Made by a program: the position numbers and the translations under genes. Below, piece by piece: positions 1 through 64,000 of a stretch of DNA of 64,000 bases. The notes beneath the pieces were generated by a model. That model made no database searches, was not told the origin of the DNA, and saw nothing but the letters and a program-made list of their open reading frames with translations. The DNA is from Tubiluchus corallicola. Taxonomy: Eukaryota; Priapulida; Priapulimorpha; Priapulimorphida; Tubiluchidae. How positions within the stretch are numbered: the stretch's first letter is position 1; every line of letters begins with the position of its first letter. The stretch is from assembly GCA_030141605.1 (NCBI GenBank), contig JAQGDQ010000633.1, forward strand, positions 1 through 64,000. Reading direction: 5' to 3'.

Positions 1-313
1 TTTGTATATGAGAAATACAGCAAGTATAACTTAATTTAGACCAGGTTATACAGTACAAAACTCGCAAAGTAGCTCCCTCTAACTGGGCACATGGAAAAAA
101 CCTTGTGGTTTTATTGTGAAATGAACTTTCTTGCAGTGCGGGATTTCCGGAGAAAACGGGAATTTTCAGAAAATTTTCTGATAGCGTCATTTTTCCTTGA
201 GTCCTCGGTGTGAAATGGGCCTTAGTGTCGTAACACTACTTATTGTGTTCCACTGCTGAAGATTTTATACATGATACTTGTTGTTTATTCTTTTTCTATT
301 TATTTCTTTATAG

Positions 314-413
314 GAGTCAAATGATAACTAATGATGACTACAACTTTATTTCCATGTTTGATAACACTTCACCGGAGAAGCGAGCAGACATTTTGAAAAC
401 ACACAGTCACCAG
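314..413 (+). pseudogene. ATP6V1H: Inverted duplicate of ATP6V1H exon 3
   Basis: The 100-bp exon, its acceptor and its GTAAGT donor look identical to the minus-strand exon at 12058-11959, but in the opposite orientation. It is part of the inverted duplication 1-3369 / 10485-12370. It has no recognisable neighbour exons inside the window on the plus strand. Confidence 0.9.
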
Positions 414-2818
414 GTAAGTGTGCTACATTGTACTAAGACTAATTTAAATAATTAAGTCACCAGGTAAATGTGTGCTACATTGTACCAAGACTAATTTAAA
501 TAATTAAGTCACCAGGTAAAAGTGTGCTACATTGTACCAAGACTAATTTAAATAATTAAGTCACCAGGTAAAAGTGCGCTACATTGTACTAAGACTAATT
601 TAAATAATTAAGTCACCAGGTAAAAGTGTGCTACATTGTACTAAGACTAATTTAAATAATTAAGTCACCAGGTAAATGTGTGCTACATTGTACCAAGACT
701 AATTTAAATAATTAAGTCACCAGGTAAAAGTGTACAACAAACAACAAAAACCAAACCAAAAAACAACACCAAACAAAAAAAAAAACAAACAAAACAAAAA
801 AAAAAAACAAAAAACACAAAACAAAAAAAAAAAACACCAAAAACAAAAAAAAACAAAAAACCAAAAAAACAACAAACAAACAAAAAACACCAAAAACAAC
901 CAAACAACAAAACAAACCAAAACACAACCCAACAAAAAAAAACACCAAAACACAACCAAACAAAAAAAAACACCAAAAACGCTACATTGTACTAAGACTA
1001 ATTTAAATAATTAAGTCACCAGGTAAAAGTGTGCTACATTGTACAAAACAAAAAAAAACACCAAAACAAAACAACCAAACAAAAAAAAACACAAACCACA
1101 ACCAAACCACCAAACACAAAAACACAACAAAGACTAATTTAAATAATTAAGTCACCAGGTAAAAGTGCGCTACATTGTACTAAGACTAATTTAAATAATT
1201 AAGTCACCAGGTAAACGTGTGCTACATTGTACAAAGACTAATTTAAATAATTAAGTCACCAGGTAAAAGTGTGCACATTGTACCAAGACTAATTTAAATA
1301 ATTAAGTCACCAGGTAAAAGTGTGCTACATTGTACTAAGACAAATTTAAATAATTAAGTCACCAGGTAAAAGTGTGCTACATTGTACTAAGACTAATTTA
1401 AATAATTAAGTCACCAGGTAAAAGTGTGCTACATTGTACTAAGACTAATTTAAATAATTAAGTCACCAGGTAAACGTGTGCTACATTGTACTAAGACTAA
1501 TTTAAATAATTAAGTCACCAGGTAAACGTGTGCTACATTGTACCAAGACTAATTTAAATAATTAAGTCACCAGGTAAAAGTGTGCTACATTGTACTAAGA
1601 CTAATTTAAATAATTAAGTCACCAGGTAAAAGTGTGCTACATTGTACCAAGACTAATTTAAATAATTAAGTCACCAGGTAAAAGTGTGCTACATTGTACC
1701 AAGACTAATTTAAATAATTAAGTCACCAGGTAAACGTGTGCTACATTGTACCAAGACTAATTTAAATAATTAAGTCACCAGGTAAAAGTGTGCTACATTG
1801 TACCAAGACTAATTTAAATAATTAAGTCACCAGGTAAAAGTGCGCTACATTGTACTAAGACTAATTTAAATAATTAAGTCACCAGGTAAAAGTGTGCTAC
1901 ATTGTACTAAGACTAATTTAAATAATTAAGTCACCAGGTAAAAGTGTGCTACATTGTACCAAGACTAATTTAAATAATTAAGTCACCAGGTAAAAGTGTG
2001 CTACATTGTACTAAGACTAATTTAAATAATTAAGTCACCAGGTAAAAGTGTGCTACATTGTACCAAGACTAATTTAAATAATTAAGTCACCAGGTAAAAA
2101 ACACACCAAACCACAAAAAACAAACAAAACAACCAAACAAAAAAAAACACCAAAAGTGTGCTACATTGTACCAAGACTAATTTAAATAATTAAGTCACCA
2201 GGTAAAAGTGCGCTACATTGTACTAAGACTAATTTAAATAATTAAGTCACCAGGTAAAAGTGTGCTACATTGTACTAAGACTAATTTAAATAATTAAGTC
2301 ACCAGGTAAAAGTGTGCTACATTGTACTAAGACTAATTTAAATAATTAAGTCACCAGGTAAATGTGTGCTACATTGTACCAAGACTAATTTAAATAATTA
2401 AGTCACCAGGTAAAAGTGCGCTACATTGTACTAAGACTAATTTAAATAATTAAGTCACCAGGTAAATGTGTGCTACATTGTACCAAGACTAATTTAAATA
2501 ATTAAGTCACCAGGTAAAAGTGTGCTACATTGTACAAAGACTAATTTAAATAATTAAGTCACCAGGTAAAAGTGTGCTACATTGTACCAAGACTAATTTA
2601 AATAATTAAGTCACCAGGTAAAAGTGTGCTACATTGTACCAAGACTAATTTAAATAATTAAGTCACCAGGTAAAAGTGTGCTACATTGTACTAAGACTAA
2701 TTTAAATAATTAAGTCACCAGGTAAAAGTGTGCTACATTGTACTAAGACTAATTTAAATAATTAAGTCACCAGGTAAAAGTGTGCTACATTGTACTAAGA
2801 CAAATTTAAATAATTAAG
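414..2818 (+). repeat. 52-bp array repeating the ATP6V1H exon 3 donor (left arm)
   Basis: About 40 copies of a 52-bp unit, each beginning AGTCACCAG (the exon end) followed by GTAAA(A/T/C)G. Only the first copy, at the exon, keeps GTAAGTG. Three A/C-only stretches interrupt the array. Confidence 0.95.
733..980. other. A/C-only low-complexity stretch inside the array
   Basis: About 250 bp consisting almost only of A and C. Similar stretches occur at 1044-1133 and 2097-2155. All are absent from the other arm. They look like read or consensus artefacts in an unresolved tandem array; open frames over them are spurious. Confidence 0.6.
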
Positions 2819-3369
2819 TAATAAATAATATTGCAATAATGTAATAAATTTGTACAGGGTGGTCCACATTTCGCCTCCTAAAAGACTTTACAGGATGGTC
2901 ACATTTTACCAGTAATAGATTTGTACAGGGTGGTCCACAAACTCGATATGTAAACAAATGTACAGATAAAATTACCTTATTCAGTTAATATTGGTTAGCT
3001 TAAAAATGTTAATGTACGACTTTAATTATCATAGTACAGGGTGGCTCGAAAATTTAATTACATAAATTTAAACTTGTACGAGGTGGGAAAAAATTTCACA
3101 ATATTCTTTTCAATTTGAAATATTGAATTTATGGTGCAGGTATAAATATGTCAGGGAAAATCAAACAATACACATTAGAAGAATTGTCTAGTTCTACAAA
3201 ATCTCAATTACAAGAAATATTAAAGGAATATGGGGACAAAGTTCCAACTTCCACATTAAAAGATGACATGATACATAGAGTTTTGGGGCATCAAACCATA
3301 GAGAATGTGATTAACTCTATGAATGATGATAATGTTTTACCTAACAATGCAGCTATTGGCCAAAGTTTA
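2819..3369 (+). mobile_element. Gypsy-type element: leader and gag start (truncated)
   Basis: A leader with repeated TACAGGGTGG motifs precedes an ATG at 3148. The short frame (MSGKIKQYTLEELSSSTKSQ...) is the start of the gag-like part seen again on the minus strand at 10671. It stops where the sequence switches to a hAT MITE end. Confidence 0.7.
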
Positions 3370-3406
3370 ATGTGGCCCGGCTAGTCAGATAATTTGCACA
3401 CCCCTG
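3370..3406 (+). mobile_element. Truncated right end of a hAT MITE
   Basis: Matches the last bases of the complete MITEs at 47478 and 62081, ending TTTGCACACCCCTG. It is joined to the gag frame at shared AAAGTTTAA, so the junction has nine bases of microhomology. Confidence 0.85.
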
Positions 3407-3510
3407 TGTTACGTATTATTTAACATACTCAGACGGTAACTCAAAGACAAGCAAAATAGATGTGCAAAACTTGTTTTTTTTTATACTGAACTTTAGTCAT
3501 TCACACGTCA

Positions 3511-3968
3511 ATAAGCCTTTTCATGGTTCCAGCGATTGATGATGATCGTGAAAAGGTCAGAGGTTAAGTGTACCAGACAACACATTTGTGTACACTTGAC
3601 AATGCCTCGCAACCCAAGCCATTGTAATAGCAACAGTTTTAACAGCTAGCTAGAACCTCACCTAGTTCATTTTTTCTTGTTTCTAAGCAAGAACCTGCTA
3701 GTAAATCACTCACATGCTAATGTATAATTAAGTAAAGTTCACGTAAAACAACTGACGTTACTGAATTGATGTGTCAGACGGCTTTGCCTTTCCTACATGT
3801 CACGTTACGGTTGTATTTAACAACTGTAGTTACTGAACTGATGCTGTAGACGGTTATGCTTTACCCACATGCCGCGCGACGATTGCTGTTAAGACGCATT
3901 GCTATAGTACACTTAACCTTTGACCTACAGCAACTGCTCCTGCGCACAACGAAACTGAAAACGCTTAT
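3511..3968. mobile_element. Interspersed repeat with inverted ends, copy 1
   Basis: Starts ATAAGCCTTTTCATGGTTCC and ends with the near reverse complement. It matches 17438-18180 and 31410-31752 over several hundred bases (landmark TACACTTGACAATGCCTCGCA). A non-autonomous DNA transposon is likely; family not determined. Confidence 0.7.
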
Positions 3969-4269
3969 AGCACAGCTAAAACTTCACTTTTAGGGTCCCT
4001 GCAAAGTATCATTGAAAAAAATCAGATCTACAGATGCACTGGAGTTTTTAAAAACTGTCACAATTTCTCTTTACAATATTTCTTCATGATTTTGTGCTGC
4101 CATAACTGTATGGTAAATTATGTATTACTCTGGTACCCCCGGTGGCTCCTCTGCGTCACAAAATGACACTCTAAACCACGAACCTCCTTCAACTGCGGGG
4201 CCTGCGGGTGCATAGTTATACTAGTGTTTTGTTACAATTCAATTTTAAATCAACAACTAAACCATCAAT

Positions 4270-4491
4270 CAGTATACAAACAGGGGCATCTCTAGGATTG
4301 GTGTCACCCGGGGCGTCGCTAGGTTGGTGTCACCCGGGGCATCGCTGGGGGTTGGTGTCACCCGTGCGTAGCAGCTCATATACTGTATCATACAAAATCC
4401 TTTAATAATATTTTATGTACGTAGCTACAGCACTTGCTACTATTACTGTTACTATTACTATTATTATTATTACAATTACAATTACTATTAC

Positions 4492-4536
<45 letters not shown>

Positions 4537-5920
4537 CATCTTACATATGTAGCTAGAGCACTTACTACATGGTGATTAGGAGAAACATCATCTAGACAAC
4601 ATCATTTTGTTTTCTATCCTACTGAGTTAAAGTGTTAAGAACACGTTAGTACATTGACAATGTTTATTTTAAAATGAAACTTTTAATATTTTTAATTTTG
4701 TATATGAGATATTTACGCATTGAAGTACAGTCATACCTCGGTTGCCGAACATATCCGTACTCGTACAAATCGGTTTTCAACCAGAAAACTCGAGTTGAAA
4801 TTGTCTCCGTTCTTCGGTACTCGACCGACTGCCAAACACGTGATGAACGCATGCGCGGCGAGCCGAGTAGAGCCGAGAGTAACAGACCGCGCCCGAGAGT
4901 AGTCACGCACGTGTTTCTGCTCTTTGTTACGTATACCATCACACTGCTACCAACACGTAAGTTTTTTTCATGCAGGAATAATTATGTTTTTCTTTCTAAG
5001 TAATTCTATTATGTTTTCTTATCAATTATATCACATCTACTGTATGAATAAACATATTTGCATTATTATATTTCATTTTAGTAATTCTTTACAATTCATT
5101 TGGTGCTTGAGAACGGATTATTTGCTTTTACATTATTGCTTATGGGAATAAATGATTCGGTTCTCAACCAAATCGGTTTTCAAACACTTTTAGGAACGAA
5201 TTACGGTCGAAAACAGAGGTATGACTGTAACACTTTTAATCAAATGAGAATACACAACTTATTTGAAATATCAAAAGGAACTGTCTTTAAAACACAAACA
5301 ATTCTGTATTTACTGATTATGTCAACAATCAAAACTTTCCCGGATTTCATCACTCCAGTTTGAGCAGCGAAGCCAAGAGCCGGAGAGAAGTCTGGAAAAT
5401 TTGGGACTGGTTTCCTGCAATCTGAGCGCATTTGAGTCCAAAATCAGCACGGCAATAACACCAATCATACACTCACATTTCTGGTGTCACCCCCAGGGTG
5501 GCATCACCGGGTGTAGACCACCCCCGCACCCCCTTCCCCTAGTGACGCCATTGTATACAAAATCAAACCCTTCTCAATGGCTTGACTTTTAGATTTAATG
5601 AGTAAACTTTGCGTATTTATCTACATTTATGGCGTCACCCCCAGGATGGCAGTTACCGGGTGTAGACCACTGACACCCCCCACCCCCTAGCGACGCCATG
5701 GTATACAAAAAAAACCTTTCTCAATGACTTGACTTTTACATTTAATGAGTAAACTTAGCGTATTTATCTACATTAATGGTGTCACCCCCAGGATGGCAGT
5801 TACCGGGTGTAGACCACCGACACCCCCCACCCCCTAGCGACGCCACGGTATACAAAAAAAACCTTTCTCAATGACTTGACTTTTACATTTAATGAGTAAA
5901 CTTAGCGTATTTATCTACAT
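4270..5920. mobile_element. Transposon remnants with CAGGGGC.TC..TAGG ends and a 147-bp tandem end
   Basis: 4281 starts CAGGGGCATCTCTAGG; related ends CCCCCTAGYGACGCCA occur near 5550, 5690 and 5845. The right end is tandemly repeated about three times with a 147-bp period (5485-5920). A Tigger-like element (4728-5227) is nested inside, and an ATT/TTA microsatellite lies at 4436-4535. Confidence 0.6.
4728..5227. mobile_element. Tigger/pogo-like MITE, 500 bp
   Basis: Ends CAGTCATACCTCGG and its near reverse complement, flanked by TA on both sides (4726-4727, 5228-5229). The interior has no transposase. Confidence 0.85.
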
Positions 5921-5941
5921 ATAAGGAATTTCTGTAAGCGA

Positions 5942-6360
5942 CAATTACCTCCACGTTAATTAGTTTACCTGATTAACAATGAATCCATCAGATCCATTAA
6001 CTCCATGTTAATTAGTTTACCTGATTAACAATGAATCCATCAGATCCATTAACTCCATGTTAATTAGTTTACCTGATTAACAATGAATCCATCAGATCCA
6101 TTACCTCCATGTTAATTAGTTTACCTGATTAACGATGAATCCATCAGATCCATTAACTCCATGTTGATTAGTTTACCTGATTAACAATGAATCCATCAGA
6201 TCCATTAACTCCATGTTAATTAGTTTACCTGATTAACAATGAATCCATCAGATCCATTAACTCCATGTTAATTAGTTTACCTGATTAACAATGAATCCAT
6301 CAGATCCATTAACTCCATGTTAACTAGTTTACCTGATTAACAATGAATCCATCAGATCTA
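5942..6360. repeat. 52-bp tandem array, about 8 copies
   Basis: The unit contains TTAGTTTACCTGATTAACAA and ATCCATCAGATCCATTA. Copies differ at only a few bases, so the array is young. It is unrelated to the other 52-bp array. Confidence 0.95.
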
Positions 6361-6572
6361 TTGAGCATGCTCAAGAACGGAGCCCAAAGCGATTCCTTCT
6401 GCTTACGAGCGTACTCCCGAAATATCTCCACTCGTGTCTTATCCTCCTAATTAATCACAAACGTTTGTTAATAAACAGTTACACTCTATTATGCTGGATA
6501 AAAACTTGTAATTTTATTCAAAGTGTGATGTCATCGCAATTATCGTTGCAATAGATAATTACTTTCTTATGT

Positions 6573-6960
6573 TTAATTCTTTCAGGACCGCATCATTCAA
6601 AATAAGTCTTATAACACCTATGACTATTCTGCTACTGTATGAACACAGACATAACTAAATGATTACAAATTAGATACTGTTCTATTTAGGAGAATCTTGG
6701 ATATCCAATCAGGCTATTTGTTTAAACATTATAAGTGATTTAATTGAATAAAATTAAGAAAAACACGCCCTTTTCAGACACTTCAACTTAATTTATTGAG
6801 TAGCTTAGTCTGGTGTACACTTGCTTGATTGTACGCATTTTTGTTGATCGCCTTCTTGCTACAGAACAAGAGAACTGTCTTTCACACAGAGTTCCAGGAA
6901 AAAACAACCAATCAGCTAAAGAGAAATTATCAGAGCATTCGTAGCGCACGCTTCACTAAC
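6573..6960. mobile_element. Fragment of a piggyBac-like MITE
   Basis: Starts TTAATTCTTTCAGGACCGCA and matches, inverted, the right half of the complete copy at 44803-45537. Confidence 0.7.
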
Positions 6961-9000
6961 TAAACAAAAGTTTAAAATGCTTTATATTGCGAATAAGATC
7001 AATAATGTCTTTTTTGGTGAGTCAGTGGTGCACACTGGGATGCAGTACCGATTTCCTAGGTGGCACGCACATTTTAAATTATTAAGAGTCTTCTTTTCCA
7101 GTTATACAAGTCTTTCAAACAGGTAAGCGTAATGCTAAGTAATAATGTAACTTTGAATGGAAACTTCTTTGAGATACATTTTAAAATTGCATTTGCTTCC
7201 TGTTCAAGAATTATATAAACAGGGATGAGAATGACAAATTGCAAAAAACTGTGAAACAGGCCGGGGGGTTGGGGGCCACCCAATCGCAATTTTGAGACCA
7301 TGGAGCCTCTAAGTGGACCAAAAATATCAATTACCTTGTTTCATGTATAATTTCAAATACCCAGCTATCAAGGATACATGATACATATAATCGCGAAGCT
7401 TCAAAAAATTAACAAATTTTATTTTGTATATATTTTGCTGCCCATATTTCATAAATTATAAAATTAAACTTGGTTTTATTCAAAGTACGCTTTGGTATTT
7501 CGGTTGTTTGTGTCTGGACGCCTCAAAGCTTCACATTTGTCAGCAATGAAGATATGCCGCATTGCCGTAAAAGGCATGCTACAAATCCTACAGATTATCA
7601 AATAAACGATATTTACGCTTTATTTGAGCTATTTTAGCCAAAATTTTTCAGCGATTTTTAACATCTAGGAGACAAAAAGTAAGCTAGATAAATACCTGGA
7701 AAAATGCTACTGAAAGTTTAGGTTACGATTTCGACGAAAACAAGGTTTAACCCGGAAAAATTTTCTCAACAAATTTACACGATTTACAAAAATGGCACTA
7801 CTAGTCTTCCAAAAAACTCGGAATTCGCGTATCCGTGGGAAATTCTCATCCCTATATAAATTACCTGTAGCATGTCATCTATCATTGTTAGTGTATACTG
7901 TACTGTCTGATCCTTGGCAATGTGACCCATTAGGTTCAAGAATGTCTTTGCACACTACAAGAAATGATTGTTATTTGAACATGTTTTAATACAGTAAGCT
8001 TCAGAATTTGTTTTAAATTATATTGTTGGTGTCAAGCAATTTAATCTAGCATTCTATAATTATTTGTTTTCTTTCCGTATTTTTACAAACATGCATTTCC
8101 TGAAACTGTTTAAAGCGAAGCCAGCCTTAGTCATGTGACCTAAGCTTTAGTAGTATACGCCACCTATCAATCGCACTTGTTCTTACACGTAGTTACATTT
8201 TCTGTTGCCGCTATGCTGATCATGCCGTTTGGTGATACTTGCATTGCTTTGTCTATTTTGTTACAATTTAACAGTCACTAGTTGTATTTTCAAGCCAAAG
8301 TTGTCACCAGTAAATGTAAGTCACCATCTACTTTAATAATTAGTTAATAGTTTAAATTGGTTAGAATTGCTTCAAATGTCTAGAATCATAAAGTAATAAT
8401 TTGTGTTTCAGTCTTCTTAAATCTAACTTTTTATTTTGTCTAAATAGTAATAACCTTTAGCACATTCTTAAGCACTTTTTGTGATCTGTTATTTTAATAA
8501 ATTGCAGGTCTATCGCATTTTTGCCGTTTCTTTGCCTGGACTGGGCGCATCCACATATATGTTGTAGAAATTTGCAATCATTTTATTGTAAAACGTAGAC
8601 AATGTTCACTTCAGTAACAAAATTGAACAAAAAGTCATAAAAGTTGGCAATATGATACTGTAGAAATTTTGTATTCTTCAACATTACTTTAGCAGTAGAA
8701 TATTTGCATCCTTTACCATAGCTGTCTCTAGATCAACTGAACTTGCATGCCTGAGAGAATAAAGCTGTAATCACATGACCAGACATACAAGTTCCTATTG
8801 GATGGTACATTTACAGACCATAAATGGAAAAGTCATCTATACTCTACACACTACTAGTTAAACCAAAATCAAAGTCTACTTGGCTTCTTTGATAGCAGAA
8901 TAAAGATTATTACAGAAAGCTGTGTTACAATTGGTTTGAAGAAACCAAAAAACTTGAAATTTAGTTTTACGATTTTATTCTGAAATGACAATACAACATA
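6961..9000. other. No gene recognised
   Basis: AT-rich DNA without a supported frame. The part at about 7055-7210 is a diverged match of 16478-16612, so at least one more old interspersed repeat is present. Confidence 0.5.
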
Positions 9001-9060
9001 AATTTAAATTTAGAATAATTAAAATGATTTTCTTCTGTCCATCCTCCCCCTCGTGATGTG

Positions 9061-9240
9061 TCAACCATCACCACACGATTCCAGGATGCAGATTTTGGAA
9101 ATTGATCTCGTCATTTGTTGATTGCCAACTTGAATTTTTGCGACTCTTACATGACCATCTTGCCCTGGATAAGTTTTGACGATTCGTCCAAGAGCCCATT
9201 GTGTAGGTTTTTTCAGAATCAGTCTTGGCATACGGTCAGA
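9061..9240 (-). mobile_element. BEL/Pao retrotransposon Pol C-terminus (fragment)
   Basis: The frame reads WALGRIVKTYPGQDGHVRV.. and ..SISKICILE, the conserved domain after the integrase in BEL/Pao Pol proteins (DUF5641 type). It lies on the strand opposite to the BEL/Pao reverse-transcriptase piece to its right, so the two are not one intact element. Confidence 0.85.
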
Positions 9241-9384
9241 CCGATGATGAAAAAATGGACACAATAGGCACCCGATTTGAAATGAACATCTCTGAAGAGG
9301 AACAAGGTATAGTTCCTCATGCTGTGCGGCATCTGTTACTGAAGAGCTGCTACTGAAAGAAATGAGAGCCCTCCTGAATTCAAA

Positions 9385-9636
9385 GTGTCTACTCAATTTC
9401 TTGAGTTATACAATGAGGATATCATAGATTTATTTGAACCAACTGCAGAACTTGGCAAGAATAAAAAGTCTAGTATTAAGATTCTTGAAGACGTTAATGG
9501 TGGTATTCATTGCATTGGAGTAACGACAAAGTCACTTTCTACTGAACTAGAGACTTTGCAAGCATTGAAGACAGGTGCTCTGTCACGAACAACGGCAGCT
9601 ACACAGATGAATTCTCATTCCTCTCGATCACATGCC
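9385..9636 (+). pseudogene. Captured kinesin motor-domain fragment (KIF21/KIF4 type)
   Basis: The frame shows [44 protein letters not shown] and SSRSHA. The last is the switch I region (SSRSH) of kinesins. About 84 residues of motor domain are present, open and without introns, and run in frame into a BEL/Pao reverse-transcriptase segment. No other kinesin exon is in the window, so this is a captured piece and not a resident gene. Confidence 0.85.
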
Positions 9637-10135
9637 AAATATGATGAAGTTTCCTTGAATGATACCGAGCATCAAGGACCAAAATTGCAACAGGACCTGA
9701 ATAATGTTCTACTTCGATTTCGGAAGGAGCCAATTGCCTTGGTCTGTGACATTGCTGAAATGTATCTTCGCATAGGAATAGCTGAAGAAGACAGACATTT
9801 TCATCGTTTCTTCTGGAGAAATCTTGACACCACCAGGCAACCAGATGAATGAGTTTTGTCATGTTATTTTTTGGAGAAAATGCATCACCGTTTTTAGCTG
9901 AACTTGTCACACAGGAACATGCAAGAAAGAATGCAGAGAAATTTCCAATGGCTTCAGAGACTGTGAACATACATAGATAACAGCATGGATTCTGTTCCTA
10001 CGATTGAAGATGGAAAGACTTTGTACCATGAACTGTCAGAACTCTGGGCACTAGCTGGCATGTATGCAAGAAAATGGTTGTCGAACTCATCAGAAGTCTT
10101 CCCACGGACTACACATGGAGAAATAAATCCAGCAG
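9637..10135 (+). mobile_element. BEL/Pao reverse-transcriptase fragment, broken
   Basis: [35 protein letters not shown] and HRFFWRNLD are typical of BEL/Pao RT. Frame shifts and stops follow from 9850 on, although similarity continues ([32 protein letters not shown]). Non-functional. Confidence 0.88.
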
Positions 10136-10137
10136 GA

Positions 10138-10690
10138 TCAAAAATTGTTGCTAGTTGAATGCTGATCCGTTCTCAATACAAAAGTAACTGCTTCAAGATA
10201 AAATTTCAATTTTTCGATACAAAAAATTATTGCAAGCAGCTCTATTTCAACTGCGCTGTAGTTGCGCTCAGCAGAAGTCAGTTTACGACTGACGTACATG
10301 ATTGGGACTTCTCCTAAGTCACCCTGGATCTGGGATAGTACATCCCCATTCTGATGAGGGATATCTTCCAAAACATTAGTGTTCGGAGTTAAACCTTCTG
10401 GTTTCAACACTTTACTCCGAACTGATTGCTCAGTTACAACAGTAGATTCGTCTTTACTCTCTGTTGTACTTTTTTCATCAACATTTAAACTTTGGCCAAT
10501 AGCTGCATTGTTAGGTAAAACATTATCATCATTCATAGAGTTAATCACATTCTCTATGGTTTGATGCCCCAAAACTCTATGTATCATGTCATCTTTTAAT
10601 GTGGAAGTTGGAACTTTGTCACCATATTCCTTTAATATTTCTTGTAATTGAGATTTTGTAGAACTAGACAATTCTTCTAATGTGTTTGAT
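10138..10690 (-). mobile_element. Gypsy deletion derivative: gag start fused to RNase H
   Basis: The first about 120 residues are the gag-like part shared with 3148; the rest (VPIMYVSRKLTSAERNYSAVE, ELLAIIFCIEKLKFYL) is the RNase H region of Gypsy Pol. Protease and reverse transcriptase are missing, so an internal deletion joined gag to RNase H in frame. A 5-bp deletion close to the ATG breaks the start. Confidence 0.82.
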
Positions 10691-11035
10691 TTTCCCTGAC
10701 ATATTTATACCTGCACCATAGATTCAATATTTCAAATTGAAAAGAATATTGTGAAATTTTTTCCCACCTCGTACAAGTTTAAATTTATGTAATTAAATTT
10801 TCGAGCCACCCTGTACTATGATAATTAAAGTCGTACATTAACATTTTTAAGCTAACCAATATTAACTGAATAAGGTAATTTTATCTGTACATTTGTTTAC
10901 ATATCGAGTTTGTGGACCACCCTGTACAAATCTATTACTGGTAAAATGTGACCATCCTGTAAAGTCTTTTAGGAGGCGAAATGTGGACCACCCTGTACAA
11001 ATTTATTACATTATTGCAATATTATTTATTACTTA

Positions 11036-11958
11036 ATTATTTAAATTTGTCTTAGTACAATGTAGCACACTTTTACCTGGTGACTTAATTATTTAAATTA
11101 GTCTTAGTACAATGTAGCACACTTTTACCTGGTGACTTAATTATTTAAATTAGTCTTAGTACAATGTAGCACACTTTTACCTGGTGACTTAATTATTTAA
11201 ATTAGTCTTAGTACAATGTAGCACACTTTTACCTGGTGACTTAATTATTTAAATTAGTCTTGGTACAATGTAGCACACTTTTACCTGGTGACTTAATTAT
11301 TTAAATTAGTCTTAGTACAATGTAGCACACTTTTACCTGGTGACTTAATTATTTAAATTAGTCTTGGTACAATGTAGCACACATTTACCTGGTGACTTAA
11401 TTATTTAAATTAGTCTTAGTACAATGTAGCGCACTTTTACCTGGTGACTTAATTATTTAAATTAGTCTTGGTACAATGTAGCACACATTTACCTGGTGAC
11501 TTAATTATTTAAATTAGTCTTAGTACAATGTAGCACACTTTTACCTGGTGACTTAATTATTTAAATTAGTCTTAGTACAATGTAGCACACTTTTACCTGG
11601 TGACTTAATTATTTAAATTAGTCTTAGTACAATGTAGCACACTTTTACCTGGTGACTTAATTATTTAAATTAGTCTTGGTACAATGTAGCACACATTTAC
11701 CTGGTGACTTAATTATTTAAATTAGTCTTGGTACAATGTAGCACACATTTACCTGGTGACTTAATTATTTAAATTAGTCTTAGTACAATGTAGCGCACTT
11801 TTACCTGGTGACTTAATTATTTAAATTAGTCTTGGTACAATGTAGCACACATTTACCTGGTGACTTAATTATTTAAATTAGTCTTGGTACAATGTAGCAC
11901 ACATTTACCTGGTGACTTAATTATTTAAATTAGTCTTAGTACAATGTAGCACACTTAC
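11036..11958 (-). repeat. 52-bp array repeating the ATP6V1H exon 3 donor (right arm)
   Basis: About 18 copies of the same unit downstream of the native exon 3. Again only the exon-adjacent copy has GTAAGTG; the others read GTAAAAG or GTAAATG. Confidence 0.95.
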
Positions 11959-12058
11959 CTGGTGACTGTGTGTTTTCAAAATGTCTGCTCGCTTCTCCGG
12001 TGAAGTGTTATCAAACATGGAAATAAAGTTGTAGTCATCATTAGTTATCATTTGACTC
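11959..12058 (-). CDS. ATP6V1H: ATP6V1H exon 3
   Basis: Acceptor TTTCTTTATAG, donor CACCAG/GTAAGT, 100 bp, ending in phase 0. It encodes the segment after NWQSY of subunit H. The donor is followed by a 52-bp array that repeats the exon end and donor. Confidence 0.92.
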
Positions 12059-15000
12059 CTATAAAGAAATAAATAGAAAAAGAATAAACAACAAGTATCA
12101 TGTATAAAATCTTCAGCAGTGGAACACAATAAGTAGTGTTACGACACTAAGGCCCATTTCACACCGAGGACTCAAGGAAAAATGACGCTATCAGAAAATT
12201 TTCTGAAAATTCCCGTTTTCTCCGGAAATCCCGCACTGCAAGAAAGTTCATTTCACAATAAAACCACAAGGTTTTTTCCATGTGCCCAGTTAGAGGGAGC
12301 TACTTTGCGAGTTTTGTACTGTATAACCTGGTCTAAATTAAGTTATACTTGCTGTATTTCTCATATACAAAGTACAGTTATTAATATTAGTAAATGTAAT
12401 GTCAGAACTGATTGTTTTTTTAGTAAAGTTCTACTAACTACTTCAAAATCTAAATCATACATGTATAAAAAAATATATGCATACGTTATTTTTTTTTCAT
12501 GAACATAGCAATCGATGTTGCATTAATAAAACATAAAGTTTGTTAAAAGAGATATTAAATATGCTGAAATGTGTTAATTGTTGTTAAATAAGAAAGAAGT
12601 AATTGACTAGTTAAATTTAAGACCGAATTCTGCAAGGATTCCTCATAAAAGTGGAACATGCAGTATTTCTACAATGCGGCAAAATTGCTCATGAGGAGGA
12701 TGCATAGCTTTTAGCTGGCGACGGAATTCCTAATGAGGAATTATGCCGTGTATCCTCTCTGTGAAATGTGCCCAAGAAAAAAATGTGTTCCATTATCGTG
12801 AATACTGCTGTAAGGAAATACTCCTCGAGGAATTTTGCCGTGAGTCTTCAGTGTGAAATAAACCGTAGAAAACGATGTGTCCCATTCCGGAGAGAAGTTC
12901 TGAGGTTCTCTGTCAATTTTATCTCTCTGCAAACCTCTATGGTTCAAACAAAGAAAGACAAATGAATCAGTGACGAACTACAGCTGAACTTTATGTTAAG
13001 GTAAAACTATTTAGATTTCTAATGTTGTCTGGCACTGTAGCTAACAATATCTTCATTAAAAATCCAGACTTCGGTCAGCCGCTCACCATTGTTAATGGTA
13101 CATCATTCTGTAAATGTGAGATTATTTTGCAAAATTAAAAATAATTTTACAGATGTTGCAAGAAAAGTAAAACAACAGATTAAAAACTGCAAAAAGCAAC
13201 AGTTCTTGTAGCAAACTTGCGGCAAGTCTGTGATGCTTACACTTTTCACAAACAAAATCAATTGAAATCTTCTTTGAAGGAAAACCGGACGATTGATTAG
13301 ACTCAATCTCATCTTAATTTACTGTCCAAAGTATTCATTTTCTTGCCTATAAAAGTTAGCAATTGTTTCTAATTTTGAATAATCACATTGGAAAGTTATT
13401 AACGGTAACTAAACACAGCTAATGCTTATATCACAAATCTAAATAAAGTTTGTGTAATGGTAGGCATCTTCCCTGCAGATCAAGCATGTTTACCCGTATA
13501 GCAGTGGTTCCCAAACTTTCTCGGACCGTTACCCAAATCGGGAAACCCGGTCGTGTCCATTACCCCCCACCTAGTACTTCTTCTCCAACTCAAAAAGTAA
13601 ACACACGTATATGCCACAAGCAAGCAAAATTATTTATGTTTGCTCGTGACATAAATAAATTTCCAGGTGTCGTTGTTATGTAAATATGAGCTTCATATTT
13701 AGTTATATTCAAGATATGTCTTCAAGAAGAAAACTACGTAAAATGCATTCAGAGCAAAGTTTTAAACATTTTCAGAGGGTGCCCGTTACCCCCCCCCCCC
13801 CAAAAAAAAACCATATTACCCGGGGGGGGGGGGTAATTTACCCCTACTTTGGGAACCACTGCCGTATAGGGTCACCGGGGGGTAAAAAATTACCTCCAGA
13901 CCGGTTTTTTGCATTTTACCCTTTTACCATACGCATCCCAGTAAACCTTTTCTATGACTTTTTCTAAATGTTTTGAGCACAAAATACGTTCAGTTATTTA
14001 TTTTAGGCGCATTGTCTCACCACGAAATAAAAGTGAAAATGCAATATGTCGATTTTTTAAAATTGTCGAAACTTTACTTCGCTTGTCTATACATTATACG
14101 GGCAATGTATCTGATAAAACAAAATGTCAGTTACTCAAATTACTCCACCTAAAAGAAGAAAGTAGTAGACAATAAATTCAAAATGACAATGATTTTTGCA
14201 CACGTGCTAGCAATGTTGGTTGTCTACAGCATCGATAAGGGTATGCAACTAAGTGAATTTAAATGTCTCATTACTAGTCACATGTGTTTAAGCAGAAGTA
14301 CAATGTATCCTATGGTGGTCAACATAACCACAAATTATGCTGTTGCTGTTTACTAATGAAACACGGCGGTTTATCAAAAGTAATTTACGAATTATGGTGG
14401 GCGTAGTTTTTTATCCCCCCCCGTTAACAAAATCGGTTGTAAAAAATCGTGACCCTATAAGGGTTATGTAAGTGAAGATTGCTATAAGGCATTGACATGA
14501 TGTCAGGAACATGAGTTCTATGTCACAGACGTACACTGCAATTTATAATCATGCTTATCACGGTACCACGCCTATTTGTCAGTCACGCAAATGTGATAAA
14601 AAGTAAGACTGGCAATGGTGCCTTTTCGTCACATTCGTGTGGCTGACAAATATGCCAGTCTAAATGGATTCGCCGAGCCACGCATAACTTTGAAGGTTTA
14701 ACAAAATTTAACTATCAGAGATAATTATTATTTAATCTAAGTTTTGATTTTAAAAAAGCTATTGTAGCTTTCAATATTTTAGAGCATACTTTATTTTGAA
14801 CTAATGTCCATGCAATCGTCTAGTTCATTAATATGTTTTTGCAAATTTAAGTTCTTGCACATAAAAGATAATTATAGTAATCTTACTGTTTGTACGACTG
14901 CCAGTTGACTCTGTTGTTACGTACATCGATGGCTTTTTGTTGCAAACGGCTGGTAGCAGCTACACCTGAAAGAGAATTGAGCAAGATTACAACAGTATGA

Positions 15001-15478
15001 ACAAAAGAAGCCACCTCTACCGGACATACATCGATGGCTTTTTGTTGCAAACGGCTGTTAGCGGCTACACCTGAAAGAGAATTGAGTAAGATTACAACAG
15101 TATGAACAAAATAAGCCGCCTCCACCGGCTCCAGCACTTTCACTGTACATTAATTTCATTTTTACAAAGTGCAAATAAAATAAACTAGTACTAGTAATTA
15201 GTATTATAGTAATAAATTATCATGTACAATATTACTAATGCGCGGCGCTAATTAATTATTGTTATTACTACCAATTTGATCAAATCGGAACAACTTGAAC
15301 ATTTTCAGCACGCTGCATTATTCCAAAAAAATTCGTTACTATAACTTCGTATAGGCGTGCTACTACAAATAGTACTAGTAGTAGTACTAGTTATTATTAC
15401 ACATTAATACTCACCTGATTCTTCAATATCATTTGGCAAACTTGATAATACAGCGTCGAGTTTTGACAAATCAGACAT
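11959..15478 (-). CDS. ATP6V1H: V-type H+-ATPase subunit H, 5' part (exons 1-3 only)
   Basis: Exons 15478-15415, 14965-14887 and 12058-11959 join with matching phases and encode the N-terminal 81 residues: MSDLSKLDAVLSSLPND..., SRLQQKAIDVRNNRVNWQSYKQ, and SQMITNDDYNFISMF...EKRADILKTHSHQ. This matches the start of subunit H (vertebrate VRANKVNWQSYLQGQMISAEDCEFIQRF...). Subunit H is a peripheral V1 subunit needed for coupled ATP hydrolysis and proton pumping. The next exon (expected AKTFLNLM-like) was not found anywhere in 1-11958, so the gene either continues left of the window across a very large intron or is broken by the rearrangement there. Confidence 0.9.
13493..14463. mobile_element. PIF/Harbinger-like element, TTA target duplication
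   Basis: Inverted ends CCCGTATAGGGTCAC / GTGACCCTATAAGGG, flanked by TTA (13490-13492, 14464-14466). The paralogous site near 43550 lacks the insert. Three-base TTA duplications are typical of PIF/Harbinger. No transposase frame. Confidence 0.75.
13502..13861. mobile_element. hAT-type MITE nested in the Harbinger-like element
   Basis: Ends CAGTGGTTCCCAAA / TTTGGGAACCACTG, with perfect 8-bp duplication CCGTATAG at 13494-13501 and 13862-13869. It contains long C and G runs near 13790-13833. Confidence 0.93.
14887..14965 (-). CDS. ATP6V1H: ATP6V1H exon 2
   Basis: Acceptor TTCTCTTTCAG, donor AAACA/GTAAGA. It encodes the conserved RVNWQSY motif of subunit H. A 105-bp tandem copy of its acceptor and first part lies immediately upstream. 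Confidence 0.92.
15030..15070 (-). other. ATP6V1H: Partial tandem copy of ATP6V1H exon 2 with its own acceptor
   Basis: A 105-bp tandem duplication carries a second TTTCAG acceptor and the first 41 bp of exon 2. Translation from this acceptor into the real exon 2 stays open and in frame, adding 35 residues with a second SRLQQKAIDV. If instead the GTATGT at 15029-15024 acts as a donor, the 41-bp exon would shift the frame. Confidence 0.8.
15415..15478 (-). CDS. ATP6V1H: ATP6V1H exon 1 (start)
   Basis: ATG at 15478; 21 codons and one base; donor TCAG/GTGAGT, phase 1. The plus-strand CHTF8 start is 588 bp away, so this flank is a shared, probably bidirectional, promoter region. Confidence 0.85.
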
Positions 15479-16066
15479 TTTTAATTATATTTATATTATT
15501 TCACTGAATACTGTGTATACTTCAAGGAAAAAGACTAATAAGTGAGCCAAAACTAATTTTCACTTTTCCACAAGACACAAGCAGCAATAACAAGTGTACT
15601 GTACTGTACCAAAAATATCAGCGCCACCTGTTAGTTGAAAAACCAATTAAATTATTATATAACCAATGACCAGTATGTTTTTCTATTTTACTGTCTTGAT
15701 CGGTGCAGTTATCGTATTATTGAAATACATGCTATTTCGCATTGTTCTTCTAGCTGTTATGGACACGAGATTTGCGAAGAAATAATTATTTTGATTGTTT
15801 TTTCGCGCTACCCCTCCGAATATCGTCATTAGTTAGACAGAGTAAATCTTTTGGTTTGCTCATTTCAAAGATTGCCTGTACAGTTTTCGCGCTAAATTCG
15901 GTTCGATTGTTTCAGGACGTGTTTCAGCTGTTTTTATTTGCATGAATAGCTAGCTTTATTACTAATTGATCGTATGCCTAACTGTACGGGTAGTGGACCT
16001 TACCTGCCAAATTGCTCCACTGAATGCTGTAACGAGCTTCCCTAACTGTCATGACATAAGTTAACT
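15479..16066. promoter_or_regulatory. Shared 5' flank of ATP6V1H and CHTF8
   Basis: 588 bp between two divergent start codons. It has no clear TATA box or CpG-rich block. A bidirectional promoter is inferred from the arrangement only. Confidence 0.45.
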
Positions 16067-16089
16067 ATGGTGCAACGTCTTATACAAAT
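16067..16089 (+). CDS. CHTF8: CHTF8 exon 1 (start)
   Basis: ATG GTG CAA opens the conserved MVQ start of Ctf8; after 23 bp the donor AT/GTAAGA gives phase 2, exactly what exon 2 needs. Too short to stand out as an open frame, but position, motif and phase agree. Confidence 0.82.
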
Positions 16090-18483
16090 GTAAGAATGAT
16101 TTATCAAGCACTTGTTTTAGCTAGATTTTATTATATATAGTGAATCTGCTAATATTGTAATGCAGACTACTGTAACTTAGAAACAGTAACTATAGTTTCA
16201 TGCATAAATATTATTGCTGTTTGCAGTATTCGTGTTGTCAAGATTCACGAAATTGAATGCTCCTACGCTAATCCTAAATTGGTGATTGCTGACTGATTCC
16301 CATATTAACTTTGGTGTGATAAATACTATGTTATAGATATGGGCGTTTGGGTATATTAAATTGTATTTCACAAGTAAAATTTGAACTTACTGTATTTTAT
16401 CAATAAGATTAAAAATGCATTTTTGGTTAATGAGTTACACACCCTGGAGGTGAGTTAACGACATTTTACCATTTGGTGAAGACATTTAAATAATTAATAA
16501 TTTTCTTTTCTAGTTACATAAGTCTTTCAAGCATGTAACCGAAATACTAAGTAATGTAACTTTGCATGAAAAGTTTTTGGGACATAATTTAACATTTCCT
16601 TTTCTATACCTGATTTACATTGTGCATAAGTGATGTCATGTAATGGCGCGGTCAGAACAGTGTTGCGGGAAATTTAAAATGAAAACAAACAAAAACTGAA
16701 CACAAGTAGAATATATGCCAAAAATAGTATAGAACTTGTTTTTTAAGGAGATTTTTCTGAAATCTGCTTCAGGTACCCTTTTAAGCTTCAAAATTTCTAG
16801 TATAGTTGTGGAGATCGCTGGCATCCATTAGAATTAAATAGAACATTGTAGAATGTTCCATTAGAATAATCGTCTTACTTTGTAGAATGTTCTAGAAAGA
16901 AACGTCTAGAATGTTCCATGGCACCCTATATAAGGCGAAGCAGGCCGCTGAGACACACACAGATTCACACGAACGCACACTTACACATTCTCTTGTATAC
17001 TTGCATTTTCAGATATACTTAAACGGTTTCCAGATTTTCACGTTTAGTGTAAATATTTCGCGTTCCTTCATACTTCTTTGTTGTAGAATTCTCGCTTAAT
17101 AAACTAGTTTAATTTGACGACGTGTTTTCTGGTTTTCTCTACAAGCCTTTCGAGAGAAACAAAACACAACATATTGGAAAGCTGTGCACCGGCTACACTT
17201 TATCTGCATGCAAACTTCTGATCGATATGCATGTTTTCCTTTCAGGAAAAAGGATGGTAATCGGGAGTGGGTGATCATTGAACTACAGGGAGATATAGAA
17301 TCACGTGCTGAAAATTTCAACTTTTTTGGAAACTTTATAGGCGATCTTCACTATAATGACAAGGTTAGTGCGTTAGTTTAATTTAACCATATCCTGGTAA
17401 GGCAAGGAAAATATCCGAGCTCTGTCAGCACGTCAACAATAAGCCTTTCACATTTCCAGCGATTGATGGTGATCGTGGAAAGGTCAAAGATTAAGTGTAC
17501 CAGACAATGCATTTGTGTACACTTGACAATGCCTCGCAGCCCATGCTGTTGTAATAGCACCAGTTTTAACAGCTAGAACATTACCTAGTTCATTTTTTCT
17601 TGTTCTCAAGCAAGATCCTGCTAGTAAATCACTCTACGCACAGATTAATGTATAATTAAGTAAAATCCACGTAAACAACTGGAGTTACTGAACTGATGCT
17701 GCAGACGGCTGTGCTTTACTCACATGTCACAATTGTTGTTAAGATGCATTACTGTGGCACACTTAACCTTTGACCAACAGCAAGTTTTGCTCTCTGCTCT
17801 ACACATGCTTAACCGATGCTGCAGACGGCTGTGCTTTACTCACATGTCACGCTTCTCGTTAAGATGCATTACTGTGGCACACTTAACCTGTCACCAACAG
17901 CAAGTTTTTCTCTCTGTTCTACACATGCTTAACCGATGCTGCAGACGGCTGTGCTTTACTCACATGTCACGCTTCTCGTTAAGATGCATTACTGTGGCAC
18001 ACTTAAACTTCGACCAACAGCAAGTTTTGCCCTCTGCTCTACACATGCTTAACTGATGCTGCAGACGGCTGTGCTTTACTCACACGTCACGTGACCCAAT
18101 TGTTGTTAAGATGCATTACTGTGGCACACTTAACCTTTGACCAACAGCAAGTTTTGCTCTCTGCTCCACACATGCTTGCGAGTTACTTGAAGAATTTGCT
18201 TGTCGAGAAAGTAACTCACTGTTACTCATTACTGATGTTTTACTTTCAGGGAGTGCCGGTTTTGATCATTGGACATCATATTTTATTTGGAAAAATTGTA
18301 AACATCGAGAAGCCGTTTGCCGTATTACAAAAGAGGCCGCACAGCGCAGGTGCCGCACACTGTGCGGATGATCACTCGTCCAGTGATGCACCACTCTACA
18401 TGATCAAATCTATTATCAGAACAAAATTGCAATTTAAATCCAGACCAAAACCGATAATCACCAATGTGCCTAAAAAGACCTAG
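16067..18483 (+). CDS. CHTF8: CTF8 subunit of the alternative clamp loader (CHTF18-RFC)
   Basis: Exons 16067-16089, 17246-17363 and 18250-18483 join in matching phases (2, then 0) to 124 aa; the human protein is 121 aa. Visible landmarks: MVQRLIQM start, REWVIIELQGDIESR, GDLHYNDK, then GVPVLIIGHHILFGKIV, EKPFAVLQK and the end FKSRPKPIITNVPKK. These match the vertebrate blocks EWVLMELQGEIEAR, GIPVLIVGHHILYGKI and FKTRPKPIITSVPKK. With DCC1 and CTF18, Ctf8 forms the replication-factor-C-like complex that loads PCNA and supports sister-chromatid cohesion in the nucleus. The gene is head-to-head with ATP6V1H and tail-to-tail with NFAT5. Confidence 0.95.
16880..17142 (+). promoter_or_regulatory. 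Heat-shock-element promoter or solo LTR in CHTF8 intron 1
   Basis: A perfect three-unit heat-shock element (GAAtgTTCtaGAA, 16885-16897) and a second GAAtgTTC (16909-16916) stand upstream of TATATAA (16927-16933). A transcript-like stretch follows, with AATAAA near 17098. The segment is bounded by TGTAGA and TCTACA, the short inverted ends typical of an LTR. A solo LTR with heat-shock control is my preferred reading; no clear target-site duplication was found. Confidence 0.5.
17246..17363 (+). CDS. CHTF8: CHTF8 exon 2
   Basis: Acceptor TTTTCCTTTCAG, donor GACAAG/GTTAGT. It carries the EWVIIELQGDIE signature and ends after GDLHYNDK in phase 0. Confidence 0.95.
17438..18180. mobile_element. Interspersed repeat copy 2 with internal 120-bp tandem expansion
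   Basis: The first part matches 3511-3968. From about 17690 a roughly 120-bp segment (GCAGACGGCTGTGCTTTACT...) is tandemly repeated about four times, inside CHTF8 intron 2. Confidence 0.8.
18250..18483 (+). CDS. CHTF8: CHTF8 exon 3 (C-terminal)
   Basis: Acceptor TTTTACTTTCAG; begins GVPVLIIGHHILFGK and ends with a TAG at 18481-18483 after NVPKKT. An insert rich in His, Ser and Asp separates the two conserved blocks, as in other Ctf8 proteins. Confidence 0.95.
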   Translation, partial: GVPVLIIGHHILFGKIVNIEKPFAVLQKRPHSAGAAHCADDHSSSDAPLYMIKSIIRTKLQFKSRPKPIITNVPKKT

Positions 18484-18598
18484 CGCTTCATTTAAACTAT
18501 TGAAACTAGACAAATGCAGCTAGAAAATTAAGTGAAAGTTCCAGTCTCCTGCTCACTTGCTTTCGTAAAACATTGTATTTTGGGCACTGATATACATA

Positions 18599-18742
18599 CA
18601 GTCAACGTCGGATATAAGGGGCACCTCCGGACCGGAAAAAATCATTCCTTATAACCGTTTTTATAAGGAAAAACGTTACGAAAAATCGGGACCGGTGTTG
18701 GTAGTCCCTGATAAGCGAGTAGCTTACACCCGAGGTTGACTG
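18599..18742. mobile_element. Mariner-type MITE, 144 bp
   Basis: Ends CAGTCAACGTCGG and CCGAGGTTGACTG, flanked by TA (18597-18598, 18743-18744). It would lie in the CHTF8 3'UTR. Confidence 0.88.
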
Positions 18743-18887
18743 TAAAGAGTCTATCATTATTGCAAGCCTGCTATGGACACAGAAAAAAGTTCTGTGTGAC
18801 CGAGGTATTCTATAAACATATGTAGGTAATCATATTTATATTATTACTAGATAGATGGAGAAGAACGTATTAAGAAAAAACTGTATA

Positions 18888-19288
18888 AGAATGTACAATG
18901 TGTGGCTTCATAGAGGTTGTAAAGTGTTTTTAGAAGATGCTGTCGAGTGTCTAAAGAATGTACAGTGTGTGGCTTCATAGAGGATGTAAAGTACTTTTGA
19001 AAGATGCTGTCAAGTGTATAAACAATGTACAATGTGTGGCTTCATAGAAGATGTAAAGTACTTTTGGAAGATGCTGTCAAGTGTATAAACAATGTACAAT
19101 GTGTGGGTTCATAGAGGATGTAAAGTACTTTCGGAAGATGCTGTCAAGTGTATAAACAATGTACAATGTGTGGCTTCATAGAGGATGTAAAGTACTTTTG
19201 GAAGATGCTGTCAAGTGTATAAACAATGTACAATGTGTGGCTTCATAGAGGACGTAAAGTACTTTCGGAAGATGCTGTCAAGTATTGA
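18888..19288. repeat. 67-bp tandem array, 6 copies
   Basis: The unit contains ACAATGTGTGGCTTCATAGA and GATGCTGTCAAGTGTATAA. Copies are 90-98 percent alike by eye. Confidence 0.93.
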
Positions 19289-19330
19289 TCAGCTACTTTG
19301 CAGTATATTCACATTCAATCACGTGTCTTC

Positions 19331-19336
19331 AATAAA
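19331..19336 (+). terminator. Candidate poly(A) signal of CHTF8 (AATAAA)
   Basis: First clear AATAAA downstream of the CHTF8 stop. If used, the 3'UTR would contain a mariner-type MITE and the 67-bp array. Other AATAAA copies lie near 19708-19722. Confidence 0.45.
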
Positions 19337-19359
19337 CTAAAAATTATCGAATGTTTCAT

Positions 19360-20085
19360 TTTAAATTTCGAGTACACATAGAGTTGTAAATTTGTGAGAT
19401 GTTGAGTACAGTCAACGAGATTGAAAAAAGTCTGTCAATTTTGTTTGCACAGAAAATTTCTGCAAAGGAGCATAAAAAGTTTCCGCAGTGGCGCAATGAA
19501 ACATCTCAGCAGTCCGCTGCCAGTGTTCGTACGTAAAACAAGTCGGTGATTCATTGTTATTGTACAGCTAGTAGACAAGATGATTTTTCGACATGTTAAC
19601 AATTACGCGTGCTGCTTGTTCAACAATTAATTTGCAATGCCAAGAATGATGGATTAAATTTAACACTAAATTAATTTGCAAACGGCTGGCAAAGGTAAAG
19701 TCTGTAATAAAGCAATAAACCATGTTCACTATACTGCTGTTATATTGTAAGTGGTCCTGACACTGACTAGCTAGAATGTTGATTTTTTAATTGGTGAACA
19801 CGAGATTGTAGCAACGAAGCGGCTACTGCAACAGTGAACCAACATCTGATAGAGTGAGAGATGCATTCATGTCTGTGATGAGAAATTAAAAATTGATGCT
19901 GGATGGATGCAGGGTTTAATAACCAAAATTTGTGTTGAATGTACATGATGAGAAGTACTGAAAACTGACTCTGGATGGATGTAGCGTTTAATAACCAAAA
20001 TTTGTGTTGACACTCACAGACATGTCGTCGCAGAGAAACATTTATATAATAAAATGCAACAACTAAGAAAAACTTTTCTATCTGA
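19360..20085. other. Intergenic space between CHTF8 and NFAT5 3' ends
   Basis: No coding signal. It holds an imperfect two-copy repeat of about 75 bp (19870-20020; landmark GGTTTAATAACCAAAATTTG). Confidence 0.5.
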
Positions 20086-20089
20086 GATA

Positions 20090-20233
20090 ATCACATATGT
20101 AAACAATTTATTATACATTCATTATTTACAAGCTAATAACAACATTTCCGCAAAGAAATCTCATTGACACGGTGAATTTGACGACTAGGATGATTCCCAC
20201 TCAATGATGATCAATTCAGCAGCAGTTGATCAA
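20090..20233 (-). CDS. NFAT5: NFAT5 exon 13: last seven residues, stop and 3'UTR
   Basis: A good acceptor (TTTGTTTATTTCAG) gives phase-compatible VDQLLLN and TGA at 20213-20211. An AATAAA signal lies about 100 bp downstream. A very short last coding exon is plausible but the call rests on splice signal, phase and poly(A) signal only. Confidence 0.65.
20107..20112 (-). terminator. Poly(A) signal of NFAT5 (AATAAA)
   Basis: AATAAA on the minus strand about 100 bp past the NFAT5 stop codon. Cleavage is expected near 20085-20095. Confidence 0.6.
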
Positions 20234-23200
20234 CTGAAATAAACAAAAACAATAAACAAACAATGTATGTAACAATAAACAAACAATGTATGTAGTGAAT
20301 AAAAGAACTTGAATGTTCAATTATAGGGAAAAACAAATTAGAAATGAGATACATTATAGACAAATCTTGACTTTTGATTTTAAAATGTTTTTAAATATTG
20401 AAACAGCAACCAAAGTAACAAAGACGATTCTTGCTTACGAGCATCGGAAACAATTTACAAACATGAATTGTTGGTGTTCACAAAAGGAAGGTTATTTAAT
20501 AGGGTGTTTTGTGACAGACTAGTACTGGGGCTTGTGTAAGATTAACTCCTTCAAGACCATAAGTGTTTGTTGCATTTTGCACGGGTTAATCAAAAACTGC
20601 TCTCATTAAGCAGCGATTACATTATATTTGATAATTTTTGTATGTTTCTACTCCTCACATAATGGATTTTCATGCAAAATTGGATCTGAAATGCATATGC
20701 TTACTGCAGACAAATTAAAAATCAATTTCTGACGAATAAATTGGAAAAAGGTTTTAGTATCTACAGTGTTCGTACTGTAACCGTGTCACATCAGTGTCTT
20801 GTAGCAATCTTCACTTACGCAACTGTGCTTGGCGCGCAGGGAAGATGCCCGCCATTGCACAAACTGTGGTTAGTTTGAGATGTAAGCAATAGCTGTGTTT
20901 GGTTGTTTCAAGGTAATTATTCAAATATTAGAGACAAATGCTAACTTTTATATCATTATTATTATTATAAATCTTTATTTAAAATTTAGAATTATACCCA
21001 TGAAATATTTACATAATATACATACAGTGACCCTCTATTTGCTGGGTATGGTTAAAAAAACTTTTGTAAATAAAAATAGCTGTTACATTTATAAGACTTT
21101 TATAGGCAAGAAAATGTATATTTTGGACAGTAAATTAAAATGAGATTGAGTCTAAACAATCGTACGGTTTTCCTTTAAGTGCCAGACGAGTATTTTTACA
21201 GTAATGTACGGTACTAACCTGTTGAGGGATTTAGAACTGGTAGCTGCTCGTCTTCATTTGGTACAGCGTTCTGGCCAGGTTGTTCTGCTACACCAGGCTG
21301 CATGGTTATCTGCTGCTGAGAATACGGCTGTTCAGTACGTGTTTGTTCTGTCACCACGGCGACGCCGAGATCGTGAAACTGCTGATCGTCGTCCGGCAGC
21401 GGCACGGCCTGCGGTGACGCAAACGTACTTTGTGCATTTGTTGTCTGTAAAATGACTTGTCCGTCTGATAATACGTTATTCACCGGGGACGTCACTTGTG
21501 TCGTACAGGCCACGTCGGCGGTCATTTCTTGTTTATCGACACACACGTTTGATTGGTTCACCTGCTCACAAACTACCTGGTCCACGGGTACCATTGAGCT
21601 TTTACCTGGCGTATGAAAGCTGTTGACAGGTGCTGCTACGGGTGACTGTGCGGTCGTGTCCGGCGGAAGAGCAACCGCCGACCAAACCTGCGTGGGTGCC
21701 GACCAATCGGCCGGAGATTTCTGTTGAGTTGTGGTCCACTGATTATTTAATGTTGAGTTGTTAAAACATTGATTAACACTCGTCGCGTTCGGTACGGCAG
21801 AGCATTCTTGCGTTTCCATGACAACCTGCAAGGCGTTTGCCCAATCCTTGGAGAAACTAGTGTTCTCCTGTTGAGGCAGTCCAACTTTATCTACAAGAAA
21901 GTAATTCGCTTAACACCAATCACAAAGTAACAGTTGACAGAATACACCAATCACAAAGTAACAGTTGGCAGAATACACCAATCACAAAGTAACAGTTGAC
22001 AGAATACACCAATCACAAAGTAACAGTTGGCAGAATACACCAATCACTAAGTAACAGTTGACAGAATACACCAATCACAAAGTAACAGTTGGCAGAATAC
22101 ACCAATCACAAAGTAACAGTTGGCAGAATACACCAATCACAAAGTAACAGTTGGCAGAATACACCAATCACAAAGTACCAGTTGGCAGAATACACCAATC
22201 ACAAAGTAACAGTTGGCAGAATACACCAATCACAAAGTAACAGTTGGCAGAATACACCAATCACAAAGTAACAGTTGGCAGAATGGCACTACATACAGTA
22301 AGACCTCACTTAACGACGCTAATGCGTTCCAGTAAAACGTCATTAAGCGAAACCAAGACTTCCATAGAAAGTAATGTAACAGAATTGAGATGCATTCCAG
22401 AGTGAGAAATCAATGCTGAAAATCAAAGTCTAGACTTGCTAGAGGTTTCGTTTTCTTTAATGGTGAAACCTACTATAGGCAGTTAGCAGTTAGACATTGC
22501 CTAGTGAAAGCCAAACCCTGCATGGAGTGACCTTGAGACAAATTCATGCAGACACTAATCTGGTTGTTATAGCAACAGGCTGCAGACAAAATTCCTTGGC
22601 ATAAAATTTAAACTCGGAATGTTTGGAGGCATATAGATCTCGCTTGATACGACCTCGGACGGACTTTAGTAGGTAGTGAAATGGGAAGCAAAAATATGAT
22701 AATAATTGCACTATTTATGTTGCTAACACATTTTAGAACAGAATAATGCAATTATGTACCATTTTAATGCTTCAAATTAGTTTAAAAAATGTTAATAAAA
22801 TAAAAAATTACTGTCAGCAAAGTAAGAAATCGTCGTTGTCAAGGATTTTTGTTTGTTAAATTTAATATAGTGTTTTACAGTTACACGTGGCGACATCTGG
22901 CTTCAATATTTGCATCCTAGTCAATTTCCGGTCATACAAGTTTCAATGTGTTCAAGTGATGACGTGTTTCTGTGTAACTCGCGATTTAATGCCAACGATG
23001 TATGTAAATTTTATTTAGTTATTTACTGTAAGTCTCTCATTAATTTCACTTAATCGTAATCGATCTTTTGATAAGAAATGAATTAGTTTATTAAAGGAAT
23101 TTATATATCTTGTTTCAGATAAAATGTATGATTTTGGGTAATGGCGTCTCAGTGTCAGATATGAAGTAAATGACTAAGGGGCATGTGACGTGAAGATGGT

Positions 23201-26200
23201 ATACAAACAATAAACTATTACGCTAAGCAAAAAATTATGACTTTGTTTGTCATCGTAAAGCCCAAACAGTCGTTAAAGCAAAATATATGTCATTAAGTGA
23301 GAAAAAGATGTCAAATGTTCAAATGTGAAATTACGAGTCGTTACGCGAGAACTTACTGTATCGACAATCTTCAACTTAAATAGTTCTCTTGTTGTTGTTT
23401 GTTGTTTATTTATTTCACATCAACACAAATACACAATTAATACATTAAAAGAAACAAAAAGTTATCAATAATTCAATGAATAACAAACAGTAAGATACAT
23501 AATAGGTAGCAAATTTTGGAAAAAATGATTTAAACTGTCTTTAGACGTAGGTCAACCTATGGTAAACAAAGATAGTGATATCGTTACTTCCTTTAATACT
23601 GGTGTCTAAGCAACGTTATGTACAGCATCGTTACAAATATACTAACTTGACTCTCAAAACACTGAGGGGTTTACACAAGAGAATTATCGCTGTTGTATGT
23701 TGCTTAGTAAATTCGGATACAGTTTACTTCGAGCATATAACTAGTTTAGATATACCATAGTTTAGGTTTGCTATATATACAAATGTAAATGTGTTGTGGG
23801 CAATCAAAAAGCAGGGCTTGTTAGATTGTCCCACACTGCGAAAGAAAAAAAAGTAATAAAGTAATAATATATCTTCATACCTGAGATATTACCACCACGT
23901 GTAGGGTACAGGTTTTCCTGCGATGTACTTGCTGGCTCTACTTGCGATGCAGACGATGTAATGTTAGTCAACTTGTCATTCATCAAGGTTAAGTCATTCA
24001 GCACATCTTCACCTCCGATGCCTGCCAGATTGTGCTTTTGTAAGCCAGTCTCGGTCATGGCAGCCAGATTGTGCTTTTGTAAGCCAGTCTCGGTCATGCC
24101 TGCCAGATTGTGCTTTTGTAAGCCAGTCTCGGTCATGGCAGCCAGATTGTGCTTTTGTAAGCCAGTCTCGGTCATGCCTGCCAGATTGTGTTTTTGTAAG
24201 CCAGCCTCGGTCATGCCTGCCAGATTGTGCTTTTGTAAGCCAGTCTCGGTCATGCCTGCCAGATTGTGCTTTTGTAAGCCAGCCTCGGTCATGCCTGCCA
24301 GATTGTGCTTTTGTAAGCCAGTCTCGGTCATGCCTGCCAGATTGTGCTTTTGTAAGCCAGTCTCGGTCATGGCAGCCAGATTGTGCTTTTGTAAGCCAGT
24401 CTCGGTCATGCCTGCCAGATTGTGCTTTTGTAAGCCAGTCTCGGTCATGCCTGCCAGATTGTGCTTTTGTAAGCCAGCCTCGGTCATGGCAGCATTCTGT
24501 AAGTATTCGTTGTCTCGTCCCATGGGCAATGATGACGAATGAGCAACAGAAGTCGTTTGCTGATTCTGTTGTTGTTGTTGTTGTTGTTGCTGCTGCTGCT
24601 GTTGCTGTTGTTGATATGGTTCACTCGTGACCTGATGCACGCTTCCGACAAAATTCGTACCTTGTGGTAAATAATGCTGGGTGAAGCCCATTCCTACCGT
24701 GGTCAGATCGTGTTTTGATAAATGATCAGCTAGGCTGCTTGAAGTTGCACTACGACTGGTTAGATTCAGTGCAGGTTGCTGAATACCTTGAGGATTTACC
24801 TGCTGCGTGTCTGTTGCGGCAGCCTCCAGGTGGCGTATGAGTTCCGGTTGATTGACCGGATGATGTACTTGTACGTTCTCGTGTTTTTCGTGTTTCGACT
24901 GCACATTCAGTTGTTCTATTTGCACGGTCGCTTGCTGAACTTCCAAGCCGTGTTGACCACCCGCCATCATGGGTGCTATCCCAGGATGCACTTCGGCGGG
25001 TGCGGCGTGTTTACGTTGCGTCTCTTCCGACATACTTTGACTCTGTAGTAGGACGTTGGTACCTTCCGACTGCGTTAGCCCCTGATGGTAAATGTGTTTT
25101 AACTGTAAGACGCGTTTTTGTTCGGAAGTTTCCGAGTTCGGATGCTGCACTGCGGGCTGACCGACCGGACACATTCGTTGCGTGGCGCACAACACTTGCG
25201 CCGACACGTGCTGCGTCAATATGCGAGATGGGGATCCGAAAGGATTCTGCAAAGTAGGAGATTTCAATTCACAGGGCCATGCAGGATTTTGTCCGTCAGT
25301 AGGAGAGATGTGTTTCTCCTGTAACTGATAATTCTGTCCAAGCTGCATGGACATGTCCGGTGCAACGGTTTTAGTTTGCTGCACGGCTACGGTCTGTACC
25401 ATATTCTGAGAAGGCTCGATTAACATGTAATTAGCATTTTCTGACTGTTTGCCAAACATCAACGGTTGAGGTACGGCGGCCGTTACCGTTGCTTGATTGT
25501 TATCGAAACTCAACTGTTTCTGAGAACCGGCGACGCAGGCCGATTTCAGCTCTTTTCTGAGCGCACTCAGTTCCTCTCGGAGCGCGTGTAGTTCGCTGGT
25601 CGTCGGCTCGACCTTGACTCCGGGAGACGGAGGGACGTCTTCGCTCGGACTCGTCTGCACGGTAGCGGCTACTTTAGACGGCTGATGCTTCCTGGCAACT
25701 TGCGACTCCTTGACTGTCGGTAATACTGATAGCTGAGATAATTGGAATAGCTTGTTTATGTCTACGGCAGCTGAAACAAAAACAAAAGCACGTACAATTC
25801 CTAAAAATAAACATCATAAATTCTCTTTCTTTTATTATTTCATTTTATTTTATTTAAGAACATTTATATAATTCATTTTTTATAAAAGAAAATGGCAGCA
25901 GGTACATAGCACTTATTCTAGCCATGTAATACAATATAAAGTAATTTACAATCAGAGTTATAAAACAAATACATGTGCAGTAAAAACTATCATTAAACAA
26001 GAAAAAACTTAAAAACCTAAAAAACCTTAAAAGAAACTTAAGACGGAGAGACGCTACATACGGTAAAGAAATAATAACTTACATAAAATGATTAAAATGG
26101 CTGTAGTTTAAAAAGTTGCAAATTGTTAGTCTGGTGTTGAAACTGACAATATTTGATGCATTAACCACGTCATAATTAAGATCATTCCACGTAGGGACTA

Positions 26201-29200
26201 CTCTATTTGCAAACGAATATATATATGCACCTAATCTAGAAAGTTTGACAATTTGTAACGAGACCACGTAAATTTTGGACCACATAAATTACTTTGTTAC
26301 CTAAAATAATCTTTTTTAGAATTAACCAACTTCAAGAAAAATCATGCTGTCTTTGTCTCAAGCAGAATGGAAATAATTCGGAATTATTAAACTGTACGAC
26401 ACAAATGAAATGTGGTAGAAAATAATTTAGTTCTAAGGTGGCCTAAGACTTTGTACCAGCTCCCATGTGAGCTGCACTCTTGTTTTATAAATACAATAAA
26501 CTACGTATAACTAGAATTCTTGCGTTTCTCAAACACATCCCATGGAATGGATTTTTCGTTTTCATTTTTCTCTTTACCAAACATCGTGTTACTCGAATTA
26601 TCATGTAACTCCAATCGAATTCCCAGTACATTATAAGAATCTGACTCAAATTACCCCACCTATCTCAAACAAACTCTCAAACAAGAAGTCCTACATGAAA
26701 GTGTGCACCACATTACAATTTTAACTGCTAGTTTCAGCAAAAATGCTAAGATTTCTTGTATTACCTTAGGAGAACGCCCAACACAACATGGCTTAGCAAA
26801 CGTGGTTTAATGTAGATCACAATATTATTATTGCTGAATTCTATTAACCATGCTACTCAGACTACAATAGAGATGGACCAGTCATTTTATTTTTCATTAT
26901 TCATAAAAAATGTTGTCTGATATTTGATTAAAGACTCAGTTTGTCATTTTCACAGCCTGTAGTGTTACTAGTGTATTGTCCAACATTGATGAGTGACTCA
27001 ATCTTGTTTTCTTACAAACATTGTCCAACTTGTACCATCTCATAAAATACATACTATCTTAATCTTACAAATAATAGAATTTATAGACTATAAGTTTATC
27101 GTTTTTTGATATAAAATTGTTGCCGAACAGTGACACTCATCAAGAAGCTTGTGTCAGTTTTCTTTTCATTACATTCGACTTCTAGGCTTCATTTCTCTGT
27201 TGTACGTACATTTAAACAATTGACCACGCCCATAACGAGACTCGGTCATAGCGAGCAAATTTTCTCTGTCCCTCGAAACCCGTTAGTAAGCGGATTATAC
27301 GGTAGATCAAATATAAAATACAAGTTTCTTACTTTGTGACACCCCAGCAGGTAACTTCGCATCCTTGTCTTGCTCAAATGAAGCCAGTGCATCTAAAACG
27401 AATGAAACCACTAACAACACTTCTTTTTACGGAATATATGAGAGAAAGATGAGTGAAGAGTCTGTAATGGTGTTTATTATTCATTCACACAAAACTAAAC
27501 AATCACTTTACATTCAAGACTTGCCAAGACACTTTCTTTTACATCTTAACTCAAATTAAATTTCAACTTTTTTTAAAGGAAAGATCAAGCCTTCTGGGAA
27601 GTTAGGCTTATTTCCATGTTTGCAAAAAATGTTAGAAGGATTTAGTAATAAAACTGCAATAAGCGCCTCGTGTAATTAGTAAAATCACTTTAAAGTTGCG
27701 ATCACTTCATGCTTGGACGCTCCCATTTTCAATGTCCATTCTTCTTCCAATGACGTCATTCGTCTAGAAGAAAAGTAGCGCACTGTCGAACTTTGTCAAA
27801 AGTATGAGAAGTTTTTACAAAATATTTGATAACTAATTTTTTTGCAACATTTCTGCGTGAACATTAAGTAAGCTACAAAAGTTTAAATTAGTTTAAGTAA
27901 TGCGCATAAAGTTAGGAAGTCTCCCAGTTATGTCATGATTTTCAAGTGAACTGCAGCTACCCCCACACTTGAAAATTTCTATTCAGAGGTAGAATATGTA
28001 AATTTATGCTTTATAGGCAGTTCTTTGCAAATTTCTTTGTTATAACTTTAGAAGTTTAAATTATAACAGTAAAATAGACCCAACATGCTGAGTGACTTGT
28101 TCGTTCCTTTAAATTAACATAGCAAAGTGCATAAATTAGTTCGAGTACTAATAACTCTAGAGTATTGAACTTAGTAAACAAATCGTGTATTAGTTCCAGT
28201 ACTAATAACTCTAGAGTACTGAACTTAGTAAACAAATCGTGTATTAGTTCGAGTACTAATAACTCTAGAGTACTGAACTTAGTAAACAAATCGTGTATTA
28301 GTTCGAGTACTAATAACTCTAGAGTATTGAACTTAGTAAACAAATCGTGTATTAGTTCGAGTACTAATAGCTCTAGAGTATTGAACTTAGTAAACAAATC
28401 GTGTATTAGTTCCAGTACTAATAACTCTAGAGTATTGAACTTAGTAAACAAATCGTGTATTAGTTCCAGTACTAATAACTCTAGAGTACTGAACTTAGTA
28501 AACAAATCGTGTATTAGTTCGAGTACTAATAACTCTAGAGTACTGAACTTAGTAAACAAATCGTGTATTAGTTCCAGTACTAAGAGCTCTAGAGTACTGA
28601 ACTTAGTAAACAAATCGTGTATTAGTTCGAGTACTAATAGCTCTAGAGTATTGAACTTAGTAAACAAATCGTGTATTAGTTCGAGTACTAATAGCTCTAG
28701 AGTATTGAACTTAGTAAACAAATCATGTATTAGTTCCAGTACTAATAGCTCTAGAGTATTGAACTTAGTAAACAAATCGTGTATTAGTTCCAGTACTAAT
28801 AACTCTAGAGTACTGAACTTAGTAAACAAATCGTGTATTAGTTCCAGTACTAATAACTCTAGAGTACTGAACTTAGTAAACAAATCGTGTATTAGTTCGA
28901 GTACTAATAACTCTAGAGTACTGAACTTAGTAAACAAATCGTGTATTAGTTCCAGTACTAATAGCTCTAGAGTATTGAACTTAGTAAACAAATCGTGTAT
29001 TAGTTCCAGTACTAATAGCTCTAGAGTATTGAACTTAGTAAACAAATCGTGTATTAGTTCCAGTACTAATAGCTCTAGAGTATTGAACTTAGTAAACAAA
29101 TCGTGTATTAGTTCCAGTACTAATAACTCTAGAGTATTGAACTTAGTAAACAAATCGTGTATTAGTTCGAGTACTAATAACTCTAGAGTACTGAACTTAG

Positions 29201-32200
29201 TAAACAAATCGTGTATTAGTTCGAGTACTAATAGCTCTAGAGTATTGAACTTAGTAAACAAATCGTGTATTAGTTCGAGTACTAATAGCTCTAGAGTATT
29301 GAACTTAGTAAACAAATCGTGTATTAGTTCCAGTACTAATAGCTCTAGAGTATTGAACTTAGTAAACAAATCGTGTATTAGTTCCAGTACTAATAACTCT
29401 AGAGTATTGAACTTAGTAAACAAATCGTGTATTAGTTCGAGTACTAATAACTCTAGAGTACTGAACTTAGTAAACAAATCGTGTATTAGTTCCAGTACTA
29501 AGAGCTCTAGAGTATTGAACTTAGTAAACAAATCGTGTATTAGTTCGAGTACTAATAGCTCTAGAGTATTGAACTTAGTAAACAAATCGTGTATTAGTTC
29601 GAGTACTAATAGCTCTAGAGTATTGAACTTAGTAAACAAATCGTGTATTAGTTCCAGTACTAATAGCTCTAGAGTATTGAACTTAGTAAACAAATCGTGT
29701 ATTAGTTCCAGTACTAATAGCTCTAGAGTATTGAACTTAGTAAACAAATCGTGTATTAGTTCGAGTACTAATAGCTCTAGAGTATTGAACTTAGTAAACA
29801 AATCGTGTATTAGTTCCAGTACTAATAGCTCTAGAGTATTGAACTTAGTAAACAAATCGTGTATTAGTTCGAGTACTAATAGCTCTAGAGTATTGAACTT
29901 AGTAAACAAATCGTGTATTAGTTCGAGTACTATTAGCCCTAGAGTATTGAACTTAGTAAACAAATCGTGTATTAGTTCGAGTACTAATAGCCCTAGAGTA
30001 TTGAACTTAGTAAACAAATCGTGTATTAGTTCCAGTACTAATAACTCTAGAGTATTGAACTTAGTAAACAAATTGTGTATTAGTTCGAGTACTAATAGCT
30101 CTAGAGTATTGAACTTAGTAAACAAATCGTGTATTAGTTCCAGTACTAAGAGCTCTAGAGTATTGAACTTAGTAAACAAATCGTGTATTAGTTCGAGTAC
30201 TAATAGCTCTCGAGTATTGAACTTAGTAAACAAATCGTGTATTAGTTCCAGTACTAATAGCTCTAGAGTATTGAACTTAGTAAACAAATCGTGTATTAGT
30301 TCCAGTACTAATAGCTCTAGAGTATTGAACTTAGTAAACAACGTATTAGTTCTACTAATAGCTCTAGAGTATTGAACTTGTAAACAAATCATGTATTAGT
30401 TCGAGTACTAATAGCTCTAGAGTATTGAACTTAGTAAACAAATCGTATAGTTCCACTAATAGCTCTAGAGTATTGAACTTAGTAAACAAATCGTATTAGT
30501 TCCAGTACTAATAGCTCTAGAGTATTGAACTTAGTAAACAAATCGTATTAGTTCGAGTACTAATAGCTCTAGAGTATTGAACTTGAAACAAATCGTATTA
30601 GTTCCAGTACTAATAGCTCTAGAGTATTGAACTTAGTAAACAAATCGTGTATTAGTTCGCAGTACTAATAGCTCTAGAGTATTGAACTTAGTAAACAAAT
30701 CTGTATAGTTCAGTACTAATAGCTCTAGAGTATTGAACTTAGTAAACAAATCGTGTATTAGTTCGAGTACTAATAGCTCTAGAGTATTGAACTTAGTAAA
30801 CAAATCGTGTATTAGTTCGAGTACTAATAGCTCTAGAGTATTGAACTTAGTAAACAAATCGTGTATTAGTTCCAGTACTAATAGCTCTAGAGTATTGAAC
30901 TTAGTAAACAAATCGTGTATTAGTTCCAGTACTAATAGCTCTAGAGTATTGAACTTAGTAAACAAATCATGTATTAGTTCCAGTACTAATAGCTCTAGAG
31001 TATTGAACTTAGTAAACAAATCATGTATTAGTTCGAGTACTAATAGCTCTAGAGTATTGAACTTAGTAAACAAATCATGTATTAGTTCCAGTACTAATAG
31101 CTCTAGAGTATTGAACTTAGTAAACAAATCGTGTATTAGTTCCAGTACTAATAGCTCCAGAGTATTGAAATTTCTATACACTGTATGATAAAACAGATCA
31201 TGTATTTACCATGTACTGCTGGTAAGAACATGAACGGCTGTGGATCGCTTCTTCTGTCCTGAACTTTCACTACAACATTCATGGCAACTGGTTCTGACAT
31301 AGTGAGATCTCTGTAGGCTGGCATCTTAAATATCAAGTGTGTCTGAAATGTGAACCATCATTCATCAGCATCAACACGTAACAGTTAATAAATGTTATAA
31401 AACTTCAGAGTAAAAGGCCTTTTCACAGTTCCAGCGATTGATGATGATCGTGAAAAGGTCAAAGGTTAAGTGTACTAGACAATGCATTTGTGTACACTTG
31501 ACAATGCCTCGCAAACCGAGCTATTGTAATAGTAACAGTTTTAACAGCTAGCTAGAACTTTACCTAGTTCATTTTTTCTTGTTCCTAAGCAAGATCCTGC
31601 TAGTAAATCACTCTATGCACAGACAAATGCATAATTAAGTAAAGTTCACGTGAAAGAACTGATGTGGCAGTCAGCTTTGGTTTACCCCCATATCACATGA
31701 TGGTTTGATTGAAGACATGCACACAAAGGAAACTGTGAAAAGGCTTATTTAAGAGATGCTGAACAAGAGACTTACTTGCTGCAAGAATTCTTTATCCACT
31801 TCAGCTGATTTTGACCAAATTTCTTCACCATCTGAACAAAAAAAATTGAATGTGATGAATAGTCTACTTGAAGCTAAAACTGACCAAGTCTACTTGAAGC
31901 TAAAACTGACTAAGTCTACTTGAAGCTAAAACTGACCAAGTCTACTTGAAGCTAAAACTGACCAAGTCTACTTGAGCTAAAACTGACCAAGTCTACTTGA
32001 AGCTAAAACTGACCAAGTCTACTTGAAGCTAAAACTGACCAAGTCTACTTGAAGCTAAAACTGACCAAGTCTACTTGAAGCTAAAACTGACCAAGTCTAC
32101 TTGAAGCTAAAACTGACCAAGTCTACTTGAAGCTAAAACTGACCAAGTCTACTTGAAGCTAAAACTGACCAAGTCTACTTGAAGCTAAAACTGACCAAGT

Positions 32201-35200
32201 CTACTTGAAGCTAAAACTGACCAAGTCTACTTGAAGCTAAAACTGACCAAGTCTACTTGAAGCTAAAACTGACCAAGTCTACTTGAAGCTAAAACTGACC
32301 AAGTCTACTTGAAGCTAAAACTGACTAAGTCTACTTGAAGCTAAAACTGACCAAGTCTACTTGAAGCTAAAACTGACCAAGTCTACTTGAAGCTAAAACT
32401 GACCAAGTCTACTTGGAGCAAAACTGACTATAACTTAACTGACATCACCAGGTCAGGATTTCATTGCACTATTCGTAACAGAAAAGAGCATGACAGACAA
32501 ACAGCCAACGCTGGCTCACCTTTGTCGGTTTCTATTATCAATACTGTCGTTCCTTTGAGAAAATTCTTGCCAATAATGAACACGTCACAACCACCGGACA
32601 ATGGACACTCAGATATGGACATGCGGCAAATCTCGGGTTGACCGGGAGGCTGAGCTGAAATAAATCAAGAATGCAGTCAGTCATTTAACACATAAATTCT
32701 GTTACGTTCATATTTAAGCTTTTGAAGAAGTCATTCTATTCTAAGAGTGTTAACAAACTGAAAATCAGATATCGTTATTATCGTTCCTCACGTGTTTCGC
32801 CCTGCCAAGGGCTTCGTTACAAATTCTATAAGATTCTACTACGATTTGGCAAAAACTTGAATATTTTCACAGAATTAATTTAAAACTTTACACTGTGATA
32901 GCAAGCCATAACTTTCTATACAGCAGGCCTGAGGTGGGCATACAGGACGATAATACAGATGCCTGTTAAATGAGATTGCATTAGAAAAAAAGAGTTCAAT
33001 TTTGAATATCTGAAACAGAGTTCAATTTTGAATATCTGAAAAAGAGTTTAATTCTGAATATCTGAAACAGAGTTCAATTTTGAATATCTGAAACAGAGTT
33101 CAATTTTGAATATCTGAAAAAGAGTTTAATTCTGAATATCTGAAACAGAGTTCAATTTTGAATATCTGAAACAGAGTTCAATTTTGAATATGTGAAACAG
33201 AGTTCAATTTTGAATATGTGAAACAGAGTTCAATTCTGAATATGTGAAACAGAGTTCAATTTTGAATATCTGAAAAAGAGTTTAATTCTGAATATCTGAA
33301 ACAGAGTTCAATTTTGAATATCTGAAACAGAGTTCAATTTTGAATATGTGAAACAGAGTTCAATTCTGAATGTCTGAAACAGAGTTCAATTTTGAATACC
33401 TTAAACAGAGTTCAATTTTGAATATCTGAAACGGAGTTCAATTTTGAATATCTGAAACGGAGTTCAATTTTGAATATCTGAAACAGAGTTCAATTTTGGA
33501 TATCTGAAACAGAGTTCAATTTTGAATATCTGAAACAGAGTTCAATTTTGAATATCTGAAACAGAGTTCAATTTTGAATATCTGAAACAGAGTTCAATTT
33601 TGAATATCTGAAACAGAGTTCAATTTTGAATATCTGAAACAGAGTTCAATTTTGAATATCTGAAACAGAGTTCAATTTTGAATATCTGAAACAGAGTTCA
33701 ATTTTGAATATCTGAAATGGAGTTCAATTCTGAATATCTGAAACAGAGTTCAATTTTGAATATCTGAAACAGAGTTCAATTTTGAATATCTGAAACGGAG
33801 TTCAATTTTGAATATCTGAAATTCTGAGATTGTTGCCATTTGCAGCTCTGGTATTCATTGATCGACGGAGGTACAATCTCGGGAGTTTTTAAAAGGAAAT
33901 CAGCGTCATGTTTCAAGTTCTTCAATGTTCCTTTGCACGTTTCGTAAAGATTAAATCAACACTTACTGCAGAGTATAGGATAAATCAACACTTACTGCAG
34001 AGTATAGGATAAATCAACACTTACTACAGAGTATGGATAAATCAACACTTACTACAGAGTATAGGATAAATCAACACTTACTGCCGAATATAGGATAAAT
34101 CAACACTTACTGCAGAGTATANNNNNNNNNNNNNNNNNNNNNNNNNNNNNNNNNNNNNNNNNTAAATCAACACTTACTGCAGATTATAGGATAAATCAAC
34201 ACTTACTGCAGAGTATAGGATAAATCAACACTTACTGCAGAGTATAGGATAAATCAACACTTACTGCAGAGTATAGGATAAATCAACACTTACTACAGAG
34301 TATGGATAAATCAACACTTACTACAGAGTATAGGATAAATCAACACTTACTGCCGAATATAGGATAAATCAACACTTACTGCAGAGTATAGGATAAATCA
34401 ACACTTACTGCAGAGTATAGGATAAATCAACACTTACTGCAGAGTATAGGATAAATCAACACTTACTGCAGATTATGGGATAAATCAATACTTACTGCAG
34501 ATTATAGGATAAATCAACACTTACTGCAGATTATAGGATAAATCAACACTTACTACAGAGTATAGGATAAATAAACACTTACTGCAGATTATAGGATAAA
34601 TCAACACTTACTACAGAGTATAGGATAAATCAACACTTACTGCAGATTATAGGATAAATCAATACTTACTGCAGAGTATAGGATAAATCAACACTTACTG
34701 CAGAGTATAGGATAAATCAACACTTACTGCAGAGTATAGGATAAATCAACACTTACTGCCGAATATAGGATAAATCAACACTTACTGCAGAGTATAGGAT
34801 AAATCAACACTTACTGCAGAGTATAGGATAAATCAACACTTACTGCAGAGTATAGGATAAATCAACACTTACTGCAGAGTATAGGATAAATCAACACTTA
34901 CTGCAGATTATAGGATAAATCAACACTTACTGCAGAGTATAGGATAAATCAACACTTACTGCAGAGTATAGGATAAATCAATACTTACTGCCGAATATAG
35001 GATAAATCAACACTTACTACAGAGTATAGGATAAATCAACACTTACTACAGAGTATAGGATAAATCAACACTTACTACAGAGTATAGGATAAATCAACAC
35101 TTACTGCAGAGTATAGGATAAATCAACACTTACTGCAGAGTATAGGATAAATCAACACTTACTACAGAGTATAGGATAAATCAACACTTACTACAGAGTA

Positions 35201-38200
35201 TAGGGGCTGTTGAAACTTGCAGAACAACTGAAGATTCGTTTTCTCTGGGTATCGTAACTCTGAGTACCAGTTTCGCTTTATTCGATTTTTTTCTTAGTCG
35301 CTGAGCCGTATTCGATCCCAGCCGATGCTCAACGTCAGCATTGCGCAGTTTGAGTATTCCGACACAGTCCAAGCTGAAAAAATAGTTTAAGACAAGTTAT
35401 AGAGATTTGAAGAACCAGTTTAGCGGAAGAAAACTGGTTAAGCAGCCAAAGATGTGTGCTCGGCTACAAAGTTCAGCAGTACTGGACCTGTTTAATGAAT
35501 GGATGAGTGACTGTGTAGTTTCATCTGCCACAATGTTTCTAAGTTTTGCTCATAAAGTTCAGCAGTACTGGACCTGTTTAATGAATGGATGAGTGACTGT
35601 GCAGTTTCATCTGCCACAATGTTTCTAAGTTTTGCTCATAAAGTTCAGCAGTACTGGACCTGTTTAATGAATGGATGAGTGACTGTGTAGTTTCATCTGC
35701 CACAATGTTTCTAAGTTTTGCTCATAAAAATACACGTTCGAGAAACAACTTTGCCACTTCCTTGGCATTTCAATCGCAGAAGTTATTATCACGTCATCAG
35801 GGCGGAAGATTTGTGTCACTAACAACTTGATAATCCACTTACTGACTAGTGAATAAGTGAGTAATACTACAGATAATGTCCATTGTTTCGCGAGCTGACC
35901 GCTAGTTCATACACCAGATACAGTCCATTGTTTTGCGAGCTGACCGCTAGTTCATACACCAGATACAGTCCATTGTTTCGCGAGCTGACCGCTAGTTCAT
36001 ACTACAGATACAGTCCATTGTTTCGCGAGCTGACCGCTAGTTCATACTACAGATACAGTCCATTGTATTGTTTCGCGAGCTGACCGCTAGTTCATACTAC
36101 AGATACAGTCCATTGTATTGTTTTGCGAGTTGACTACTAGTTCATACTACAGATACATCCATTGTTTCGCGAGCTGACCGCTAGTCCATACTACAGATAC
36201 AGTCCATTGTTTCGCGAGCTGACCGCTAGTTCATACTACAGATACAGTCCATTGTTTCGCGAGTTGACTACTAGTTCATACTACAGATACAGTCCATTGT
36301 TTCGCGAGCTGACCGCTAGTTCATACTCCAGATACAGTCCATTGTTTCGCGAGCTGAACGCTAGTGCACACTACAGATACAGTCCATTGTTTCGCGAGCT
36401 GACCGCTAGTTCATACTCCAGATACAGTCCATTGTTTCGCGAGCTGACCGCTAGTTCATACTACAGATACAGTCCATTGTTTTGCGAGCTGACCGCTAGT
36501 TCATACTCCAGATACAGTCCATTGTTTCGCGAGATGACCGCTAGTTCATACTACAGATACAGTCCACTGTTTCGTGAGCTGACCGCTAGTGCATACTACA
36601 GATACAGTCCATTGTTTCGCGAGCTGACCGCTAGTTCATACTACAGATACAGTCCATCGTTTCGCGAGCTGACCGCTAGTTCATACTACAGATACAGTCC
36701 ATCGTTTCGCGAGCTGAACGCTAGTGCATACTACAGATACAGTCCATCGTTTCACGAGCTGACCGCTAGTTCATACTACAGATACAGTCCATCGTTTCGC
36801 GAGCTGAACGCTAGTGCACACTACAGATACAGTCCATTGTTTCGCGAGCGGACCGCTAGTTCATACTACAGATACAGTCCATCGTTTCGCGAGCTGAACG
36901 CTAGTGCATACTACAGATACAGTCCATCGTTTCGCGAGCTGACCGCTAGTTCATACTACAGATACAGTCCATTGTTTCGCGAGCGGACCGCTAGTTCATA
37001 CTACAGATACAGTCCATTGTTTCACGAGCTGACCGCTAGTTCATACTCCAGATACAGTCCATTGTTTCGCGAGCTGAACGCTAGTGCACACTACAGATAC
37101 AGTCCATTGTTTCGCGAGCTGACCGCTAGTTCATACTACAGATACAGTCCATTGTTTCGTGAGCTGAACGCTAGTGCACACTACAGATACAGTCCATTGT
37201 TTCGCGAGCTGACCGCTAGTTCATACTACAGATACAGTCCATTGTTTCGCGAGCTGACCGCTAGTTCATACTACAGATACAGTCCATTGTTTCGCGAGCT
37301 GAACGCTAGTGCACACTACAGATACAGTCCATTGTTTCGCGAGCTGACCGCTAGTTCATACTCCAGATACAGTCCATTGTTTCGCGAGCTGACCGCTAGT
37401 TCATACTACAGATACAGTCCATTGTTTCGCGAGCGGACCGCTAGCTGGCGAGTCGTCACTTTGTTTACGTCATTACATACTAGACATTTTTGAGACAATA
37501 CGGACAATCTGCAAATTTGGACCAATGTCTCCCTCCCTTTGTCCGGCAAGCCAAGATACCAGTATATTATGTACACTAATTGGGAAAGCAGCCTCCAAAT
37601 AAATGGTGTTTCAATACATGAAGACTCTTTAAACAACAACTAAACACATATTCAGTATCATTTTTATGGTTCGAAAGGATTTATCGTATCCTGTGAAAAA
37701 CCCGTTATCGATATCGTATCATTGGAAAAAAGCATCGTACTGAATCATGTTCAGTATCATTTTTATGGTTCGAAAGGATTTATTGTATCCTCTGAAAAAC
37801 GATATTGTATCATTGGAAAAAAGCATCGTACTGAATCATATTCAGTATCATTTTTATTGTTCAAAAGGATTTATTGTATCCTGTGAAAAACATGTTATCG
37901 ATATCGTATCAATGGAAAAAAGCATCGTACTGAATCATATTCAGTATCATTTTTATTGTTCAAAAGGATTTATCGTATCCTGTGAAAAACATGTTATCGA
38001 TATCGTATCGTTGGAAAAAAGCATCGTACTGAATCATATTCAGTATCATTTTTATTGTTCAAAAGGATTTATCGTATCCTGTGAAAAACCCGTTATCGAT
38101 ATCGTATCATTGGAAAAAAGCATCGTACTGAATCATGTTCAGTATCATTTTTATGGTTCGAAAGGATTTATTGTATCCTCTGAAAAACGATATTGTATCA

Positions 38201-41200
38201 TTGGAAAAAAGCATCGTACTGAATCATATTCAGTATCATTTTTATTGTTCAAAAGGATTTATTGTATCCTGTGAAAAACATGTTATCGATATCGTATCGT
38301 TGGAAAAAAGCATCGTACTGAATCATATTCAGTATCATTTTTATTGTTCAAAAGGATTTATCGTATCCTGTGAAAAACATGTTATCGATATCGTATCGTT
38401 GGAAGAAAGCATCGTACTGAATCATGTTCAGTATCATTTTTATCGTTCGAAAGGATTTATCGTATCCTGTGAAAAACATGTTATCGATATCGTATCGTTG
38501 GAAAAAAACATCGTATTGAGTCATTATCGTATCACCAAACTTACACACTCGTTCAGATTAACTGAACGTCCGAGACATTTTACCGCATTTTCCCTTCCCA
38601 CCCCCTCATGGTATTTTCCAACAGTGAACTGGGTCACATATTATGAGAGTGATTAAAATGAAAGAAAAAACATGAATTTTCCTTCATTTTATGCGGTGGT
38701 TCAATCAACTTGCACAAAGACGAGTATCATTTAACATCCTACTTGAGTTACTGTCCAATTCCAAAAGTTCGCATACTTAATAACTGTTCACTAGCAGTGC
38801 TGAAGAATTCTATTTGCATACCAATTGTTCTAAACACTGTTAAAAGCATTAGAAAAACCTTACAAATAACATTTAAGCATATTTACACAATGATACTACA
38901 CTATATGCTTTTTTATTTACACTTACATGGCCGTCATCTTGTTATCCGGGAGAAGCATCATTTCAATAACGTTGGTTCCTTCGATGATTTTCTTCTCGCA
39001 CGGAGACGAGTTTTTGCCCTGAACTTCGCAAGCTTGATAATAACCGTGAGGCTTAACCTTTGCTGTATCTGATGCTAGAAATACTTGTAGTTTGACTGCT
39101 TCATCATAACCTGTTAACTATACAAACAAATAATCATCTATACAAACAAATAATCATCTATACAAACAAATAATCATCTGTGCAAACAGATAATCAACTA
39201 TGCAAACAAATATTCATTTATAAAAACAAATAATCATTTATACAAACAAATAATCATCTATGCAAACAAATAATCAACTATACAAACAAATAATCAACTA
39301 TACAAACAAATAATCATCTATACAAACAAATAATCATCTATACAAACAAATAATCATCTATACAAACAAATAATCATCTATACAAACAAATAATTATCTA
39401 TACAAACAAATAATCATCTACAAAAAACAAATAATCAACTATACAAACAAATAATCATCTATACAAACAAATAATCATCTATAAAAACAAATAATCAACT
39501 GTACAAACAAATAATCATCCATACAAACAAATAATCATCCATACAAACATCATCTATACAAACAAATAATCATCTATACAAACAAATAATCATCTACAAA
39601 AACAAATAATCAACTATACAAACAAATAATCATCTATAAAAACAAATAATCATCTATACAAACAAATAATCCTCTACAAAAACAAATAATGAACTATGCA
39701 AACAAATAATCATCTATACAAACAAATAACCATGTCACATGACTCATATTAAGAACGCGAGAGCACCATGCAGAGGGTGGCACATGAGGGGTGACGAATT
39801 TATATCATTTTTTTCTAACATGAAGGGCGACCCCCCAAAACCATGTAACCAAGATATCAAATCGATCGAGCTACTATTAGCAGAGAAATGACCACATCAA
39901 GAAATTGACCTCAAAAGAGGCAAAAAATCGCTATTTAGGGGGGTTATTTTAACTTTTTCTCCTGTATAAACTATTATAGATGGGTCGATGTAAGTTGGCT
40001 GGTACATAGACCCAGACATTGTCTTCTGATATCCTAACTTTTTCTGACATACTATTAATAGTATCAGAGAACGGGATTTTTTCAAATTCGGCTCTTTGTT
40101 AAGAGTCCCGGGAGAGGTTAAGTTGTAAGGCTCAAAACTCGCCCACTGCGGGGCTACAGAACTTCTGGTTTTCATGTATGTGTTAACCATCATTCGCATG
40201 TTTCAGTATTCAGTACTGGCACTTTAAAATTTCACAAAAATCAGCAAAATTAGCCTTTTTTGTAGTTTTTCAATATTTTTTCTATCTATATCCTGGATTA
40301 TAAGTGACAAATCTGTATTCTAAATTTCATGAAAACGCACGAGCTGAGATAATATCATGAATGACATTATATAAAGGGGGCACTGTTAGAAAAAACTGTT
40401 AGAAAAAAGAGCCCATATCAACACACTTTTTTGCTTTCCACAGTAATTCCATCCATGTGTAAAAGGTAGACATACTTGGCTCAGGTCGTTATATGACAGT
40501 AGACATTTAGCCACGTTTAACCTGCATTTTCTGTGACTAGTGTTCTCCATTCCTAGTAGCAATAGATTCCTTTGCCATGGAAATTGCTAGAAATTTGCGA
40601 ATTTCATCTTAAATTGGTTTAGTTATGTCGGAATTTTCATATGACTACAAATATGAATAATTGCCTCTTCTGATGGATTTCAGGACAGGACATCATGCAT
40701 GCCCCTAGTACCGAGTCCGACCCTGATTCAGGGCATTCTCTACACACTGAATCGCTAGTGGATACCAGGAAAGACTAAACAATAAGCCCTCTAATAGAAA
40801 AGAAGTACCGATTGTTAAGATTGAGAGTCATTGCTAGCGAAAGAATCTGACAACGCTTGGTATATACATATAAAATAGAAATCCGTTCATTTTTATACAT
40901 TCGTTCATTTTTTATACATTTTATATGAATAAGCTTCATGGCTATACATAGAAGATTATGAATATCAGTACAAAAATGAAAAACTACAAAACTCAGTCAG
41001 AATTAATTTCTCTAAGTCCAAAATACTGTTCCTATTGTAGCAGCATAATCCTATCACTGAAGAGTAGTACAAGTAATCAAAACCATAATATCTAAATAAT
41101 AGAGAAAGAATTATCGATGCAGGTAGATTATCACTAGAAGATAGATACAGAAATATAGACAAATATATCATGGGGAAAGTGATAAAGTGAAAATCTTACA

Positions 41201-44200
41201 GTCTAAACATGAGACAATATAAGCGTATGGGCCGCTTCTAGGGGGATGGCGGTGATATTTAGCTCAGAAAATTTTTCTTCGCCCAAAATTTATTTGTGGC
41301 ACAAAATCGATACTTCTGACAAAAAATATTAATAGTGTGATTGAATGATTGCGCCAATGGCACAAAAATTTTCGATGTTTTACAGTAAAAAAATCACCGG
41401 ACAAATGATATCAAGTCTGTCCCATATTTTTTGGGTATTCGCTCAGATTTAGGGCAATTTTCTTTGTGTCCTGGCTTGTACGCCTATGTAAGACAATGAG
41501 TAATAACTAGGTAATAACCTGTACATAACATTTACAAAACATAGAAAATAAACAGTACATAAAACATTTTCCAGTCCTTGCAAGAAGCAATTTCCATTCC
41601 GTAGATATTTCATTTTTTTTAAGATTGGAAGCACTTTAAATGCGGTCCAGTGTCTTTAGTACAGGCTAATAGATTCACAATATTCGTTTCGTGCGGATAA
41701 CTAGTAACAATACCGCATTTAACGCTGGTAAACAGCCCAGAAAACGAACATTTTAGTTCAGCAGTGGCCGCCATCTTGAATGCTGGAGTCCAATCCTGTC
41801 GGTAGTTTAACCAATGTGCTGGCCAGGCCCCTAGTTGCCAAAGATGAATATTTATGATGTTTTGAAGTATTTTGACAAGATTTGACAACTCATGTTTACC
41901 TACACGAAGCTTTTTGATGAACGTTGTTACCTATATTTTCACCCTGATATATGCCTCTTTCAGGGGTCATTTACAATAGGGTGGAAATTCGCTCCATCGA
42001 AATTGTCACTACAGCATAGTGGGATGGGATGCTCTATTCACATACATATCGATATTTTTGTCCCCGCCCCCGCTGTGGGTGAGATATAAGATATTTTTGT
42101 CCCCGCCCCCGCTGTGGGTGAGATATAAGACTTTGAAATGATTGAGTATTTGCATCTTGTGCATAATGCGAGTTTAAAGACCCCCAGTAGAGCCGAAAGA
42201 GGGGGGTTTGGGACAAAAGTCGAAAAGTCATTTTGAAGAAGATAACAAGATCCAATACTGTGCAGAGTCAGATCTATTCAAACTCGGTGGTTGCTGCATG
42301 GCTAATCCTTCAAATATGAGTAAAAAATAGAGAAAAATAGGTATTTTTTCATGAAAATCGGCCTATGCCGTACCTCTGCTACTATGAGGAGTTGGGCCAA
42401 GCGGATTCACATAGTGAATACTAGTGACTAGTGGACCTCATACCCGAACTTTGGTCTGAATCGGTTTACCTAACCTTGTGCCGAAATATTTCGATTTTGC
42501 ATGGTCTTCTCGCGGACGCGTTCTTAAGTCCTTCAGGACCATAAGAGTTTGCTGGGTTCATGAAAATTGTTCTCACTAAGCAGCGATTACGTTATGTTTG
42601 ATAATTTTCGTAGGTTTCTACTCCCTACATAATAAAGTTCCATGCAAAGTTGTATATGAAATGCAGTTGCTTATCTTAGACAAATTAAAAGCCGATTTGT
42701 GAAAAAAATTGAAAAAGGCTTTCAGTAACTGCAGTGTTTCCACTGTAACAATGTACAGTATCACTTGTTTGAAATCAGCAAATGCAGAAAATTTCAACTG
42801 CCCAAACACAATATAAGAATAATATGTTATTTTAAAACAGTACATACGTAGTACATAATAAAAATAACGACTTGTTTCACATACATGTAGTTATGCGCAT
42901 AAAGTCATGTGATAATTGTAACAGAAACAAAGTCATGTGATAATTGTAATAAAAGAAAATGCGACGGGTTCACGTAACCTTTGACCTACAGCAACTACGC
43001 ATGCGCATAACATATATGTGAAAAGATCATTATACTTGAAATTTTCGGAAAAGCTTGCATCTCTGAATCTCACCAAACTCAATTACCTACTATCTGACGT
43101 AAGACATTAACACGCATTGAGTTCCTTCATGGACATAATCATTTGACAACTGCATTTCATTCACAATGGAGTTCATAGTGAAATCTTTCATCTCTCTAGA
43201 GGTACACAGAGTTGACTAAATTTGAAAGCAAATCACCTGTCTCTTTCACACACGGAGACACGTTTTCGTTGTTTCCATTTTTACACCTTGTTTTACTATG
43301 TTACTCACTTTAATATTGAAGTTTCAAGTAAGGATAAAAATGCAAACAAACCCGATGATTGTTTAGACTCAATCTCATTTTAATTTACTGTCCAAAATAT
43401 ACATTTTGTTGCCTATGACCGTTAGCAGTTGTTTCTTATATTTGATTATTAGCTTAGAAAGTTAATTAATGGCAAATGAACACAGCTATCGCTTACGTCA
43501 CAAACTAACCACAGTTTGTTCAATGGTGGGCAGTTTCCCTGCGTGTCAAGCACGATCGTGTAAGCAAAGATTGCTATAGGAAACAAATGTGATGTCACAA
43601 AAATGAACTCTATGTCACACTGACGTCACAGACGAACGCTGCAGTTCATGATCATGCATATCAGGGTACTGCGCCTATTTGTCGGCCACTCGAATGTGAC
43701 AAAAAACCACCATTCGTCATCTCAGTGGATTCGACATGCTGTGCGTAGCTTTGAAAGTTTAACAAAATCTACTATCCAAGGTAGTTATTATTTAATCTAA
43801 GCTTTGATTCAAAACAAGCTATTTTAGTTTTCAATATTTTTGAGCATACTTTATTTAGAACTAATGTTTACAGAATCATTCGGATTTCCTTTAAAGTTTT
43901 TAACGTCAAGAAAAAATCTGTTCTGGGTTACCAATCCTGCTCTGCAGTTTTAGTTCGTTAAGCAAACACAAGACGTCGTAAACAGCGGCAGATTATGATT
44001 TTATGGGCCTTAGGCTTGAGCTTGGAACGGGCCTTTTAAATGTTGCTACACTGCTGAGCTGACATGTTTTTGTGGAGCTCTCGTCGTTTGTAAAGGATGA
44101 CAAATTAAACAATTTATCACTGATGCATATTGAGTCAGATATGTTGAAAAAAATGGACTTTTCAGAAATTATAACTGACTTTGTCCCCAGAAAAATTCGG

Positions 44201-47200
44201 AAACTGAAATTTTGAACTTAAACTGTGTAAACGTGAATTGTGTAAACTTAAATTGTGTAAACTTGATTTGTGTAAACCCGATTTGAAATATAGTGACTTT
44301 TGAAAAAAAAACTTTTTTCTATATTTTATTTTGGCGGGCCCCTTGCTCTTTTGTCAATTTATTTTTTTTTACAACAAAAAAATTTTTTTCGTTTTATTTT
44401 GCCGGGCCCCTTTTGATCCCGGGCCTTAGGCTTCAGCCTATTCAGCCTATAGGGCTATCCGCTACAGGTCGTAAAGTATCAAAGTAAACGTATCGTACGA
44501 GTGTGAACAATCATTAAATATGTAACAATAACACATAGAAGATCTCATCAACTTGTGGTGAAAGGTACAGAAAAAGAGAGATCTCAACTGCAACAGTGAG
44601 CAAACTTATCAATAACTGTAATAGCTATCATACTGATTTGAAACTAACAAGACAGTCATGGAAAATTATCTGCTGGGTTAAATCTCCACGTCCATAGACA
44701 GGAATATTTCACGTTCACACAAAGTAAACAAAAACACAAATACAACAACAAATGCAGCAGTTTCACATTACCGAACATTCTGATTTTTATCACCTAAATT
44801 TATTAACTCCTTCAGGACTGTAAGTGTTTGCTACATTTTGCATGGCTTCATGAAAACTGCTCTCACTAAGCAGCGATTATGTTATATTTAATAATTTTTG
44901 TAGGTTTCTACTCCTCACATGATGGATTTTCATGCAAAATTATATATGAAATGCATTTGCTTACCTTATGCAAATTAAACATCGATTTTTGGTGAAAAAA
45001 TTGAAAAAAGTTTTCAGTAACTGCAGTGTTTGCACTGTAACAATGTACAGTATCACTTGTGTGAAATCAGCTAATGCAGAAAATTTCAACTATCCAGACA
45101 CAACACACTGATAAACTTTGATTTCAAGTCCACTCTATTTTTAAGGACAAATTCCTGTTAAAAGATGAAACGACCTTAATTTCTCATTGGATGATCAGTT
45201 AGCTTTTCCTGAAACTGTGTTCAGAAGACAGCTCTCTTGGGCTGTAGCAAGCAGGTGATCAATAAAATAGTGTGTACGATCACACAAGTGTACACCAGAC
45301 TAAGCTACTCAATGGGCTAAGTTAGAGAGCCTGAAAATGGGCGTTCTTTTCTTAATTTTATCCAATAAATCACTTATAAATGCTTAAACAAACAGCATGA
45401 TTGGATAACCGAGATTCTCCTGAATAGAACAGTACCAAATTTGTAATCATTTAGTTGTGTCTGTACTCATACAGTAGCAGAAAAGTCACAGGTCTTACAA
45501 AACTTATTTTTGAACGGTGCGGTTCTGAAGGGGTTAAACTCTTTACCTTCACAGTGGGATGGCTCTTCTGTGATCTATCTTTGACCGCTCCTCTGCTTCC
45601 CTCGGTCAAGTAACGAGCACGATGGTTCTCCTCCGGCTGAACAACAACAACCAGTTCATATTTACCCACTTTACTGGGCAGCTGCGCGCTCAAGGATGGA
45701 CCCCTGAAAAACCAACAGCAAACTGATGCACTCCATCACCAGAAGATGGCTAAATTACGATCAAATTATTGCTAATTTGAAAAAAACTAATATTTTGAAT
45801 TTAATAAAAAAAGGTTCAATCTGATATTTATTAATGTTTCCATTGGTTACCCAAATAAATTAGCCGCATTGTTTTTACCCAAGACTAATATTTCTACCCG
45901 CTTTCAACAATGAAAATGATGACATTGTTAAATTTTGTAATACGATATAATCTAGCACTGATTATAAGGTTCGTTCAAAATTTTTGAAGATTAGATATCC
46001 TATACATTTTTAAAATGCTAACGATCTGCCTTAACCTAAAAAACTGTCTTTCCATTTTTTTTCAAAATCAGTTTGGTGACCATCTTGGATTCTCAAAATG
46101 GCAGCATGCACTTCTACAGTAGGTACCTATACTAGTAGACTATTACCTGCTGCATTGGCAGTGTGCCAGGATAACAGCCAGCACGCAGATGACAGATCAA
46201 ACCATTTTTGCCGTAGGGGTGACTTACAAAAAACACATTATGGTTCCTTTACCAAGAGGTTAATTATCCAAATAAAATTTTTATTAACCTTTAAAAACCT
46301 ATTTCGGGTGACTATTTCAAAGACACGAATAAACAGATTGTTAAGTTTAACAGAATACAAAAAGGATAATATAGATTATTTTATTTTCCTAATACCTACA
46401 CCACATTAATAGTACTCGGTGTGGTACTACCTAGGTTGGCTCGTTGTTAACGTGTGCAATTAGGGTAATTAAGCAGTCACATATACAACTGACAGATAAA
46501 AACTCAATGAAATGCCTTGTGTGGGGGGAAAACACAAACTTTCGCTACTCACAGCTCGTGTGTTCAGGCTCTCAGGGTGTAATAAATGAATGCTTGATGT
46601 TCACATAACAGTGCAGTTAGTTGAGAATACAAATGCTTTCAGTTTCTTCACTGCTGCTGAAGTTTAACAATTGGGTGTCGGCAGGTATGAGGAAAAGAGT
46701 ACCCTAGTCTGATTTTTGCTACCCGCTTAAACACTTATAATCAATAGCAGCGTGTTGTTTGATTTAGTAGTAAGAAGTTTGCCATATAAATAACGCTCAA
46801 CACGTGACAATCATTTGCACAGACATACTTATTTTCTGTCATAAGCCAAATTAGTGTAAGAGCAAAAGTCAGTGAAATCAGTCAGTTAGTCAGTCAGTCA
46901 GTCAGTCAGTTCACACAGTCAGGCAGTTAGTTAATCAATCGCTGAGTGAGTGAATGAGTGAGTCAGTCAGTCAGTCAATAATCACTCGGTCAGACAACCC
47001 AATCGCCAACGAATCAGTCAGTCAGTTAACCAAATTCACACAAACTTTAGGCTATAAGAGAATTAAGATGGTTAGGCTTTTTTAACTAACCATGTAACCG
47101 TTATTAATTGCGGTTGGTTAACCGTTTAACCATTATTAATTGTTGTGAGTTAACCGTTCAATCATTCCCGCTGACGTCATACATATAATAAAATATAGAA

Positions 47201-50200
47201 TGCACATGACTTGCACAAGTAAGAAGTGTGGTTCAAATCTAGCAAGCGCCAGCAAGAATGTCCAACATGGCAGCATCCTCGTAAGATGCGCGAGTGAAAA
47301 ACTTTTCATAATTAACAGTTTAGATGCTTCTTAGGCAACCAGATTAATTGAAACAATGTTGTAAATAGTAGAATTTTATGTAAGCACAGCATTGCTAACT
47401 GCGTACACCAACTCAGAAAAGATACAAGGTTTCATTAATACGGACACATAGACAACTTGGTTAAGTAACGGTTAAATCAGGGGTGTGCAAATTGCGGCCC
47501 ATGGGCCACTTGCGGCCCGTCGAGAGAATTTGTGCGGCCCGCGAAGAGATTTGTCAACCTAATGAAAGTGCAGCCTGGCCGATTAATTGAGTGTATCCAG
47601 CTGAAGTCCATGCCACGATCCCAAAGATAGTGCGGGTAGTTTTTCTACTAGATCGGATGCCATTAACCCTTACAAGACGGTTGTAGGTTAATGTCACTGT
47701 ACTACACAGACTGTGTGATACACATTACTAATATGCATTGTAATGAAATTACCACTATCTGTCCCGAAAGTAGAAATATATGGTTTTTAATATAAATTTT
47801 AATAACTTCTAAAATAGTTTCTTGAGTGTAGTAGTAATGATGTGCGCAGGTCGGATGCAAAAAAATCGTTATTATGCCTTTCTGCACTTGACTCCTTGAT
47901 CAAACTGCCTGTGGCCCGTAGGAATTGCGGGAAAGTTTAATGTGGCCCGGCTAGTCAGATAATTTGCACACCCTTGGGTTAAACGGTTAGTGATTTTATA
48001 AACAGTTAGAGATCAGTTAAATGGTAAACCATCTCAGCCTTATTATGCAAGTCGGCTGACGAGATTTGAAGGTTCTCACACCTGTCATGCTTGCTAGGAT
48101 TTTCCATCTTTGGATTTGGCAGCTCTCCAAACTTGTTGAATACGAACTGAGTGGTCGCTACGGCCGAGTCGATGTCGAAATGCTTGCTACTCGTCACCTC
48201 CTCTTTTGCGGAGGAGTACGGTGAGCAATGCTTGGCCGTCCTACGAGCTTTACGCTGGACTTTCCCGCCACCGGACGCATGACTAGTATTAAAATTGCTC
48301 GGCCACCATTCCTCCAGAGACATCTGTGTGTCGCAATCTAGCTCCTCCATCTGTGGTAAAAAAAAACAAAACTGTAACGTTGTACAGAGAACAGTGATCA
48401 CACTAGAAGGGTTATCACCTCTTCACGAATGCGTTAAGAGTCAGCTGGGAGGCTGAGACCGAACCCAGGAAGCCAACAACATGTCTGCTTTATTTTAGAC
48501 ATTTTTGAAGGCCTTTTTCACAAATAAAAATCCAGAAATTTAAACCAGAACGTAGTACAAATTTTCTTGATTTTAGACTCTAAACTCCAAAATTTACTTA
48601 GAAGTGGAAGCAGTGTGCATGAATTTTAGGAATTCCTTCCCAATCTGAATGCACTTCTGATGCTTTTGAGATTTGTGAAGACAGATGGTGAATGTTGTGT
48701 GAATTAAAGCTAAGCCGAAAGACTGCTTACATTGAAGCAGTTGAAACTACAGCAAAAGTTGGTAAAAAAACAGTGTTAAATCATGAAGCCATGTAAGCAT
48801 TTAAATTTAAGATTACTATTTCTATTCAGACATAGTATATTTTAATTTTATGCTTTGTAGGCAATTCTTTGCAAATTTCTTTGTTATATTTTTCTAAGTT
48901 TAAGTGAGAACAATAAAATAAACCCAACATACTGAGTGACTTGTTCTTTCCTTCAGAGAAGTTCTATTTACAGCCCGTTCGTAAATCATTGAAAAATGGC
49001 TCTATTACTGTTAGTGTCTAGAAACCACAAAAGGGACAGAAAACCAAGAAACAGTACAAATGGTACACTCATATCTCGGTTTGCCGGACCTCGGTTTTAC
49101 AGATATCGGAAAATTCAGACAAAATGTGCTCTGTTAAAAGTCCTTCATAATACGGACACAGGCCATTATCTCATCAGTTGACCGCCAGTTGATGGTCTGT
49201 CACTTTGTTTACATCACAAACATCAGAGTAACCACGTGTATATCTTTATATATAAAAATATAGAGTCAATTATGCAGATTTATTTGAGTCAATTACCGAC
49301 AATCTTTAAATACTTTTGCAAAGGAGTGATTACTAGATGTTTTCAAGACAATAAGGCAATTGGTTCTTTATTATATTTTTCTAAATTTAAGTGATAACAG
49401 TAAAATAAACCCAACATGCTGAGTGACTTGTTCTTTCCTTTAGCACACCACAAACAGTTTAAGTGATAACAGTAAAATAAACCCAACATACTGAGTGACT
49501 TGTTCTTTCCTTTAGCACACCACAAACAGTTTAAGTGATAATAGTAAAATAAACCCAACATGCTGAGTAACATGTTCTTTCCTTTAGCACACCACAAACA
49601 GTTTAAGTGAAAACAGTAAAATAAACCCAACATACTGAGTGACTTGTTCTTTCCTCTAGCACACCACAAACAGTTTAAGTGAAAACAGTAAAATAAACCT
49701 AACATACTGAGTGACTTGTTCTTTCCTTTAAAACCCAATTGTTTAGCTTTTGAAAAATGAAGACCTCTAGACCTCTGTCTTCAATATTCACTGTTTAATG
49801 CAAATCATTTTAATAGGTTAAAAATTATTGGAAATTTGCCAACATGCTAACCGTCAGGCCTATTCTATTGCAGTCATTTTTTACGCAAAAAAATTCTTGG
49901 CAAATACTCTGTAGGCACAAGTTATATAAAATAGGCACACCTTTATTTGATTAGCAAAAGAAGGTACATACAGTAGTGGTATAAAAAAACTTTGATACGT
50001 TTGAATATAACCCACATTGCTAGATCAGCACATTTTGTTTGTATAAATGCTCTGGTTTAGATATAGAAAAAGTGCAAACGTTCGTTTGTGTACACAGTGG
50101 TCATTTTATCAATATTAGTATGTCGATTATTAAAAATCACACTACAGCACTGTAGTTTATCGCGTTACTTGGGCTGCATAAGTAAATTGCGTAGATTATT

Positions 50201-53200
50201 ACATGCATTCCCACCGCAGTTTAGAGTATATAGTAAACTACGTATAACTTGATGTGTTATAACTTGAATTCTTGTGCATTTCGAACAGATCTCGTGGAAA
50301 GAAATTTCTTTTTCATTTTTCTCTTTAGCAAACACCATGTAACTCAAAATCTGAAACTCGAATTATTGTGTTTCGTAAGTGAGGTAGTTGAACTCAACCC
50401 GAATTCCCGGTACAATTCTTAAGAATCTGATTTAAATCACCTCGCCTATCTCAAACAGCCTCCCAAGTGAGAAGTCCTACATGAAAGTGTGCACTACATC
50501 ACGATTTTAACTGCTAGTTTGGCAGAAATGCTAAGATTTCTTGTATTACCTTAGCAGAACTCTGCACACAAAATGGCTTAACGAACGTGGTTTAATGAAG
50601 ATTACAATATTATTATAGCCAAATTCTATTAACCATGCTAACCATTAAACATAGAGGTGGACCAATCAACTTTTACTTTTGATTATTCATAAAAACTGTT
50701 GTTTAATATTTGATTAAAAGCTGTCAAGTTTGTCATTTTCACAGGGTGTAGTGTAACTAGCAGACTGTCCAACATTGACGAGTGACTCAATCTTGTTTTC
50801 TTACGAACATTGTCTAACTCAAACTTTCGCATAACTCGAATAAATGTTCCGGTCCGGATAAATGTTCGAGTTATACGCTGCTTACTGTATATTCACTTTG
50901 CAGAGCTGAGGCATTTACAGTGCTACACAAAACGAACTCATTTGTGCGCAAAAATAAATGCAAGTATACAAGAAATAAAACTGTAATCTCTAGAGAAGTC
51001 ATGGAGTAGATAAGTGACCAATTCATTTTGACAATACAGTAGCAACCATTATATAGACTGATGGTTAACAGAATCAGTCGCTTAATTGACTCAAAAATGT
51101 CTGGTACGGGCTGCTCCTATTCAAATGTATATAAAAACTATCAGTAAATATGTTATCAGTATGTATCAGTGCATTAATATGTTAGTATAGCAGTTTTGCT
51201 TTGAATCTGTCACCCGCTTGTCCACTGCAGTTAACCTCATTGTTTCTGGAAGCTAAACATTTAATCACTTGACCAGCGGTTTGCTTTGAATCTGTCACCC
51301 GCTTGTCCACTGCAGTTAACCTCGTTGTTTCTGGAAGCTAAACATTTAATCACTTGACCAGTGGTTTGCTTTGAATCTGTCACCCGCTGGCCACTGCAGT
51401 TAACCTCATTGTTTCTGGAAGCTAAACATTTAATCACTTGACCAGTGGTTTGCTTTGAGTCTGTCACCCGCTTGTCCACTGCAGTTAACCTCGTTGTTTC
51501 TGGAAGCTAAACATTTAATCACTTGACCAGCAGTTTGCTTTGAATGTGTCACCCGCTTGTCCACTGCAGTTAACCTCGTTGTTTCTGGAAGCTAAACATT
51601 TAATCACTTGACCAGCGGTTTGCTTTGAATCTGTCACTCGCTTGTCCACTTCAGTTAACCTCATTGTTTCTGGGAGCTAAACATTTAATCACTTGACCAG
51701 CGGTTTGCTTTGAATCTGTCACCCGCTTGTCCACTGCAGTTAACCTCGTTGCTTCTGGAAGCTAAACATTTAATGACTTGACCAGTGGTTTTGCTTTGAA
51801 TCTGTCAGCCGCTTGTCCACTGCAATTAACCTCGTTGTTTCTGGAAGCTAAACATTTAATCACTTGACCAGCGGTTTGCTTTGAATCTGTCACCCGCTTG
51901 TCCACTGCAGTTAACCTCATTGTTTCTGGAAGCTAAACATTTAGTCACTTGACCAGCGGTTTGCTTTTAAAGTTCCCTCTGCTTTTCACAGAGGAAACAA
52001 GATCATCACCAACTTCAGCTCAAGCACTAGGTGACTAGGTGTTTTGAGTGAATATGTACAGTATACAGTAACAGATTTAAGTTTTTATCATTAAGAGAAT
52101 TTCATAAACCAACTTCTGCGTGAAGAAATGAAGCAACTGACCTCGCATGTATTTTTGTAATTTTTACTGGTAATAAACAGATTTGTGGGGTTTTTTTATT
52201 TTTTTTATTAATTTATATAAATTAATATTCTTAACTAATTGCACATATGAATTTTGACATTGATTCATTTCTAAAATTCATTTCTAAAATTCGTTTCTAA
52301 AATTTGCTTAAATCCTTTGCAATGCATACTAAGGTAATGAGTGATGACTCATAGTTCTATAGTAACAACAAGTTAATTGAATCAGCCGGTTAATTGGGTC
52401 AAGACACTTCCTTCCCAAATCGAGTCAATTAGGCGAATGATTCTATTAACCGTGAGTCTAATAAGCAGCACCTACTGTAGTCATCAAAAACATTTGAGCA
52501 AAATGTAAATTGTCAAACCTTGACCGTGATAGGATGGGCAAGCTTCTCTTCATCCAACTGACCCGGGTCAGTCGTGTCTTCCCGCTCCGAGTCTGATGTC
52601 AAGCCATGAGAATCGCTGTCGACGGGCTGCTGAGAATCGTCTACTGACAGGAAACTGTCATCTAACTCTTGAACAGTCGGTCGAAACATTACCCTTTGTT
52701 TAGGCACAGTCTGTTAGGAAAAAAAAGATCATTGTTACAAAATGGCATCTGAATACCTTGCTGATCTTTTAATATGTCGTAACATACCCCAAACACGTTC
52801 TAATGCTAATGAACTAGTATGTAAGTAAGTATCTTTATTTATCGCCTTTTTTACAAGACAAACACAAAGCATGAAACGATAATATATGATACAAAGTGAC
52901 AAGGTTATTAAATGAATAAATTATCTGAGTTAATGGTGTTCAAGTGATTGGTGAAAGGGTGGCGAAAAACTAAAAGTTACCAAAGTCAACAGATTAATTC
53001 ATTTACATCAGCCAATTCCTAATGCAGTATTCTATGGTGAAAAAGCTTTTTCTGTCTGTACACGTCTCTGGAACGACTTACTGCTGCTATACGTTCTACA
53101 AATCTATTAGACTGTTTTAAACAACATCTTAAAACACATTTATTCAAATTCTACATTTATCATATTTGATGCCCTTTTAAATTTTATGTTCCTTGTGAAT

Positions 53201-55539
53201 TTTTAATGTAATTTATTGTTCAGCGTGCTGAGATTTTAAATGATTTAAAGAGCTATATAAATAAATTTTACATTACATTACATTGTTATAAACACTGCCT
53301 AGTGTCGGCTCGGTGTCCAGCTTACATTGTTATAAACACTGCCTAGTGTCGGCTCGATGCCCTGCTTACGTTGTTATAAACACTGTCTAGTGTCGGCTCG
53401 GTGCCCAGCTTACGTTGTTATAAACACTACCTAGTGTCGGCTCGATGCCCAGCTTACATTGTTATAAACACTGTCTAGTGTCTGCTCGATGCCCAGCTTA
53501 CGTTGTTATAAACACTACCTAGTGTCGGCTCGATGCCCAGCTTACGTTGTTATAAACACTGTCTAGTGTCGGCTCGATGCCCTGCTTACGTTGTTATAAA
53601 CACTACCTAGTGTCGGCTCGATGCCCTGCTTACATTGTTATAAACACTACCTAGTGTCGGCTCGATGCCCTGCTTACGTTGTTATAAACACTGTCTAGTG
53701 TCGGCTCGATGCCCAGCTTACATTGTTATAAACACTGCCTAGTGTCGGCTTGATGCCCAGCTTACATTGTTATAAACACTGCCTAGTGTCGGCTCGATGC
53801 CCTGCTTACATTGTTATAAACACTACCTAGTGTCAGCTCGATGCCCTGCTTACGTTGTTATAAACACTACCTAGTGTCGGCTCGATGCCCTGCTTACATT
53901 GTTATAAACACTGCCTAGTGTCGGCTTGATGCCCAGCTTACGTTGTTATAAACACTGCCTAGTGTCGGCTCGATGCCCAGCTTACATTGTTATAAACACT
54001 GTCTAGTGTCTGCTCGATGCCCAGCTTACGTTGTTATAAACACTACCTAGTGTCGGCTCGATGCCCAGCTTACGTTGTATAAACACTGTCTAGTGTCGGC
54101 TCGATGCCCTGCTTACGTTGTTATAAACACTACCTAGTGTCGACTCGATGCCCAGCTTACGTTGTTATAAACACTGCCTAGTGTCGGCTCGATGCCCAGC
54201 TTACGTTGTTATAAACACTGCCTAGTGTCGGCTCGATGCCCAGCTTACATTGTTATAAACACTGCCTAGTGTCGGCTCGATGCCCAGCTTACATTGTTAT
54301 AAACACTGCCTAGTGTCGGCTCGATGCCCAGCTTACATTGTTATAAACACTGCCTAGTGTCGGCTTGATGCCCTGCTTACATTGTTATAAACACTGCCTA
54401 GTGTCGGTTCGATGCTCTACTTTTTGCTTAAAGATTGTAGTCCACTCTTCCATCTAATTTGTCCCTATTTCTGCATTTCTTACAATTTATAATATAGATA
54501 CAAATGTACACAATAATCTATACAATCAGTGATAGAAAATGGGATATCTATTAGCAAAATTTCAGACAAAATGTTTAATTATATAGTGCAACCATGAATT
54601 TCAATTGTCGTTGTTTAGTCATTCATCAAGCAACTAACTATGTACATATAAGAGAGGTGTATAATGTAACAAACAAACACAACAACTGCGCCATCTGTGT
54701 AACAAGATATAAAATGTGTAATAACGTTCAAATAAAATTACAAAATTTCAAATAAAATAAATAAGCAATGTGAAAAAAAACGAGTATGGATGATACTAGA
54801 TACAAGAGAGAGAACTGTTGAGAGAACACGCGAGATAGAATACACGAGATGGAAAACGCGAGATAGAAAACGTGAGATAGAACATGCGAGATAAAAAACA
54901 CGAGATAGAACACGCGAGATGGAAAACGCGAGATAGAAAACGTGAGATAGAACATGCGAGATAGAACATGCGAGATAGAAAACACGAGATAGAACACGCG
55001 AGATGGAAAACGCGAGATAGAAAACGTGAGATAGAACATGCGAGATAGAAAACACGAGATAGAACACGCGAGATAGAAAACACGATATAGAACATGCAAG
55101 ATAGAAAACGTGAGCTACAACACGCGAGATAGAAAACGCGAGATACAACACGCAAGATAGAAAACGTGAGATAGAAAACGCAAGATAGAAAGTGCGAGAT
55201 AGAAAACGCGAGATAGAAAATGTGAGATACAACACGCGAGATAGAAACGCGCGATAGAAAATGCGAGATAAAGCGATTGACAGATGCTTAACGAGGGAGA
55301 GCAAACTAACGACAAAAAGTCTTTACAAAGGCTTCACCCTGTGAATCTACCGTAATCGACATGGAAAAATTAAAACAAACAAAGAAAAAGAACTTTTGTA
55401 CTTTTCGTCTCTTGCAGTTCTGATGACGTCCTGCTTGCGAGTCGGTACTCCCCGTGCTGGAATCTGATTCTCCACCTCCTTCCATCACACGATCCTCTGC
55501 TGCCTTGTCCATCACACGATCCTCTGCTGCTTTGTCCAT
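20211..55539 (-). CDS. NFAT5: NFAT5-type Rel/NFAT transcription factor, complete gene of 13 coding exons
   Basis: Joined exons (minus strand): 55539-55402, 52710-52519, 48350-48082, 45703-45547, 39117-38927, 35373-35192, 32654-32520, 31831-31776, 31342-31210, 27392-27333, 25770-23881, 21890-21219, 20233-20211. All junctions are GT-AG, all phases agree, and the sum is 4098 nt (1365 aa plus stop), close to vertebrate NFAT5 (about 1450-1530 aa). The Rel DNA-binding half is at about residues 205-380 and the IPT dimerisation half at about 380-484; a Gln-rich activation region follows. The recognition loop reads [11 protein letters not shown]; Leu where the calcineurin-regulated NFATs have Glu marks the NFAT5 type. 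Known role of the family: DNA binding as an encircling dimer, tonicity and stress responses. No calcineurin-docking motif was recognised. Gene identity is very sure; exons 1 and 13 are less sure. Confidence 0.93.
20542..21175. mobile_element. piggyBac-like repeat copy in NFAT5 intron 12
   Basis: Starts TTAACTCCTTCAGGACC and matches 42524 and 44803. Its far end matches, inverted, the element around 13300 and 43360. Confidence 0.65.
21219..21890 (-). CDS. NFAT5: NFAT5 exon 12: Gln/Thr/Val-rich activation domain (residues 1135-1358)
   Basis: Acceptor TTTCTTGTAG, donor ACAG/GTTAGT, phase 1 on both sides. Low-complexity sequence rich in Gln, Thr, Val, Pro and Asn without a known fold; it continues the transactivation region. 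The 31-bp array starts about 20 bp upstream of its acceptor in the preceding intron. Confidence 0.88.
21913..22285. repeat. 31-bp tandem array, 12 copies, NFAT5 intron 11
   Basis: Unit ACACCAATCACAAAGTAACA plus GTTGGCAGAAT. It ends about 10 bp from the Tigger-like element at 22296. Confidence 0.95.
22296..23358. mobile_element. Tigger/pogo-like element, 1063 bp, no transposase
   Basis: Ends CAGTAAGACCTCACTTAACG and a near reverse complement ending ACGCGAGAACTTACTG, flanked by TA (22294-22295, 23359-23360). Confidence 0.85.
23881..25770 (-). CDS. NFAT5: NFAT5 exon 11: large Gln-rich activation-domain exon (residues 505-1134)
   Basis: A 1890-bp exon open throughout. In order: a short Leu-rich and Lys-rich start; a candidate coiled coil ([16 protein letters not shown]) at about residues 555-575; a long Gln/Val/Pro/Ser-rich stretch; a run of about 17 Gln (24559-24615); twelve tandem copies of a 13-residue unit, [15 protein letters not shown] (24019-24489); then a Thr/Ser-rich end. 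Vertebrate NFAT5 also has one very large Gln-rich exon here. Base composition is more GC-rich than the surrounding introns, as expected for coding DNA. Confidence 0.93.
24019..24489 (-). repeat. 39-bp coding tandem repeat in NFAT5 exon 11
   Basis: Twelve in-frame copies of a 13-residue unit ([12 protein letters not shown] type). Variation is confined to Thr/Ala and Gly/Ala positions. The opposite strand is also open, which is a by-product of the repeat. Confidence 0.97.
25840..26290 (-). mobile_element. LINE 3' end (reverse-transcriptase tail fragment)
   Basis: The minus frame reads [19 protein letters not shown] and SIVSFNTRL-like sequence, the typical C-terminal tail after the RT domain of non-LTR elements. 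The AT-rich 3' side faces 25840. Confidence 0.75.
26494..27035. mobile_element. Tigger-like repeat, related to 50231-50887
   Basis: Shares AATAAACTACGTATAACT, CAAGAAGTCCTACATGAAAG and TGCTAAGATTTCTTGTATTA with the complete copy at 50231. The right end has diverged. Confidence 0.75.
27333..27392 (-). CDS. NFAT5: NFAT5 exon 10: linker after the IPT domain (residues 485-504)
   Basis: A 60-bp exon encoding [20 protein letters not shown]. Acceptor TTCGTTTTAG, donor CAAA/GTAAGA, phase 1 on both sides. No family motif; accepted because both splice sites are good and the phase joins exons 9 and 11 in one open frame. Confidence 0.8.
28131..31170. repeat. 54-bp tandem array, about 56 copies, NFAT5 intron 9
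   Basis: Each unit contains AGTACTAAT, CTCTAGAG and CTTAGTAAACAAATCGTGTA. The unit is a multiple of three, so long frames are open on both strands; they are not genes. The copies near 30340-30720 carry small deletions. A degenerate unit extends to the exon 9 donor at 31209. Confidence 0.97.
31210..31342 (-). CDS. NFAT5: NFAT5 exon 9: end of the IPT domain (residues 441-484)
   Basis: Encodes [31 protein letters not shown] and MFLPA, matching the vertebrate HLIVKVPPYHD and SHDVQPFTYTP strands. Acceptor CACATTTCAG, donor CATG/GTAAAT in phase 1. The 54-bp array of the next intron begins next to this donor. Confidence 0.95.
31410..31752. mobile_element. Interspersed repeat with inverted ends, copy 3 (compact)
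   Basis: Ends AAGGCCTTTTCACAGTTCC and GGAAACTGTGAAAAGGCTTA make this the best view of the family's terminal inverted repeats. It fills most of NFAT5 intron 8 and stops about 18 bp past the exon 8 donor. Confidence 0.82.
31776..31831 (-). CDS. NFAT5: NFAT5 exon 8: IPT domain, small exon (residues 422-440)
   Basis: A 56-bp exon encoding [19 protein letters not shown], aligning with vertebrate ENSWKSEAEIDMELFHQ. Acceptor TTTTTTTTGTTCAG, donor CAA/GTAAGT. Incoming phase 1 and outgoing phase 0 agree with both neighbours. Confidence 0.93.
31863..32420. repeat. 26-bp tandem array, about 21 copies, NFAT5 intron 7
   Basis: Unit GAAGCTAAAACTGACCAAGT plus CTACTT. Nearly identical copies. Confidence 0.96.
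32520..32654 (-). CDS. NFAT5: NFAT5 exon 7: start of the IPT domain (residues 377-421)
   Basis: Encodes QPPGQPEI and [15 protein letters not shown], the invariant start of the IPT/TIG fold of NFAT5 (vertebrate [13 protein letters not shown]). Acceptor TTTATTTCAG, donor AAAG/GTGAGC, phase 1. The flanking introns hold two unrelated 26-bp arrays. Confidence 0.96.
32990..33825. repeat. 26-bp tandem array, about 32 copies, NFAT5 intron 6
   Basis: Unit GAGTTCAATTTTGAATATCT plus GAAACA. Variants GTG for CTG and GGA for AGA are clustered, as expected for stepwise expansion. Confidence 0.96.
33955..35203 (-). repeat. 29-bp array repeating the NFAT5 exon 6 donor, about 43 copies
   Basis: On the gene strand each unit reads CCTATACTCTGCA, then GTAAGTGTTGATTTAT. 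The first 13 bases equal the end of exon 6 and the rest its donor and first intron bases, so nearly every copy has a consensus GTAAGT. The assembly gap lies inside it, so the true length is unknown. Confidence 0.96.
34122..34162. other. Assembly gap (41 N)
   Basis: Run of N within the 29-bp array. Confidence 1.
35192..35373 (-). CDS. NFAT5: NFAT5 exon 6: end of the Rel DNA-binding domain (residues 316-377)
   Basis: Encodes [14 protein letters not shown], a Lys/Arg-rich stretch, LVLRVTIPR and STAPILC, matching the vertebrate [14 protein letters not shown]...SSPILCT block. The donor is CTGTA/GTAAGTG in phase 1; together with exon 7 it restores [12 protein letters not shown], matching vertebrate ILCTQPAGVPEI. 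The last 13 exon bases and the donor are the founding unit of a 29-bp array of about 43 copies in the next intron. Confidence 0.97.
35469..35726. repeat. 86-bp tandem repeat, 3 copies, NFAT5 intron 5
   Basis: Landmarks GTTCAGCAGTACTGGACCTG and CTGCCACAATGTTTCTAAGT recur at an 86-bp period. Confidence 0.93.
35876..37445. repeat. 45-bp tandem array, about 35 copies, NFAT5 intron 5
   Basis: The unit contains CAGTCCATTGTTTCGCGAGC, TGACCGCTAG and TTCATACTACAGA. Variant units (AACGCTAGTGCACAC) alternate in patches. The array runs into a Tigger-like end (CGTCACTTTGTTTAC...TTTGTCCGGCAAGCC...ATACCAGTATA, to about 37570), so it seems to have grown inside that element. Confidence 0.95.
37640..38525. 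repeat. 99-bp tandem array with a 388-bp higher-order period
   Basis: About nine units with landmarks GGAAAAAAGCATCGTACTGA, TCAGTATCATTTTTAT and AAAGGATTTATCGTATCCTG. One unit in four lacks 8 bp (91 bp), so blocks of 99+99+99+91 repeat at 388 bp. Confidence 0.93.
38927..39117 (-). CDS. NFAT5: NFAT5 exon 5: Rel domain, central part (residues 253-316)
   Basis: Encodes [13 protein letters not shown], then [16 protein letters not shown] and IEGTNVIEM, aligning residue for residue with vertebrate NFAT5 (LEGHNEPVVLQVF, KPHGFYQACRVTGRN). The alignment fixes the acceptor as TTTGTTTGTATAG directly before TTAACAGG; the next AG downstream would shift the frame. That acceptor is the last copy of a 20-bp tandem array. 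Donor CCAT/GTAAGT, phase 2. Confidence 0.96.
39118..39735 (-). repeat. 20-bp array repeating the NFAT5 exon 5 acceptor, about 31 copies
   Basis: On the gene strand each unit reads ATGATTATTTGTTTGTATAG; the last copy is the acceptor of exon 5. Each unit thus brings a T-rich tract and an AG. Confidence 0.93.
39749..42527. mobile_element. 2.8-kb element with TTAAGAACGCG ends
   Basis: Ends TTAAGAACGCGAGAGCACCA and the near reverse complement TGGTCTTCTCGCGGACGCG..TTCTTAA. TTAA at both termini suggests a piggyBac-like element. No transposase frame. It contains a 39-bp two-copy repeat at 42051-42128. Its right TTAA is also the start of the next repeat. Confidence 0.65.
42524..43920. mobile_element. 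Old repeat copies, piggyBac-like and related
   Basis: 42524-42760 matches the left part of 44803-45537; 43360-43760 matches the two halves at 13300-13490 and 14464-14720. No coding content. Confidence 0.65.
43921..44802. other. No gene recognised
   Basis: Low-complexity and AT-rich, with two GGGCCCCTT stretches near 44336 and 44405 and a repeated GTGTAAAC motif at 44224-44280. Confidence 0.4.
44803..45537. mobile_element. piggyBac-like MITE, 735 bp, beside the NFAT5 exon 4 donor
   Basis: TTAA at both ends (44803-44806, 45534-45537) and inverted ends CTCCTTCAGGACTG / CGGTTCTGAAGGGG. TTAA duplication is the hallmark of piggyBac. The insertion ends nine bases from the splice donor at 45546. 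Confidence 0.8.
45547..45703 (-). CDS. NFAT5: NFAT5 exon 4: Rel domain, DNA-recognition loop (residues 200-252)
   Basis: Encodes the first part of the Rel DNA-binding domain: [19 protein letters not shown], then [11 protein letters not shown] and HPTVK. Arg-x-Arg-Tyr and the following Glu are the base-contacting loop of Rel/NFAT proteins; the Leu after Tyr is the NFAT5 hallmark. Acceptor TTTTTCAG, donor AAG/GTAAAG, phase 0. A piggyBac-like MITE ends only nine bases into the following intron. Confidence 0.97.
46310..46745. repeat. Diverged repeat, matched at 56270-57200
   Basis: Shared landmarks: ATTGTTAAGTTTAACAG, CTCACAGCTCGTGTGTTCAG, GGTGTAATAAATGA and TTTCTTCACTGC. The type is unknown. 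Confidence 0.7.
47478..47976. mobile_element. hAT MITE, 499 bp
   Basis: Starts CAGGGGTGTGCAAATTGCGG, ends TTTGCACACCCTTG; target duplication GGTTAAAT / GGTTAAAC (7 of 8). It sits inside an older repeat rich in GGTTAACCGTT. Same family as 62081-62483. Confidence 0.92.
48082..48350 (-). CDS. NFAT5: NFAT5 exon 3 (residues 111-200), pre-Rel region with candidate NLS
   Basis: Acceptor ACCACAG after a T-rich tract; donor ACAG/GTGTGA in phase 2. It contains [13 protein letters not shown], which resembles the vertebrate motif around SMWMEDSPSNFSNMS, followed by a basic cluster ([11 protein letters not shown]) at the position of the vertebrate NFAT5 nuclear-localisation signal. The phase-2 end supplies two bases of the Arg codon completed by exon 4. 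Confidence 0.88.
49380..49735. repeat. 72-bp tandem array, 5 copies, NFAT5 intron 2
   Basis: Unit landmarks AATAAACCCAACATGCTGAG, TGACTTGTTCTTTCCTTTAG and CACACCACAAACAG. The same motif occurs singly at 28075-28115 and 48910-48960, so it derives from an interspersed repeat. Confidence 0.93.
50231..50887. mobile_element. Tigger/pogo-like MITE, 657 bp
   Basis: Ends TAGTAAACTACGTATAACTT and GAGTTATACGCTGCTTACTG, flanked by TA. Related to 26494-27035. Confidence 0.82.
51037..52477. mobile_element. Tigger-like element, 1441 bp, with an internal 85-bp array
   Basis: Ends CAGTAGCAACCATTATATAG and TAAGCAGCACCTACTG, flanked by TA. The interior holds the array at 51190-51965. Confidence 0.8.
51190..51965. 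repeat. 85-bp tandem array, about 9 copies
   Basis: Unit landmarks GGTTTGCTTTGAATCTGTCA, CTGCAGTTAACCTCGTTGTT and TTAATCACTTGACCAGC. Confidence 0.95.
52519..52710 (-). CDS. NFAT5: NFAT5 exon 2 (residues 47-110)
   Basis: Acceptor TTCCTAACAG and donor AAG/GTTTGA, phase 0 on both sides. It encodes a PKQRVMFRP segment and then an acidic stretch rich in Asp, Ser and Glu. It corresponds loosely to the vertebrate NFAT5 N-terminal segment that begins TPKRHTVLYISPPPEDLLD. The acidic character fits an N-terminal activation or export region, which is inference. Confidence 0.75.
53010..53280 (+). mobile_element. LINE 3' end with (ACATT)n tail
   Basis: The frame [16 protein letters not shown] is the conserved region after the RT domain of non-LTR elements; the copy ends in repeated ACATT. 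The 44-bp array starts exactly at this tail. Confidence 0.8.
53281..54415. repeat. 44-bp tandem array, about 26 copies, NFAT5 intron 1
   Basis: Unit ACATTGTTATAAACACTGCC, TAGTGTCGGCTCGATGCCCA, GCTT. Confidence 0.96.
54790..55275. repeat. 14-bp tandem array, about 34 copies, NFAT5 intron 1
   Basis: Unit GAGATAGAAAACGC with ACA and TG variants. The 14-bp period opens all three minus frames ([14 protein letters not shown] type); none is a gene. Confidence 0.94.
55402..55539 (-). CDS. NFAT5: NFAT5 exon 1 (start exon, residues 1-46)
   Basis: ATG at 55539 follows an in-frame TAA, so the start is bounded upstream. The exon begins with a tandem duplication of a nine-residue block (MDKAAEDRV twice), then an acidic Ser/Gly stretch and a basic end (KRRK). 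The donor GTACAA is weak but gives phase 0, which fits exon 2. I see no sequence match to known NFAT5 N-termini, so the assignment rests on phase, position and an open frame. The gene could instead start in an exon outside those recognised. Confidence 0.5.
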
Positions 55540-55720
55540 ATATCCTTGTCTGCTTGATTAGTGCGCAAGACAATGTACGTCGTATAACTTTTGCCATTCA
55601 ATACGCGGCTCACTAATAAAAATAGAAAGTTCTGCCTTAAATAATAACGATAAATTAATTTTTATCTTTATGTAATTTTGCAAAACTCACTAACACTACC
55701 TAGTAAATAGAAATGTACCT
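55540..55720 (-). promoter_or_regulatory. Candidate NFAT5 promoter and 5'UTR
   Basis: The sequence upstream of the inferred start. No TATA box or other firm element recognised. Confidence 0.3.
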
Positions 55721-55721
55721 C

Positions 55722-55945
55722 TCAACTTGACTTCGCAGGATTAACTTTCACTGTGCACTAATTTAATTGCATAATTCAAAACATGAACACTTTGCCACAA
55801 AATTAAGTTAGTAAAACTTCAGAAAACAGAAACATGAAACATCTGTTGAAACATTGCCAAGTGATAAGTAACAAAGTTGAATGCGCACTTAGTTTCTTAC
55901 ATTGCTTCACTTCGAGTAGCTTGCCACCAGATATATTACCACTTT
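55722..55945. repeat. Duplicated segment, copy 1
   Basis: About 225 bp nearly identical and in the same orientation to 58555-58785 (landmark AAATGTACCTCTCAACTTGA). Probably an interspersed repeat. Confidence 0.9.
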
Positions 55946-58554
55946 GACATGTTTACAAAAATCTTATAACTCTGTAAACAAAATCAACCGTTGACTTTAC
56001 GTCCCAACCGCTTCTGAAATTACGTCTCACAATTTCACCAAATTTTAAGCTTTAAATTTCCATGTTATGAAATCTTTTGTGCAAAAGCTTAAAATTACAC
56101 TTATTAGCACAAGCTCACCGCTTCTTTTCAACTCACTTTTTTACTTTAATTTGAACTTAATGAATTCAAGATCATGTCTGCTAAGAATCTAAATGTTTTC
56201 TTCCTGTTTATATTCTATCCCGAGAAAACTTCTTGTTTATAATGAATTCTTCTTTTCTGCAGTCACTCATAAATTGATTGTTAAGTTTAACAGCACAAAA
56301 ACGATAATATAGATAGAAGATATATCGAAAGGAGATATATAGCTCTTTAGAAAGAGGATAAACAGGGCTACACGATGATGAAGGCTATATTTTAGGGCAC
56401 ATCCACCAAAAGGAGTACAGACGAGTTAATTAGATGTTCTATTTTTGGCAATTTTCGCTTAGAAAACTGCTGACGCAAAGCCATTGTTCTGACGTCATCC
56501 ATTATACTCTGCTTATAACTTTAATTCAGCAAAACTGCAGCTGCTGTTGCTGCTGCTCGCTTTGCGTTGTAAATAAGGACTATGTACAATGTTCGCGTAT
56601 AATTGATTATAAGTGTGTTTATTCGCAAAATTTTTTGCGGGGCCTTTGCTAGTTATATTATTAATATAGATACGATAAGGATATATTAATTCTGCCTACG
56701 CTGTATTAACAGTATTCAATGCAGTACTACGTCAGCTGACTCATTGACAAGTCGTGTAATGAAGTAATAAAGGTCTGGCAGAAAATACCACATGATAAAC
56801 TTAGTCAAATACCTTGTGTAGAAAACCACTAACTTCCCTGACTCACAGCTCGTGTGTTCAGGCTTTTGAGGTGTAATAAATGACTTCTAACTTGCTTCTT
56901 CAGCCTCTAACACAGAATTTACGAATTGTATCTGAATTTAGTTGTACTAACGAAAATTCGATTTATAAATCTACTTGTGTTGCATAAGTATTTGTTTATT
57001 ATGCGGAATGAACTGATTAAATTTAAAAAAGCTTGACGTAATAGTGCAGTTAATTAAAATGCACCAGCGATTTGTGAATAGAAATTTATTAATGAATATA
57101 AATGATTACAGTTTCTTCACTGCCGCTGAATCTTAACAATTGGGTACCCGGTACCCGATGGGTATAAGAAATATGATACCTGAGTCTGATTTTTGTTACC
57201 CGTGGAAACACTAACTGGTAAGTTAAAGTTTAATGTTAATTTAGCCGCAGGGGTGTATCAAGACTTTACGACACACTAGGCTGATAGTTCTGTCCATCCA
57301 ATTTCTAATGTGAATTTATGGTTTTTTTTATGTAACGAGAAGATTAAATAATTACTTGTGGTGTATTAGCAACACTTACTTTCTATTAATTACAGGTCAC
57401 TATTAATTACATGTATTTGCATAACGCATATATTCAAGCAGGCTGCGCAACTGTTTGTCGTGTAATACCTTGCACCTGTTTGTTATGTGGCACTTATATA
57501 TAAGCTGTGCTCAGTAACTGCTTGTGGTGCGTTGTAAAATGCGCCCTTTACATGAATATGAAAGTATACATATCTTCCGAGAAAAATAAGAATTTTTTCT
57601 AATATGTGACGCCTCCTCAAACTTTGGTGCCTTAGGCTATAGTCTAGTTATTAGCTAATATGCCCCTGTTTAGCTGAAGTAATCTCATGTTATTCACATA
57701 CTGCATTATTTTCAGCATCCAGTTCATTTTGAAATTTTGTAACAGTATTTTACGTTTACTTTTAGGATACTAATTGTTATTTACATTGAGAAAGCTTTAT
57801 GTGGAGTCAAATGTCTGTTAAATAAACAGCAATGCTGAATCTCTTGCCTATCCATGTCCACCTTTTGTCCAGATCAGGGAAGCAAATCACACCTATTTTT
57901 TGATAATAAAAATTCACATGCTGTGACAAAAGTTATAATTTCTAAACATCCTCATGATCCCACTCCACCACCAACACAATGCATTAAATGGTACAAAATC
58001 GCAAAAGTTGCCTGAAGCATGTGTTATGAAATAACTGCTTCGGAAAGAAAAGAGAAAGCGAGAAAGAGTTAAGCTATTCTGAATAGAGAATTATAATAGA
58101 GAATTCCCGCTACAGTCAGAGAACGCTTTTTCGTAATAGCGGGAGCGCTGCTAACGTCATCCTAGAGCGCGTTTCAAAAGACAAACTGCTTGTAATCTTT
58201 TATGGTCAACGTCAACAATCTCTGCACAATTTCGGGCTACGTAACCCAAACACGTGTATCTACCTAGGTAACACCAGTCACCAACACGTTTACTTTAGTT
58301 CGTAATTGCGTGATTTGTCAGGTCACGTAATGTCTAAAGAATTTAATTCTTCCATAGACTCAAGGACAATAACGAAACTGGGAAGTTACTCTGAGGCGTG
58401 AAACTCAGCATTATGCGAGCGGAAGTGATATTGATTAGGACACCATTTCAGATTCAGAATTTGCCCGGTTTAACTGTAGTCGACTCACTATTGTTACAAC
58501 AGTCGCCTCGGACTGTTGCAGAAGTAAAGGGAGCGCATCTATATCAATCAGAAA
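55946..58554. other. No gene recognised; old repeats
   Basis: 56270-57200 is the diverged partner of 46310-46745. Short frames show no family motif. Confidence 0.45.
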
Positions 58555-58785
58555 TGGAAATGTACCTCTCAATTTGACTTCGCAGGATTAACTTTAACTG
58601 TGCACTAGTTTAATTGCATAATTCAAAACATGAACACTTTGCCACAAAATTAAGTTACTAAAACTTCAGAAAACAGAAACATGAAACATCTGTTGAAACA
58701 TTGCCAAGTGATAACTAACAAACTTGAGTGCGCACTTAGTTTCTTACATTGCTTCACTTTGAGTAGCTTGCCACCAGAGTAACAA
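58555..58785. repeat. Duplicated segment, copy 2
   Basis: Partner of 55722-55945; a handful of substitutions. Confidence 0.9.
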
Positions 58786-61270
58786 ATATAAAACAGATCA
58801 CTACGACTACGACATAGTCGTAGCAGGAAGCAGGAAGGGAAAATTACAAAGTGAAATAGAAGTAAACATTGACCGACAGTTACTGTTAGCACACTATAAT
58901 GAAAAGAGGGAAATTGGAAGACAAGTAAAAAGAAAATTTAACTGACTGTAAAATAATTATGATACATATCAGCAGTGTTGTATAATTATTTAGATAAACT
59001 CTAACATAAGTTTTCTAACACTACAGTAATATTATAGTTGGAACACTAACTATGCTATGAATTACAATATTGGGGAATATACGGGGCTGTTTAAAAGTTA
59101 GTTTGTTTAGTTTATTTGTTTTGGTCAATGATTTGCTTTTCTAACTCTTTCTTAAACCATGCTAGAGTTAGATATGAGTTCATGGTGCCCTGTTCCAAGC
59201 AATTAAGTGGCCCCTGGAATTTGACAAATAATCTGTCTGCATCTGTCCTGCAGAAAGGTAGATTATATTCATTATTATTTTCTTGTGTGGTATCTTCTGT
59301 CAGTTAGTGTGACGGGTTTTTGTAAGACTTGAAAAAGCTTTTTACTGATTTCATACATGTATATAGATAAGTTGAAGTTAATAAGTCCATTGAGTTGAAT
59401 AATTTTGCTGTTTACAAAGCATGTCGTTGGCACATTTTCCCAAGTGTTTATGGCATAATTGTACTCTTATGTATCTTCTTTGTAGTGATCTGTATTTGTT
59501 TAGCTTTGTTTTATAAGTTTTATAAACAACAAATTATTATTACAACATGGAACAATAAGAACAACAACGATTCACTATTTTATTTACCATCAATAATGGG
59601 GTATAGAAATACCCATATTGGTCCCAATCTCAACTCACTATTTAGATGTGAAAGCTCCAGATTATTTACATCATTCTAATTTTTAACAATGTAAGAGACT
59701 ATATAGATGTGATTTATCTTACTCAAGAAAGAAATACTTGATTGTATCCATAACTTATCCAGCTTATATTTATATTTAAATAAACTGTACGGATATGAGT
59801 TATTGCAGAATAGATTGTGTTTTATAGACCTGTCTAAGGGCACGTGCTTACATTATGCACACAATAATACATGTCCCTATATAAACTATATATCTTTATA
59901 GTTTTTTAGTAGCCTTATAATTATGTGGTACCATGTCAAATATCTTACAAAACTCTAGATATATTATATCTATGCACCAAAAAGCACCACCACCACCAAC
60001 CACCACCAACAACAACAACAACAACAGGTTAACAACATTCAGAACATAAATAAGCTTTGGGTGCTTTTTATGTTCAGTTTTAAGGTTACTGTGAATTCCT
60101 TAATTGCCAGTATTTTCTCTAAGTTTTTAACTTTTTAAAATAAGCAGGTCGAAATTGAATGGCATGGAAATTCACACTGACCCTTAATCCAGACGAATAG
60201 AGGCAGACAGTAGAGGCCAAGATTATTTTGGGATATAATTACATCTATGATGAATCTAAGAATATAATGTATTATTGAACTGCATTCAAAATACAATTTT
60301 GCGAGACGTCTGCAAGATGGGTTGGGGTACCTTGAATTCGAGTTTTCGAGTCTCTGATCTCACACCTCAAGGTTGCTGGCTAGAGAAGACGCCTTAGAGT
60401 CTTCTATAATTAATAATAATTATTACCTATTAACTTAACAATATTCTTATGTAATAAATTATTCTATACTATCAGTTGATGTTTATGTACCCCTAGCAAA
60501 GATTACGTTGTACCACAAATAAAAAACAAAGTAAAGCAGGCTGAAGCAGTCGGTACCCACTCGCTAAGGCAAAGTTGGCGTGCAAGTGGCGCCACTTTTC
60601 CCATGAAGTTCATTGATAAAGTATTTTTCGTATCATGAGACCGCTAGTATACTGCCACGGGTTTTGTTATTTTGCATTTTGCCTTGTTTTTTAAGTGAAC
60701 TTTTAAAGTTTTAATTTTAAACAAAAGACGAGGAAGATGCGTGCTATTTCTGTTTTAGCACAGCCGTTATGAGGTATTATATAACAATATATCTTAGTTG
60801 TAGTCAAAAGTATGTCATATTATATTTCTTCTGGCTGTCAGTTAACCATAAATGCTAAGGTGTGTTTTATTAGCAAATGATTACCATTTTTACAGGAAAT
60901 CGTATGTCTCTACCTTATGATTTTCAGAAACTTATCGCTTTTTAAATTTACTTTACATAGTTCCCAAGTTTCTGCATATTAAAGGTTTATATTTAGACCT
61001 TGCTGGCAAGCAAAATTCAATGAATCTTTGCCCTTAAACCTAAACTGTTTAGTGATAATTTTGTGAAATTTTGTGATATAAAACAAAATATGCAAATTTG
61101 CATCTTACTGTTTATTCACTAATGCAGTAATAGGCGTATTTTTTCAACGCCGACAGGTCATATATATTTCTTAGTGGAAGGGTATGGAAAATAAAATTTT
61201 TTTGTGTAAGATGCCATTTTGAATTTTGTTTTATTATGCAACATAAACTGTAAAGGTAAATAAAAACAAA
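58786..61270. other. No gene recognised
   Basis: AT-rich. A CAC/CAA microsatellite lies at 59985-60028. The open frames are short, have no known motif and no clear splice context. Confidence 0.45.
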
Positions 61271-61284
61271 CTTTGTTTTTATTA

Positions 61285-61770
61285 TAGCCCCCTTACAATG
61301 GAACAATATTCCTCCAAACATAAAAAGCAGCAAATCTATAAATATTTTTAAAACAGCTTTGAAATGCCATATGTTTTGTCTTATGTCTAATAGTCAATAA
61401 TCCACTTTGTTGGTGATTCGTACCGGTCATTTAGCATCCATCTGCCGGTTTCTTGTCAAAAATCAGTTGCAGCTAATGTGAACATGGTCATTGTTTTCTC
61501 ATTTCATGTTTTCTTTCTACTAACTGCAACATAGCTCTTCTTTATTTTCTTCTTTTCTCATCATCTACCTTCTACATTCCTTATTTCACCTTTCATGGTG
61601 GCTTAACAAGGTCCCCTTTTTAGCTTGCAAACTTCAGCCCCTTAATATAGTATTTCTAGGGTGTCAGAATGTATTTTATTTTTTTTTGCTGTTTTCAATT
61701 ATACAAGATGTTCTACATGTACATTTCTATTATTGTAGTTTGCTGGTAAAATAAACTGAATTTGAATTTG
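61285..61770 (+). mobile_element. LINE 3' end
   Basis: The frame PLQWNNIPPNIKSSKSINIF up to TAA at 61398-61400 is the typical C-terminal tail of a non-LTR reverse transcriptase; the copy ends with GAATTTGAATTTGAG after AATAAAC. Confidence 0.85.
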
Positions 61771-62080
61771 AGAAAACTTTGTGCTACGTAAGTCAATTTT
61801 CTCCTAATTGTTGGTGGAAGTTTAAAATTGTGTGAATTCACCAGAGTTGTGCATGAGAGCAGCCATCATATCAACAGAATGAAAGGCTTTTTCATTTGTC
61901 ATGCAGTTACAGCTGCTAATGCAGCATTAATTGTTTAAGCTGTTACTACGTGAAGCTATCTTATGCATGATATCTGAAGTAAAAGTAATCTTGCATAAGT
62001 TTTTTTATGGTACTTTTGGGAATTTTTTCGTTACAGAAAGGCTTTAATGTAAAAACAAGAGTGTGTAATACCCACTAAAG

Positions 62081-62483
62081 CAGGGGTGTGCAAACTGCGG
62101 CCCGCCGAGAGATCTTATTTCAGCCCACGAAGAGGTTTGACAACGTAATGAAAGTGCGGCCCACGCGATCCAGCTGAAGTCTGCGCCAATATCGCAAAGT
62201 TTTTTCCTCTAAATCGGATGGCATTAACCCTTACAAGACCATTGTCACTTAATGTCACTGTCGGACATGACGAAATATATGGTTTTTAATATAAATTTTA
62301 ATAACTTCTAAAATAGTTTCTTGAGTGTAGTAGTGCAGTATTAATGATGTGCGCAAATCAGAGGCAAAAAAATCGTTAATAGGTCCTACTGTACTTGGCT
62401 CCTTGACCAAACTGCATCTGGCCCACAGGAACTGCAGGAATGTTTAATGTGGCCCAGCTAGTCAGATAATTTGCACACCCCTG
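62081..62483. mobile_element. hAT MITE, 403 bp, perfect target duplication
   Basis: CAGGGGTGTGCAAA / TTTGCACACCCCTG ends, with CACTAAAG at 62073-62080 and 62484-62491. The intact duplication suggests a recent insertion. Confidence 0.96.
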
Positions 62484-62670
62484 CACTAAAGGGTGTAGAA
62501 GTGTTTTATAGCGAGTAGTGACAACAGCAGCATATATAAGTTTGATTTAGTACGTAGCGCATAGGGGATATTTGTAAATACAGGGCCAGTGCTGGAAGTG
62601 CAGGGCGTGATGTTTTACGCTTCATGCTATACGTCAGTCCCTCCCAAAAAAGTGTTGACAGCTTAAAGCT

Positions 62671-62847
62671 CTACCATTACTCACAATGCTCTACCATTAC
62701 CCACAATGCTCTACCATTATCCACAATGCTCTACTATTACCCACAATGCTCTACCATTACCCACAATGCTCTACCATTAGCCACAATGCTCTGCCATTAT
62801 CCACAATGCTCTACCATTACCCACAATGCTCTACCATTATCCACAAT
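62671..62847. repeat. 20-bp tandem array, about 9 copies
   Basis: Unit ATGCTCTACCATTACCCACA. Confidence 0.94.
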
Positions 62848-62899
62848 CGTATACTAAAGATTGAAAACCTATGTAAAAATGTTTTAATACTGTTTATAC

Positions 62900-64000
62900 T
62901 GTGATAAGCCTTCTAAAAACAGACTTTTTCCTTTTTTTATGTCAAAAATATTTCAGAATCATGTCAAAGTCAATGGTTTTTGTGATGTCATCTTTTATAG
63001 ATAGTGTCGCTGCATTATTTAGCTGCTTTTGTGAAATTGTTGACGGTTGGAATTTTTTTTGACTGTGTTGAAGGTTTGAATTTATCCTTCAAATCAGCAA
63101 AATTAAAATCCAGTGACAATCAAACTAATGCATATGAGGTTGTGAATTACAAAGCACATAAACAGACAATCAGCAAAAAACACATTGGAACATCTTGATA
63201 TACGAAGACAGACTGAATAGTTTCACCACATTTACAGTATCAAGAAACTTAGCGCACACTGGACACTCATTAATTCATCATAGCATCCTCTGCTCGAACG
63301 TGTACGTGGGGCCTTCTCTTGGGCAGGCCCAATTTGAACAAATCTGTCTAATTTGCTTAAAACTGGCCCTGTGTGAATTCTGGCTTCATTAAGAGCCAGT
63401 TCATTAGGTGTACACACCTTTTGACTCTTAGCAAAACTTTTGTCACGTTATTATATAATACTTCTAAACCTTTAAAATTGGATGTGAGCCATGTCTATGT
63501 TTCAAGCAAGCAAGCGCTACCTTTTTCTTTAAGTTAAATACCTCTTTTAGTAATTCCTGTAGACAAAAGACAAGGATTTCAAGAAATGCTTAGTTTTATC
63601 CTGCACATGAGCCGATGTATCGGGTGTCATTTTTCCATCATCCGTAATCGGACGTCCTAAATACCAGTACAGCTCGACAATAACATCATTCAGATGAACA
63701 CACAAAAATTAAAAAAGAGAGGTATTGGTAAGGTCGTTTAAATATTAATCATCATCATCATCATACGCCCATCATGTCTATTGTAGACATTGGGCAGGCA
63801 GAATTCTAAAATAAAAGAAATCTGCCTTCAGACAGGTAAATGCAGCAGTAATCCAGCAAAAAAACTAGACACTGCTATGCCAGTGGCTTGTCAGCACCAC
63901 TTCAGTTAAGTTTCATAAATCTCCTTGTTCTTTCTTCCTGCAATAGCGCCAATCTTCAGTCGATTTACAAACGAATGCCAAGTGCCATATTTTGTAGTAA
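62900..64000. other. No gene recognised
   Basis: Short open frames without motifs. An ATC run lies at 63748-63764. Confidence 0.4.

Follow-up and report, generated by a model that had tools for sequence, protein, structure and literature searches.

How is a gene spliced correctly when the donor at the end of one of its exons is followed by some 40 near-identical copies of itself? Tandem alternative splice sites such as NAGNAG and GYNNGY let two close and equivalent sites compete at one exon edge, and the choice of the spliceosome among equal sites has usually been examined on engineered sites, two or three at a time; at the locus described here there are tens. A preliminary description, made from the letters of 64,000 nucleotides of Tubiluchus corallicola DNA (hereafter the window), had placed such an array at exon 6 of an NFAT5 gene. 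Here we analyzed the gene, its arrays and their surroundings, together with the rest of the genome assembly.

Identity of the gene and its exons

The protein obtained by joining minus-strand exons 4–8 (numbered as in the preliminary description) was a Rel-homology protein with NFAT5 (1imh) as its closest solved structure (E 4.5e-80, 271.8 bits), the NFATc family scoring lower with the same query (at best 156.8 bits, for NFATc2). With both DNA-binding and dimerisation Rel-homology domains (Pfam RHD_DNA_bind and RHD_dimer, each above cut-off in the joined protein) and a greater nearness to NFAT5 than to NFATc, the gene was identified as NFAT5, as had been proposed. Exon 4 (45547–45702, minus strand like all exons given here) ends in the residues HPTVK with the donor AAG/GTAAAG in phase 0; exon 5 (38927–39117) ends in KMTAI and aligned gaplessly to KLEGHNEPVVLQVF of 1imh; exon 6 (35192–35373) ends in APILC and TGTA/GTAAGTG in phase 1; exon 7 (32521–32654) follows the acceptor TTTATTTCAG/CTCAGCCT at 32654 and ends in IETDK, its 3′ end probably lying at 32520 (AAAG/GTGAGC); and exon 8 (31210–31342) ends in FMFLPA with the donor ATG/GTAAAT. 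An extra small exon near 31775–31831 fits a stretch absent from the joined query. A large downstream NFAT5 exon carries an in-frame 39-bp repeat (12 copies, 13-residue unit) at 24018–24488, beside a polyglutamine run.

Joining TGTA of exon 6 to exon 7 gave a sequence that aligned without a gap to PILCTQPAGVPEI of NFAT5 in 1imh, and this homology, running across the junction, fixes the exon 6 donor where it had earlier been placed. There was likewise no gap at the junction of exons 4 and 5, and exons 4–8 join in frame, so that the donor and the acceptor directly adjacent to the exons can be taken as functional. Exon 6 was found in a single copy across the genome search and NFAT5 appears to be single-copy in the assembly; a correct mRNA must therefore be produced from it.

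A donor array in contact with exon 6

Exon 6 ends in CCTATACTCTGTA/GTAAGTG at 35192 on the minus strand, and a tandem array touches the exon at this point. Tandem Repeats Finder delimited the array to 33952–35204 (minus strand), with a period of 29 and 43.0 copies of the unit CCTATACTCTGYA/GTAAGTGTTGATTTAT, in agreement with the figure of about 43 given previously. The unit consists, as had also been stated, of 13 exon bases and 16 intron bases; the duplication thus spans the exon–intron boundary, and the first unit is the authentic junction as located by the exon 6/7 homology. A search with the junction 20-mer, allowing up to three mismatches, gave 42 readable copies, all on the minus strand (0.02 in shuffled sequence), which apart from the assembly gap described below were spaced at 28–29 bp throughout. 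GTAAGT was intact in all 42. Before the cut, 31 copies read GCA and the remaining 11, the exon-adjacent copy among them, read GTA, so that the earlier reading of the copies as TGCA describes the majority but not all of them. For all three sequences tested, covering the exon-adjacent donor and copies of it, the predicted U1 duplex energy was −7.6 kcal/mol, in line with the view that the decoys equal the real donor. The 29-bp unit was confined to the present contig in a search of the 343.5-Mb assembly.

Because the 13 exon bases of the unit encode PILC, which is conserved in human NFAT5, the array derives from the exon end and not the other way round. We propose that a short segment over the junction of exon 6 and its intron was duplicated in tandem in this single-copy gene, and that slippage or unequal exchange would then have enlarged it into a minisatellite confined entirely to the intron; the larger-scale repeated blocks seen within the array would fit unequal exchange. 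Recursive splicing of the ratchet type was also considered for the 29-bp unit and rejected, the AG and GT of TGCA/GTAAGT sharing a G and the AG being followed by TAAG.

A gap of 41 N lies inside the array at about 34122–34162, making the true copy number (about 43) approximate. The donor spacing over this gap is no multiple of 29, and both features could point to an array that was misassembled, collapsed or inflated, or to a locus that is a dead copy. We nevertheless hold such an artefact to be very improbable, given that real variants distinguish the copies, that NFAT5 exons stand collinear at both ends of the array, and that the exons found were all open and in order, with one copy in the genome.

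An acceptor array in contact with exon 5

The array at exon 6 is not an isolated oddity: it has a mirror image in an acceptor array one exon upstream, another donor array in its neighbourhood, and surroundings of NFAT5 introns rich in minisatellites. The start of exon 5 aligned to LEGHNEPVVLQVF of NFAT5, following directly upon the end of exon 4 (HPTVK), and this alignment places the acceptor at TATAG/TTAACAGG (39118/39117). The 616 bases 5′ of it are an array of 31.0 copies (Tandem Repeats Finder) of the 20-bp unit ATGATTATTTGTTTGTATAG, at 39118–39733 on the minus strand. The unit is itself an acceptor (TTATTTGTTTGTATAG/), offering a pyrimidine-rich tract and an AG each time, and the final unit ends exactly at the authentic exon 5 AG. 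Within 39118–39760 there are 29 AGs, namely the native one and 28 that precede it. The acceptor array of exon 5 and the donor array of exon 6 thus lie one intron apart, each on the intron side of its exon, and we suggest that the former may have expanded in the same manner as the latter, up to the exon 5 acceptor.

These arrays might also be kept for a purpose other than splicing, namely telescripting, with the repeats recruiting U1 into the intron and guarding the pre-mRNA from premature polyadenylation. The intact U1-binding GTAAGT of all readable donor copies would suit such a role, but the acceptor array and the other arrays of the NFAT5 introns have no strong donor consensus; telescripting can therefore not account for the whole set, and we find it barely credible.

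Consequences of using a decoy site

All 41 distal donors lead to the identical stop, at the same codon (APILCSKC*), bearing out the in-frame TGA predicted earlier, and a stop within 19 codons likewise follows from every one of the 28 AGs upstream. Where a truncated isoform had been put forward as one outcome, the stop itself is thus real. A stable truncated protein, however, would be less likely than nonsense-mediated decay of the mRNA, which is to be expected at both arrays because introns lie downstream of the stops (several of them in the case of the donors).

The equal strength of the donors predicts some leakage to the decoys, which counts against exclusive use of the exon-adjacent site, and it is conceivable that such leakage is regulated: the decoys would be partly used, with copy number setting the amount of NFAT5 mRNA that is lost, perhaps in response to salt stress. 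That every decoy yields a stop shortly past the junction, and that GTAAGT has been retained in each readable donor copy, would agree with regulated unproductive splicing. A precedent for use of downstream repeats comes from human IFI6 (6-16/G1P3), with its minisatellite bearing multiple donors (Turri, Cuin and Porter 1995, as cited in PMC4526556); according to the latter, two downstream repeats are used as donors, giving three mRNAs that code for isoforms. The conservation of GTAAGT was, however, not significant as a sign of selection among the copies, with a chance of about 0.11 that variation misses the six donor positions (hand calculation, assuming about 8 variable sites in 29 and treating as independent copies that have been homogenised). 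We consider this regulated use of the decoys rather unlikely.

Other arrays in the window

A second donor array, with a unit of 52 bp, was found at 405–2819 on the plus strand. Here an open frame ends in ACACACAGTCACCAG/GTAAGTG (exon-adjacent CACCAG/GTAAGTG at 408) and is followed by units each having a donor, most of them reading CACCAG/GTAAAAGTG and others GTAAATG or GTAAACG, with GTAAGTG confined to the edge of the putative exon both here and in an inverted duplicate of the array (11031–11967, minus strand, 18 copies). The predicted U1 duplex was −15.0 kcal/mol for the exon-adjacent site versus about −8.6 kcal/mol for the copies; this array carries a probable donor, with decoys weaker than the exon-adjacent site. 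The partner exon of its putative exon was a weak SAP match below cut-off, near retroelement sequence, and the genome contains a few relatives of it. The CACCAG/GTAAAA of the 52-bp unit has the AG-then-GT arrangement of a ratchet site, but lacks a clear pyrimidine tract. As to the surrounding DNA, positions 1–3373 and 10481–12371 are the arms of an inverted duplication of recent date (99.3% in the first 739 bp). Each arm bears the 52-bp donor array, and a kinesin fragment and an RNase H of retroelement type lie close to the arms or in the stretch that separates them.

A possible fourth case lies at 28135–31169 (minus strand), where 57 copies of a 54-bp unit start 41 bp past exon 8. There is a tentative resemblance between the unit and the exon 8 donor junction, minus the GT: in a post hoc comparison the alignment scored 26, with p about 0.001 relative to the window's other 70-mers. 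Two frames are open across hundreds of codons in this array.

Most of the remainder of intron 6 is taken up by 32 copies of a 26-bp unit having no donor (32987–33821, minus strand). Neither this array nor the 26-bp array at 31861–32428 or the 31-bp array at 21913 showed a clear origin from a neighbouring junction, and the same held for the 45-, 86- and 99-bp arrays of intron 5. A few of these comparisons gave p values of 0.02–0.05, as expected among some 50, and a flank that takes in the array, which is the situation at 21913, makes the test trivially positive. Arrays of an 85–86-bp unit were found at two unrelated places (51195–51967 of the window and L047:6495–8262), and this minisatellite is therefore dispersed. 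A search of Rfam gave no RNA family within the window.

Tandem arrays made up 28.9% of the window; at other loci, amounting to 232 kb, their share was 3.3%. They accounted for 72% of intron 5 and 82% of intron 6; arrays have thus landed throughout NFAT5. When ten arrays were placed at random in the examined part of the gene, the probability of at least two junction-spanning founders was 0.028, or 0.002 for at least three if the exon 8 case is counted, in what is a post hoc model. Two junction arrays in NFAT5 are thereby somewhat above chance, which is suggestive only. Chance placement stays plausible (P about 0.03), as arrays are so dense in the window compared with elsewhere.

Donor-bearing arrays in the genome

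Donor-bearing minisatellites, recognised genome-wide from repeat words alone, are common in this genome and occur at many unrelated loci. Donor-bearing arrays were located, among other places, in G000 at C5:114068–115527, C29:36685–36871, C29:99722–99938, C30:24250–25404, C173:18477–19135 and C467:27003–28654. Tandem triples of AGGTRAGT numbered 1984 in the whole genome, while its three permuted forms gave 245, 111 and 181; long arrays and dispersed families, one of the latter apparently protein-coding, inflate all such counts. Triples of CAGGTGAGT belonged to at least about ten unrelated unit families among the matches listed, whereas the reversed word, searched across the whole genome, gave a single family.

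These numbers, taken with the probabilities of 0.028 and 0.002 above, raise the possibility that splice junctions seed arrays more than other DNA does, the excess of donor arrays being several-fold. Seeding would be active, R-loops or transcriptional pausing at donors being conceivable routes, and donor arrays would then be recurrent rather than chance products. In favour of this reading, the donor word was only about 1.5–2 times commoner than the permuted words in single-copy DNA (17 versus 5–16). Apart from the swollen match counts, two results speak against it: GTAAGT alone was in no excess genome-wide, in a test where microsatellites of the (GTAA)n and (TGAA)n types predominated, and acceptor words were not enriched genome-wide either (2240 versus 3369). 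Active seeding by junctions is in our judgement unlikely. That donors seed minisatellites repeatedly and that the paired NFAT5 arrays in addition form a length-tunable switch, setting the amount of functional NFAT5 through wasteful splicing, is quite improbable.

 A dispersed 15/30-bp repeat (GGTAAGTTTGGTACA) in G000 (C507, C557, C823, C911, C939, C1226 and others) is read in frame as GKFGT; it is apparently protein-coding and can pass for a donor. Donor arrays were often arranged in inverted pairs some 6–27 kb apart, as in G000 at C17:50586/56129, C38:57265/64212, C555:40912/68256 and C676:274407/280364, recalling foldback-type elements. Kinase-domain matches of identical score, with one TAG, occurred at six places of G000 (C1974, C2072, C2074, C2107, C1752 and C1831:1260430) and are probably a recently spread element.

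Discussion

The reading that we favour, at a probability of roughly two in three, is that junction segments of NFAT5 grew in tandem and that exon definition, with decay of the erroneous mRNAs, accounts for the arrays seen today. The spliceosome would take the exon-adjacent site, which makes the shortest exon, and mRNA made with any other site would acquire an early stop and undergo nonsense-mediated decay. Only use of the exon-adjacent site leaves the exon intact, and exon definition would achieve this at both ends; the arrays may be tolerated because splicing takes that site.

Parts of this arrangement have counterparts elsewhere. The minisatellite of IFI6 has a unit of 12 bp and keeps the frame. 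That of NFAT5, set apart from it by description, has a frame-shifting 29-bp unit, always leads to a stop and is accompanied by an acceptor array; the likeness is in a minisatellite that starts at the exon end and whose repeats offer extra donors. Tandem duplication across an exon–intron boundary, copying the splice signals, can create an intron, as with potato RdRp (PMC4974935); there a single duplication gave a new intron, whereas about 43 copies lengthen an old one in NFAT5. Intronic minisatellites have also been tied to splicing decisions in C. elegans, with CeRep25B (PMC4039745), but these are proposed regulatory motifs inside introns, while in NFAT5 each repeat unit is itself a splice site. 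In a partial search of the literature, no paper turned up that described an acceptor array, or donor and acceptor arrays in one gene. The combination of the two within one gene thus looks new, a donor minisatellite being already known from IFI6.

Single-copy NFAT5 thereby offers a natural test of splice-site choice, with about 43 near-identical donors at one exon edge, about 29 acceptors at another, and a working protein only from the copy that touches each exon. Exon definition predicts the exon-adjacent site for donors and acceptors alike; a rule of first transcribed, first used predicts the exon-adjacent donor but the farthest acceptor; scanning for the first AG past an upstream branch point predicts the farthest acceptor; and intron-proximal preference predicts the last donor. 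Counts of site use in ordinary RNA reads would distinguish these models. The NFAT5 arrays also show a route by which introns grow with no change in the protein.
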